64,000 bases of DNA from Branchiostoma floridae (Eukaryota > Chordata > Leptocardii > Amphioxiformes > Branchiostomatidae). This document shows, in pieces, positions 1 to 64,000 of the stretch (position 1 is its first letter; every line of letters starts with the position of its first letter). Both the position numbers and the translations under genes were made by a program. The stretch spans positions 16,553,048-16,617,047 of the forward strand of contig NC_049995.1 of assembly GCF_000003815.2 (NCBI RefSeq). The letters run 5' to 3'. Under the pieces are notes generated by a model. That model searched no databases. It was given only the letters and a program-made list of their open reading frames with translations, and was not told where the DNA came from.

Positions 1-109
1 TGGCAAGTTATTATAAGTAATGTTTACATAGACCAGATTTTGATCTGATTTGGTTTTAAAAATTGGGTTGATACATTTATATTCCATGTCTGCCATATTG
101 ATCAATAAA

Positions 110-150
110 TATTGATTGTTTGATTGATTGATTGGTTAGTTGATTGAAAT
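110..150. repeat. (TTGA)n microsatellite in intron
   Basis: ATTGATTG-type repeats lie immediately upstream of the PFK acceptor at 171. The same motif forms the tract before the next exon (735-788). Confidence 0.7.
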
Positions 151-172
151 GAAATGAATTATTGTTTGCCAG

Positions 173-284
173 AAACGAGAAGTGCAATGAGAACTACACC
201 ACTGACTTTATCTACCAGCTGTATTGCGAGGAGGGGAAAGGCATTTTCTCTGCACGGAAAAATGTCCTCGGACACATGCAACAG
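173..284 (+). CDS. PFK: PFK exon (…NENYTTDF to HMQQ)
   Basis: The acceptor AG is at 171-172 and the donor GTTCGT starts at 285. The exon encodes one carry-over base and 37 codons, [12 protein letters not shown] through VLGHMQQ, part of the C-terminal half of PFK. It ends exactly before the GG of the conserved HMQQGG motif, as in vertebrate PFK genes. Confidence 0.95.
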
Positions 285-3200
285 GTTCGTGATTCCTTTG
301 GTTTGTTTTAAAAAATGCCTTTTATTGTGAAGATAACAAAAATGGCCCTGCAGTTCCAAGTCATGTATGCAGGGGGCCCAAACTTATGCCACTTCTTTCC
401 ATGCTGAAGAGGTGTCTACTACCAAAAAATTGTCCAAAATGTCATTATTCTAAGGTCTCATCAAGACCAACCATCATGTACCAAGTATCAAGGCAATCAA
501 TCCTGGGCTTCTCAAGTTATTGTGTTGACAGACAGACAGAGAGACAGATAGACAGACAGACAGACAGACACAAAATTTAATTGAAGACAGATAGTAAGAA
601 CCAAAGAGCAATTAAAAGGAGGGAATTTTCCATGTCTTGTTCTGTCTACAGTTATTGGATATTGATGCAATTTGATTGACGTAGATTTTATGGTGAGACA
701 TATTTCATATATGCCATATTGATCAATGAATATTGATTGATTGATTGATTGATTGATTGACTGATTGATTGACTGATTGATTGATTGATCCCAGGGTGGT
801 TGTCCTTCACCATTTGACCGCAACTTGGGCACCAAGCTGGCAGCCAAGTCTGTGGCCTTCATCGCAGAGAAAATGCACAACAACTACAAGGAGGAAGGTG
901 AGCGGAAATATGTTTAATTGATTTATGAAAATAACTTCATCAGGTTGGTAGAATATGGAATAGGAGAATTCTTTTTCACAATCAATTTGTACTCAGACAC
1001 TTAGGTTTCGGTGCCTCTCAGACATCTTCCTCAGAGCTTCTGACTGGAGTTCTGCTTCTCACTGCTATATAGAGCTGATGTAGGTGGTGCTTTTGAGAGC
1101 ACAAACCCAAACATGGCTATAAGGAGGTAGGGGGGGGGTGGAATATAAACTGAGCCATGTTTGGGATTGTGTTCTCAATGCAAAAGTGCCGCATTCATTG
1201 GATACATAGATAGCAGCCAGAAGCAGAAATCCAGTAAGAATCTCTGAGGAAGGTGTCTGAGACACAAAGAAATTGAGAAGATGCACAACAACTACACTGG
1301 GAGGAAGGTCAGCTGAAATATCTTAACTTTATACTTGAATCAATGTTAGTTCATCTGTGATCAATATTATGTTACAATTTTGAAACCTTATATCTGTACA
1401 CAAAATAAAGTGCTTGCCAACAAGCTTTCGATCAGTCCTCTGATCCTTCTCAAGTTGAAATGACCCAAAGCCGGAACGGAAGTGTGACGTCAGCAATGGG
1501 TCAAAGGTGCTTGGCAGTCGGTATCGGCCCTCGTCTCGGTTGAGGGAAGGTTGGTGGGCTCTGATGTAAATGGCCTCTTTCTAATGTTAATTTTATGTTT
1601 CTTTTGGAGTTAATATGGGCAGTATAAAAATACACTTTAGATTACATGAAACTAAGTAAAGTTTGTAAATTTTGATAAAATTTGGGGGGTTACCTGTGAA
1701 TTTAACTGTCAATATCTAACTTTCTGATGGTAAAATTGATTTTCCAGAAAGCCATTCATGCAAACACACTTGTTCTGCATTCTTTCCATGCCATTTTGAC
1801 TTAATAGGTTTTGATAAAAACACCCTCCGGTTTTATTTGGGAATTCCATTATTATTTGGGAGTGGCCTCCTATATCTCAGCAACCGTACACCCAGGTGGG
1901 CTGATATCGTAAGCTGTAAGTATAAATGATGTAAGAAATACATAGCAGCCAATAACGACCCCCTAGGGATTAATCTAAATTGGCATAACTGTACATAATT
2001 ATGCATAATTATGCATAATGTTCAAGGGTTATGCATAATTATGCATAAGGTTTCAAAGGTTATGCATAATTATGCCAAGGGCTATGCATAATTATGCATA
2101 AGGGTTCCAAGGTTATGCATAAGGGTTCCAAGGTTATGCATAAGGGTTCCAAGGGTTATGCATAATTATGCATAAGGGTTCCAAGGGTTATGCATAAGGG
2201 TTCCAAGGATTATGCATAATTATGCATAAGGGTTCCAAGGGTTATGCATAATTATGCATAAGGCTTCCAAGGGTTATGCATATTGGATCAAAGAAATATG
2301 CATAAGGCTTATCCATATATTATTATTATTAATAACACTCCAGTTTAAGATTGTACTTCCACTTATTTCAACAACTGTCACTGCTGTGTATGACACAATT
2401 TATCTCATGATAATAAATTTTTTCTGCAAGAAGAAACACAAATTACTACAGAAAACCTGATTCAGGAAGGACATATTAATGTTTCAATCAATCCTTTCTT
2501 ACATCAAACCAGACAAGAATACCATAGGCTGCTCCAGTCATAAATAATATCATGTAATGGTGCTAACAGTGTTTATACCTGTAAGTGCCTTCAAGTTCGT
2601 CATCAAATATCATCCATTTTATTCTTCCTAGATAATGCTGTGTCTATCAGCTACTCCTCGGCCGGCTTTACAAAAATGTACTTCTTGGCCAGCTTTGAAT
2701 TTTGATACTATTTTATGCCACCATTAAATCTGCCTGGAGATTACAAATTTAAAGGCTTTATCGTCATGCTGCTCTTCCAGTAGGCATTATTCTAAAAAAT
2801 TGTGACTCTTTTGGAAACATGTTGAGTTAAATATCAAGAAAACAAGAAGAACGAGTAAGGAGGGAGTGTACCCCTATATGGAATTGTGGATATATTAGCA
2901 TTTTTCAGGACAAACAGAATATACAATCATGTTTTAAGTTCTAAATGTGTCTCCAAACATCTAAAAAAGAAAGAAATTAAACACCGGTCCGGGAGTCCAT
3001 TAAATGCTGAAACCTTTGATGCAAGGTTTGTTCGTAGAACAAAATCACACTCACTAATCACATGCAGCCCCTGCCCATGCATTCCCTATGCGTATAAAGA
3101 CTGTCACTGCATGCCTTCATAGTGAATATTTTTGGCATAAATGAGGGGCGGTAAGCACACCACAAATGCCAATTGTTTATAAGATATCAAAAAACACATA

Positions 3201-6200
3201 AACAAGAAGAGTTTCTATACTTGCCCCTGAAATTGTTTTCGTAACCTAACTTTTGTCAGGCATTGTCAGGTATTAATCAATTTGATCAAAAAATATTTGG
3301 AGAGTTTAGTACAATACTGAAAGCTTTTTGATGTTCTAGGGACTAATGATTATTTTTCTTTCTTTATTACTCTGTGACTGGAGGGTAACCTCCAGCGAAA
3401 GAGTCTTGTGAACACTTTATGCGTTGAGTGTTCTCACCTATAACTCTATGTTCCGTTTGCCGCAATCGTATGTGGTTTGGCATGTCGTCTGTACTCCATT
3501 ACGTAATGATGCACATTTTTTTTTCGCGGTAGCTGTTTTTATCATGGATGTAACAATTTCAGTTTTCATCCCTACACCGTCCGGTTAAGTGGTTCAGGTC
3601 TTGGTTATGACCGCGCATTAAGCCTTGAATATCGTCAAGCAGATGTTGTCCTCGTCGGACTACTAGTATGCCATCTCGTTCGGGTTCGCAGCAATGGGGG
3701 ACGGGCCAATAAGTAGCACGATTAAATCAGGCTAATAATTGTATAATGTATGTAATGTGAAAGAAGTATGCATTTTTACTTTATTAACTTATTTTGAATC
3801 AGAAAAAGCACAACCTTATGATGTTATCACAACTTTAAGACAACAAGATTTATAATTGATCCATTGTGGGAAAAGGAATGCAATATGGGGAGGATTTCTA
3901 TTGCTCCATTGCAACGACTTAATACTATATTAGCTAACAAACATGGTAGACTTTACCCTATATTCATGTAATAGGCTACACTAATAATCCGGAAAAACAC
4001 TCTAAATCCAGAAAACTTTGATTATTATGACATAGTTTGAGATTGAATTAAGTCAATTATAGAATATGACATACAGTTATATAGTATATGATGATGGTTA
4101 CGTAGGTGACATCGGCAGGTCCCACGGAACTAGGTCATTTGACCGCAGAATTTTGCAAACCTCATGCAGAATTCTGCACACCACAATCATGCAGAATTCT
4201 GCAACCCATATGCAGAATTCTACATCAAAGTACAAAATATGAAATAATACGCAATACCGCAGTTATTTCAAGATGTTAGAGTCTTTTACAATAACCCTAC
4301 TCTAGACTGATAGTCGGGCGACTGTTGTTCTCCTAACATCTCCAGCAATGTTTTTTAGGCCACCCAAACCAAAGATGATAAGAAATAGTCAATTGACATG
4401 CAATCATAATGGTTTTTCTTTAATCATTGGGTGACCTACATTGAACTCGGCCCTGTTGCTTGACCCTGGGGGGTGGGGTGGGGTGGGGGTTTGTTCTGCA
4501 ACTATTCCTTTGATACCTGAAGGCAAACCGCCAAAAAATTTAAGGAAGAAGTGGATCATATGAAACAACCAGAGGGGCGAGTACAACAGAAACAACATGA
4601 CGCCACCCGGGATCGAGCCCGGGCCGGCAGATCACAAATCGAACGTGGAAACCGTTCGGGCCAAAAAGCTTAAGCCGTTAGGCGTCTTCGGCACATCTCT
4701 AGCCTGTTACTCAGTGTGGCACATCTACTAGCCTGTTACTCACTGTGTGGTGCACGTTCTTAAGCCTGTTACTCACAGGATCGGTGTGAGAACCAGTGAA
4801 AAACAAGAGGGGCGAGTAGAACAGAAAGAAACAACATGCCGCTACCTGGGATCGAACCCGGGGCAGAAGATTACAAATTGAACATGTGATGCAAACCGTT
4901 CGACCAAAAGGCTTAATACAGTCTTGAACACTACTGTTCCACATATTATACAGCATCTTGTTTACTGTCTGGAAAGGAAAGCTTCTGCCATTTCGTTGCA
5001 AATCATCTTAAAAATGGAATATTTTTCAAAGGTTCCAGGTTAGAGTTCCAATCTGGTCAGGATTCGTGTAAGGATAATATGCGTGGTTGTGCCCCCGCAG
5101 AGATTTTTTTTAATTTCCTAAAAGGCCAGGTGAGGTGTAATATTGTTGGCCGTCCAGCAAAGGCTAATGCAATTTTTGCCTAATAACCTAGATATCAAGG
5201 TTAATATGAAGGCATTTTCAATGAAACTGGGTTGACTCTTTTTCATAAATGTGGTGGTTCTTACATGTGCTTGAGGTGTGGCTCTCCTCAAACATGGGAC
5301 CTCCATTTGATGTCCTATACTGGGATGGTAAACAGTCCTGTGCTCTGAGTGGTGCGGTCGTATGCTAACAGCCCTTAGTATCTCCTCGGGGAGCGACTCG
5401 TAGCAGTTTTTAATTGCTATAAACAAGATTAAGAACGGTATGGTATTTGGTCATTGGCATTTCTTTATCATGATATGCAATGTAGAGTGAATATGCTTAA
5501 GAAGGAATGAATAGGATGGAAATTTCTTGTGCAATTTTTTGGGTCCGCGACTATGAAAATGAGTCTATAAACATATATTTTACTTTCAATGTAGTGAAAT
5601 ACATCACATGACATGAATGAGACCTTGAAGAATGGGGTCTTTTTTAGTGTTGATTTTTCGTGAGCAAATTGAACGAAATTGTAACGATAACACAAATAAA
5701 TCTAACTATGTTGGCTCACTATGCATGAAGATGTGAGCCTTGAGAATGACACATTATATATCTGCCCTATTGTTTACCAGAATACCATTAGTCTTTGAAT
5801 GTTTACAAGCAGACACCTTACACATGTGCTATTATCTGCCAGGTAATTTTACGTTCAACTGTGATTACACAGAGCGGCAATATGGTGACGATCCACTCCA
5901 ATGTGCTCATAATGCTGAGGTATATCGGCTTTATCTGACACTTCAATAGATGATAAGATGTTTGAATTGGGCAAAACTTCACAGTCCTTCCTCAACACTT
6001 CTGACCAACATTCGAATTATATCACACTCACAGAAATATACAGAACATACATGTGTTGCTGTAGAGTCGTTGGGAAACATTAGGGCAGGGTATGTTACTT
6101 GCTGTAAATGTAGCAAACGTTTTGTGACTGAATGTTGGTATTACACAATGCGTATGCAAACTGTAGCAAGAATCTTATTGGACAAATAAGAGGGCAAATA

Positions 6201-9200
6201 AGAGGGATACTTTGGAGACGTTTCCAACTTGGCAACAAGTTGAAAAGAAAAGGAGAAACCTAGGATGATTTGTAAACAATTTTCCCCTGGTCCTCCATAC
6301 CATCGGGAGCCTGTCACTATCTCTACACATAGGGGCAGCCCGCCCACCCAGTTGATTAGCATAGGCTGGGGTAATTTTCAACAGGTTGGTGCAGCACAAA
6401 CTTAACAGGCTAGCTACAAGTTCTGGCAGTGAAATCTCTAAACTGGTTCATAACAAGCCAGTTACCTACATGTAGCCATATGAACTTCATTACCATGGCT
6501 ACAGACTACTAGTATTGGGTAAGTTACAGATACCACTAAGTGTAGCAGTTTGAACTGAACTGTAGACACACCAACTGTGGCCTGAGAGGGGTAATACAGT
6601 AGTCAAGCCTGCTAGGCTTGAGTTGAAAATTGATTTGTCATAGCTCCACCCACCAGGTTACTACAACTCATTGGGGGCACCCACTTACATTGTAGCTAAT
6701 GTCACAACAAGAGCCAATACCAGACCCTCTTAATGACATTACTGTAGTGGGAATGGCCTCTATAAACTTTCAATTGCAATGCAATGCAATGTGGAGCACT
6801 GGGAAATGAATGCCTCTAAATGGCTTTCCCAAATTGATTGCTGTAATTGCAGGCAGATATTGACAAATTATATAGATACTATGTATACTTTTCCCTCAGC
6901 AGAATAGTGTGCCGAAACATAAAGATATAGCATAAAACCCACTGACAATTACACCTGATTCCTGCCTTATTTTCAGAATTACACATCCTTCCCTGGATCA
7001 GATCAGCCACAGGCCAGCTAGTTTGATGTTTGTCTTGCAACATGCACTGGTCCTGAGACAACATGGCCAGTAGCAGTTGACTGACAGGCATGTAATGGTT
7101 AATCCCATCCCAGCCAAAGCCTCAACAGGCCTGGTGTCCCATCAGGGATACTGGACATATCTGGTCAGACCAGAAAAGCAAGCTTTGCATGCACATGTCT
7201 CTCCCTGTAGTTCTCTATGAAGGTCACCATGTTGGCTTTGTGCAAGCTATTTTATATGTAACATTATGGTATTTTAATACGCATGTGTAAAATGTGTTAA
7301 GAATGACCTGTTTCTTTGTAGCAAGTCTATACTCTTTACTATGTTACATCTTACCCTGTACAATCCTAAAAAAAGTAGATACTTTTTTTAGAACGTAAAC
7401 ATTGATCTAGTATGGATACCTTGAATGAACATACATTGTAGTTTTTGTATCCTGTCAGGCTCTGCATGAAAAAAAAACGTTTTCTGGGTCACGGCATTGA
7501 ATTTTTTGACTTGGAGGTAGTAGAGTACAGTAGAGTAGAGTAGAGTAAAAGTCATATATGATAAAATTAACCACCTACATGTACAACATGTAGTAATACA
7601 GTCCTGCATGAAAATAATGGAAATAGGCCTTTTGCTTCTGTCTAAAATTCCAAAACAATATACCCCTGCAAGAGGGACCCTGTCAGGTCAGACTGGCCCA
7701 GATGTCACTGGTGTCAGTCCCTTAGCCAGGATCAGGGTGGTGTAGGGGCTAATGCCTGTGGCAGGCCTAGGATTAGAGAGACAAAAATTGGGAAAGGTTA
7801 GCTTGACTCAAGACCAAATTTGTCTAAGAGATGAAGAAATTATAAAATTTCTATCTGGACCTCTGCAATAAGTAACCATAACTTTGGATGTGCATTCATT
7901 CATTCATGGATGTGCATGGATGTGCATAGAACTCTTATTGTAAATTTGTGAACTTACATGTACAAGTTAGCTAAACTTTGATAATTTTTTCACCGTTTAT
8001 TAGCCACTGACAGCAACTACATGTCTTGGTTCTTTAGACCACACCAATTTAATTGTGTTTTTTTTTTGGGGGGGGGGGGGGCTGCTGCTATCTTTTTTTT
8101 TTAATTCACCACACACCCAATCAGGAAATTTTCACCATCTGATTGAATCGCTATGAGTATGAAGCCGTTCATTTCAGGACAGTAAATTGACCTAAATGCT
8201 GTTGTTTGTTTGTTTTATTTTTAACATTCTTACAATATGGGTACATTTATCATTGCAGTTAATCATGACACAAGTCATGAACACTGTACTTTTGATAAAT
8301 GGCAACAAACAGGCGTAGCTACAGTACAGAGAGTACTGCTTTTCAAGCAGAAAACTGATCATTCTTATATCCCCAGACTTTTTGCATTTTTTTATGCCCT
8401 GTCACTTCATATCTGTTCTGAAAAAGTGCAAGAACCACAAAAACTTAAATTGGTGCAGCCTTTTCAGTTCCAAGACTAAGTAGATCATCTACAAACTTAA
8501 TTGTTTTGAAATTGTTAAGCACCCGTACATAATGACAATGATGGTTGATATAGTCATCTTTACCTTAAGAGTATATTTTGTGATAAAGGTAAAGAAAATT
8601 TTTCATTCTATGACTTTTCAATGCATTTCTTCAACTTGATCCTCAGTGAAAGATTCTTTCCACTGGAAAGCAGTGAGACTGAGAGGGGCATCTGTACACT
8701 GTTAGTGACAATCTGTCCACATTGTATAGTCCTAAGCCACAAGGGAAACTCCTGTCTGTTTTAGGGGTAACAGGTCAAAGACATTTTGTAGTATCAAAAT
8801 GTCAGCTAGCCTGGCTACCAAACCCCACCCCGATCAAGTATCTATCGTGCAGGGAAGATATATTTTGAGGTTGGGGTATGGTATCCAGGCTAAATGTCAG
8901 CAGACTACAGTTTGTACAATCATGTGTATGATTCTACTTTTTTTTCCAAATGTTCTCTTTGGAAACATTGTCAAGCCATATGATAATCATTACCTAAAAT
9001 TGACATTAAATTTATCATATGGTTGATCCCATTAGTATCATCCATAGGATGGAGCAGACAGTGGATTGTTTACCTATGGACTACACAAACACAGATTGGA
9101 CATTACTTGCTTGACCTCTAGGTGAGACTATCCCCACTGTGCTCACTTGGGCTACCCTACAGGGCAATGACCCCTAATTGACGGCTGCGCAGAAGGTCCC

Positions 9201-12200
9201 CGGTGAGTCCCCTCAGGATTGATTTTTAAAAGTATCAGAAGATGTGTTTTTCTTTGGAAATGTTGGCATCTTGGAGCTGTATTCTACAGGTAAGGGTTGT
9301 AGGTTTTTTATTATGTCGAAAAAAACAGACTTTTAAGCCTGTTTTGGGTGCCTGGAACACTAGAAAGAAGTTTGTTATGTAGCTGTCATTGTAGTGCCAG
9401 ATGGGGTCAGAGGTCACCGAGTTGCGTTTGGATGCAAATCACCGGTCAGAAAGTTCCGAAAAGTTGAGAATGGACATTTTAGAAGCCGGGCTACCCTCTC
9501 AATGTTAGTTTTTCGAGAACGAAACGTCAGGTAGGTGACTTTTGACAGCTTCTATTTGCCATTAAATGCATTATAAGGATAGGGAAGACATGATTGGTGG
9601 TCACTGCTCTGCCATGTTCGGCAGGGTATTCAAGTTCAAAATTAGCAGGTGTCAAGACACTTCAAGTGATGCGGGAAGGGTTGTCAAGCATTGTCACAAG
9701 TTTCAAAGACTTCACGGAGACCCTACTCCAAGGATTGGTCCCCAGGGAGCACAGGTGTCAGGAGGGATGTGGTAAGGTTTGTGGCTTTGGTTAGACTTCA
9801 TATTGTTTAGCAAAAAGTGGCACAAACAGGGGAAAATGGTAAAATCTGCTCACCCTGTCATAAGGGGACTACTCTCCATCAGTTTAGACACCAAAATTTG
9901 TATCTAAATGCTGTTAGACCACACTTTGGAGCAGATGATGAGAGTGCATAGAATGAGGGGGGGGGGGTAGGTGTGTCCTTTGGGGCTTATATATCCTTGG
10001 GGGCCAATATGTTCCCAAAAATTGGTTATATGGGCAAAAGAAAGGCTTTACCTGACTCAACTGACTGAAATTTCTTGAGAAATTCTGCCATTTTAGTGGT
10101 TTTGGGCCTGATTTCTTACTTTCTGTACCTTTTATTGATAATGTAATATGCACTCTCATAAAATGCTTCAAAGTCTAACCTGGCAGCTTTTCAATACAAC
10201 TTTAGGTGTGTAAATGGTGGGAGAATACTTTCCTTATGCTACAAAGATCAGCTTTTAACTTTTTCTTCAGTTTGTGTCACTTTTTGGTTAATGCTATGGA
10301 GCCTATCAAATGCCTCAAACCACTGCCAAAGCCTTGAGGAAAGTCCTCTGACACCTGCCATGAGATCCATTCCCCTGGGAGCATTCTTGGTCAGAAAGCT
10401 TTGAAACTTGGGATAATGTTTGAAAACTCTTACTCGCATCATGCGAAATGATTGAAACTTGTCAATTCTCAAGTTCGGGCCCCTGCCATGTTCGGCAGGG
10501 TAGTCAAGTTCAAAATTAGCAGGTGTCAAGACACTTCAAGTGATGCGGGAAGGGTTGTCAAGCATTGTCACAAGTTTTAAAGACTTCACGGAGACCCTAC
10601 TCCAAGGATTGGTCCCCAGGGAGCACAGGTGTCAGGAGGGATGTGGTAAGGTTTGTGGCTTTGGTTAGACTTCATATTGTTTAGCAAAAAGTGGCACAAA
10701 CAGGGGAAAATGGTAAAATCTGCTCACCCTGTCATAAGGGGACTACTCTCCATCAGTTTAGACACCAAAATTTGTATCTAAATGCTGTTAGACCACACTT
10801 TGGAGCAGATGATGAGAGTGCATAGAATGAGGGGGGGGGGTAGGTGTGTCCTTTGGGGCTTATATATCATTGGGGGCCAATATGTTCCCAAAAATTGGTT
10901 ATATGGGCAAAAGAAAGGCTTTACCTGACTCAACTGACTGAAATTTCTTGAGAAATTCTGCCATATTAGTGGTTTTGGGCCTGATTTCTTACTTTCTGTA
11001 CCTTTTATTGATAATGTAATATGCACTCTCATAAAATGCTTCAAAGTCTAACCTGGCAGCTTTTCAATACAACTTTAGGTGTGTAAATGGTGGGAGAATA
11101 CTTTCCTTATGCTACAAAGATCAGCTTTTAACTTTTTCTTCAGTTTGTGTCACTTTTTGGTTAATGCTATGGAGCCTATCAAATGCCTCAAACCACTGCC
11201 AAAGCCTTGAGGAAAGTCCTCTGACACCTGCCATGAGATCCATTCCCCTGGGAGCATTCTTGGTCAGAAAGCTTTGAAACTTGGGATAATGTTTGAAAAC
11301 TCTTACTCGCATCATGCGAAATGATTGAAACTTGTCAATTCTCAAGTTCGGGCCCCTACAAGGGCAATGACCCCTAATTGACGGCTGCGCAGAAGGTCCC
11401 CGGTGAGTCCCCTCAGGATTGATTTTTAAAAGTATCAGAAGATGTGTTTTTCTTTGGAAATGTTGGCATCTTGGAGCTGTATTCTACAGGTAAGGGTTGT
11501 AGGTTTTTTATTATGTCGAAAAAAACAGACTTTTAAGCCTGTTTTGGGTGCCTGGAACACTAGAAAGAAGTTTGTTATGTAGCTGTCATTGTAGTGCCAG
11601 ATGGGGTCAGAGGTCACCGAGTTGCGTTTGGATGCAAATCACCGGTCAGAAAGTTCCGAAAAGTTGAGAATGGACATTTTAGAAGCCGGGCTACCCTCTC
11701 AATGTTAGTTTTTCGAGAACGAAACGTCAGGTAGGTGACTTTTGACAGCTTCTATTTGCCATTAAATGCATTATAAGGATAGGGAAGACATGATTGGTGG
11801 TCACTGCTCTACAAGCTCTTTGCTTAAACTCCAAGCAGATGTAAGGATCTGCTGCATATTTTGGCAACAGTTGATATGAGTAGAGTTCATATAGAGTAGT
11901 CAGGCCAGGTAGGAACGACCGCTCTTCAAGTCACAGTCATATACGGTTTTTGGGGGATAGATGACTTTCCATCTTCTTGTTCCCATGTTGTGAATCTACT
12001 CCACTCTAATCATTTATGAAGTACAAAACTTTTCATCATCACCCCTGCCCTCCGTGCGCGACCATCTTTAATTGGTGTACCAACACTGCAGCGAAGCTTC
12101 TCCAAGTCCGAAGTGCCCGACAAAGTGATATCATTTGCCTGTTTCACTAGTATGCCACCAAGCCCACGTCCTATTTTCACTACAAAAATTGGATGGAAAT

Positions 12201-15200
12201 AACCCATCTTTGGTAGTAGTGAGGGAAAGTTTGATCCAGTCTAGGAACTTGGCCACAGTGACAGCAGAGACCAACTTAATAAAAGCTCCCACCGGTTCCC
12301 AGGAAACATATAACATAAAATTGGTTCAAAGTGTCACCAAGCAACTATGCAAAAGTACAAAGACATTGAATCGTCTTCCTCTGGCCTTATAGACTTTACC
12401 CCCAGCTGTTAAAATGTTGGAGAGAGAGTGGTCTGGATCAGTGAATCCCTAGGTGTTAGAGGCTATAATCAGATGGTTACGGTTCTGTACAAAAATGTGT
12501 AACTTACACCCATTTCTAGGTCACTAAGAGAAGGGTCAAAGGGTTACCAAGTCTGTGGTTGTTAGAGTCACACAAAGGTCAAACTGAAATCCCTAAAGGA
12601 CATCAGTGTTACACTTCTGTCTCTGGGCTGTGTACATTTCTCTTGGACACGTCCCTCATGCAGTTCTAGGATGGAAATCTGCTAATGTTAAAAAAAAAAC
12701 TTGCACCCATGGCCAGCCCTTCCAAAAATTCTGAACTTCATTATCTTTTCGCCTTAAGTGGTTTGTGTACGTCACAATGAAAATGAACAACATTGGATCC
12801 AGCTTTCAATTGAATCAACGTTTACCTTTTCCAATGCAATGCCTTAGTAACCCATTATGGTTAATGCCTTCCAAGGCTTGCTATATTGTTACAAAGTTCT
12901 ATATATTTCTACCTCCACCAACAAAAAGAAAGAATTAGCGGGAGGGACAAAAACTGAAAGCAGGTCTTGTTTATCAGTTACGGGGAAGAGAAATATTGCA
13001 TAATGAAATGTCAAATACAAAACCTTTTTTTTCTTACAACATTTCTCCACTATTGGTCCATATAAGGTTACCCTTACTAACATTTTGTTTGTTTTGCCTA
13101 CCTGGTAAACCACACCAGGTTTCCCAAGGGCACAATTAAGGTCAGTGATGTATCAGCAGATTTGAGCCTGGGATCTCTGGGTTACGAACCAAACACTCTT
13201 CTCTTACGCCACGCGAGGCCACAGTTAGAAAATATAAAGGAAGTCAAGTTATTAAATGGGCTGTCTGGACCTCTGTTGTTGGCATCCGTCTATCTCAGAA
13301 GACACTGTGGTTAATACGTCTAATAAGGCAGACAGTGGCCGTTTGTTGTGTAGGTGCAGCGCGCGGTGTGTGTGGCTGTGACGGCTGTGTGTGCCATGCA
13401 GGCTAGATGGATCGGACATGTGACTGCACCATCTGAGTAACATCTAATGGTTGTTGTGTACTATTATGTACAGGACGCGGTGTTTGTGGCTGTGACGGTT
13501 GTATGTGCCATGCAGGCTAGATGGATCGGACATGTGACTGCACCATCAGTAACATCTAATGGTTGTTGTGTATGTACAGGACGCGGTGTTTTCAGTGTGG
13601 CTGTGACGGTTGTATGTGCCATGCAGGCTAGATGGATCGGACATGTGACCCGTCTGCCTGGCATACACTTGGGTTTTTAAGGTGAAGGAGGGGACCTCTG
13701 TACATGCGTATTATATTGAATGAATGAATGAATGAAGACCTTTATTGCACATTTATGCCACACCGGGCTAAGTACAGGTCGAAAATACATGTTGAAAAGA
13801 TACAGTTCACAGATACAAAATGAGACTATTGCTGGATAAATTCAACTTCTCCTCGCTTTTCTGTTATAGTGGAGATAAAAGAGCACATATGTTTTATGAT
13901 GTCTAGTTGCATTAGGAATATGAATTTTTCTACAGAACTTATTTCAGGTGCATGAAATAAGGAAGTTGGTTTTGTATAACCTTATACAGTTCATTTCTCT
14001 ATACTCTTCTACAAAATGACGTTCGTCCTCTATTCTATCAAAATTACAATGATTGCATAGTCTTTGTTCCAGAGGGGTGTGAGTATGTCTTCCTGTTTCA
14101 ATATGAAGTTTATGGCAGCTAATCCTTAGTTGGGTGGCAGCATTCCTGTCCCTCATATTCTCATTACTTAGATATTTTTCTTCATTATATGTAGTTTTGA
14201 ATAATCTATATGATCTTAAATTATTTTTGGCAGCTCTGCCTTTCGTTATCATTATGTATTTCTTTTAAAAACGTTTGAAAGTATATGTCTTTTAACCGCT
14301 GGCCAATAGAGTTAACAATCTGAAATGTGTATGTTCTATGTGGGATAGGAAAATGTCACAAGTATGCATACCCGCACTCCTCTAAGGACTTAGTACTCCT
14401 GACGCCCAACATTTTTTACCAGATTTGTCCAACTCTAACTGGCAGGAGAAAGCGTCTGCTTGAAAACTGTCGGCTGGGGAAGTGTAAGAAAATCCTGGCA
14501 ACTTCATTTTACCCCTCTAGTGCACAGATGTACTTGATAATTTGATTAAAAGAAATTCATTTCTGCAGTAGTAATTTTTTTCTGCAAATTTACAAAATGT
14601 AGATCGATGAACTCCAGACAAGTACAATTGTTGCAGTTGGTGTAGTCTCAACCAGACTACAGAATTTGGCCATATAGGGTATACACAAATATGCTATATC
14701 TCTCTGTTTGTCCACTATTTGTCCAAGCTATAGAGTCTGCTGTATAGACTATGGTTGGTGGATGAAAGGGCTTTATATACTATACTTTTTGGTAGTTAAC
14801 TAGATTTGCCCTGTCGACATGTCAGCTTTATAAAAAAAGTGACAGAGGATCATGGAAAAAAAAGCTTGGCCCACTTTCTAGTTTGGTACCCATGCCAACA
14901 ATGAAGGAGAAAGGTACATATGATACTCTCTGGGCAGTTCACACCTGAGTGGAGGTCAGGTCACACCAAATTACAGTCCACCTCCACTGTCTCAAAATTG
15001 TGCTTGGCTTTACCTACCCCATTTTACTGAAGATGATTAATTAGAACTTTAACCCTATCAAATCACCTGAAGACATTTTTGGGCTAGGATAAAATCAGCA
15101 GGATTACTATTCAATCTGTTCATAAAGTAGTTCACTGCAAATCAGCAGATACATGACAGGATAGATACCTGTAACCATTGATATCCCATGATCTTTGAAA

Positions 15201-18200
15201 AGCTGACACTGAATACTGTGCCTCTGTGCCTATAGATATAAAAACCAAACTGTGAAAGAACAGTTCTGTACTGCACTGACAAAGCAGGTGAGTACAATGT
15301 ACATAAGGGCTCCCTCAGCCTGTCATGTCAAGGATGCTAAATGACACCACCTGGGGATGCCCTGTTACAAACAAGCATCTGTAAAGCCTGTGTGTAATCC
15401 TTAAACAAACAAATGTGGTCTGTAAACCCCAGGGCACTAAGCTACTGCACTGGTCATACTGCACTCTAGCAGTGTTTGGCTGGGCTTTCAATCCTTGGTC
15501 TGAGAAACAATGGTCATGCAAGGAGCAAAGTTTGGCCAAGTTCAATCATTATGTTAAGTCCAGTTGTGGAGTTTGCAAATGAAGTCTTTATCATTTTGTA
15601 CCTTATAACACAGCATTTGTAATACTTTAAATTTCTAATGTCACTGCCAAGATACTTGTTCCCTAATTATCAAGCCCTCATCATTTACCAGTACAACTCA
15701 TTATGGCATTTACTCGTTAATTATGTAGATGAGGTCCTATTCAGCAGAACTTTCATTTCACAATACTCTTTCCTACATGAAGCCAACCTACATACACGTA
15801 ACTTTACATGCATACTGTAAACATGGCGGGCCGGCTCTGTCATTTAATACTAAGGAATCATCCACCACCAAATCACAATAGAATGGAGAGTGTTACAATA
15901 CTGTAACATTAGAAGCTCTTTTAATGCACCCATTTGCCACAAAATTGGTGCAAAATGTGTGGTAATAAGTTGTTCAATTAACTGGCTTCCACTGTATAGA
16001 CAAGACAGATTAGGACCCCATTCACACTCAGAAAAACGATTCGAATAAAACATGTTATCCGAATAAAACGACCCGATTCGAATAAGTTTCTGTAGTGTGA
16101 ACGCTCCCAAATCACTTGGATTTTGTCGAAGTGAATCCTTCGCAATCCACCTCGGGGAGGTGGATAGAACTGCACTGCGGGGAGTCCCGATTCGTGCAAT
16201 TCAGCAGTGTGAACGCGCAAGTGGATAGGATTCCGCTAATTCCGAGGTGTAGCGCCATCCATCCTGGAACTTGGGGTCATACTTCGCGATCGCATCGCGC
16301 CGGAAACACTACACACGCCTTATCGCTTCGTTTTTCAGCGAGCATTTTCCGCCGTATTTTACTTCCAACAACAATAAGTGGAAAGAAATGGAAATCTTCA
16401 TCATTCGCCAAGTGGACACCGGAACAAGCTGTTTATTTCCATCTGGGGGTGGGAGGAGACACAGAAAAGGCTCGGGAAGGTTAATAAAAACAGGGACATT
16501 ATGATATGAAGATAATATCCGAAGGAATGGCGGAGCATGGAGTTGAGAAATGCCTTGACCAGTGCAGAAATAAAGTGAATCTCACCACCAACTACCACAA
16601 GACGTAGCAATACATCTGTGAAATGCAACTTATGTTTTATTCAGATAAGACTGAGGGCACACAATTTTGGATCGGATAGAAAAATTTTTATTTGGATAAA
16701 TTTTTTATTCGAATCGTTTTCCTGAGTGTGAATGGGGTCTAGATTACTAGATTATCATTGTGCATAACTATGTGCAAAAGGCAAGTAGAAACAGTATCCT
16801 GGCTCCTGGAATTCCAACCCGCGCCAAACCTGGGCCGCCAGGTTACAAACCCAGCACGCCACACCAAAAGCTCAGAGCCCATGGCATGGTCAGTTTGGCG
16901 GTACTTGAACCCCACTGTTACATACAGTGTATTCATAATTCTTTGATCCCATATGCATAACCCTTGGAAGCCTTATGCATAATTATGCATAACCCTTGGA
17001 ACCCTTATGCATAATTATGCATAACCCTTGGAAGCCTTATGCATAATTATGCATAACCCTTGGAACCCTTATGCATAACCCTTGGAACCCTTTTTCATAG
17101 TTATGCATAACCCTTGGAACCTTATGCATAATTATGCATAACCATCGGAACCTTATGCATAATTATGCATAACCTTTGAACATTATGCATAATTATGCAT
17201 AATTATGCATAATTATGTACAGTTATGCCAATTTAGATTAATCCCCAGTAATCCCCAGGGGGTCGTTATTGGCTGCTATGTATTTCTTACATCATTTATA
17301 CTTACAGCTTACGATATCAGCCCACCTGGGTGTACGGTTGCTGAGATATAAGAGGCCACTCCCAAATAATAATGGAATTCCCAAATAAAACCGGAGGGTG
17401 TTTAAACAAGCTAGTCTTTGCCTTTAAAGTTTACATGCTTGAATTTTGTAGTTTCCCTGTGTTTAACTAATCAATCAATTTGACAACCCAATCCATCATG
17501 TTGACAGGAGCATTAATATCAATAGACTAATTGTTTTAGCGCCTCGGTCCAAAGTAATTACCTGTATTCTTCTTTAATTATGCATAGAATGCAGTCAGGG
17601 ACACTTTAAGTGGTCAGTTCATGACTCATGGCCAGAAATGTCTGGTCGCAATTCCTTTGTCAAACCAAAATAAAGCACTTTGGAATAATTCCTTGAGACA
17701 AGAAAATGAGAAAACTATCTAGAACCATGTTAGCTTTAAAAAAAGAAGTTAATAACAAAGGAAACTAAAATCTTTACAGGTGTTTTCATGTACTATTTTA
17801 GAAGATGGAAACTCAACTCGGCATATTACAAATCAAAAAGGTTAAACCTGTCTATAACCTACTTGTACGAATATATGTTCAAATATGCTCCACAATGTAG
17901 GAAAATGCCGCCTTGGCTTCCACAAATTAAACAGCAGTGCACAAAATTCACTATTCAAAAAACACAAGGACTTTCTCGAGGTTCCTGCTTTAATTTATAG
18001 AACAAATCACATGTAAAGATACTATCAGGCTTTCGAATTTGGATAAAACATGACAGAATTAGAAGCCAAGCAATGATCAATATGGCCGACAAAACAACTA
18101 CAAAATAACACAATAGGAAATGCCAACACCGCAATGTAAGACCGGTTTCTAACAAAGCATGGGTATTTACCATTCAGTGCTATGTGGCCTGAATAAACAA

Positions 18201-21200
18201 GGATGTTGTTTAACATCCGTGGTAAAAACTGCTAAAAGTGTACAACTCGAGAAAACTCAAACAAAAAGCTCCAAGCAGATCCTACGGTAGCATAAGATAC
18301 ACATGTAGTATCAAAAGCTGAGAGGAGTAAAGCCGGCCTACTAGTAGGAGTGTGTTTGGCTTGACCGGAGTCAAACACACACCTTGGTTGCTTTTGTTCG
18401 GAGATTGACCCGACTTTTGAAATGACTATGATTGGGATCCAGACTTGTCTATACTTTTCCCCTCCCTTTGTGGAAGCACCAGGTAAGAGTCAGAATAGAT
18501 AGACATGTTCATCAAACTATGCGAGTCCACTTTGTCTGATAGAACAAGACATTTTATGTATATACATCACACAAATAATTTTTTAAGAGTCCAAAATCCG
18601 AAAGCTTCAAATACTGCCCGGTTGAATTGCTTCACCCGAAATAAACAAACCCTACACGTACAACATCGGCGCGTGACCTTGGCTTACTACAAGAGCAAAA
18701 TTATGTGGAAGTCTCTCTAAACGCTTTTGTTTTAAACATTTGTTGACTTAGTCTCCTACAGCAGGGTACCAGACTACCCTAGGAGAACAATGGAGCTTGT
18801 CACACCTTTACCTGGCATGCCAGACAGTCAGCTTGGGCTGTGGTAATAGTCAGCTTGGGTTTTTCAAACAGATTTTCAAACACTGGTCCAGGAGTATTTG
18901 AAGAGAAAATGGCGGGTTTTTTTACATCTAACATGTATACACTGTACACATACAATCAATCACGCACACACAGTCAAATTGGAAGGTCCCAAATTGTGCA
19001 GGGAGAAGCATTCAACCGACGGCGCCTAGAGGCTAGACGACCCCTGCCGGGGCGAGCTGAACCATTTCTTAGTGGCATTTTGGTATCTATAGACTATGGT
19101 AGGCTAGAAACTATACTTTCAACAGAGTTTGTAGGAGGGGGGTGTCGGAAGTACACTTTGTGGCTATTTTTGTCTTCTAATCTGAAACGTCTATCACCGT
19201 CCTATGTAAATTTGGCAAAAACAAAAACAAACAATAATAATTGGCCAGAAGAGTCCATACTAGGGTTATTCTCCCATTACTTTTGTCTGTGTATTCAGTC
19301 TGGTAGAGACTTGTCTGAAGTTTTTATTCCTTATTAATGACCCCCTACCATTAGACTGCGATCACGCTGTGCTCTCACTGGGACCTAAATACTGTAGGGT
19401 GTAACCTTCGATTTCTCACAGGGTATATCTTACAAAACGTACAAGGGTAAAAAAGATTCGTTTCTTTTGTATACAATTCCTTGAGCGATATGTCAAATTT
19501 CAGGTCGGAGAGAGAGCGAGGCCAGAGCGCCGCCCTAGTGAAATGGGGTTATAAGATAATGACATCTCTTTTTCTCCACTTTCCTCAAAGGGTTACAAAT
19601 GTGTATTACTTGCATGCCTCTAAATACTGCAACAGGGCCGTGGGTTGGGGTGCGAAATTAGTGCATAAACAAATGCAAAAGAAGGGTGGGGAACTCTAGG
19701 CCAATTATCACTATGCCTATTGCATATTTACGAGTTCTTAGTAGCACCTTCTTCATTTCAATATTACAGTAGGTCATTATAATATTGAAATGAGGGCAAT
19801 GCAGGGAGTAGCAGGGTCAGGTCTTAGCAAAACAGAGTTGTAGACTACACGAAGCATCCTCGTATATGTGCGTGGGTACTGATACAGAAAATTCAGGTTC
19901 AGGTCCAGAGGATCAGGTCCAGGTCCAAACCAGAACCCACTGCACTTATCGAAAAGAGTAGGGGACCTTCCCGGTGTGAGTGGTTCAACCCTGCAGTCCT
20001 ATGGCCGCACCTGGGGCAATCACGAGTATTGAGGTCACCTGAGTGTTGCCGAATGGCAGCTTGCTCCAGACCCTGGCTCTAGCCAGCTCGATTTTTTTCC
20101 GTCAGCCAATTCCCATCGTCGCGAAAACACTATTCCAGGAGGTAGAGAGACTGAACTGAGACCTTGAAAAACGGGTTTTAATGAGAATATCGTATGCGAA
20201 AGAGCGCCGACACACATTGTCAACAATCATAACAAAAGCAAAACAAACAGTGTGTGGCTTTTACCACGGTGGACGGCATCCTCAAGCCTCCTGTAGCTTC
20301 CACCAAGGATTTTTGTCCATCAAGGTTGACGGATTGGTTTTTAATTTTTTCTGTCACCCGCAGCAAATTTCCATCAATTGACGGAAAAACGGACGCTGGC
20401 TAGAGCCTTTCTCCAGACACATTTGATAAAGCCCCTTCTATTGTCTTAGCTCCTCACAATTCAGCCCCTGGCTGCCAAGAGAGAGTAGTCGGCCAACCCT
20501 AATGCTGTTGTTTTTTTTTCACCCGTAGGAGGTCGGATTGTGGTGGAATGTAATGAGGAAGAGACGGCTTGTCCAGTCCTGTTACTGCCCCTACGGCCTC
20601 AAAAAGGCTACTGTAAATGCATTTAAGTTTGCGAGGATTATTTCGCAGTAGTGGGAAAACGGACTTTTCGCGGTGGTTTTAATTTCGCGGTAGCACCATG
20701 CACTGTTGTCTCTTACTGCCATGGAAAAATGTTCGCAGTGGTTTTAAATTTGCGGTGAAGCGGCCGGTAGCACAATGCACTGTAGTCTCTTACTTCCATG
20801 GAAAAATGTTCGTGGTGGTTTTAAATTTGCGGTGAAGCGGCCGCCGCATAAACTGCGAACATCAAACCACCCCGAAAGTTTCTACATTTACAGTACCTAT
20901 TTTACGTAAAATTATACTGTATGGTTGTTGCCATCCCCAGGAGGTCGGATTGTGGTGGAATGTAACGAGAAAAAAACGGACGTTGGCTAGAGCCCTGCTC
21001 CAGACACATTTAATATAGCCCCTTCTATTGTCTTAGCTCCTCACAATTCAGCCCCTGGCTGCCAAGAGAGAGTAGTCGGCCAACCCTCATTGTTGTTGTT
21101 TTTTCACCCGTAGGAAGTCGGATTGTGGTGGAATGTAATGAGGAAGACACGGCTTGTCTGATCGGACTCAACCGTAGAACGGTTCAGTTCAGTCCTGTTA

Positions 21201-24200
21201 CTGCCCCAAGGCCTCAAAAAGGCTGTGGGACTACCTTTAACTACCTATTTTACATATACAGTCAAACCTGCCCAAGATGACCACCCGGGAGACCAAGCAA
21301 AAGCGGTCAATTTGGTCAGGTGGTCAGTTAAAAGAGTATCGACTCACAACATGTCCGATGCGTAGTTGAAATGGTTTCTGTTTTGTTTAATGGCAAATAG
21401 CAAGCATCTGCCGTCATCTTTATTTTGAACAAAATCATTCGCTAGTTATCATTGAAAATCGATGACACTTCAAGATTTGAACATGACACGGTCGTTATGG
21501 GCAGGGATTTGGTCCCTGGCCAGGTGGTCGTTGTGAAGAGGTCACTTAATGCTTACGTCAATGGGGAAAATTTTTGGGACCGAGAAAAATGCGGTCGTAA
21601 TGGTCAGGTGGTTGCTGAGAAGAGTTGGTCGCTTGGGCAGGTTTGACTGTACTCTATGATTGTTGCCATCCCCAGGAGGTCGGATTGTGGTGGAATGTAA
21701 CGAAGAGGACACGGCTTGTCTGATCGGACTCAACCGTAGAACGGTTCAGTTCAGTCCTGTTACGCACCTCAAGTCGCAGACGGACTTCCAGTGAGTACGG
21801 TTCCCTTGTGTGGAGTGTGTAGATAATTTATACACTTATCTTTATTAGTCTAACTTCCTATGCAGGAACATCCAAAAGCAAAAATCCTGCCTGGATATAC
21901 CCTGCTTTCTCAACTGCCACCCTTAGTTCCTGGCCGCCCTGCTTATAAATATTAATGAGCTTACCCTTATACATGTGAGATCCCTTTTAAAAACTGAAAG
22001 GCGTATTCAGTCTAATTGGCTGACAGCTGGTTTGTGGCGACGCCCACAGGAACTAAGGGTGACGATTGAGAAAGCAGGGTACATCCAGACAGGTGGTTTT
22101 GCCATTGGATGTCCTTGCGTAGGAGGTTGTATTAGTCTGAATGTCATCCTAGTATTCCGGTCAATGTGTCAGTGTGGGCATAGGCTTGGTGTGTAGGCTA
22201 GGTTAACAATATCAGGGCTTGAAATAACTTTTTCTGCATACCTGCACTGGTGCAGGTAACATTGAAAATTATCTGCACTGGACAAATTTTACCTGCACCA
22301 CTCTGAAGTTAAGAAGTATGGATCATACTAAAACTGTTCTGGAACCATTGCTATTTTTTCTTTAATTCATATTTCATAAGGTGGTAACTGTGCAGTCAAT
22401 GCAGCTAATAGCAGCTAATAGCAATCCATTATATACACGTACATTATAGGATATTTATGTATAAAACTCAGTATATGGACCAGTGCAGGTTTGGTGCAGG
22501 TAGACATCAGAAATACCTGCACAGCTCCAATTTTACCTGCACTAATCTGCATTATGCAGGTGGTATTTCGAGCCCTGAATAGCAATGAATAGATCTTTAG
22601 ATACCGGTAAGAATCGCAGCAGTTGCCTAACTATTATATGTAAGATGTTGGTTTTAATGATATTGTAAAGATATCATAAAAGGTAAAGGATTCTGGTATG
22701 ATGTTGTCTTAGTTTTGGCATCATCTTATTGTAAGTTCTACAGACAGACAGACAGAACACAGACATAGAGGGAGAGAGAGACAGACAGACAGAGACAGAC
22801 AGAGACAGACATAGACAGAGAGAGAGAGAGAGAGACATAAAAGACTCCTTCTTATTCTAAAATTCCTTCTTATTAGTTTAGGAACTGGTTGATAGTTTTT
22901 GATACTCCCTATAAAAACGTTATGTTGGATAACTGTGGCTATTTTAATAAAGCCTTTATTGTTATGTCAGGAAATTATGACCATCATATCCAATGTCAAA
23001 ACAATACATCGTTACTACTACATGATTTACATCCCCTTGGTATCCCCTGAACACCATAAAACTCCTTACATATTATAGATTTCTTTATACATTTTTGATT
23101 TTTCATTATTAGCATCACTGAAAAAATGCTTAACAATCATGATATTGATAATGATAAGAAAAATCTCTAACTTATAATTTAGTAAAAATTTACTTGAAAC
23201 AAAAGTTGTTCAAACTAGTACTCCATGACATGAAAATTTGCCAACAACAATGCACAAGGTCTATTATACTAGTAAGTATTCAAATCCTGGCCAGCTGCTC
23301 TAGTTCTTCTGACTAGTTGTTCATGTAGAACAGAAAGTAGCAATCTGTAAACTAAGTCAAAGAGTAGCAATCTGTAAACTAAGTCAAAAAGTAGCAATCT
23401 GTAAACTAATTAAAAAGTAGCAATCCGTAAAGTCAAAAAGTAGCAATCTGTCGCAATATGTAAAGTCAAAAAGTAGCTATCTGTAAGGCTAAAACGTACT
23501 AAACTGTAAAGTCAAAGTCAAATGTAGCAGGCTGGTATAATACTTATCTAACACATAATTATGATTTTATACTGGTGCTATTCTAAAGGAAAACCAGGTG
23601 GGCTTGCTTCTTACATATCATGGCAAAGAGCTTTTAGGGAAAATGTAATTAAATAACTGTTGCTAAAAAAGAAAGACATGTAACCCTAGTTCACCTTTAT
23701 CTGCGGGGTAACCTATATCTGATATTTTTAAAAACAGTAATTTATAGATATCACGTGGAACAAACAGCAGTTTCAAATTGCAATCTTTTAGAAATATCGC
23801 GGTTTCAAATAACCATTCATTGAGATTTGATATCTCTAAATAACATGCCTTTAAAAACAACGGATACAGGCTACCCCGTGGATAAAGGTGAACTAGCATA
23901 TTGAATGTAAAACTACATAATTATCTAATTTCTATATATTGGCTGTATATTGTGTTTATGCTTGTGTTTGTATTTGTCATTTCAAATGGTTGGCTGTGAG
24001 TTGCTGATTGGCTGCAACTAGGGCTTTGCAAAGGTGTCTGATTGGCTAAAAAAATCCAGCATTTTCATTGGCTGTTGTTTAACACAAGCATGCTGCTTCT
24101 GATTGGTTGTTGCTATGATGAAAGCACTGTGCTGATTGGTTGGTTGGAGAAAGGCAGGGCTCGAAATACTGGTGCATATGCGCTTTTAATTTATGCAACC

Positions 24201-27200
24201 AAAATTGCAGCTTTTACTGTTAGTGTACCTAGAAATTTGTATAGGGTTACGTACAAAAACATACTATAGGTGTATACTCGTAAAATAATGTAGTATATAT
24301 TTGATATTGAAGTGTCAGAAAAGATGTTAAAACTTTTGCTGTATAACTATTATCAAATCCGATTTCGACTGCTGTAAGTTGAATTTTAGTTTCAAGCTCT
24401 AAAGAGAAGCAGTCAGAATTTTCTTAATGTGTTAATATACATTAATATTTTGCTCTGTGCACCTAGATTTTAGGTTTAAGGGTCTTCCAAAAATTAAGTT
24501 TCGAGCCCTGCAAACATATAAATGAGCACCATTACATTGTAACACATTTCCTGGAATGCTGCATGTAAAACTCATGATTTTCCCTCCTTCGTTAACTTAA
24601 TCATTTTCCCCCTCGTTAAGAGATGGGCTGACGAGAACGGTCAGTATTGAAGAGGCAGAGGAGTTCTCCATGACCACCACCCTTACACCTGTCTCACATC
24701 TTAAGGCCTGGTCTGACTTTAAGTGAGTTTAAGATTACTTAAGAGTACATAAAACTCCTTCCTGTAGTCTCCACCATTGCACAGAGATCCCAGCTGTAAT
24801 CCACTAGCCATATACAAAATGTAGGTAGACATTAGACTACAGTTACAGTAGTTAGACTTCCAAAATCCTTGATCTTTAACCTGAGTGTGTAACATGTCGG
24901 GGTTACTGATTTTACAAGTTGACACTGTGGTAGCAAATAAAGCCTAGGCTAGTCCACCTTTATCCGGGAGGTAACCTATATCCGTTGTTAAAAAAAACTG
25001 GGCATTTAGGGATGTCAATATGACGGACAGTGGTTGGTAAACAAGCTGTATTAAAAATATTGTACTTTGAAATCAAACCACCGTCCGTCCACTTCAGATA
25101 TCTCTAAAAAAAACCTGGTTTTAAAACAACGGATATAGGTTTCCCCACGGATAAAGGTGAACTAGCATTAATGTGGCGAAAAAAGGGTAGGTCCTTCAGA
25201 CTAGTCCAAGGTTTGCAAGGCCTGCACCAGTCTTTGGAGCTTCTACCAATTTGTAAGAACAGCTGAACTTTCTCTCCTTATTTTCTCTTTGATTTTGCTC
25301 CGATTCAATTCTGTATATTAATCATCAACAGGTCAAAGATATTGAGTAAGAAAATTAAAGGAATATGCAAGATTATTAGAAAGAAAAATTAAAATTGATG
25401 ACAAAATAGAAAAGCTGGGAATGAAAAATGCTTGTTTATAATTGAGTATTGGGGTACTAAACATTAAGATTAAGCAACTGCCAAATATAGGATATGGAGC
25501 AAAAGTTATGTACGGCTCTTGCCACATGATTCGATACTCAATCATTATGATAGTGTTTTCGTTAATGAGAGTAATTTTGTATAAAGTACAAGCAGAAATA
25601 AAAAAGTTAATACTTAAGTTCAATTACTTATAAATTAAACAAAGTCTCACTTTTGCACAATTCTTTCCACGTCACTAATCGAATTTCTTACCAAATCTTT
25701 CAGCTTGCACCTTAAGTTTCTTGACAATAAATGGTAACGCTTCCTAGTTCACCTTTATCCGCAGGGTAACCTATATCCGTTGCTTTCAAAAACAGGTACT
25801 AGTATTTAGAGATATCAAGTTGACGGACGATGGTTTCAACCTACAATTATAGTTGGAACTTTTTACAGCTTGAAACCACCGTCTGCCTACTTGATATCCC
25901 TTTATACTATTTGGGTAAACACGACGAATATAGGTTACCCTGCGGATAAAGGTGAACTAGCAGTACAGCCTTATGACTTCAGCACAAGATTCCTTTATCA
26001 AATTTTTGCTTTAGCTTACAAGCTAAGTTTGCACTGTCATGAGTTAAAGGCCACCCCAATGTCACCAGGTGACATAATACTGCCACATTAAAAAAATGAT
26101 CATAGAGGACTTCTCAAGATTTTCTTGTCCTGAATTACTAAATGCAGATGCCGCATTGGTACATCTCTTTAAATCACTTTAAAATCATGTATGTTTCTCA
26201 TGTGGCATTATTATTTCAATCTGAGATCCTACAAATCGGTTTGGTCGAAACACAATGCCCGCTAGAATGACCAAGGAGCTTTTATTTAAAGGTAAAAGCT
26301 GCTTGGAGTGCCTTTTCTTGCTTTAGTTGATAACTTTGTTTATGATGACTTACAATGTAACTCACCTTCATTAATTTTACTTTTTGCCACCTTTTCAAGT
26401 TACTTTCAAATGATTTCATTTTCTCTATGGATTGCCAGTAGACTTCGCACTCTTATTTGAAATAGACATCTTTCATATCCTGTACAAAAAAATAAAGAAG
26501 CAACCTGCATGAAAAATGCTTCTTATACGTTGGTTGTTGAACCCCAACATGTTACAATTAATGACTGTCTGTCAATTTCTGTAGTGTCATTTTTTATACA
26601 ATCAAACTTGGTCAGGCCACCTTCTCCAATCACAAGCCACATTAGAACAGTCCCATCCATTTTTGCATTATAAGTTACCAAAACTTCACCCTATCCTCAG
26701 ATACCATTTTTCACTCTTACATGTATAACGCTTAGCCTAGTTCACCTTGATCCGTGGGGTGACCTTTATCCGTTGTCTTTAAAAACACTCAGTGCACATT
26801 TCGGAGTTTTACGTCTGCTGACAGCTGCAGTGGTTTCAAATTTGCAATATTCTCAAAATGTTCCCATTTGAAACCACCATCCGTCGATTTTATGTCCCTA
26901 AATACGTTTTTTGTACAAAGTTTAGGTTACCCTCGGATAAAGGTGAAGCAGCGTTATATTCAGTGGTTGCAAAATCCAGGTTTGACTGTATATCAAAAAT
27001 GGTAACTCTATTTATGATTATATATCATATTACAATTATTTTAGACTTATAGCCTTTCTTATCAATAATTGTATATTATATTATTTCTAAGAGAACATGG
27101 CTTCTAACCTAGTCTGTCTGTCTCTTTACCATCCCTTTTCCTTGTACTTTTGATGTTGTTACTTTCTAACATTCCATAATAACTTGTATGTTTCAGCATT

Positions 27201-29230
27201 GTTCTTTCTCTCCAGCAGAATTTCAGATGAATCATACTCTCCTTGATTGATGCCATTATATGGTTCTGTCTAGGGGTGGGTACCGGTACAGAACATTCAG
27301 GTCCAGGTCCGGTTCAGGTCCAAAGGATCAGGTCCGGACCTGAACCTGGACCTGATTCAGTCTGTATCATAATAATGGTCCATTTTACTACAAAGAAATC
27401 TGTTTGGTGGAGTATTCGACTTACACTGACATTCTAAAATCCTACAACACTAACTGCACCTGTACGATTGACTGTAAAACTTGGTAGAAATGACTATAAA
27501 CTCTACTCTACTTCACTCTTGTTATTTTCTTCCACCTGCAAGTGTCAAAACGTGTGAATGCCTGATAAAATAATCGGTTAATTCTCTAATCGGTCCAACA
27601 TCCGGTCCACCTAATTTTTTCAGGTCCGGTTTTTCTGGACCGGTCCAATAAGAAAAACTGGTTTTGTACTGGTACGCTGTACCGATACCCAGCCCTAGTT
27701 CTGTCTATATCGTCTCTCAGGGTTGACACTTGACTTGTGCTTACACCCAGACCGCATGAGTTTCGTATTCACATTTTCTGGCTTAGGCTAACGTCACATT
27801 TCCACAAGGGGCCCGGCCAGGCAGCTTTGGGGAACAAAAAATATGATAAGACTTCAAAAACATTGGAACGGACCCAAAAATGATTCAACAACAATTGCTT
27901 TCACATATCTATTGGTATAAACTTTAATTTTTTGTTTCCGCAAACAGCCCGGCCAGGCCCCGAGTAGGAAAAGTGGCATAGGCCTTAGGTAAAGTTTGCA
28001 GGGAAAGAATGTAGTTTTTAAGTTAAACCTGCCACTGTACAATCTGGTTATTGAACAGAGTGAAAAAATCATACTTACTTCTTTCGCCACAAACTTTACC
28101 TAAGCCAAAAATGTGACATAGAACTCATACTGAGTCAGACTTGATATGTGAACCCCCAAACGACTGACAGATGTTACATGACATGTTGTCTGCCTGCCAT
28201 GCTGTTTCAGCCAATCATATCCATGAAAAATTTGTTCAGTGTTGTCCGATTGGTCAAACTATTTGAAGTTTGACCAATCAAATTGAAGAAAATTTTTGAA
28301 TGTAACATTTCAATCTGCTCTCATTGTTGTGGTCAACCATTATTTTCTGCTGTTCAAAAGTGAAACAGAAGAGGACTTAGATGGCTTTGGAAACAATGAA
28401 ATTTTGTTAACTGGAGATAGATCTGTATCAATGAAAAAAAGTTTTGTCTTGCATCAGTAATTTTATTGCTTGCCAATTGTAATCTAGAACTAAAATGCAA
28501 TCAACACAACATAGAACCTATAGCAGTAGTAGGTGTAGAAACCCTACTTTTCATTCCAGTCTATGAAACCTGCCTTCCAAATTACATAAATGTAAAAGAC
28601 TGGACTCAAATCTATTTTATGAGCTTAAATCGACACGTTCAACAAGGAAAATCAACAATTAGGCTCCCAAACAATGACTGGGACTCAAGAAAAATTTATA
28701 AAGCTGGAGACAGTCCTGGGTGGAACAAACTTTAGCCAAATTCTTTTAAAATCTAACACCAATGACCTGTACTATGTCATGCTAATCAAATTGCCAGATC
28801 CTTCTGTCTAAAAGTTAACGCTACTTCACCTTTATTCTTGGGATAACCTATATCCGTTGTTTTGAAAAAAAAACAGTATTTAGGGAGCGACCTACGGTGA
28901 TTTTAAACTGCAATGTTTTGAAAATACATGTATTGCAATTTAGAGCCACAGTCCGTTGACTTCTTATCCCTATATACTCTGCTGAAACAATGGATATAGC
29001 TTACCGCATGGATAAAGGTGACGTAGCGTTATAATGATATTCTAAAACCCATGAACTGTTAGTACAGTACTACGTCATGCTAATCAAAGTTTCTCTGTAA
29101 TATTTTTACCTTTGCCAGACACCGCCTGCCCCGTGAGCAATGGTGGCTGAAACTGCGCCCGCTCCTGCGAATCCTTGCCAAACACGAAAGCGTCTACGAG
29201 GTGGAGGGCGAAGAAACCAGCATTGAGTGA
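173..29230 (+). CDS. PFK: 6-phosphofructokinase, C-terminal part (spliced)
   Basis: ATP-dependent 6-phosphofructokinase, the committing step of glycolysis (fructose-6-phosphate to fructose-1,6-bisphosphate), cytosolic tetramer. Four exons join in frame: 173-284, 795-897, 21676-21790 and 29119-29230 (stop TGA 29228-29230). Seen: the animal PFK signature [17 protein letters not shown] spans exons 1-2, followed by PFDRN; exon 3 ends in [12 protein letters not shown] and exon 4 carries [16 protein letters not shown], both matching the extreme C-terminus of eukaryotic PFK. Every junction has AG/GT and compatible phase. The 5' part of the gene lies upstream of the window. Exon 24623-24722 can replace exon 3. 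Intron 2 is 20.8 kb and full of repeats. Paralog type (muscle/liver/platelet) cannot be assigned; invertebrates usually have one gene. Identification is very secure. Confidence 0.95.
526..572. repeat. (GACA)n microsatellite
   Basis: A run of GACAGACAGACAGA units with a few variants, inside the PFK intron 285-794. No gene is seen there. Confidence 0.85.
735..788. repeat. (TTGA)n microsatellite replacing a polypyrimidine tract
   Basis: About 13 TTGA/CTGA units run up to the acceptor ATCCCAG at 788-794 of the next PFK exon. The usual pyrimidine run is replaced by this repeat, so the acceptor context is unusual. Confidence 0.8.
795..897 (+). CDS. PFK: PFK exon ([10 protein letters not shown] to HNNYKEE)
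   Basis: The acceptor ends in CCCAG at 794 and the donor is GTGAGC at 898. It encodes [18 protein letters not shown] and then a helix ending NNYKEE plus one base. PFDRN is the conserved substrate-site segment of the regulatory half of PFK. The next exon starts with two bases, completing a Gly codon. Confidence 0.95.
999..1275. repeat. Imperfect inverted-repeat element
   Basis: The arms at about 1003-1078 and 1200-1275 are diverged reverse complements (shared core CTCAGACAYCTTCCTCAGAG). The loop has a G-run at 1131-1138. No coding sequence is seen. It is probably a MITE-like insertion, bounded on the right by a fragment of the preceding PFK exon end. Confidence 0.55.
1276..1323 (+). pseudogene. 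Duplicated fragment of PFK exon 3' end and donor
   Basis: This segment matches 868-914 across the end of the PFK exon and its donor (shared AAGATGCACAACAACTACA, GGAGGAAGGT, GAAATAT). It has one insertion that breaks the frame and a donor changed to GTCAGC. No acceptor-proximal part is present, so it is a partial local duplication, separated from its parent by the inverted-repeat element 999-1275. Confidence 0.7.
1383..1560 (-). mobile_element. GIY-YIG retroelement 3' fragment (Penelope-like?)
   Basis: On the minus strand the translation contains [21 protein letters not shown], the C-terminal tail of the GIY-YIG endonuclease found in Penelope-like and related animal retroelements. A closely related fragment with a similar downstream sequence lies at 43040-43215. 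Only the end of the ORF and its 3' flank survive. Confidence 0.6.
1818..2305. repeat. Dispersed element with internal TTATGCATAA minisatellite (copy 1)
   Basis: The element starts near ACACCCTCCGGTTTTATTTG, contains a unique ~150-bp part, then about 300 bp of tandem units alternating ATGCATAATTATGCATAA with GGGTTCCAAGG. It ends near GGATCAAAGAA. The whole element recurs in reverse orientation at 16938-17405. No ORF. Class unknown; the palindromic ATGCAT-rich units are its hallmark. Confidence 0.8.
2640..2750. mobile_element. hAT-like MITE, decayed end
   Basis: It matches the right arm of the MITEs at 29248, 34408, 43919 and 54813 (GATACTATYTTATGC then ATCTGCYTGGAGATTA). Only one arm is found here. 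Confidence 0.5.
2751..4130. other. PFK intron, no feature recognised
   Basis: AT-rich intronic sequence on the PFK strand. Short open frames here have no recognisable domain. About 3360-3720 is less AT-rich and may be an old repeat, but I cannot classify it. Confidence 0.5.
4135..4232. repeat. Minisatellite, ATGCAGAATTCTGC units
   Basis: Four imperfect copies of a ~22-bp unit centred on the palindrome GCAGAATTCTGC. Confidence 0.75.
4567..4920 (-). mobile_element. Two tRNA-derived SINE copies
   Basis: Read on the minus strand, 4799-4920 and 4567-4690 each show a tRNA-like head: an A-box-like TTGGTCGAACGG and a B box GGGTTCGATCCC / GGGCTCGATCCC, followed by the same tail. A short repeat of CTAGCCTGTTACTCA lies between them (4699-4775). 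They are SINE heads, not functional tRNA genes, because the acceptor and anticodon stems do not close cleanly. Confidence 0.6.
4921..9160. other. PFK intron, only simple repeats seen
   Basis: AT-rich intronic DNA without a recognisable gene. It contains GTAGA-type repeats (about 7517-7546) and a poly-T/poly-G tract followed by poly-T (8059-8102). Short open frames in both strands look like noise. Confidence 0.5.
9161..9610. repeat. Repeat A, left copy of an A-B-B-A block
   Basis: This 450-bp segment recurs at 11361-11810, same orientation, apparently identical at every base I compared. The two copies flank two tandem copies of an ~874-bp segment. It resembles a long terminal repeat in position but lacks TG...CA ends. 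Confidence 0.85.
9611..10484. repeat. Repeat B, first tandem copy
   Basis: 874 bp, repeated head-to-tail at 10485-11357 with only a handful of differences. Its two ends are themselves diverged inverted repeats: the first ~180 bp and the reverse complement of the last ~180 bp share GATGCG, CCAAGTTTCAAAG-like and CAGGTGTCAGAGG-like blocks. So B is probably a palindromic DNA element. Confidence 0.8.
10485..11357. repeat. Repeat B, second tandem copy
   Basis: 873 bp; differs from copy one by about five substitutions (for example TATATCCTTGG/TATATCATTGG and GCCATTTTAG/GCCATATTAG) and one G in a homopolymer. The near identity points to a very recent duplication or an assembly artefact. Confidence 0.8.
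11361..11810. repeat. Repeat A, right copy
   Basis: Direct repeat of 9161-9610 at a constant offset of 2200. CTACA precedes it and ACAAG follows it. Confidence 0.85.
11811..13125. other. PFK intron, no feature recognised
   Basis: No exon or clear repeat found. Open frames around 12010-12392 on both strands lack any motif I can name. Confidence 0.45.
13130..13225 (-). mobile_element. tRNA-derived SINE head
   Basis: The minus strand reads as a tRNA-like sequence: A-box-like TGGCGTAAGAG, an anticodon arm TTTGGTTCGTAACCCAG with CGT in the loop, and a B-box-like GGCTCAAATCTG. The stems are imperfect, so it is a SINE remnant. Confidence 0.5.
13344..13665. repeat. ~110-bp minisatellite, three copies
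   Basis: Three tandem units share GTGTGCCATGCAGGCTAGAT / TGTATGTGCC and GATCGGACATGTGA. The third is truncated. Open frames through it on both strands simply reflect the periodicity. Confidence 0.85.
13716..14255 (-). mobile_element. LINE 3' end (non-LTR retrotransposon)
   Basis: The minus strand encodes the C-terminal tail of a LINE reverse-transcriptase polyprotein: [16 protein letters not shown], then [19 protein letters not shown], the conserved zinc-knuckle-like end of CR1/L2-type ORF2. It is followed by a short 3' UTR, AATAAAGGTCTTCATTCA and a (TTCA)n tail at 13716-13735. The 5' part is missing (typical 5' truncation). Confidence 0.75.
14256..16010. other. PFK intron, little recognised
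   Basis: No exon seen. About 15900-15995 ends in GGCTTCCACTGTATAG, similar to the Tigger-like MITE at 55363-55539, and may be a decayed arm of that family. Confidence 0.4.
16013..16740. mobile_element. Non-autonomous DNA transposon, ~728 bp
   Basis: Terminal inverted repeats are GACCCCATTCACACTCAG at the left and its complement at the right, continuing imperfectly through CGATTCGAATAAAA. AGATTA flanks both sides apart from one base. The interior has open frames without a recognisable transposase. Confidence 0.7.
16800..16890 (-). mobile_element. tRNA-derived SINE head
   Basis: The minus strand has the tRNA-like core TGGTGTGGCGTGC, an anticodon arm CTGGGTTTGTAACCTGG (loop TGT) and a B-box-like GGGTTGGAATTCC. 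The ends do not pair into an acceptor stem. Confidence 0.5.
16938..17405. repeat. Dispersed element with TTATGCATAA minisatellite (copy 2, inverted)
   Basis: Reverse complement of 1818-2305, including both the tandem part (16950-17215) and the unique part through CAAATAAAACCGGAGGGTGT. The two copies form an inverted pair about 14.6 kb apart. Confidence 0.8.
17406..19960. other. PFK intron; one decayed MITE arm
   Basis: A MITE arm (CTCCAAGCAGATCCTACG, TAGCATAAGATA) lies at about 18268-18370. Otherwise no exon, RNA or clear repeat. The 165-codon frame at 18840-19337 shows no domain. Confidence 0.45.
19866..19930. mobile_element. Fragment related to the 27271-27697 element
   Basis: GTGGGTACTGATACAGAAAA followed by TTCAGGTTCAGGTCC repeats matches the left arm of the element at 27271. 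Confidence 0.5.
19966..20506 (-). mobile_element. SINE-like repeat interrupted by a MITE
   Basis: The parts 19966-20076 and 20408-20506 match, in order, the repeat also seen at 58491-58945 and 60283-60620 (GGCCGCACCTGGGGCAAT, CCGAATGGCAGC, CAATTCAGCCCCTGGCTG). The middle is a separate insertion. Confidence 0.65.
20077..20407. mobile_element. MITE with GGCTCTAGCCAGC ends
   Basis: Terminal inverted repeats GGCTCTAGCCAGC / GCTGGCTAGAGCC, with CCGTC..GACGG further in. It sits inside the SINE-like repeat; a copy of its right end recurs at 20970-20990. Confidence 0.7.
20529..20585 (+). pseudogene. Damaged copy 1 of PFK penultimate exon
   Basis: Preceded by TTTTTTTTTCACCCGTAG, it matches the intact exon 21676-21790 through GGCTTGTC. 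About 35 bp are then deleted before it resumes at CAGTCCTGTTAC. The deletion removes the conserved [11 protein letters not shown] stretch, so it cannot substitute for the exon. Confidence 0.85.
20609..20895. mobile_element. MITE with TACTGTAAATGCA ends
   Basis: Ends TACTGTAAATG... and ...CATTTACAGTA. The interior has two tandem copies of a ~95-bp block with CATGGAAAAATGTTCG and GGTGAAGCGGCC. It lies between damaged exon copies 1 and 2. Confidence 0.7.
20941..20968 (+). pseudogene. Damaged copy 2 of PFK penultimate exon
   Basis: It has the same acceptor context as the intact exon (GTTGCCATCCCCAG), then 28 matching bases before switching abruptly to the right end of the GGCTCTAGCCAGC MITE. This marks a duplication breakpoint. 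Confidence 0.85.
21114..21201 (+). pseudogene. Damaged copy 3 of PFK penultimate exon
   Basis: It matches the intact exon from its first base through CAGTCCTGTTAC, including the reading frame for [16 protein letters not shown]. It then diverges to TGCCCCAAGGCCTC, with no donor at the expected place. The acceptor context is the CACCCGTAG type shared with copy 1. Confidence 0.85.
21257..21651. mobile_element. Tc1/mariner (Tigger-like) MITE
   Basis: Ends TACAGTCAAACCTGCCCAAG and its complement, with TA at both borders, the usual target duplication of this superfamily. No transposase. Confidence 0.75.
21676..21790 (+). CDS. PFK: PFK penultimate exon (form A)
   Basis: Acceptor CCCCAG at 21675, donor GTGAGT at 21791. 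Encodes [18 protein letters not shown]...[13 protein letters not shown] and two bases. Entry phase is 1 and exit phase 2, matching exons 795-897 and 29119-29230. It aligns with the vertebrate segment ending QPVxxLKxxTDF. Confidence 0.93.
22213..22577. mobile_element. MITE with CAGGGCTYGAAATA ends
   Basis: Ends CAGGGCTTGAAATA and TATTTCGAGCCCTG. The interior has repeated TGCAGGT / ACCTGCA motifs. A second copy lies at 24155-24510. Confidence 0.75.
22741..22835. repeat. (ACAG)n/(GA)n microsatellite
   Basis: ACAGACAGACAGA runs merging into GAGAGAGAGA. Confidence 0.9.
23337..23520. repeat. ~28-bp minisatellite
   Basis: About six imperfect units of AGTAGCAATCTGTAAACT plus AAGTCAAA. Confidence 0.8.
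23686..23896. mobile_element. MITE, CTAGTTCACCTTTATC family, copy 1
   Basis: Near-palindromic ~210 bp element with ends CTAGTTCACCTTTATC and GATAAAGGTGAACTAG. Four more copies lie at 24947, 25744, 26737 and 28821. Confidence 0.8.
24155..24510. mobile_element. MITE with CAGGGCTCGAAATA end, copy 2
   Basis: Left end CAGGGCTCGAAATACTGG, right end AAGTTTCGAGCCCTG; same family as 22213-22577. Confidence 0.7.
24623..24722 (+). CDS. PFK: PFK alternative penultimate exon (form B)
   Basis: Acceptor GTTAAGAG at 24622, donor GTGAGT at 24723. In the same entry phase as form A it encodes [20 protein letters not shown], then [13 protein letters not shown] plus two bases. The C-terminal third is clearly homologous to form A (PVxHLKxxxDF); the first part is different, and the exon is five codons shorter. 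Entry and exit phases equal form A. Splicing both forms together would read into a TGA after nine codons, and skipping both would shift the frame, so only either-or use makes protein. Inferred mutually exclusive exon; expression not shown. Confidence 0.8.
24947..25165. mobile_element. MITE, CTAGTTCACCTTTATC family, copy 2
   Basis: Ends CTAGTCCACCTTTATCC and GGATAAAGGTGAACTAG; diverged inner arms. Confidence 0.8.
25744..25960. mobile_element. MITE, CTAGTTCACCTTTATC family, copy 3
   Basis: Ends CTAGTTCACCTTTATCCG and CGGATAAAGGTGAACTAG. Confidence 0.85.
25961..26736. other. PFK intron, no feature recognised
   Basis: AT-rich sequence between two MITE copies. No exon or RNA seen. Confidence 0.5.
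26737..26951. mobile_element. MITE, CTAGTTCACCTTTATC family, copy 4
   Basis: Left end CTAGTTCACCTTGATCCG, right end GGATAAAGGTGAAGCAG; more diverged than copies 2-3. Confidence 0.75.
27263..27705. mobile_element. hAT-like MITE with GTTCTGTC target duplication
   Basis: Ends TAGGGGTGGGTACCGGTAC and GTACCGATACCCAGCCCTA lie at 27271-27697, flanked by exact 8-bp GTTCTGTC on both sides (27263-27270, 27698-27705). Eight-base duplications are typical of hAT. The interior carries CAGGTCCGG-type repeats. Confidence 0.85.
27781..28120. repeat. Imperfect inverted repeat
   Basis: CTTAGGTAAAGTTTG (27980s) and CAAACTTTACCTAAG (28090s), plus paired GCCCGGCCAGGC blocks at 27812 and 27950, suggest a decayed palindromic element. 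Confidence 0.4.
28121..28820. other. PFK intron, no feature recognised
   Basis: No exon or repeat identified. An 89-codon frame at 28466-28735 has no recognisable motif. Confidence 0.45.
28821..29026. mobile_element. MITE, CTAGTTCACCTTTATC family, copy 5
   Basis: Diverged copy with AACGCTACTTCACCTTTAT at the left and GATAAAGGTGACGTAGCGTT at the right. The outer AACGCTA/TAGCGTT suggests the true termini extend beyond CTAG. Confidence 0.75.
29119..29230 (+). CDS. PFK: PFK last exon
   Basis: Acceptor TTTGCCAG at 29118. Encodes [20 protein letters not shown], then a short acidic tail ending TSIE and TGA at 29228-29230. [14 protein letters not shown] is the invariant C-terminal block of animal PFK. 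The first base completes Gln (from form A) or Lys (from form B). Confidence 0.95.
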
Positions 29231-29239
29231 GAGGGGAGC

Positions 29240-29657
29240 GTTAAAATTCAATCTCCAAGCAGATCCTACAATGGCATAAAATAGTACCAAACTGGCCAAG
29301 GAGTGTAGTCAGCCAAGAGGTGTCCATTTGCCATGTAGAATCTGCCCCCAGTTGGCTAGAACAAAGGCTATTAACATCTAATTGTTTCCCAATCAAACTG
29401 TGCTTGCAGTGTAGATGCTAATTGCCCTCCTTCTTGTTTTGTGCTAACTTCCAACTGGGACATGTGTTATTAGTCGCTGACTTTGTCCCAGTGCAAGTCG
29501 CTCGTAAAATAATTAGCACATGGCAACACCATTGTTGAATAGAAATGCTCCTCCCTGTTTCAGTGGAGGCAGATCCGCGGTAGCCAAACACACTCCTCTG
29601 CCAGCTTTTGATACTATCTTATGCTATCATAGGATCTGCTTGGAGATTAGTTAAAAC
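29240..29657. mobile_element. hAT-like MITE just after the PFK stop
   Basis: TCAATCTCCAAGCAGATCCT at the left and AGGATCTGCTTGGAGATTA at the right (29248-29649) are flanked by GTTAAAAT and GTTAAAAC, an 8-bp duplication with one change. It lies 9 bp downstream of the PFK stop, so it is part of the PFK 3' UTR. The middle (about 29340-29560) is unlike other family members. Confidence 0.75.
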
Positions 29658-29745
29658 TGGCGAGAGTGTGTGTCAGTGTGTGCAGTAACATCATCGCTGG
29701 ACATTGAAAGTTCATCTGTGTTGGTAGAAGTCATTATTGGACTAG

Positions 29746-30140
29746 TTGAACTGCAATGTCCAACACGAAAATTGGACTCACCCAAATTTTCGACTGAACA
29801 GCACCAGTCTTTGTGAAGGAATCATTGAACAATCCACTTCTGTTGTGACGTCACCTCAACATTTTCACGTAAAATCACCGGGTCATTCGTTTTCACTGGA
29901 TAAAGTTAAGATCTTGGACATAGAGCCAGACTTTTTTGCTAGAGGGATCAAAGAAGCCATCTACATCAGAGCTTTACAACCATCCCTGAACAGAGACGGT
30001 GGGCACCATAGACTTCCTGCAACCTATGATCCACTGCTTATGACTCACGTGTTCTATCGGCATAACGTGACGTTATGTGTTGGATATTGCGGTTTGAATA
30101 GTTCAATAATTGCTGGACCTTGGTGCTGTAGTGTGTAGCA
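29746..30140 (+). mobile_element. GIY-YIG retroelement endonuclease tail
   Basis: The open frame (130 codons) contains SFSLDKVKILDIE, then [20 protein letters not shown] and HHRLPATYDPLLMTH. This is the C-terminal half of a GIY-YIG nuclease of the kind fused to reverse transcriptase in Penelope-like and related animal retroelements. The catalytic GIY-YIG N-terminal part is absent, so it is a remnant. Two shorter relatives are at 1383 and 43040. Confidence 0.7.
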
Positions 30141-33100
30141 ACGTTTTAGCTTGCCACCCCCGAAACTTAAAGTGGACCACTCCATATAAGCAGCATGCCA
30201 GAGGAAAGCTAGCAGATACCATTGCAGCAAATAGGGGTGGACAAGGTGGTTTGAGCATACCCAAGACTTTTAAAAGGTGGTTATCAAAAAGGTTCCTTAC
30301 TAAAAAAAAGTGCTGAGCATGGTTAATATTTATATACAGTGTTGTATAGTGAATTTGAGGTTCTGCTAGCAAATTCTGCACTATGAAGTTGAGTAAAGAT
30401 AACTGCTTACTATAGTATATAGGCTGTTAGAAGATGACAAAAAAGTTAAGAAGAGAACAAAATGCCTTATAAAGGATGTATAAGTGATCAGAAATTCTTT
30501 AAAAAGATTGTTGTGTGGAAATGGTTAACAAATAAGGATAGATTGTTAGAATATGCTTGATATCTATAGATGTTAAAAGCAATAGAAAATGAATATATAT
30601 GGAAAATACCTGACAGTGTAGAGAAAGGGGGGTCAGAATGATAAAGTTTTTGTGGTTAAAGTTAGTAAAAAAAAGTTTTTATAACTGTTTGTAAGGAGGC
30701 ACCCAAGGATGCGTAATTCTATGACATAAGCTAATTCCCATGGCTAATTATTATCCCTACTTGGCCAATCTCTAGGATTTTAAAATGGGAATATCATGCA
30801 AAACAAGTATGAAAATATGACCCAAAACACACAAAGCGTAAAAACATTCACTTTTACTTGATAAAATTAATTGTCAAATCACTGACAATGTAACACAGCT
30901 TCCGTGAGATACCTGGGAAAAAGATGCTACTTCTTAATAACTTTTCAGACAGATTATTGGTGGGGGTAGGGTTAGGGGTGAGTCTTTGGCTTATTCCACT
31001 ATCTAAAGTACGTAAAAGGTGTACAGTGAGGTGTATTTTGTAGTACCGTGAGAGCATGTTTTATTTTGTATATCCCCGTGCTGCTATCCATGATGAATAT
31101 GAATGATCCCCCAGCAGAATATACAAAAATGTCTAAACTTCTGATACATGTAAATATAAAATGCAGGTCAACATCCACTTAGATCATATGAACAGTGCAC
31201 TAGAGATGCAACAAAGGAAGAAATCCTCTCTGCCAAGTTCAATCAAAAAGCAATGAAAATATTGGGTAATTCTGAATTTTCTTTGTAGCATATAAAAACT
31301 AGTTGAGATGGAGGCCTGGTATTTTTAATGTCCAAGTACTATATAAAAAAGACCATAACAGCGTAAACTGTCCAGATTTTGTAATGTCAAGATTATAACT
31401 GTTGAGATTTTGCACAAAACGAAACCTGCAAGTCACAATGTTATTAGAAGCTGAAGAACCCAACATCTGCTTGGAGAGATGTGGATAGATTTTGTGGTAA
31501 GATGACACATCATCTCGATAGCAATAATGGATAAAGTTGCTTGCTATATATCAGAAATTTTTCCTGATGAAAAATTGAATTCTTAACTGTTTTTTTGCCA
31601 CACCACTGGCGATAATGTTGTCACCGTGGTACAAGTGGTAATGAATATTTGTTGCATTTAAGGCCCTTGTTGTAAGAATTAAAATGACAAGAGTTTCCAC
31701 TTTGAGACAATAATAGCATAAATTGAACTATGAGTAAAATTTCATATTTGAAAACATAGTCCCATCTTATGGTATGTAGTCTACAATGTTACAATTATTT
31801 GGTGATGCTGGTTAAAGTGGTGCTGGTTATTCATTCACACCAGTAAAAAAAATAAAACTTTTTTCTGCGCCAAATTGTTGTAGTTGAAAATGCCATGGTA
31901 AAACCAGTTTTGTTATACTTTATTTGTTGAAGAAAAAAAAAATAATGTGAAGTTTTGTATTGACAAAATGGCAAGTTTTGGAGTGTTGTATGTTAGGGAT
32001 ATGCTCAATTGAAATTTAACACTGACCTTACATGATTTTATGAGCCTCACAAGAGGGTCTTGACGATTGATCTTTGAGTACTCTGTTGTAAACAGTGACT
32101 TCACTAGACAAAAGTACATTGCAGTAAATGTAAGATGCTTTGTGTATTGCTACATGCTGTTTGAGCTATCCTTGTTAGAGATATGTGATTGTATCTTTAG
32201 TCTGTGATATATCAAAAGTTAGTGAATGAGTGGAATTGATGCTTAGGTCATATTGATTTGATTATTATATGGATGACATTCGGTGAAATAATGTTGCCTA
32301 AGTGGTCACAAAGGTTGAAAAAACGAAACATTGTATACTAAACAATAAATTCTGCATGGATTTTGGAACTTTATCCAATAGTAATATTCTGTTTTCAGAT
32401 TATTGTTTTTGAATTTACAGAATATATTTGTTCTCTTTGCACAATTTGCAATATATAGACAGAAACTGTTTTTACATGTTGGAAACAGACGAAAATTGAT
32501 GTGTGTGGGTGATTGTAATCCATATATTAATCAAGTCAGTATGGCCTTACAGCATGTATCAAAATTACATATATTGTAAATTTAGAGGCGTGGCTGCTAA
32601 GTTGTGATTGCATGAAATGCATAGCAAGTATTATACATTCAAGTAAGTATTAATTGGAAAAGGTACAAATTATTTCTAGTAGTATTGTACATGTTCATTG
32701 TTACTTTTTGTATCACAGATACTCTTTTTCTTTGCTGTTAGTAATTCCTTTGGATGAAGCCTTGTAATTTTTTGGCGACGCCTCAGGGGTGAGACACTCA
32801 CGTTTACACTCACTTGTTTTTGCTCCGTTTCTTCTACTTTTCCTGTTCCAAACAAATGAGGTCAATGACCTGGTCCAGACGGCTGTCACCATGGTTACTG
32901 GTACAGTAGCAAACTCCCTGTGGTGTTCAATTACATAATGTAGCAAATGGCAGGACAGAGCTGGAGAGGCTGTTCATCATATATATGAATGTGTTTGAGA
33001 AGGAATTTAAAAAAAAAAACAGTAGTTCGATGGGCTAGACTGTGAGAGGAAAAAAATTGCATTTTCTTGCAAATGTTACATTTCTAGTTTTAATAATCTT

Positions 33101-33811
33101 ATTGTCAAACTTTCGTCGTTATGTTCACTGCTTAATCTAGTGTGGACAGGATTTCTGTGTACTTGCCAGTGTAGTTTACATTCTTCAAGTTTGCACACAA
33201 AAGGAGACTGATATTCTAAGCTGTTAACTGATGTTCTCTATGGTGTATTTATTTGCCTTCGTCAAATGGCAAGAGACGGGAAGACATAGTCGTTGTGCAA
33301 GGGTTTGAAGTGAAAGATTTTGAGAAGTGAAATTCTTGTAGAAATGTTACAACTGTATAACTGCAGCAATTTTACAGCATCGTTTGTCAATAAAGTGGGG
33401 AAATTAGGAAATCCAATACTTGTATTTGTTTTCTGTTGTTATGACGTTTTCTATACCGGTACAAGAATTTTGCAGCATCGGAAGATTTGAAGAAAAGTAA
33501 ACACATGAAAATTCAGATGTTACTTGAAGGATTTCGAAATGAATAGATACGGTTGGAGATTAGTTAGACGTCAGACATCAAGTTAAAACAATACCTCGGC
33601 TAATTTGGCTAATTGTCTTGGTGCTTTTGCTACTCCTTCAAAGTTTAAGAATCACGAAAAAAATCGATAGGAAAATCTTCAGGCAAATGTATTTTCCTCT
33701 GGCTAGTTTTCCGTGCAGCTTGGCGGGTATCTCCACCTACACTGCGCCACAATTTGCGCTAGGTACAAGTTATAAAATTAATACTTTAGTTCCATATATT
33801 TTCCCATTCAA
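30141..33811. other. AT-rich region, candidate PFK 3' UTR or intergenic
   Basis: No exons, tRNAs or clear transposons recognised in 3.6 kb. AATAAA sequences occur at 32344-32349 and 33389-33394 on the plus strand. Whether PFK transcripts extend this far cannot be told from sequence. Confidence 0.4.
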
Positions 33812-34115
33812 AATGCGGACTAACCTGGAATCCAGTCTAGTTGTGGCACGGCCTACCGTAGTTAGTATATTTTCTCTACGGGGTCAGTGCAGCTCTAAGC
33901 CGCCGGTGTAATCATTCACACCCGGTAGGATTTTGCCCAGTGGGAGTTAATTAATAGGCAATTAACTCCCACTGGGCCAAGTCTAACCGCGTGAAAATCC
34001 TACCGGGTGTGAATGATTACCCCGGCGGCTGAGAGCTACACTGGCCCCGTAGAGAGCCTAAACTAACTACGGTAACCGAGCCAGTAGTAGACTGGATTCC
34101 AGGTTAAATGCGGAC
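33812..34115. mobile_element. 286-bp palindromic MITE with 9-bp target duplication
   Basis: The element 33821-34106 begins TAACCTGGAATCCAGTCTAG and ends with its near complement; arms of ~135 bp are largely complementary around the centre. Exact AATGCGGAC flanks both sides (33812-33820, 34107-34115). Ends resemble the 121-bp element at 49809. Confidence 0.85.
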
Positions 34116-34407
34116 ATGACAACAGCTACTACTGCAGCAGCTACAGAACGAATGTTTTGACAAAGTGACGTAATACAAACATGTATGGAACATGCACTGC
34201 TCGTGAGGGCACCAGGCCAAAGGTCACGGGTGAAAGTCCGCCGGTTGGATAACCATACGTTCTTGTTAGAAGCAGATCTGACGACACTTGGACACTCTTT
34301 GTCAAAAATAAAGTAAGTGCATTTGATTTTGTCTTTTTCTGTTAAAAGTGATAAATATCATTTGGCAAGGTGCGTGTGCCTGTGTCATATTCCTTGTTTA
34401 TGTTAAT

Positions 34408-34559
34408 TAATCTCCAAACAGATCCTATTGTGCGCATTATTAAGCTTGCCGAAGGAGTGTAGCCGGCCTGGGTGGGAAATACACACTCCTAGACCGGCTA
34501 CACTTCTTCGACAAGCTTTGATACTATCTTATCCCACCGTAGGATCTGCTTGGAGATTA
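34408..34559. mobile_element. hAT-like MITE, short complete copy
   Basis: Ends TAATCTCCAAACAGATCCTA and TAGGATCTGCTTGGAGATTA; inner inverted blocks around AGTGTAGCCGG / CCGGCTACACT. Confidence 0.8.
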
Positions 34560-34967
34560 ATGTTTCACAGTTGCAAGGCTTTGATCATGCCATACCACGC
34601 TGGCCAAACAAGCAAAAGGGCTGACTAGGTTGGAAGGGAAAGGTCTACCAGAGAGAGAGAGAGAGAGAATAAGCAAGCTATTATATAAAAGAGGGCTTTG
34701 ATTGCATTGTGACGTAGACCTAATAGCCATTCCCCGTTACCATCGCATATTTTTGTCCGAAAATTGAGCATAGAAGATGAACAAGATCTTAAAGAAGAGT
34801 GTAGATTTTTTGTATACAGCAAAGTGCAGCTTTATAGATCAGATACAATCTATGTTTCCCTACTGCATACCTTAAGTAATACAGACAAATTCATATTTCT
34901 AATGATTATAGACAAACCTTTAATTCTGAAACAAACCATGTTCTTACGAACCTCCCGCAGATTGGCC

Positions 34968-35200
34968 AATGCCTTGTGTAACTTTCTTTCTGATTCGATG
35001 TATGATGTTAAATGCCGTCATAACAGATATGGCATGGCATCTTCTGATCGGTCGACGTCCTCTGGCTATATGATAATTCTAATTATGCCAACCTAATAAT
35101 TGTTGCATTAAATTCTTCCAGTACTAGTCCACCCTTACCAGTGTACTGACGCCGTGAGCCGCAAACGTGTGGCGATCATCGACGCAGGCGTGTCAGTGCC
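34968..35200 (+). pseudogene. Decayed upstream copy of FMO promoter and exon 1
   Basis: From GCCTTGTGTAACT at 34974 to the exon-like stretch at 35131-35190 this parallels 35203-35473. Shared blocks are AATTGTTG, AAATTCTTCCAGT / GAATTCTTCCAGT, CCCTTACCAGTGT and GAGCCGCAAACGTGTGGCGA. The start codon is GTG instead of ATG, and the FAD-loop Gly is changed (ATCGACGCAGG for ATCGGCGCAGG), so it is non-functional. Confidence 0.75.
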
Positions 35201-35347
35201 TTGTGTAACTCTACTTCGGGCGTTTGTAGTTTATAATTCAACACTAGTCATATAACACCACTTAGCGAATTCTATGACGTAACGGCATCGTGACCGATAT
35301 GAAATGGGGCTCTCGGATTGGTCAGAGTTCTTCTTCTGGCCGTATGA

Positions 35348-35355
35348 TTATAAAG
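35348..35355 (+). promoter_or_regulatory. TATA-like box of FMO
   Basis: TTATAAAG lies about 81 bp upstream of the FMO start codon, a plausible core promoter. Inference only. Confidence 0.4.
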
Positions 35356-35428
35356 TAGACCAAACTAACAATTGTTGTATCTTGAATTCTTCCAGTCAAC
35401 CCTTACCAGTGTCCTGACTTTGTTCACC

Positions 35429-35724
35429 ATGAGCCGCAAACGTGTGGCGATCATCGGCGCAGGCGTCTGCGGGCTTACGTCACTCAAGGCGTGCCTAGAG
35501 GAGGGGCTGGAGCCCGTGTGTTTCGAGAGGCACGATGATATAGGTAAGACGTGGTTTGTCTCTTGGATCAGTCGTCTTTTTTCTTCTCCTAAGTCCCTCT
35601 CTCTCTCTTAACTCGCTTTCTATATCTTTCTCTCTCTCTCTCTCTCTCGATCCGTCGGATATGTGTGTGCGTGTGTGTGTGTGTGTGCGTTTGTGTGTGT
35701 CTGTATATGTATATGTGCTTGCGC

Positions 35725-35755
<31 letters not shown>

Positions 35756-35785
35756 TGTGTGTGTGTGTGTGCGTTTGTTTGCATG

Positions 35786-35821
<36 letters not shown>

Positions 35822-38800
35822 TATGTCGAAGCAGTAAGATGTTGAATAATGTTTTGTGACTTAATTGTTTTCTAGGAGGAGTTTGGTACTACACGGATGA
35901 GGTCCGTCCCGATCAGGGCTCCAGTGTGTACAACTCCCTCATCACGAACGTCAGTAAGGAGTCGTCGTGCTTCAGTGACTTCCCGTACCCGCGTGACTAT
36001 CCAGCTTACATATCCTGCCTTGTTTTGGGACAAAATGGATCGAAATTGTAACGAAATGGAAGAGAATTCCTGGCGTTTTTTTTTTGTTTGTTTTCTTTCA
36101 TAGGAGGAGTTTGGCACTACACGGACGAGCGGTGTACAGAAAGTGTGAAATGGAACGAAATTTCAAAGGAGGAGTTCGGTACTACATAAGCGGATGAAAA
36201 GTGAACAAAACGTGCGAAATGGAACGAAATTGGATTGTAATGAAACGAAATTCCTGACCCTTGTTTTGTTTTCCTTGCTAGGAGGAGTCTGGTACTACAC
36301 GGATGATGTCCGTCCCGAACAAGGCTCAAGTGTGTACAACTCCCTCATCACCAACGTCAGTAAGGAGTCGTCGTGCTTCAGTGACTTCCCCTACCCGCGT
36401 GACTACCCAGCCTACATGTCGTGCCACTTGCTACACAAGTACCTGCACCAGTACGCAGAGACGTTCGGGCTCAGCAAGTACGTCAGGCTCAACACTAAGG
36501 TCAGAGTCTTTATGAAAAAGACACACACTCAGACAAATGACAAAAAAAAAAGATGTATGAGCCAATTGCAAAACAAATGACACAACTTATCAAATTTCTG
36601 CCTTCGTTAAGTGCTAATGGCCAATACCCCAGAAACGTGACTTAACAAATTTAGATTCAAGAAATACTCAGGAAATACTCTGGGACTTTATCAAATAAAC
36701 TGTTATTCAACTCGGACACACAGACAAATGAGTAAAAAGATGATAATTTTATTTATGAGCCGACACAAAAGACACAACTCTGTGCTTTCCGGCTGCCCCT
36801 ACAGCCTTCGTTATGTGTGAATGACCAGTACCTCAAACACGTGACTTATTAAAGGCGGGCTCAACACTCAGGTTAGAGACTTTATGAAATAAAACATCCG
36901 TCATGATGCAGCACGATTAAGCACATCACTTTGAAAGTTAGGCCAAATATGACGCATGTGACGTCAGCCCTTCTAGGGATGGATCCATTAAGGATTAAGA
37001 GATCGAAAATGTTGGGCATTGTGCAATCTACCATAATGTGGTATAATTTGTTTGATAAATTGCACCTTTGACTTAATACCATTGGCACGTTGATTTTTTT
37101 TTGGGGGGGGGGGGGGTATTTTACTTGTTCGACACCGAAAGCAAAGTAAGGTGCGTTGTACTTTTCACCCACAAGGTGGTCGAAGTTCGTAAGGCAGAAG
37201 ACCACGTGACCACTGGACGCTGGATCGTGTCTTCGGTCAGCATGGCGGCGGAGGGATCTCCCAGAGAGGAGATGTACGACGCCCTGATGGTGTGCAGCGG
37301 TCCGTTCTCTAGATCCTTCACCCCAAACTACCCCGGACTCGAACAGTACACCGGCCTCACCATGCACAGTCGGGAATACAAGAGTCCCGACCCGTTTAGA
37401 GGGAAGAGAGTTTTAGTTATTGGTGCGTATAGTACTAGTACTCCTGTCGTCATCAGAGTACAATCCTAGTCTTTTAATTTAACTTGACTCGACTTCACTT
37501 GATCTGACATAAATAATCCTGGATCGATCTGCTCTAACCCATTTGAAAAATCTAAGAAGCTAGAGAAAAACGTAACGTTACATGCAAACCAGGAACACGG
37601 AGGTTCTACTTATCAATTTATATGATAATGCAGGTTTCTCTGTGGCAGAGACTGTCATTACTTTCACAAAGAAGGTTATTATAGACATTTAGTGCCGTCT
37701 GTGCTTCTGTTGTTGAACACTATGACTAGAGATGCTCTTGCTAGATCCGTATGATATTTGGTAGGTAGGTTAGAACCCAACAAAAGTCAAGTTCGATATT
37801 GAGCGCCCTAGAGGCTTTATATGGTACTGCAGTGGAATGTCCGGTTTAGATATGTCTTTCTGGTATAGGACTGATTTAGTCATATTAACTGATGTGGTAG
37901 TGTTGAAGCAAATCATTATTTGTGTCACCCTCACTTCTCTCTACGCATCTTCCCCTAGGGGCGGGAAACTCAGCTGGTGACGTTGCAGTAGACGTTTCTC
38001 ATGTGGCTTCAAAGGTGTGGTTCTTTTGATTTGACTCACTCTTACCTTCAAATGATTTTTTTTGGTTCAACACTTACCTTCAAATGCTTCCTTCCTCAAA
38101 ACAAAAACGGCAGTGTCACATCTAGTAGTTCTACAAGTACCATCATTAGCCTACAACTATACGCCAAAAATCCGTTACCTAAACAACTAGATAGGATTAT
38201 GGAAACGGTCAGACCGACTCAGACGTTTCAGACACCATCCGGTGTCTTTCGTCAGTGACACTTGTCAGTGACACGTTGTCAAAAACGTCTGACCGTTCCC
38301 ATAATCCTATCTAGTTGCTTGAGTCCGTAAATACGTTTTGGCGTATCTTATTACTTGGATGTCTAGCCTTCAGCGCTACAACTACATGTTGTATATCCAC
38401 TCATTTGTAATTTCCCGTCATGCTGACCATCTCCAAAGGTGAAAAAACTATTTTCTTTAATACGTCAGGCGAAAAGTAATGAACGCGCTGATGTAATCCA
38501 TAGAATTTACTTGCCGTGGCCTAACATGTTGTTCAATAATGATAAACGAATTTTAAAAATATTACGAAGTTATAACATTGCTCCCCAGCTGTACCTGAGC
38601 ATGCGGGACGGCACGTGGATCTACCCGCGCCTGTCCCACGGCGGCACGCCCATAGACATGCAGGGGTCCCGGGGACTCCTCACCTACCCCGCCTTCATCT
38701 AACAAAAACTACCCACTAATGCTATACCATTGCTCCCCAGTTATACCTGAGTATGCGAGATGGCACGTGGATTTACCCCCGCCTGTCTCATGGCGGCACA

Positions 38801-41800
38801 CCCATAGACATGTTGGGGTCCCGGGGACTCCTCACCTACCCCGCCGTCATCAACGCACACAGGTAATAGTAGTAGATTGGTTTATTCAGTCCTCACATAA
38901 AATATACAGGGCCTCGCAGTCATCTATAATGGTTGACTGAATTGTGCATGCGTTTACAAAAGTGGTAATGTTATAGTTGTATTATATTAAATCGCTATTT
39001 TCGAAAAAAAAAACAAGTACTGTTTACAATACGTACGTGTTACCGATTTGATTAAAATCAATATATATGGACAGAATAAAATTGTCAAACATTGATATCA
39101 ATTTTCATCTTCACTACACAAGACAGACAGTAGGTATTGCACTTATAGTGTGCTGGTGACATTTGCATCATTCAGCAACTTAGTCATGTAAGGTAAATCT
39201 TTCTGAAATGTTCAGTTCTTGTTCTGAAACTGTCCAGTTGTTTACTTGCAGGAGGAGACAGACTCTAGCTGAGCACGTCAACCAGAGGAACTACGGATTG
39301 GAGACCGCGAAGGACATGTACGAACATGTCATGGTCAATGATGAGCTGCGGTACAGCCTCATAAGTGGCAAGGTGTGCATTCTTGAGTGCCTATTTGATT
39401 ATGTGTGTTTGTGTGTGTGCGCGCGTGTGTGAGTGTGTGGCTGAGCATGTGTGTCAGTATGAGTGTCACGGTGTGTGATTGTGTGTGTCTCTGTACGTGT
39501 GTGTGTGTGTATGTGTGTGTATGTGCGTGAGTGTGTCTGTCTGTCCGTGCCCGCGTGTTTGTAGTTTGTCAGTGCGTGTGTGCGTCTGTCCGTGTGTACG
39601 AGTGCGTGCGTATGCGTGTGTCTATGGACTGGAGATTGCGAAAGTGAGCAATTCGCAATACTATGAATGTACACAATTCAGCATCGTGTTAACGTTACAT
39701 CCTCATCAGTGTAACACCAATCTATCTATACCTGTAGTCCTCTACATGTAACGGTCGCAAAGTGGTATTAGTAAGGGGCTGCGGTCTGCTATCACAATGA
39801 CTATAATGTTTTACCTTCAGGTTTTGTTGAGACCTGGAGTGACGAAGTTCACTCGCACGGGGGCGCTCCTTGCAGACGGCACCAAGTTGGAAAACATCGA
39901 CGCAGTTGTGTTCGCAACGGGTTATGTAGAAGCCAATGTCTCTTACTTGGACGACTCAATCCTCGCAAGTAAGACATCATTTTTAGGTTTTTGGCATTTT
40001 TATTGATTTTTCACATTAATCTTTCATTGTACTACTTTGGAGGTATCATTGAAGTAAACTTATCATTCTCCCTTTCCACCTCAAAAATAAAGGAAACACA
40101 AAGTGATGAATTTACGGTATACGTATACAATGGCGAATTTAGGGCCCGCTCCGTTATACATAACGTTATTTATCCTCCGACAGTAGTCAAATTTCGGCAA
40201 CGTATTTTCAGTTGTTGTTTTCAAACAGGACCTGAAACTAAAAAACGAAATAAGAGAATTTGTCCAATTAGAAAGTTTTTTTATTCAATGCCATGAAGTA
40301 GACCGCCTGTCAGTTTTATGCAGTAGACCGTATGGCAATACATGTTTTGAATGAACAAATACGAATCTATAATTACAGAGGACCCCACGAAGTTGGACCT
40401 GTACAAGCTCGTGTTTCCAGCCAACCTGCCCCACCCCTCAATGGCCGTGATTGGTTTCTTCCATGTCCGAGGGTCCATCCCGCCTGTTGCCGAGGTCCAG
40501 GCCCGATGGGCTGCCCGGGTCTTCTCGGTAACGCGATAGCTGTTGTTTGACTTTACTTTTATGTGTTCAAATGTGTCTTTTTTGTTCAACTTAAATCATG
40601 TGATTGTCACAAGTAGAAGGTTATTTCACAATAAACCATACAATCGCCAAAACACAGTCACTGAAGTGTCAATAACGAAAGATAGTGGATGCTATATGAA
40701 ACGTCTGACTGATGTTTCCAAAATCCTATTCAGTTGCTTGAGTGACTGCTTTTTGGCGTATCTTGTTACCTGGATGTCTTACCTTCCGATCGACAAACCA
40801 CACAAACATTCATTCGCACATTTACTCATTAATGTATTCATTTATCGCCTGTCATCGGCCAATTCTTCACAGAATACAATTAAAAGGATTAAATGGAACA
40901 GAATGGACTAGAATAGAATAGAATAGAATAGAATATAGAACAGAATAGAATAAAAAAAGAATAGAATAGAATAGAATAGAATAGGCTACGGCGGAATAGA
41001 GCATATCAGAAAAAAACAAGTTTACTAACTTGTAAAATCATACTTTGTCCTTAGACGAGAAATTGTATTGAGTTGTTGTTTGTTAATTGATTGATCACTT
41101 TTGTTCTTTATTTTCATTAAGGGTCGAGCAAAGCTTCCAGACCGGCAAACCATGCTAGAGCGCGTGCGCAGAGACAGGGAAGACAGACACCGGATTCTTG
41201 GGAAACACATGCGCAGTAAACTACCGGTACTTCTTCCTTTTTCATGGAGAAAACTTATAAAAGTACAAAATTAATTCAAAATTCAATGCTGCAATGCCCT
41301 ACCGGCCATTGATCAAGTTTAGACTGAAAACCATTCAATTGTATCCTACGATGTCTCCTGAAAATTTTCGGGTTAAATTAGCATGCAATTATATATACTC
41401 AGTTATAATGATGAGATTAGTTTCCAGTTGTATTTTTCACCATCCATTTTCCTGCACAGAGGGGACCAAAGAGGAGTTTTCAGACGACTTTGGTCTCCTT
41501 TGTGAAGGAGAACGATCACCGTCAATAGTTTTGAAAGTCTTCCATTAGATGACCAATTCAAGTGTCATAATTAACACTAAAATGATAGAAAATGTTTACT
41601 CTTGTCAACTTTTCTCTGAAAATATCTATTTTTCTTGAATTCCACAGAAGATCGGTGTTATCCCCTATCGTGACGAAATAGCGCGGGAAATCGGAGCCAT
41701 GCCAAGTTTCTGGAAGCTTCTACTCAAAGATCCCCGGTTAGCCTTCCGAGTCTACTTCCAGCCGCCCCTACCGGCCCACTACCGCCTTGTCGGTCCGCAC

Positions 41801-41977
41801 CAGTGGCCTGGAGCCGCTGACTACACCAAGGAGGCTGTCGGGAACACCTTCTACAGCCTGAGGCATGCCGGGAAGGATGTGACGTCACCCAGCAAGATGG
41901 CGGCGGTTTCTTCGATTTCAGTTTTGTTCGTTGTTGTCGTTGTTATTGTGGCAGTCGTAATACGAGTTATAATGTAA
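35429..41977 (+). CDS. FMO: Flavin-containing monooxygenase, 10 exons, complete
   Basis: NADPH- and FAD-dependent monooxygenase oxidising soft nucleophiles (amines, sulfides), expected in the ER membrane. Exons: 35429-35543, 36282-36499, 37176-37422, 37959-38014, 38741-38862, 39252-39372, 39821-39968, 40379-40527, 41122-41226, 41648-41977. Phases agree throughout, giving 536 residues, close to the ~530 usual for FMOs. Motifs: FAD loop GAGVCG at residues 10-15; FMO signature [11 protein letters not shown] (169-179, Tyr for the usual Phe); NADP loop GAGNSAGD (194-201); FATGY (324-328); hydrophobic tail after residue ~513 as a C-terminal anchor. ATG 35429 is chosen over in-frame 35372 because it yields the standard [12 protein letters not shown] start. 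Decayed duplicates of exons 1, 2 and 5 lie alongside. Donor at 41227 (GTACTT) is weak. Confidence 0.93.
35588..35822. repeat. CT, GT and GA microsatellites in FMO intron 1
   Basis: Runs of TCTCTC, then GTGTGT, GAGAGA and GTGTGT again. Long open frames here are artefacts of dinucleotide repeats. Confidence 0.9.
35876..36010 (+). pseudogene. Truncated first copy of FMO exon 2
   Basis: It has an acceptor (TTTTCTAG) and matches the true exon 36282-36499 from GGVWYYTD through PRDYPAY, then departs into intron-like sequence and a TAA at about 36048. It would be a poison exon if spliced. Confidence 0.85.
36104..36190 (+). pseudogene. Two exon-2 start fragments of FMO
   Basis: 36104 and 36169 each begin AG/GAGGAGTT(T/C)GG followed by ACTACA, the first ~25 bases of exon 2. 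Each is embedded in repeated AATGGAACGAAATT units. Confidence 0.75.
36500..36890 (+). repeat. Duplicated FMO exon-2 end and intron start
   Basis: GGCTCAACACTNAGGTNAGAG with TTTATGAAA at 36486-36514 recurs at about 36860-36888, and the sequence between is two diverged copies of the same ~200-bp intron piece (CAGACAAATGA, TATGAGCC, TGCCTTCGTTA / AGCCTTCGTTA, ACGTGACTTA). Confidence 0.65.
38160..38390. repeat. Inverted repeat with GGATTATGGAAACGG arms
   Basis: Arms at about 38184-38216 and 38284-38325 (CTAGATAGGATTATGGAAAC versus its near complement) surround CACCATCCGGTGT. Sequences resembling its right side recur at 40695-40780, so it is a dispersed element of unknown class. Confidence 0.6.
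38589..38703 (+). pseudogene. Truncated copy of FMO exon 5
   Basis: Follows ATTGCTCCCCAG like the intact exon at 38741 and encodes [19 protein letters not shown] through LLTYPAFI, then TAA (38700-38702). The donor region is missing. If used instead of the intact exon it would terminate the protein. Period of the duplication is 152 bp. Confidence 0.85.
39403..39630. repeat. GT-rich microsatellite in FMO intron 6
   Basis: Interrupted TGTGTG/GCGTGTG runs. Confidence 0.85.
40680..40790. repeat. Fragment related to 38160-38390
   Basis: Shares ACGTCTGAC, CCTATTCAGTTGCTTGAGT, TTTTGGCGTATCTT and TTACNTGGATGTCT with that element. Confidence 0.6.
40905..40985. repeat. (GAATA)n microsatellite
   Basis: Pentanucleotide run AGAATAGAATAGAATA in FMO intron 8. 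Confidence 0.9.
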
Positions 41978-43039
41978 TATTTTGTCACGCGAAATGTTAA
42001 ATGATTGGTCAGACTACCGTCCACGCAAGGTAAGTTACTTTGGTAGTAAAATTGAACTGTGCAATACTTGTGTGCCAGAACTTTACACTTCGGTACGATG
42101 TATGCCCAAATATATTGCTAGGCTAGCTAGACCAAGTGAATGTAAACATGTTACATTTCTAGCTAGATATTTTGACATGTTGAACTTTTAATAACCCTTT
42201 CATCTATGTTTTACTGATAAAAAAATTGACAACTAAAATACATTTTAGATCCATACATTTATTAGAGTCCTGTTCTTTATAAAGTCCAGTACAATTAATC
42301 CATTACAAAACTTCTCTCAGCTCCCTTTCGTATACACCAAGTCAAGTGTTCCTCTATTTTGAATTACCATGAGGATCTCTCAATGGACGTCCAGCAAGTA
42401 CAGTGTAATGTTTTGTGTTTTGTCCTAACTTTAAAATTGGCATTTGGGCTTAAACAAGGACTTTCTATCAGGCTTGGGCTTAAAGTCTTATCTTTACGAG
42501 ATGCTTTCAAAGTGATTGTCAAAGAATGCACTACTTCTTTGTTGAATGTAAAAATAGTAATCCATTTTTCTTAACCTCTACTTTCACCACTGCTGTTAGC
42601 ATTGAGCTTTCTTCTTCTTATATTATACATATTACATACTCATACCTCCTCAAGATGTGCGACTTTATTAAATGCTTGTTTCCGAAAAGAGCGTTGGACT
42701 TGTGTAAACAACTACTAGGGAAACTGCCATAAAAATGCGTATGTACAGCGTTCTAATTTACTTCCTTGCTCTATTTCTCCTTTTTGTCTTGGGCTTTCTA
42801 AGGAAGGGCGTTTCCAATGTCGAAGTGACATCTTGGTCTGTACGTTTTGTTTAAACTTATTCTCAAAGCAAAGATTACAGCCAAGGGGTGTGGGATTGTA
42901 GTGACCGCAATTTTTCGTCATTTGCCCTGCCTACACATAAAACAAATAAAGACCACTACTAAGCCATTCCATGTAATTTCTGCTTGGAGAATAGCTACTA
43001 CTAAGGCTTTCAAGTTCAAGCATTCTGAAAATTGGGTAA
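41978..43039. other. FMO 3' flank, nothing recognised
   Basis: AT-rich, no coding or repeat feature identified. Presumably contains the FMO 3' UTR. Confidence 0.45.
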
Positions 43040-43215
43040 GTATGACTCCCTGGGTCACAACAAGTTTTCGGTCAGTCCTCTGATCATTCAAAAGTTTAAA
43101 TGACCCGACTAATATATCACGTGACCTTAATGGCATAATGTGACGTCAGCGACGGGTCAAAGGTACCCTACAGTCGGTATCGGCCCCCGTCTCGATTAAG
43201 GGATCGTTGATGGCC
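43040..43215 (-). mobile_element. GIY-YIG retroelement 3' fragment
   Basis: Minus strand reads SLNRDGGRYRL, then a stop, then GTFDPSLTS; same family and same 3' flank (GATCAGAGGACTGA / AATGATCAGAGGAC) as 1383-1560. Remnant. Confidence 0.65.
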
Positions 43216-43775
43216 ACTTTTACTCATCTTAGGAAATAATCCTGTTCCTTGTACAAAAGCGGCAGCCTGGCTTATTCCAAACTCACTGATTGTCATGGGC
43301 ACCAAAAGCTTGCTGATAAAATCATTACAATTGTGTACGAAAATAACGCGTACAACTTTTACAATGTCGATTGTTCTTAAAGATGATCCTTCATGCGAAT
43401 CACATTTAAAGTGGTTTATCTGTAGCAGAGCGACAATAAAACCCCACAAATACAAAAGCGAAGTTTCTTCTCCCTTAATATTTGCAATTCTTCAGGGTGC
43501 CTATATTTTACCTCGTCCATATAAAGTTAAAATACACGTAGCTGCCATGTTGTATTAACTCCTTAGAATAAATTTGTCTGTGCTTTTCTGGCAGAATATC
43601 CTTTAAGTTAGTTTAAAAACGACCAAAAATATACTTGTACTTTCCAGACAGAAAACTGGCCCTGGTACATTTCGCTTTGGCAATGTGATGTCGATTATTT
43701 GGTCAAAATTCATTCCGATAGATTACGTTTTCATTATTTCCAAACTCCCCAAATTCAATTGACACTACTAAATGG

Positions 43776-43913
43776 CTAGCCTCTACCAGGCTCCACAGGT
43801 CACAAACTGTACTCCTCGGCCATTTAACTCCTCTGATCTGGCGTGTTTTCTGCATTATAGTGCCAATTTCAACTATTTTCCCAGCGACCTGTGGAGCCTG
43901 GTGGAGGCTACGC
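43776..43913. mobile_element. Palindromic MITE, TAGCCTCTACCAGGCTCC ends
   Basis: The left end is complementary to GGAGCCTGGTGGAGGCTA at the right end. No coding capacity. Confidence 0.7.
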
Positions 43914-43918
43914 AATGG

Positions 43919-44098
43919 TAATCTCCAAGCAGATCCTACGATGGCATAAGATAGTACCAAACTAACCAAGGGGTGTAGTCAGTCAAGAGGTGTCCATTTG
44001 CATTGTCCCTGGTAGAGGAACACTTTCCTAAGCCGGCTTCACACCTCTTCCAGCTTTTGATACTATCTTATGCTACCATAGGATCTGCTTGGAGATTA
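43919..44098. mobile_element. hAT-like MITE
   Basis: Ends TAATCTCCAAGCAGATCCTA and TAGGATCTGCTTGGAGATTA. Flanks CGCAATGG and CTCAATGG form an 8-bp duplication with one change. Confidence 0.85.
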
Positions 44099-44682
44099 CT
44101 CAATGGCTAGTTTTGCTGCATGGTCACGTCGCCTTGTTGCAGTGCACACCCTCGGCGCTAGGGAGAGCTGCTACCAAATGGCTGCTGCTGCACGCCGCAG
44201 TGAGCCGCCTTCCGTTTGGGGGTCCTCAAACCGGTGCGCTCACGGTCACGGGAACGCTCTGGAGTAGAAAAAGTGGATTGATGAATGAATTTATGAATGA
44301 ACGAACGCTTATTTAGCTAAAAGACTAAAATCAAAGGTGACGAGTAAATAAATACTTTGTTTAGCTTGGGATGATTGTCTACCATTCACCGATGTCAGTT
44401 GTTGATGCATTCACCAGTTGGTTTCTACATCACGCATATGTTGGATATTGAAGCTTGCGGAAGGTGTAAACCTACCCGAGTTGAGTCTCATCTGTGTGTG
44501 AAGGGGCGCCAGTCTCGGGAGGGAGATGGTCCGCTTTTCGGTACACGGGACAGCTGCGCATGCGTCGCCAGATTTCTTTTCCTCGCACTCTGTTCCCTTG
44601 TGAGCTGCAAGATTTGAAATTACCAAATTTGTTTTTCATACGAGCGATCGCGCTGACGTCACGGTTACGTCACGTGACGTCA
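44099..44682. other. Intergenic, left flank of the large transposon
   Basis: No gene recognised. It ends in the palindromic run ACGTCACGTGACGTCA immediately before the transposon. Confidence 0.5.
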
Positions 44683-44697
44683 TGGTAGGCAAAAAGC
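44683..44697 (+). repeat. Left terminal inverted repeat of transposon
   Basis: TGGTAGGCAAAAAGC, exact complement of 51961-51975. Confidence 0.9.
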
Positions 44698-44699
44698 TG

Positions 44700-44742
44700 C
44701 TGGTGGGCGAGGAGGACGGCCTGAACCCTCCTCGCCCACCAG
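44700..44742. repeat. Perfect 16-bp hairpin next to the left end
   Basis: CTGGTGGGCGAGGAGG (44700-44715) pairs perfectly with CCTCCTCGCCCACCAG (44727-44742) around an 11-base loop. It lies 2 bp inside the terminal repeat and ends 21 bp before the transposase ATG. No counterpart is seen at the right end. Confidence 0.85.
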
Positions 44743-44963
44743 TTGCGCGCGGGAAACGCAAACATGCCGACCAGTTGTTGTGCGATGAATTGTACTAACC
44801 GGAAGGATAAAGGCAGTAGAAAGAAGTTTTTTTAGAATCCCTGCGGAACCAGGACGAAGGGCTGCATGGCTTAGAGCCTTAAAAAGGTCAGATTTTGAGC
44901 AGGGAAAGAAAAACCCGACCGCGGCGTGGACACCACGAGGCCACGAGAGAGTGTGCAGCGACC

Positions 44964-44975
44964 ATTTCATCTCAG
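44964..44975 (+). other. THAP exon 1 end and donor
   Basis: ATTTCATCTCAG followed by GTTTGTG. The single trailing base joins GG of exon 2 to make Gly, giving the ordinary HFxSGxPSKDPxxPDxVPS order of metazoan THAP-transposase proteins. This supports the exon model despite the frameshift. Confidence 0.7.
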
Positions 44976-45329
44976 GTTTGTGATCTATATGTTTTATATT
45001 TTGTTGTTGTCCCCCTTGCATAAATACATTTTTCGTGATGTAATAGTGTACTTTTCGTTACACATCTGCGGAAAGCTTAAGTAAGTTTTGTCGCTGATTC
45101 ATGCCATATCAAGGATAGTGAATATTAATGTTACATGTATCAAAGTTTTACAGCGCGTCCACGTGGGAGGGGGGGGGGGGTCTGACTTATAAATAGTGGT
45201 AAAGTATCTGGGATGGACGTATACATATATAGTATACCAGAAGTATAACGTACATCACTTAACTGATTGACGAAGACATCTACAAATGTTTTAAAATGTC
45301 TTTAAAATCATCTACATCTACATGGGAAT

Positions 45330-45690
45330 ACCCCCAGATGGCCCCTACTGGAGCATATTGTGTGGGGAGGCCCCCAGCGGGTAGACCTCCACCTTGGTCC
45401 GGACCATTGTGGGATAGTGCAGGGGAAAGAAAGAACCAGACTGTGGAGTTTGATCCACTCACACCGGGATGATCCCCTGCTCTTTTCGATAAGTGTGGTG
45501 GGTTCTTTCAGTTTAACATGCCGAGGTGTGTAGCCGAAGCCAGGTACTCATTTTTCACCTTAGTGAAGTGAGGAAATAGGTGTAAAGTATGGTTTAAGTA
45601 CCTTTCCCAAGGGCACTACAACAAAGTGACCTATCAGGGATTCCAACTCATACTTATCTTTGGATTATGAGTCCTACACCCTAACCACAA
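45330..45690 (-). mobile_element. tRNA-derived SINE in transposase intron 1
   Basis: Minus strand: A box TGGTTAGGGTG, an anticodon arm GGACTCATAATCC with CAT in the loop, and B box GTTGGAATCCC, followed by a body with GTACTTAAACC and GGTTCTTTC-type blocks shared with other SINE-like repeats here. Not a functional tRNA. Confidence 0.6.
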
Positions 45691-45990
45691 GACCAATTGC
45701 CACCTCATTTTAAAATCATGTTTATAATACTGACAAGTTCTTTGCTTCTTGCATTGCAGGGAACCCTTCTAAAGACCCTGCAGATCCAGATTACGTCCCA
45801 AGCTTGTTTAACCTCCCAACCTCAGCAAGTTGCAATCGTTCAAGAAACCCAGTTGCCAAGAAAGATCGGTAGGTAACATTGGGGTTTTCAATGTTTCTTT
45901 ATTGAAATTTGATTTACTGCTCATGCTGTTCATGCAGGCAGGCTGTTCATGCCTGTGTGAAACATTGCTATACTCTACCTCCTTGCCTGA

Positions 45991-46200
45991 GAAGATGACC
46001 ATGAAAGTTTTACCAAGGATTCAGTTAAATCTCACAAAGATCCTGTAAGTTACTCATGTTAGAGTTTACACCTAGTCAAATGTTTTATATTTCATAACAT
46101 TCACAGCAGTAATCACTAAATGCTATGCTAACAGAATGTATGTAGGAAACAAAGCATGCAACTTTGATTTACAACTTACAACATGCTTCATTGTTTGCAG
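45991..46200. other. Transposase intron, nothing recognised
   Basis: Intronic sequence between exons 2 and 3 of the transposase gene. No feature identified. Confidence 0.5.
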
Positions 46201-47709
46201 GTATATGCGTGCAGCAAAAAGGCTGCGGGTGTCATCAGAGAATGAAGCCCCACCTACATCACTAAATGGTAAGGGCATTACAGAGGGAATAAGAAAAGTG
46301 TCTAATGGATACAATCAGTAATCCTAAACATATAAATTCTTGATCAACAGTTTAATCTATCATTCTTGCTCAACAAGTAAATCTATCACTTGTCACTTAT
46401 TCAACATGAATCACATACCATACACACAAGACTACTTGCTACAAAGTTTATCCGCTTGGTTTTCGGAGTGGGGATATAGATGTGAATCAAGTAGAGAAGC
46501 ATGCAACCTGCATGAGTAAAATATTGAAACAACAATACATACATATGAATCAGAGTTTAGAACATTCAGTTCAGTTCAGATATATGACACTCATAATCAC
46601 ATAGCACTTTCATTGAACTTCGGATTTGCTTTATTTCAGATGAAGAAATGATCGCTGACCCTCCTCCTGAAAGTGTAGAGACTCTGAGAGACCCCCTTCC
46701 TGAAAGTGTAGAGACTCAGAGAGAACAGCTCACAAAAGTACAAGAGGAGAAATGTAAGTTGGAACAGTTTTGCGAGTCCCTTCAAAGTGAAGCTGACAAC
46801 CTTAGGGAAGAACGTGATCACCTTCAAGAACAAATCAAGAAATCATCAACATCAGCCTCCAATCTCACAGATGCAAAATGCAAGCTCTTCACTGGAATAC
46901 CTACTGTTGCACTGTTTATGTTTGTGTTTAGACTTGTTAGTGATTTCATTGCTCCTCTAAAGTCCATGTGTCAGCAGGATCAAATACTCATGACTCTCAT
47001 GAAGTTGAGACTAGGCCTCAAAAATGCTGATCTAGCTTTGAGATTTAGTGTTTCTGCCTCCACAGTTTCAAAAGTCATAAACCGTTGTATTCCAATCTTA
47101 GCTGTCCGACTAAAGTTCCTGATTCATTGGCCGTCCAAGGAAACCGTAAAGCGCAATCTTCCCAAAAAATTTCGGAAAAAAAAATACTCAAACTGTAGAG
47201 TCATCATTGATTGCTCAGAGATTTTCACTGAGAGGCCATACAATTTAAAGACCCGAGCAAAGACCTGGAGTAACTATAAACACCATCATACGTTCAAATT
47301 TCTGGTAGGTATTACACCTTATGGAGCAGTGTCATTTCTGTCCAGTTCCTGGGGTGGAAGAATTTCTGATAAAGACATTACGCTAAAAAGTCGTTTCTAT
47401 AACAAAGTGGAATATGGTGATATGATTATGGCAGATCGGGGATTCACCATTTCTGAGGAACTTGCCCTGAAAGGAGCAACACTAGTTATGCCACCATTTA
47501 CCACAGGAAGGACACAACTCCCGGGGCGTATCGTCCAAGATGCCAGACAGATATCAGCTCTAAGAATTCATGTAGAACGTGCAATTGAAAGAATCAAGAA
47601 CTTCCAAATTCTCAGCCAAATCTGTCCATTAACATTTGCCCCTCTACTCAGTGACAGTGTTGTTATCTGTGCGGCTCTTACAAACTTACTTCCAAAGCTA
47701 ATCAAGTAA

Positions 47710-47953
47710 TTTTTAATGGCAATGTTGTCTGCACGAGCTGGCCTTTTCTGTATATCAAAATACTGAGATTGAAGGTAAAATGTTAAAGGGACACAAAACA
47801 AATTTTTGGGAAGCCCACTACAATATAATAAGTATACCACAAAGTACAATTCTTACTTGTTTTACATTAGTTTTTTAAAACATGACATAAAACTGTAAAA
47901 TGCCTTCTATTGTTATACTAGTATTTTTAGTATTTCAAACTGTCCAGTAGGAT
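47710..47953. other. Gap between the two convergent transposon genes
   Basis: AT-rich, no ORF. It must hold both 3' ends, so the transcripts may overlap. Confidence 0.5.
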
Positions 47954-50900
47954 TTAGCATTGACAACAGGGACAGAACCAATGGCCCCTTGGTTTTCTCT
48001 TGATGCCAACACATTTGTAATGGAACCATTCTGACTCACATTCATTGTTATCACACTTTACCATCCTACCATATGCTGGTTTCTGACAAGAACAGTAACG
48101 TTTGTTTGGGTCATCATCTTCCTGGAAAGTCACATCTACTCCAGAGTCTCCACACTGTAACTTGTGGGTCAGTATCTCAGGGATAAGACTGGACTTTACA
48201 AACTGGACACATGTAGACAACATTACATTTAACAGTGACTGGTCCCTTGGAACATTTACTACAACCATGCCTGCATTAGTCCACACTACAAAATCACATG
48301 TTGAGACACCGGTAACCAGCATATGTGTCTGGACTTGGGTGTAATATCTGTGCCCTGTCTTTAGCTTACAATCCTTATCTAAACAGTAGTTGGCATCTGA
48401 TAGACACAGATCTGCAGCAGGATAGATGTCCCTGTACTTGTATGGGCACTTGATCTCAATCACAGTTCTTCCATGGCATGAACACTGTCTCATCCCATCA
48501 GGAGATGCACCTATATATACAACAGTAATGTTCAAATTAGTGGCAAAGTTTCTGATATTTCAAACATGAACATAATGTACTTACTTTTGATACTTGCCAA
48601 ATGCTGCAAATGGCACATATTCACTTGGTACGAATACAGTGCAATTGTTAAAACAAGTACATGTATTTCATTGTTACATCAACAAAATCATAAGTCAATT
48701 AGACATTGTGTAGTTGGTACTCAATTACATGTACTATACTTCATAAGTTTGAAGTAAGAGCCAAAATTAGCTATACCTATGAAGGGAAAATCCTTGTAGA
48801 GAATGAGCCCCACTTCCTCCAATTTCACATCCTTGCAGATGCACAAGGTAGCTTCCAGGTACTGTTGCCTTGCCTTCTCCTCCTGTTTCATCCCCCATTG
48901 TATAGCTGGAACCTGAAAGTGAAATTCCCTATTTAGAATTTCTGACATAGAAAGCACAAATGAATTACATCTCTAATATGACACTATCTCGCATTGACTG
49001 AACATTTAGACTGTCACACTTTGCAGAAATATTTAGACTCCTGGTATTGTTTAAATCCAAATAAAGATCAGAGCTACACTTGCTCTGGGATTATTATGGT
49101 ACATGTTCCAATATACAGGGTAATGTTGTCTCTTTGTGTGCCTTAATTACCTACGAAAAATGGCTTCCTGCAAGTGTACACTGTACTAGTTTTCAGTTAA
49201 CTCACTTGGCTCAAATCCTTGCAGTCATATTGCATGACCTTCCGTACTGCAGTGGTGGGGTTTGATGCATGAAGGACATCATGCATGGATGTAGAAGTCA
49301 CACGACCCTTGCGTTGCTGACGCCATAAAGCAGACTTGGACTGCCCCACTGTAGCTTTGTTGAGGTTTGTGATTTGCTCGGGGTTGCACCGAACATCCTC
49401 AAGGATGCTGTCTACACTAACACTAGTAACAGGGACTTTGGCTGGATGACAAGACCTGTATACCACAGGGGGAAGCGTCTCTGTGTTGACATCTGACTCA
49501 TCTTCTGATGCTGTGTCTGTGTCCTCCTCCTCTTTAATGACAGCACTGGCAGTGGGACACAGCTTCCTCAGTTGTGAGAAAGCAGAAGCGGCCTCTTCTT
49601 CACTGAGTGGTGGCACATCACACTGCGGCTTCCGGCGCGCCTTCTTGATCTGGACTCCATGTTTAGGGTGCGAAAAGTCCATGTCCTCAGCCCTTTGTGG
49701 ATCAACCTGAAAGAAATAATCCACAAAATGAATTATCAATAATATATGTGAGAAAAAGCATTATACAGTGGCCATGTCAGATATTACACTTTACAAAGAG
49801 GAACATCTTAGCCTGCAGTCCAACCTTGTTGTGCTTTAGTTCGCTCCCAAAGGTCGCTACCCCATGGCATTGACGGGGTAGCCACCGTTGGGAGTGGACT
49901 AAAGCACAACAAGGCTGGACTCCAGGCTAGGAACATCTACTATATTGCTGTAAATCTATAGTGTAGTGCTATATATTGTGAATTGGATACATGTAAATGC
50001 CACATGATTTTGTAGAAGCAAAGAAATCCATTCATTAATGTAAGTTATAACAGTCTACTTAGGCAAAAAAATTGTAGACATTGAAAAAAATTCTACTCAA
50101 TTATAATGCCCAAATATGAACAGACCTTATCTTTGTAATATTTGTTCCACACGGCCTTTCTGCTGGTGCATGACGTCCGTTTTTCCTGAAGAGACCTGGA
50201 GGCCTCCACTGCGAACAGCAGTGCAGCCACATGGCTGCAGACCTCTCCCAATCTACATTGAAATATAACAAAAAATGAGTATACATTATAGGTACTATAG
50301 TCAGGAGCAATTTTAGAGTTAATGGTAAAAGGAACGGATAAGTTGGCCAGCTTCACAGTACAATGAAAGATTTGCCTTATCTTCTCATTATGGAAGTCTC
50401 TGTGATATTTGAATATTTCTACTATATACACATTTCTTTTAGCATTATCTACATCTACATGATGATATGTGTTAGTATACTCACTCTCAGGAACTGTTGA
50501 TAACTCCAAATTACCTAGAAAACGAAACACATCAACAAGTAAAACCTGCAACAAGAACATCAACAAGAAGAAATGCATTTGCAACAGGTACAAATACAAC
50601 TGGAAACCATCAAGCACAAGAACATGAACCAAGGAAAAAAATTAAGACAGTTATCTTGCCACATACAAACTGCATGGTCGCTCCTCCCTGGAAATATACG
50701 GAGGAACATTTACAGGTGAGTACTAGTTTGACTTTCATTATTTCTAAAACTGTTTCTTGCCATGGACCTCATCTGACGAGAACACTGTTAGATAAAAATG
50801 TGACTTTTTGGATATGATGGTCAATGCAGTTATATTACCTACCCTGCCATACAAGTGCAGTGAGCTGCCATGACATAACCCTCTTTTTTGGTCAAACACA

Positions 50901-51647
50901 CCCATGGGTTGTGAGGAGTCTCTGTTACTCTCTGTCCTGAAACACAAATGTAACAGAAAAAAAAGATAATACAGTAAATATAAAAACGTATCTGACAGTT
51001 AAATACTAATCACGCATCTCATTCTTCATCTTCAAGAGTTCTCACTACAGGTACATGTAAGTAGAAATATTGTTCCAATGCACTCCAACACCCACCTGGC
51101 ACAACCTTGGCCTTAAGGAAGCAGACCTTCACATTTTTTCCAATAGGGTGGTACCTGCACTCCCTCACATGGCCACTTATAAAGAGATTGTACGCCTCCA
51201 GGGATTTATAGGCTTTCATGGCTTCTCCGTTAAACGGACCTGGAGCCTCGATTAGGTAGGTGTAGATGCACCCATAGTCCGTATCTGGCCAGAGGCTCAA
51301 ATCATCCTTCCAACCTGTATAACATACAAATGATAATAAACATAACGTTACGTAGCCAGAATTTCTAGAGATTAGCAACAAACACATTTACACGTACTCA
51401 TGTTTTTGTAACCTTTATCTGACACAAAAATCTACCTTATCAAAATCTAGAAACACATGTACACATGATCCTCACCTGTCAGACTGTATGGGTCAGGTAG
51501 GCGTACACCGTCACCAGTCACCGCCGAACCAGTCACTTCCGGGTTTGAACTATCGCCGGCGTCTTCGACACTTACCATTAATTTCTCAAAATACCTGGTT
51601 CGGTCATTAGGCTCCAAAGAGCTAATGTAGCTGTTTGAAGAACTCAT
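47954..51647 (-). CDS. SWIM-YqaJ nuclease-PHD protein of the transposon, intact
   Basis: Seven exons (5' to 3'): 51647-51476, 51314-51096, 50936-50843, 50252-50126, 49706-49206, 48912-48777, 48510-47954. All have AG/GT borders and matching phases, giving 601 residues without a stop. SWIM zinc finger: Cys157-x-Cys159 ... Cys167-x-His169 (CTCMAGLGEVCSH, split by an intron). An acidic linker (TDTASEDESD) precedes a YqaJ/lambda-exonuclease-type domain: EEKARQQY (~382-389), GASPDG (Asp421), EIKCP (Glu435, Lys437) and YYTQVQTHM (Gln475, Gln477). A C-terminal PHD finger (~554-601) carries CSCQKP, CDNNEC, WFHYKCV and WFCPCC. Inferred role: a 5'-3' exonuclease acting with the transposase, with PHD as histone reader. 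Integrity suggests recent activity. Confidence 0.88.
49800..49938. mobile_element. 121-bp MITE nested in an intron of the nuclease gene
   Basis: Element 49809-49929, ends TAGCCTGCAGTCCAACC and GGCTGGACTCCAGGCTA, nearly palindromic, flanked by exact 9-bp GGAACATCT on both sides. It lies in the intron between exons 4 and 5. Confidence 0.85.
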
Positions 51648-51960
51648 ATTGATTAAACGTATTAATTAAACCACATTAGGAACAGAAATATAACAGCCCG
51701 GAACGGATGACAGAAAGCCCGTACGGCGGGAAAATCAAAACAACCGGAAACACATGACGGAAGTCAAGAGGGCAAGGGTCATTTTCTCCCAAAATATTAC
51801 ACAAGAAAAAAAAAAAAAGACTAAGAAGTAGTGAAAAAAATACAAAATCTGAAAAAATCCCATGGATGCGATAAAAACGTGGCTGAAAATGCGCAAATTC
51901 GCGTAAACAGTACGATCTGCTTCCGCGCCGGTATGCTAATTAGTAATCTGATCTCCTAAC

Positions 51961-51975
51961 GCTTTTTGCCTACCA
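51961..51975 (-). repeat. Right terminal inverted repeat of transposon
   Basis: GCTTTTTGCCTACCA, complement of the left terminus. Confidence 0.9.
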
Positions 51976-52068
51976 GTCAGCGCTCGTGCGCCGAATACCC
52001 CGGATGTAAACAATAACAGCGATTGCTCGTATTAAAGACGCAGTAAAGAGTAAGGTAACTTGAAGAAG

Positions 52069-52280
52069 TCACCGTTCCATTCCAACACCAGAATCCCCGC
52101 CCCTGTTCCAAAGAACAAAGCCCCGAACCTGTCGAGCACTATATCGAACCACTGTTCTATTTCGAACACCACGATCGGTACGATCAAGAAGAGTGCTGGT
52201 AGGACAGAAATAGCGGCCGACGCTTCTGTAGGTACTAATACTAACTGACTTTGGTTTAGCTTCTGGGGCTCGGAAATCCT
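52069..52280 (-). CDS. Putative last exon of the RING/TRAF-like gene
   Basis: Acceptor CCCTAAG on the minus strand, entry phase 1, open for 70 codons to TGA at 52071-52069. Composition is Arg-rich (RTDRGVRNRT) and matches nothing I know. No AATAAA lies between the stop and the transposon end at 51975. Confidence 0.35.
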
Positions 52281-54513
52281 CTTAGGGTTAAGGAATGAAC
52301 CAAAGAAAAAGACATCCAAAGAGTACAGCTGTTTGACGCGAAGCTTCAAGGTGCTTTTTCAAGTAGCTAGTGGTAACGTTAGTGCAATGTGGCTTTGCTT
52401 TGGCCCGCGTTTCTGCTTGGGCTACACAGCTTAATTTGTGTGTCTCTACAGCAGATGGTTAGTTCGCTGGTAGTGATGTGTGTTTAGCTTCCATACTCTT
52501 TTCCAAATGCTGAGTGCTTAAAGCATAGAAAGCAGCATGTAACGTTAACGTTAACATTTTTTAAGTTTTTGGTGTGGCTCGGGACCGACAGAATGCGAAC
52601 ACTTTATACTCACTCGACCATTGCGGTTGACAAAAGAAATAACGTCAAGTAGAAAAATTGCGACATTTGACGGAATACTTAAAATGACCTCTGACCCACC
52701 TGTTGTGAGGGATTCGATCAGGTCGGCCAGATCCTCCATTGCGCATGCCTGGTCATGAACGAACTTCTCAAGTTTCAACCGTTCGTCTCGGTCCTTTTTC
52801 AGCGCCTTCAAAAGATCTGAAATAATGCATGTTTAATTATTTGTGTTATGATTACCTTCTTCTGAAACATCAAACCAATGTCGCCTTATTCGGGATCAAT
52901 ACTGACCAATCAATTTAGAACGTTAACTAACGTTTCACGTGTTTATAACTCTCGCGAGTTTACGTTGTGAAGGGATATGTCATCAGTATTGATCCTGAAA
53001 AAGGCGACAGTGGTCGTTGATGAAAAGCTGTTCCGTGTGTATCTTTGAGTTGGAAGAAGCTTAAAATTGTACCAAGAATTGTGCTAAGAACCCAATGTAG
53101 ACGGCCTAAATTTTAGGCAAAAAAGAAAACCAAGACGGCGGAGTCCTCACTTTGTTGCTCCTTGTGCAGGTTATTGACCTCGTGACGAAGTGCCCGGATG
53201 CAGTTGTGCTCTCCCATCAGGCCATAGCTGATCTCCATCTCACAACCCTGGAAAAACAATCAAACAAATAAATAAGTAAATAAACAACTGATCTCCACAT
53301 CGAAAAACAAACAAATAAGGAAAAATAAACAATTACTTTGTCGCTATTGTTAACTAGTTATCACAGCCTCTAATACTGTGGTAAGAGGCAGTTCACCTGA
53401 TAATGATTGGTCCATGCTATGTTAGCACACATACATAGAAGAATGAAGTCAAGCTACGTAAGAAAATACAAATAGGGAAGTCGAACGCCAGATTGCAATA
53501 AAACCGTTCACAATTGGCGTTTGCAGCATACTTTTGCTAGGCACCCAGTGAATACAATAAAGCAAGCAATCAAAGACGCCAATGTACCGCTAAGCGTTGG
53601 CAGACTCTCTGAATCTACCATTAAGCGCTTCCAGTGCCCTCATATTTACTGTTAGCGATTGTAGGACCCCCACCCCACCCATACAGGCCCTCATAAACGC
53701 ATTCGACCGTACCCTGTTGCAGCTGACAACCCGGTACGAGGTAGGCGCGCGGCACACGGCACATTCTCCAGGCATAACAAACAAATAAATAAACAAACAA
53801 ACGTATACCTTGTTGAAGCTGACGAGGCGATGCTGACAGATCTCGGTATGATCAGGCATCTCCGCACGAGGCAGCCGTACGGCACACGGCTTGTTATTCA
53901 ATCAAACAAACAAACAAACGTACCTTGTTACAGCTGACGAGGCGATGCTGACAGATCTCGGTATGGTCCGGTATCTCTGCCCGCGGTAGCCGCACGGCAC
54001 ACGGCTTGTTCTCCAGACAAACAAACAAACAAACAGACAAACAAACGTACCTTGTTGCCGCTGACGAGGCGGTGCTGACAGATCTCGGTATGATCAGACA
54101 TCTCTGCCCGCGGTAGCCGTACGGCACACGGCTTGTTCTCCAGACAAACAAACAGACAAACAAACAATCATACCTTGTTGCAGCTGACGAGGCGATGCTG
54201 ACAGATCTCGGTATGGTCCGGCATCTCAGCGCGAGGTAGCCGTACGGCACACGGCTTGTTCGGGCAGACCACAGTCACAAACTCGCACTCTTCGATATGG
54301 GCATCCCTCTGAAGAAACGACAAATATACAAGCTTTGTGAAAATGCCGTGGCTCTCTTTAGTTCTGATATAGACAGAAGGGCCGTGCGTTAGTGTGGGCG
54401 TCGTATGTGGCGTAGCTAGTTAAGTGTTGGCTCGAAACAGTAGGCTCGGGTGATTGCCGCAGACTCGTCGTCCGAGCATTTTCGCGAAATGTGACAGGGG
54501 TATAAGGACGCGG

Positions 54514-54564
<51 letters not shown>

Positions 54565-57500
54565 TCGTGCGATCGTCGAACAATTTTGATGCCATTGGAT
54601 TTTCAAGCAGGCCGTGACAGAGCCAACCATCGATTTGGATCGACAGTTGAACTTTCCAGGAGACGTACATTTCTGTCCTCCAAAATTTCCAAAGTTGGCG
54701 ATCGTACGACGATCTCGCGAACTACGTGACCGCGCCCTTCGGACAAATTAGGGACTTCGGAGCACGGCCGGAAATACACTTTCGACGGGCAACGGCAAAT
54801 GGTACCGTAGTAGTCATCTCAAGGCAGATTTACCAGTGGCATAAGATAGTATCATAGCTGGCTAAGGAGTACAGCTGGCCATATGGAGTCATCAGACACT
54901 GGCAGCCAAACACACTCTTAGGCCGGCTTCACTCCTCTGACAGCTTTTGATACTATCTTATGCCAAAGTAGGACCTGCTTGGAGATTACCGTAGTATTTG
55001 AGAACATGGTAGGATCTCTCTTACCGTAAACATAAACATGACTGCAGGATGGCAGCAACTGTGCACACTTCTCCGTACGACGAAAATTAAAGACTAAACG
55101 TATATGCTCAAAAAGACGCAGATGTTCCTGTATGTTTCTCCGCCTTCTCTGGAATTTTGTACACGTGGAAAGCCACCCAATAGAAATATAGCTAGTGACT
55201 TATATTTAGCTATCCAAGGCGCGAGTCTGAGATTACCCATATGGTTAAACCCTCCATGAACGCATTAGCTTTTAGCTTCAAGAGTGTTCTGACTTCTAAG
55301 GAATTTTTCTAATGATTTTATGTGCTAACCTTTTCATGTGCTATATTTTTTACTTTAGTAATACAGTGAAAGCCAGTTAATTGCACGTTGGATAAACGCA
55401 CACTTCGGTCAAATGCACGAAATCCCCAAATCCCGTGGCGGTGCGGTCCATCTGGGTAACTTCGTATTATCGCACACGCCGGATAATTGCACGGAATTCG
55501 CTGGCAAATTGGGTGTGCAATTAAGCGGCTTCCACTGTACTGCCCTCGCAAAATTATGGTAGTTTGTTTGGGATGTAAAAGGCAGTGGAAGGAGAGAGTA
55601 CAGTCTATCTATCACATTATTTTAGTTTAAAAAAGTCCGGTCGAAAACCGTGTTAACTACTTTTACACATGATAATGGTTGTCTGATGTCATGCAAAAAT
55701 TAAAGAGAGCGCTGATGGCATATCATAAAATTCACTTGCTGTGTCCAAGTGACACTTCAACCTGTTCGTGAAAAACAAAACAAAAAACATAATTGGATAG
55801 GGCTCATCTGCGAATGACGTCATGTCGCTAGGCAACGAACACGTCATAGAGGAAGCTACTGCCATTGCCACTTGTTCAAATGAAAGAATGATAATTGTTT
55901 TCCATTTCGAACTGATTTACGCACTTAAGATTGAAAATAATAGTGAAACACAAAAATTATCAAGGTAGCTTGTTATCTACACTTTTTTTCACACTTGGCA
56001 TGTTATTCTGGCGTATGTTTTTGCATTACCAGATAACAGCGTAACAGCGTTAACATTAGGCAGTTTTGTACGACGCATTGTTCGAATGTAAAAAGTTTGC
56101 AAGGACCTGTTGAAAATATCGTTGCTAAGATTTTTTCACAGGGACCAAATGGTAGCCAGGTTGCCATGGACATAATAAAGTGAACTGCCAGCTTTTGCTT
56201 CCTGGTTACCTAAAGCCCTTCAGTGTTACAGGAAAAAGAGGTAATATCTAGCTGGGTAGACCATTATAAAACACAAAAAGTAGGGATAGATTAATGCAAG
56301 CACAAGACACTTGTGATATCTTGCCTGGGCAGAATAAAGTAACGACGCCTTACCGAAACGCATGCCATACTATGGTTGAAAATTTCAATGTATTAAAGCA
56401 CCTTAAATATCTAACTACTTTATGCATTGAGGTATTGTGTATTGTGCAGTGGTATGGTTAGCGGCCCTGCCTCTGGAACTACATTGTAGACGCCGTGAGT
56501 TCTATTCCGGCTGTGTCGCTCACCCGACATGCACGCTACTGGAAGTGGTTGCAGGACGGGACGTTAAGCCGTGATCCACTGTTCATTGTGCTCGTCGCAA
56601 AAAGCTAGGAGAATTTCCCCTGTACAATAAACGTGTAGATACTGTACATAACCTCTGTCGTTTCTGTCACTGCAAATTGAAAATGAGCCCTTTAGTGAGC
56701 TGAACTGGATCGAAATCATTTTCACTAACTATGTCATGGGCTCCCGAGGGTACCCGCAAAGGGGTAGGCCAAAAATTACCCCCAAGACGAATCATCTTAA
56801 ACGGAAAGGAAACGGGTTGGAACAAAATGGACAGCATAGCAGTAGCTGCTCAAAACAGCACCCTATGGAGAAAGTACGCTCACCGAGTTGACCAATGCAA
56901 CAGTGTTGCGGGAGGATCTATGGTCTAAGGTAAGATAACAACGGGACAGTAAAACAAAATCATTCCTACCTGGTCTTGGAAGTCAACATTGTCGACTGAT
57001 ACGACACAGATTCTGCACGGAACGGCTCCCATGTTAGTACGCTTATTCCAAACCTTCAAGAACACCTGACTTTCTCTGTAGCTGTATAGAAAGTCTATAA
57101 CCGCTCTTCGGCGTAACCCAACTACACTTCTCTAATTGATCTGACGTGTGTGTGTGTGGCGTTTTATACACCACAAAAACTCCCAGCTGCCTACGCCATT
57201 ACGCAATCGCGAATCACGACATTGAAAATTAGTCATTCAGAATTATTGTTTACCGGTACCTAAGGCGTCTCGTGTCATCACGACTTCATCTTTCGTGGTA
57301 AGATAAAAGATATAATAGAAAGGGTTTGACGAAAAAGGTTAAATATGATGGAGGGGATTTGAGGGAAAATGTGAGAATTGAAATACGGAATCCTTCCACA
57401 AATACGTGCGTATTTACTAACTTAAAAAAGTGAAGACGGTTCTTCAATAACAGTTTGAAATACGATACGTTTACGACAGTATATTTTAAGTGATTTACAT

Positions 57501-60500
57501 GACGTCAGCAACCGTAGCCTAGAGGGTAGTCACGTTATCCTTGTCACCGGGCAGTATGACGTCATTGTTAGAATTCAAAGCCTTCAAGATCATGTTCAAG
57601 ACCAACGCTGAACGTGTTGTTGCAGTGACTAATTCGATATAAAGGTTAATGTAGTATAAGCTTGAGTTTTTCCATCTCTTAAATGATGCTAGCATTAAAT
57701 ATGGTAGTTGGACACATGTAGCACTGCCATTGGACTAACCCCTACTGTAGGGCAAAGTATTTAAGTTGCCAAGAGTCAAAAAGCCTTTTCGCACGTTTTA
57801 CGTACGTGTAAATAACACTTATATGTCGATAGATCCTTGACCGAGTAATGGCTAAGAGTTGTACTGAGACTTTAAACTGGTTCATACATGTACCTTTTCC
57901 CTATCTTAACACACAGCTTTTGAAAACAGCATGGGAGTTGAACACACACTGCTGCCATAGCCAGGCAACGTGTGGTACGGCTCAACTCCCATGGTGTGTG
58001 TTCAACTCCCATACTAACCATCCTAACCATTGGAATAGTCTTGAGATGTGTTTTTGAGAAATCACACAATGACTGTAGACTCTTAAGGGATAAGATGGTC
58101 TTGGAAATAAGTAGGAAATGTGGAATTATAAGTGTCAATGATTCATATTATTGACGCAGCGCTACATTCAATGAGAAATCATGACACATAACAGAACGGA
58201 GGAGGAAGTGAGCTTCATTTCCTTTCATCTAGCTAGATTGGAGAACAATATTTTTATCCTCCTCTAGGCAACAGAATTCTCGGAAGGAAGATTGAACAAA
58301 TGATTCAACACACAGATGACGGTATAGCGATATAGATTCTTCATGGTTTCATTCAGGACTTAAGCGACATTTCCTGCTTTCTAGCTCGTCAACAGAAAAA
58401 CATGATTATCCCCTCTTGGCAAAAGAATCTTCAAGGGTATAAAAGTGACCTTCTTGTCTAAAGGTCTTCTCCGGATCTATTTGTTATTTGTTATTGGGTG
58501 GGCCGACTATTCGCTCTTTGCAGTCAGGGGCTGAATTGCAAGGAACTTGCAATAGGCGGGGCTAAATCGCAAGGGCCTGGAGCGAGCTGCCATTCCGCGC
58601 CACTTAGGTACGGTAGTAATTGCCCCAGGTGCGGCCAAGGTACTGTAGGTTTTGAACCACTCCCACCGCACCTTGGCACGTGTGGCGGGTTCTTTATACC
58701 CCCCTCACATTAGGCGCGATTCGATCGGACGACGAGTCTGCGAGGTCAAAATTACGAGGAGGCATGACCCTGACGGGAAGGGGGGAACTCTACCATTTCT
58801 TCGTCGGCATCAGGGTCATGCCTCCTCGTAAACTAGAGCTCGCAAACTCGTCGTCCGATCGAATCGCGCCGAATGTGAGGGGGGTATTAACGTGCCTGGG
58901 GTATGGCTCTCCCCAGACACGGGACATCCATCTAACGTCCTTATCCGAGGGACGACCCTAACTCAAGCTAAGTACTCATTTTCCTGATCCTTGATATGAT
59001 GAGTCACCATGACGCGTCAGTCACGGCACGGAATGATATAAGCGGCATTTCCTGTTATCTAGCGCAACTAGAAGATGTTTATCCCTTTCTTGGCAACAAA
59101 TTCTTCACGACGATAAAGGCGATTGTCATAAAGACGTTTTCTTCCTTAATGTGTGAGTAACACGCGCGTGTCCCGAGATGCTTTTGCTGACTCATGAGCA
59201 TTTAGAAGCTTACTGCTTTGTACTGACGCACGCGAGTACGATCAAAGCATCAACCCATGGCCAACCTCAGCTGAACCTTCTCCACTCATAAACAACCGAG
59301 TACAGGAGCCTCATGTTAAAAGCTTGTTTAAACCAAGGATAAAACAACAATGCACAGTCGGGACTATGTAATACTATGTTTCTGCAAAAAGAGGTATAGG
59401 CTTCACGTTATCAGTCAAACATATGATTTATTTGCAACAACAGAGATGGTTGTTTCCTGTTGTTGAACGATATTTAACACTGAACATACTATATTCTTCT
59501 CGGAAGTCTGTAGTCCATCAAACGAATGCCACGCGCCTAGCATCGAAGGGAAATGACAAACAAAATACTCCCTTCGTAGAACCAACTCGGAAGCTGGTTC
59601 AAAAGTGATATTGACTTTCTTACAACAGAATAAAGGAGCCTCGTGTTAAAAGCAAGTCTATATCAGAGTTCAATAGATTTAATACGAAGATAAAAACACG
59701 GGGCTATGCAATATCATGTTACTGCTACGTACAGGCTCGTTCACGTTTTTCGTTAAACAAATATTTTATTTGCAACGATAGAGAAGCGATCGTTTCCTTT
59801 TGTTGAATAATCAACGCTTAGCATGCCATCCCCTTCTCGGAAGTCTGTAATCCATGCGACTAGCATCAAAGGGAAGTGGAAAACAAAACACTCCCAATAG
59901 TAAATGGTTAACTAGAATTAAGATTAATAGGGATATGCATAAGTTTTTTCTTGTTTCTGAAAACCTTATTGATAGTCCACACAATGTACAAATATCATGG
60001 GGCACTTTCTGTATCCAATGATTTGCATCAATATCTCAGTTTATTTCTGTTTTGATTTATGGTTTGGGACAAGTTGATGTCCCTTTGTTTTGTTTTGATG
60101 TGTTGTGTTGTGTTGGTTCGTACTACTGAATTAAAAAAAAAAAATTAAAAAAAAAAACACTCCCTTCGTAGAACCGATACGGAAGCTGTTTCATAAGTGG
60201 CATTAACTTTCTCCAATCACAAACATGTTTCTGCAAAAGCAACTATTTGCAACGAGAGATGGTTGTTTCTTTTTATTGTAATACGTCCCTCGGATAGGAC
60301 GTTAAATGGAGGTCCCGTGTCTGGGAAGAGCCATACCCCGGGCACGTTAAAGAACCCGCCACATGTGCGATGGTGCGGTGTGAGCGGTTCAAAACCTACA
60401 GTACCTTGGCCGCACCTGGGGCAATTACTGTCGTATTGAGGTCACCTGAGTGGCGCCGAATGGCAGCTCGCTCCAGACACTTGCGACAGTCGTATTGAGG

Positions 60501-63475
60501 TCACTTGAGTGGCGCCGAATGGCAGCTCGCTCCAGACCCTTGCGATTTAGCCCCGCCTATTGTAAGCTCCTCGCAATTCAGCCCCTGGCTGCAAAGAGTG
60601 AGTAGTCGGCCCACCCAATAGCAATAACCAAAAATAACAATTGTATGCCAGACCCTTCTCGGTAGCCCATCAAGCCATTGCCACGCGCCTAGCAGCGAAG
60701 GAAAGCGGCAAACAAAATAATCTCTTCGTAAGTGGTATTAAATCGCCATGAATAACGGCTTAACATGCTTGGGGTTAATCTGCTATGTAGTGGCGCGGAA
60801 GGGTCGTCGTCTTTTCGAACGGCCGTCGCCAAGTCAAGTCAAGCGCAACAATTGCAACGGTTACAATATAAAGCAAAGTGGAGTATATAGTATATAGCTA
60901 TATACTTAGCAAGATTGATAAAATACTGTAACAATACATGTAGGTTTTAAGACTTTACAGTATTAAACAAAACATGGTATAAAGTCAAACAAAGCCAAAA
61001 TGTTATGTCAGTCTACTTGTTGATAACAAATATCTAGTACATGTACAAGATACATTTAGTCTGTATGTCATACATAAAAACTTTCTGCTGCAGTACCATG
61101 GTTAGCCAACAGGAGGCTCAAATTCGCGGAGGACAGTAAGGTCACCAACCCCTACCCACGTACCAAATATCATTGCAATCCGTCCTGAGGTTCTTGAGAT
61201 ATACCGCGGGACACATGCACACAAAAACAAAAGTTCTACTGGAGTACCAAGGTCACCCAACAGGAGGCCTAAAATCATGGAGGACAGTGAGGTCACCAAC
61301 CCCTACCCACGTACCAAATATTATCGCGATCCGTCCAGAGGTTCTTAAGATATTCGACCGTACATACACAAATGAGAACTCTACGCAGAGTGAAAACTAT
61401 ACCTCCATTTTTCCAGGAGGTAACAGGTTGTGATTGTCAACGGACCGTGTTAAGCCTTGCGTGGGTGTTCACGTTGCCGCCACGGAGGTGAATATCTAAT
61501 TGCTTGTGACCTTCAAGAGAAATTGATACGGGACTGACATATCGAGCAGTTGCTAGGATACCAAGTTTGTTGATACTGGGGTCATATTTCCCAACCGAGC
61601 CAAATTTCTGCTCCGCGAGACTTTGGAAGTGTGTTTTTGTGCGTGGCGTTATTGTTGGCGTATTTTTGTTACAGCAAAAAAAGACATACAGTACAAATGC
61701 AGTGGTGCTTCACTCAAACAGACTGGCTTATATTAACGGTACCACTGGGCAAAACGTGATACATGACATATATCAGAAAACATGTAAACGGGAACGTGTG
61801 ATGCACAGGAACAATGACGGGCAATTGAACTACAGCAAAAAACAGCTGACATTGATCATGATGGTGAAAACACTGGTAAAAGATTCATGTTGAAATGCAA
61901 TTGAAATCAGTTGTGAAAACGTTTTGTTTTGCCCAAAGCAGCGGTGAGGCAAATATTTGACAGGGGTGCAAATTTCACGCATCACCGGATAAAACAACAA
62001 TGTGATCTTGGCATTACGCGGCTTCTATCACCCCAACCTCCTCTAGTAGATTAACAGAACACATAAATTTTAGAAAAGGTGGGGCTTTTCGTCTCCCTTT
62101 GCTTTCAAAAAAGAAGTCAAACCCAACCTGTTTAGACATAGCCAACACTAGTATTAGAGTAGAATATTGTTCATAACTGTCCATTGTCACTTGTATATCT
62201 ATATATATATATGCTTATACCATTTACTTGCAATTAGCCCTCGGGCACGAACTTGCAAATAAACTTTTTCATTAACCAGGCCCTGGCCAACACAGCACAA
62301 GAAGTTGTGGCGTACAATTTTGGATGTTTTGAAAAGCAAAGTCTCTTATAAACGGGGATCACAGATTTGGTGTAAAAAAAAGTGTTCTACGAAATTCTCT
62401 CATGTGATATTCTACCAACCACTCAGTTAGAACGGACTCCATCACTACAGCATGTATCTATTTTGTACCTTTACCACAATTAAATGTTTGCGTCCTTTTT
62501 GAATCCATTCACATTTTGACGCAGACGTTGGCATTTTTAAAACCACTGCCTGCTATGTTGCATATATATTTCCAGAAAGGCACGACCAGGTAATGACTAA
62601 CATTACAGGTGTATTTTGTCGTACCTTTTTTAAGGGCAACGTGACGTCACATCCGGCATCGTGAAACTCACAGCGCATGAGCAGCTGATACAGCTTTTCC
62701 CGCCAAATCCTGTGCAGATGTCGAAGGTCAGATGACGTCACCGGAGCGCGACATGTCGGGCACGAGTCTGGAAAGGAGGTACAATAATCATGTTAAATAC
62801 ATAAAATTTAAACCTTTTAGCAACCTTAATGAAATGTTCACACCAAGAACATAAAATTATTTGAAATTAAGAAAAACTTATGTACAACAAGATTGTTCGT
62901 TGATTGTTCGTTGAACAGACTAGATTGTTCGTTGAACAGACCGCTGAAGGATCCTAACATTTCAGATCTGACATCCGAGTAACGAAATTCAGAATAGAAT
63001 TTTAGACAGTCTTGCACATTTTCTTACATAAACTTCATGTATTTCATACTTTGTTGGCATATTAGAGGAACAGCGTCTATGATATGTCAGTGGTTCTTTT
63101 CTCTGCTCATTTTGTCAACATGCACACGATATCATGTTGAAGATACCGGCGCTCCAGTACAGTTGTACATTCATTTTGTATTTAATAACAATAGACGTAC
63201 AAATTATGACTTTTGATTCACAAGTAGTAAATGACCTTTGACCTCTAAACAACAAGTGACCTTTGACCTCTAAACAGCAAGTGACCTTTGACCTACAAAC
63301 TGATACCCTAACCCTTGACCTTACCGTGACTCTCGAGCCAGGGCAGGATGCAGCCCTCGCAGAAGGCGTGCTGACACCGGGAGAACTCGCGGGGGTTTTC
63401 CAGCACCTCGTGGCACACGGCGCAGGTGCAGTCGTCAGGGATGTCATCGAGGAACAGCACTTTCAAAACCCCCAT
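52069..63475 (-). CDS. RING + TRAF-type zinc finger + coiled-coil E3 ligase-like protein
   Basis: Exons 63475-63325, 62767-62625, 54308-54174, 53247-53151, 52816-52700 and, less surely, 52280-52069; phases agree and give about 284 residues. RING (C3HC4): Cys18, 21, 34, His36, Cys39, 42, 53, 56. Then a linker DLRHLHRIWREKLYQLL and a TRAF-type zinc finger region (CEFHDAGCDVTL; EECEFVTVVCPN; AEMPDHTEICQH; CEMEISYGLMGEHNC; residues ~85-160) followed by a coiled coil (~160-210, LKKDRDERLKLEKFVHDQ). The order resembles RNF41/RNF151/TRAF-type ubiquitin ligases; no MATH domain is seen. The last exon is Arg/Ser-rich, without known domain, and only phase-compatibility supports it; alternatively the preceding exon reads on to a stop at 52551. 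Zinc-finger exon copies and an internal first exon are noted separately. Confidence 0.82.
52281..52699. other. Intron/flank of the RING/TRAF-like gene
   Basis: No feature recognised apart from the possible read-through end of the 52816-52700 exon (stop at 52551). Confidence 0.4.
52817..53150. other. Intron with a short inverted repeat
   Basis: CGCCTTATTCGGGATCAATACTGA (52882-52906, described in part) pairs with ACTGATCC..GGCGACA near 52983-53010, suggesting a decayed MITE. No coding signal. Confidence 0.45.
53713..54308 (-). repeat. Tandem array of TRAF zinc-finger exon copies
   Basis: Unit 1 (54308-54174, 45 codons) is the full exon. Units 2 (54137-54051) and 3 (54010-53924) are 87-bp copies lacking the first 16 codons, each with an in-phase acceptor CTGGAG and donor GTACG. 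Unit 4 (53895-53809) keeps 29 codons and a donor but its acceptor is lost (ATTGAAT). Unit 5 (53765-53713) has a ~34-bp internal deletion. Units are separated by (AAAC)n tracts; period about 115-127 bp. Units 2 and 3 are phase 0-0, so inclusion would keep the frame and add 29 residues each (NKPCAVRLPRAE...EICQHRLVS). In unit 2 the last Cys is Gly. Confidence 0.85.
54506..54739. mobile_element. MITE-like element containing an (AT)n tract
   Basis: GGACGCGGTCA at the left and TGACCGCGCCC at the right are inverted; an inner pair is CGTGCGATCGTCG / CGATCGTACGACG. (AT)n occupies 54517-54562. Confidence 0.6.
54805..54996. mobile_element. hAT-like MITE with CCGTAGTA target duplication
   Basis: Element 54813-54988, left end GTCATCTCAAGGCAGAT, right end CTGCTTGGAGATTA, flanked by exact 8-bp CCGTAGTA at 54805-54812 and 54989-54996. 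Same family as 29248, 34408 and 43919. Confidence 0.85.
55363..55539. mobile_element. Tigger-like MITE
   Basis: Ends TACAGTGAAAGCCAGTTAAT and TTAAGCGGCTTCCACTGTA with TA borders, the Tc1/mariner/pogo pattern. Confidence 0.75.
55540..56440. other. Intron, nothing recognised
   Basis: Within the long intron of the RING/TRAF-like gene. No exon, RNA or clear repeat. Confidence 0.45.
56445..56600 (+). mobile_element. tRNA-derived SINE
   Basis: A box TGGTTAGCGGCC, B box GAGTTCTATTCC about 40 bp later, and a downstream body (GACGTTAAGCCGTGATCCA). Stems are imperfect. Confidence 0.65.
56970..57032 (-). CDS. Candidate alternative first exon of the RING/TRAF-like gene
   Basis: ATG at 57032-57030 opens MGAVPCRICVVSVDNVDFQ and two more residues, ending in a good donor (CAG/GTAGGA) at phase 0. 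That joins directly to the zinc-finger exon at 54308. A TATAAAA box lies 130 bp upstream of the ATG. The product would lack the RING and start at the TRAF finger. The frame stays open upstream of the ATG for about 50 codons, so a longer internal exon is also possible. Confidence 0.5.
57162..57168 (-). promoter_or_regulatory. TATA box of internal promoter
   Basis: Minus-strand TATAAAA in the context GTGTATAAAACGCC, followed by a CA repeat. Expected start near 57135. Confidence 0.5.
57180..57920. other. Intron, nothing recognised
   Basis: No exon or repeat seen upstream of the internal promoter. Confidence 0.4.
57931..58016. repeat. Short inverted repeat ATGGGAGTTGAACACACAC
   Basis: ATGGGAGTTGAACACACAC at 57930 and its complement GTGTGTGTTCAACTCCCAT ending at 58016, with an extra CTCAACTCCCAT in between. 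Confidence 0.7.
58491..58945 (+). mobile_element. SINE-like repeat split by a Harbinger-type MITE
   Basis: 58491-58696 and 58887-58945 form one repeat starting TTATTGGGTGGGCCGACTA and ending ATCCGAGGGACG, matched by the inverted copy 60283-60620. The sequence is interrupted exactly in TTCTTTAACGTGCC. Confidence 0.75.
58694..58889. mobile_element. PIF/Harbinger-like MITE, TTA duplication
   Basis: 190-bp element 58697-58886 with ends TACCCCCCTCACATT / AATGTGAGGGGGGTA and long inner arms (GATTCGATCGGACGACGAGT). TTA flanks both sides, the target duplication of PIF/Harbinger. The empty site is visible in the 60283-60620 repeat copy. Confidence 0.85.
59283..60770. repeat. Diverged ~340-bp tandem repeats
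   Basis: Four copies share GGAGCCTCRTGTTAAAAGC, TTATTTGCAAC, TTCTCGG(A/T)AG(T/C)C, CGCGCCTAGCA and CAAAATA/CACTCCCTTCG. Copy starts are near 59300, 59632, 60150 (partial) and 60640 (partial). A SINE-like repeat splits the third. Confidence 0.65.
60283..60620 (-). mobile_element. SINE-like repeat, inverted copy
   Basis: Reverse complement of the 58491-58945 repeat without its MITE. It contains a local ~58-bp duplication (CCGAATGGCAGCTCGCTCCA at 60459 and 60517). Confidence 0.7.
61096..61388. repeat. Two tandem ~147-bp units
   Basis: Units share CAACAGGAGG, GGAGGACAGT, GTCACCAACCCCTACCCACG, GTACCAAATAT and GATCCGTCC / CAATCCGTCC. No coding function seen. Confidence 0.8.
61389..62624. other. 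Intron, nothing recognised
   Basis: Long-intron sequence of the RING/TRAF-like gene. The 108-codon plus-strand frame at 61567-61893 shows no motif. Confidence 0.45.
62625..62767 (-). CDS. RING/TRAF-like gene exon 2
   Basis: Acceptor CTTTCCAG, donor GTACGA. Completes the RING with SCPTCRAP, then the helix HRIWREKLYQLLMRC and CEFHDAGCDVTLPLKK, the first TRAF-type finger Cys pair. Leaves in phase 0. Confidence 0.88.
63232..63293. promoter_or_regulatory. Three DR1 nuclear-receptor-like sites, 25-bp period
   Basis: TGACCTTTGACC occurs at 63232, 63257 and 63282, each the complement of GGTCAAAGGTCA, the DR1 consensus for HNF4/RXR/PPAR/COUP-type receptors. It sits in intron 1, starting 32 bp from exon 1. 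Confidence 0.7.
63325..63475 (-). CDS. RING/TRAF-like gene exon 1
   Basis: ATG at 63475-63473, donor GTAAGG. Encodes MGVLKVLFLDDIPDDCTCAV, CQHAFCEGCILPW and ends LESH plus one base; RING ligands Cys18, 21, 34, His36, Cys39, 42. Confidence 0.9.
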
Positions 63476-63721
63476 GTTGATCCTCTCTCGCGCCGTTTTT
63501 CTTGTGATGAATTTCCAAGGACCGTGTCTTTAATTTGTGCACTGAAATAGAATGAAAAAAAAGTGTCAAACGAATTTTGAAATATCCTTACATCAAAGCA
63601 ATCTCAAGTTGGGAGTAGTGTTTAGACATTTTCTTTTATTTGACGACTGTTTCAGGCGATCGCTGAGATGACACTAATGCCATCTAGCGAAGTTGAAAAT
63701 ATTTGCAGAAACACATGTGCC

Positions 63722-63732
63722 TGACGTCATTG
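63722..63732 (-). promoter_or_regulatory. CRE plus CCAAT-like promoter element
   Basis: TGACGTCATTGG (minus-strand CCAATGACGTCA) lies about 250 bp upstream of the RING/TRAF-like start codon, a plausible proximal promoter. Inference. Confidence 0.4.
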
Positions 63733-64000
63733 GCCGTTCCCATGGTACCGTTAATCACCAAAGTCCATTTGCATCTCTTGCGGGCGATGTTTCGTGTCGC
63801 CTCAGCGAAGAATTGGATTGGCTAGGCCTATTGACGGGAAGTTCCTGTCAATAACTTAATACTTTTGGACTGACAACAGGATGTTCTTGTCAATAGCTAA
63901 TCTTTGATTTGACGAAAAGAATGTATGTTTAAGATGGTGCAAAATTGAGCCACCACGCCCTGATATATCCGGCTTGCATTTACATGCACTGTGTACCGCA

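Follow-up and report, generated by a model that had tools for sequence, protein, structure and literature searches.

An ISL2EU-like transposon of amphioxus pairs a THAP-DDE transposase with a predicted lambda-exonuclease-like protein bearing an ING-type PHD finger

Introduction

Why would a cut-and-paste DNA transposon carry an exonuclease-like gene beside its transposase, and could an exonuclease tethered to active chromatin assist such an element in repairing or placing itself? The question is raised by an element in a 64,000-nucleotide stretch of Branchiostoma floridae DNA, the whole of which we call the window. A pairing of this kind is already published: in the consulted portion of a 2015 survey, ISL2EU is a class of the PHIS superfamily, known from animals, that combines a THAP/HTH/DDE transposase with a YqaJ gene and duplicates AT at its target, and the function of the second gene is called unknown by the authors (PMC4482050). 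What we have not found in print is the layout described below, SWIM-YqaJ-PHD with an ING-type PHD finger; the words SWIM and PHD are absent from the main text of PMC4482050, and the openly licensed PMC literature yielded nothing that joins YqaJ, a PHD finger and a transposon, or SWIM, exonuclease, transposase and PHD; for SWIM with YqaJ it gave one paper, on an unrelated matter. The element also bears on a published disagreement, as ISL2EU was reported from amphioxus (Branchiostoma) by one study and not found there by another (PMC9179366).

The two genes

The window copy contains two convergent spliced genes lying tail to tail, as had been proposed from the sequence of the window. On the plus strand, the transposase comprises exon 1 with the THAP domain (44765-44975; its end placed by eye from a GT donor), exon 2 (45760-45868), exon 3 (46201-46268) and exon 4 (46640-47709), the last encoding a coiled-coil-like stretch followed by HTH_Tnp_4 and DDE_Tnp_4. 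Pfam matches to this THAP-HTH-DDE series were 4.3e-9 (THAP, in one reading-frame piece), 1.7e-17 (HTH_Tnp_4) and 3.4e-42 (DDE_Tnp_4), and the D, D and E of exon 4, assigned by eye, are separated by 74 and 46 residues. A frame change in the THAP exon breaks the gene in the window copy. The same change is common to 3 of 31 copies, which suggests that transposase is supplied in trans; other copies carry an open THAP exon. The earlier description of the element as near-complete is fair.

The partner gene on the minus strand encodes 601 residues in seven exons (51476-51647, 51096-51314, 50843-50936, 50126-50252, 49206-49706, 48777-48912 and 47954-48510), and all six introns are GT-AG. The SWIM zinc finger, a CxC-x7-CxH motif at residues 157-169, begins in exon 3 and is completed in exon 4; the nuclease domain (Pfam YqaJ, residues 332-485, match 3.7e-19) starts in exon 5, continues through E382 in exon 6, and in exon 7 supplies D421, E435, K437 and Q475/Q477 ahead of the PHD finger and the stop codon. 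The intact SWIM-YqaJ-PHD protein of the earlier note holds in its length, its YqaJ domain, its PHD finger and its SWIM motif, whereas the Pfam SWIM match itself reaches just 0.049, below the cutoff.

E382, D421, E435, K437, Q475 and Q477, which we take to be the catalytic residues, are invariant across four divergent proteins that were aligned, and L044, a relative encoded in the same genome, can itself be aligned to lambda exonuclease (1AVQ, 2.6e-6), its E, D and E-x-K falling in register. The partner is probably a DNA-chewing enzyme of this type. It shares its sequence family and its E, D, E-x-K and Q residues with lambda exonuclease and the YqaJ nucleases of phages and viruses, but here SWIM and PHD fingers are joined to the domain, which resides in a eukaryotic transposon. 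Scans of viral contigs found no viral relatives.

The PHD finger (47957-48115, minus strand) resembles that of ING4 (1weu, E 3e-18): the Cys/His pattern, the Y preceding the first Cys, and an M and a W all align, the last three presumably being aromatic-cage residues. ING-type PHD fingers are a class that reads H3K4me3. The partner's finger accordingly looks built for reading this mark of active chromatin, and H3K4me3 binding is predicted. A PHD finger recurs in 6 of 14 divergent loci examined; the other 8 lack one by pattern, which indicates that it is not essential to the class. Previously the finger had been called simply a chromatin reader, and its ING type, its recurrence in other families and its variable presence had gone unremarked. 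What looked like a PHD finger within an 893-residue frame on C6 turned out to be an artefact of N runs.

Possible roles of the partner

The explanation that we favour, with a probability of about one half for the whole, is that of a recently active ISL2EU element with a chromatin-tethered, resecting partner. The DDE domain would cut at the tips and join the element into AT, with the THAP domain binding the subterminal TGGTAGGC repeats. The partner, on the evidence of its sequence a candidate 5'-to-3' exonuclease of the lambda-exonuclease kind, would be tethered to H3K4me3 nucleosomes by its PHD finger and to DNA or protein by its SWIM finger; it would resect the donor-site ends and steer the gap into repair copied from a sister or from another copy of the element. 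Such copied repair would allow a cut-and-paste element to keep or gain copies, and its interruption would produce internally deleted ones. Some form of chromatin-guided end processing or gap repair is probably what the partner does; resection and gap repair as specified here is a tentative assignment, for which we put the chances at somewhat under even.

Alternatively, the PHD finger may bring the transposase complex to H3K4me3 promoters, with YqaJ serving mainly as a DNA-binding or structural module comparable to the Myb-like partner of Harbinger. PIF/Harbinger belongs to the same superfamily and likewise has two genes, but in the survey text consulted its partner is Myb/SANT-like and its duplication is a 3-bp TWA, where here we find YqaJ and AT (PMC4482050). 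The ING type of the finger and the ING-like or BPTF/TAF3-like fingers of relatives would suit a targeting role, as would the position of the window insertion, 85 bp from a site at 44555. We take the motif at that site to be NRF1-like. Over 21 insertion sites (6 with the left flank only), however, mean CpG observed/expected was 0.86 up to 500 bp from the site and 0.87 from 500 to 1000 bp, so that there is no local peak; both values exceed the 0.62 mean of the 64-kb window, a weak control drawn from one region. Nor would a purely structural role need the conserved nuclease residues, and we regard targeting as the main function as unlikely. Insertion into CpG islands or promoters had been suggested by a CpG-rich target and CRE sites; it was rejected in the absence of a peak over the 21 sites, and the signal itself is discounted because much of it comes from the element's own ends (44640-44682 and 51976-52030).

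More broadly, ISL2EU elements might carry their own resection machine, anchored by the PHD finger to H3K4me3 nucleosomes at donor or target and channelling gaps into copied repair and hence amplification, with H3K4me3-reader-type PHD fingers repeatedly acquired or swapped across families (ING-like in this one, BPTF/TAF3-like in a second), a parallel to RAG2 in a different transposon class. This generalization is speculative and we consider it doubtful. Should a chromatin-tied exonuclease indeed help such an element to repair or place itself, DNA transposons would have a further, new means of multiplying, and the chromatin-reading finger of RAG2 would have an independent counterpart. In the portions of the RAG literature consulted, RAG1-RAG2 and ProtoRAG also join a DDE-type recombinase to a separate partner protein, and the PHD finger of vertebrate RAG2 reads H3K4me3, recruits the complex and restrains transposition; they differ in their Transib transposase class and in a Kelch partner without a nuclease, and the RAG2L of ProtoRAG is without a PHD finger (PMC11844651, PMC4411706). 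The parallel is only one of how the systems may work, not of membership. PHD (Rehavkus) and SWIM (MULE) fingers also occur in other transposon groups, but the consulted part of PMC6446971 lists them with the transposase, gives duplications of mostly ~9 bp and does not mention YqaJ.

Linkage to the transposase

In all 15 near-identical places compared by eye, the window included, a DDE match adjoins a complete last YqaJ exon, and in 12 of them it covers the whole query in one frame. Among divergent places, counted from 24 YqaJ matches against 27 of the 143 listed transposase matches, a transposase relative lies near YqaJ in 16 of 24 (13 convergent, 3 divergent), and for the remaining 8 no transposase match lies within 12 kb.

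These counts bear on two further readings. The nuclease might act on host or competing DNA, against silencing or against other elements, and have no direct part in transposition. Other transposons are not known to need such a partner, and its retention here could be understood in this way; yet nothing in the sequence indicates such a target, and the linkage in 16 of 24 divergent places better fits a role in transposition, so that we judge a defensive function improbable. A second reading would make the minus-strand gene a host gene existing without the transposase, as the earlier note allowed for, or a passenger caught by chance between repeats. The 8 divergent places that lack a nearby transposase match are what it has in its favour, but the invariable linkage in the 15 near-identical places, together with that in the 16 divergent ones, refutes it for this family, and overall we give it very little credence.

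Ends of the element

The earlier note had placed the element at 44683-51975, bounded by exact 15-bp repeats. That inverted repeat, TGGTAGGCAAAAAGC, is present as claimed at 44683-44697 (plus) and 51961-51975 (minus); the two 400-bp end zones share no longer perfect inverted match, and across 200 dinucleotide shuffles the longest such match never passed 12. It is not terminal, however, as the ends of related copies lie further out. The true left boundary was set by comparing 31 genomic left ends, and identity with 20 other fetched copies starts and stops at 44640 and 52030, 43 bp beyond the left repeat and 55 bp beyond the right, giving a transposon of 7391 bp (no strand assigned). Its tips are 12-bp terminal inverted repeats, ACGAGCRATCGC, matching at 11 of 12 positions: ACGAGCGATCGC at 44640-44651 (plus), unchanged in 31/31 left ends, and ACGAGCAATCGC at 52019-52030 (minus).

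Immediately outside lies AT, at 44638-44639 on the left (31/31 left ends) and 52031-52032 on the right (15/15 available right ends), both on the plus strand. That AT is a 2-bp duplication is supported by paralogous empty sites. Among six paralogues of one site, a single AT is present in L061 with the length unchanged, L059 has one base more, and four are deleted across the site. That the 15-bp repeats are the termini of a different transposon class with a 4-bp GTCA duplication, as GTCA on both sides of them in 15/15 copies having both ends would suggest, is next to impossible, since the 30 bases outside each repeat are as conserved as GTCA (exact matches to the window in 20/20 left and 14/14 available right ends of the 20 fetched copies elsewhere), identity runs on to 44640 and 52030, and the empty sites agree with AT; GTCA is element sequence.

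The 15-bp repeat is instead probably a binding site for the transposase, through its THAP domain. Beside it, a 16-bp perfect palindrome with an 11-bp loop (44700-44742, plus) contains two TGGTGGGCG near-copies of the repeat core, each with 2 mismatches.

Family assignment

A THAP-HTH-DDE transposase, a YqaJ partner gene and an AT duplication together point to ISL2EU, and we are highly confident in assigning this repetitive cut-and-paste element to that class on its sequence features; the earlier ISL2EU-like call, made from the THAP-DDE and YqaJ combination, is borne out by the domains, the duplication and the 31 copies. Two features depart from the consulted description in PMC4482050. The tips begin AC (ACGAGC) where published inverted repeats usually begin GG, a wording ('usually') by which the AC start does not exclude ISL2EU; and the element is 7.4 kb, against a published mean of ~4.8 kb. 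Any A|AT|T target preference, as published for the class, would be loose here, with A preceding AT in only 22 of 46 flanks pooled from both sides (C 14, T 8, G 2).

Copies and internal deletions

A search for copies placed the element at no fewer than 31 genomic sites. The family is young: three complete copies are 99.7-99.8% identical and the last YqaJ exon is stop-free at 15 places. With these 15 exons, precise ends, good support for the duplication and a clear map of domains, the function of ISL2EU YqaJ is now testable.

An internal deletion flanked on either side by real sequence occurs in half of the 20 fetched copies (10/20), and 9 of the 10 left breakpoints fall within the DDE exon. By BLAST, nine junctions show overlaps of 1-8 bp and the tenth a 30-bp filler; by exact matching, 6 of 10 overlap by 1-3 bp and four read as fillers of 2-30 bp, three of these having intervening nearby mismatches. 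Strong microhomology was therefore rejected, as overlaps of up to 8 bp fell to 1-3 bp. Gap repair leaves deletions of this kind when it is interrupted, but host enzymes could explain them; DNA transposons that have no nuclease partner commonly show internal deletions.

Mosaic elements formed by recombination were likewise discarded, since N runs marking assembly gaps account for most of the apparently replaced segments. Four copies (L011, L012, L026 and L027) do contain genuine non-element sequence. Finally, a YqaJ intron contains a nested foldback element at 49809-49929 (no strand assigned), bordered on both sides (49800-49808 and 49930-49938) by the 9-bp direct repeat GGAACATCT, and its inverted-arm match is also found in 11 of the 20 fetched copies.

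Results and discussion

The ISL2EU-type element at 44640-52030 is real, multi-copy and young, and belongs to a known class. Its two genes lie tail to tail between 15-bp repeats, with the transposase on the plus strand and the partner on the minus strand, where seven exons join across GT-AG introns to encode an intact protein of 601 residues; the earlier note had described both the convergent spliced pair and the open partner frame, and both descriptions stand. The THAP exon of the window copy carries a frame change common to two other copies (L009 and L010; 3 of 31 copies), whereas there are copies with this exon open. Because three copies have this defect in common, it suggests movement in trans, although recurrent slippage in a T run is possible. 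A nested 121-bp foldback, flanked by 9-bp direct repeats (GGAACATCT), occupies 49800-49938 in a YqaJ intron. Of the 20 fetched copies, 11 contain a match to its inverted arm, so its arrival predates the spread of the family.

The inverted repeat (TGGTAGGCAAAAAGC; 44683-44697 and 51961-51975) is exact over 15 bp and is beyond chance, since none of 200 shuffles of the two 400-bp end zones gave an inverted match longer than 12. It had been called terminal, but identity between copies ends at 44640 on the left and 52030 on the right, placing the repeats in subterminal positions 43 bp and 55 bp inside the element, whose tips read ACGAGCGATCGC and ACGAGCAATCGC. Genomic copies, for which the earlier note had proposed a search, were recovered at no fewer than 31 places, the window included, when the left 218 bases were searched against the assembly containing the window (513,431,437 bases, 431 contigs). 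Our comparison set comprised 20 other copies fetched with flanks and short left-end stretches of the remaining 10. The 30 bases outside the 15-bp repeats match the window in 20/20 left and 14/14 available right flanks of the fetched copies. GTCA was rejected as a flanking duplication, as on both sides it is the element's own sequence. With the window counted, AT borders each of the 31 left ends, which represent 30 distinct flanks, and each of the 15 available right ends. One copy, L019, is inserted inside repeated host sequence; its joined flanks gave 10 matches, two being its own flanks, and six paralogues of the site (67-77% identical) were fetched. Among these, L061 spans the site with a single AT and equals the joined flanks in length when one AT is kept; L059 exceeds that length by one base, and the remaining four have deletions across the insertion site. 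With one empty site clean and a second nearly so, AT is most likely a 2-bp target-site duplication. Two left ends, L031 (C9:7695716) and L033 (C3:7985566), have an identical left host flank on different contigs, which either a segmental duplication or insertion into repeated sequence would explain. The neighbouring host genes encode a flavin monooxygenase (37077-41974, plus strand) and a RING and TRAF-type zinc finger protein (52554-63526, minus strand), the latter with several near-identical TRAF exons by eye at 53.8-54.4 kb.

According to the available text of PMC4482050, ISL2EU is defined by AT duplication, a transposase of the THAP/HTH/DDE type and a second gene encoding YqaJ; the authors call the function of that gene unknown, and ISL2EU inverted repeats usually start with GG. 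The window element has all three features, which bears out the family first proposed for it, although its tips lack the GG start and it matches the A|AT|T target only loosely. The available part of PMC9179366 gives the same gene content and did not find ISL2EU in amphioxus.

Three copies (L016, L017 and L025) are complete and 99.7-99.8% identical to the window across the inner 7293 bp. In these and in L014, which has a DDE exon of differing length, the YqaJ reading frame runs uninterrupted through 601 residues (11 of the 20 fetched copies examined). The last YqaJ exon is whole, 99-100% identical and stop-free at 15 genomic places, window counted; a DDE match adjoins it in all 15 and, on comparison by eye, spans the full query in a single frame in 12. 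Of the 15 places, two (C2:33.26 Mb and C7:2.39 Mb) are absent from the 31 left ends, and thus the family exceeds 31. Internal deletions with real sequence on both sides occur in 10 of the 20 fetched copies, a lower bound because many further apparent gaps are N runs. The left breakpoint falls inside the DDE exon in nine of the ten, these deletions having distinct breakpoints and beginning within a 715-bp stretch (46702-47416). Six junctions have exact overlaps of 1-3 bp, and the other four read as filler of 2-30 bases, three partly owing to nearby mismatches. Interrupted gap repair leaves such internal deletions in DNA transposons generally. Four copies (L011, L012, L026 and L027) contain 364-1240 bases of real non-element sequence inside, or replacing, parts of the copy.

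The partner protein matches the Pfam families YqaJ (3.7e-19) and Viral_alk_exo (2.1e-8); SWIM scores 0.049, under its cutoff, and the CxC-x7-CxH pattern is nonetheless exact. Among solved structures, the best relatives are 3SYY, an exonuclease (1.8e-4), and R354, named as an "uncharacterized protein" (1.9e-3), which we take to be from mimivirus. The PHD finger of the partner best matches ING proteins (ING4 1weu, 3e-18), and the Y before the first Cys, the M and the W align with ING residues that presumably form the H3K4me3 cage. This architecture is notable, and literature searches for YqaJ with a PHD finger and transposon, and for a SWIM zinc finger with exonuclease, transposase and PHD, returned no such report, and one for SWIM with YqaJ nothing related. 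PHD fingers are present in other transposons or their kin: in the texts available, Rehavkus transposons have one (PMC6446971), and that of RAG2 reads H3K4me3 and restrains transposition (PMC11844651).

We propose that the DDE transposase most likely cuts and pastes the element into AT, and, as the favoured reading, that the YqaJ protein would process the broken ends so that they enter copied repair in H3K4me3-marked chromatin; the sequence evidence covers the anatomy, and the mechanism is a proposal. The main rival gives the partner a targeting role. CpG content near 21 insertion sites has no local peak (0.86 versus 0.87 further out), which tells against targeting, but both values exceed the 0.62 of the window, and the lack of a peak is therefore not decisive. 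The function of the partner is now testable.

A YqaJ-PHD exon query returned 48 rows from the genome: 20 of the element's own family, three PHD-only (probably host ING-like genes), a second piece of one locus, and 24 divergent YqaJ places. A transposase match lies within 12 kb of YqaJ in 16 of these 24 (within 3.2 kb in 15), with 13 pairs convergent and three divergent; this count used 27 of 143 transposase-match rows, and the remaining rows were inspected by eye for the eight places that lacked a match. Fourteen divergent loci, representing fewer families, were read on their 3' side over varying lengths; a PHD-like pattern lay on the YqaJ strand in six (C1, C8, C311, C227, C2 and C19, those on C1 and C8 being copies of one family) and on the opposite strand in none. 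The chromatin finger is thus recurrent yet not universal. Two PHDs each occur in C1, C8 and C311; in L039 the first of these is ING-like (YNG1, 3.6e-7), whereas the PHD of L044 (C227) is nearest BPTF, TAF3 and SPP1. The nuclease residues E382, D421, E435, K437, Q475 and Q477 are invariant in an alignment of four proteins, and L044 matches lambda exonuclease 1AVQ (2.6e-6) with E, D and E-x-K in register; the nuclease has thus been kept functional-looking. Another transposase relative forms 22 decayed copies (45-47% identity, matches near 126-267), all interrupted by an in-frame TAG; they represent a separate expansion, and by eye no YqaJ row adjoins them. One divergent family (L039, L041 and L045; C1:27982300-27987700 and C8:16143600-16146300) combines SWIM, YqaJ and two PHDs, and the L045 frame runs on, by eye, into what we take to be a ULP1/C48 protease-like domain.
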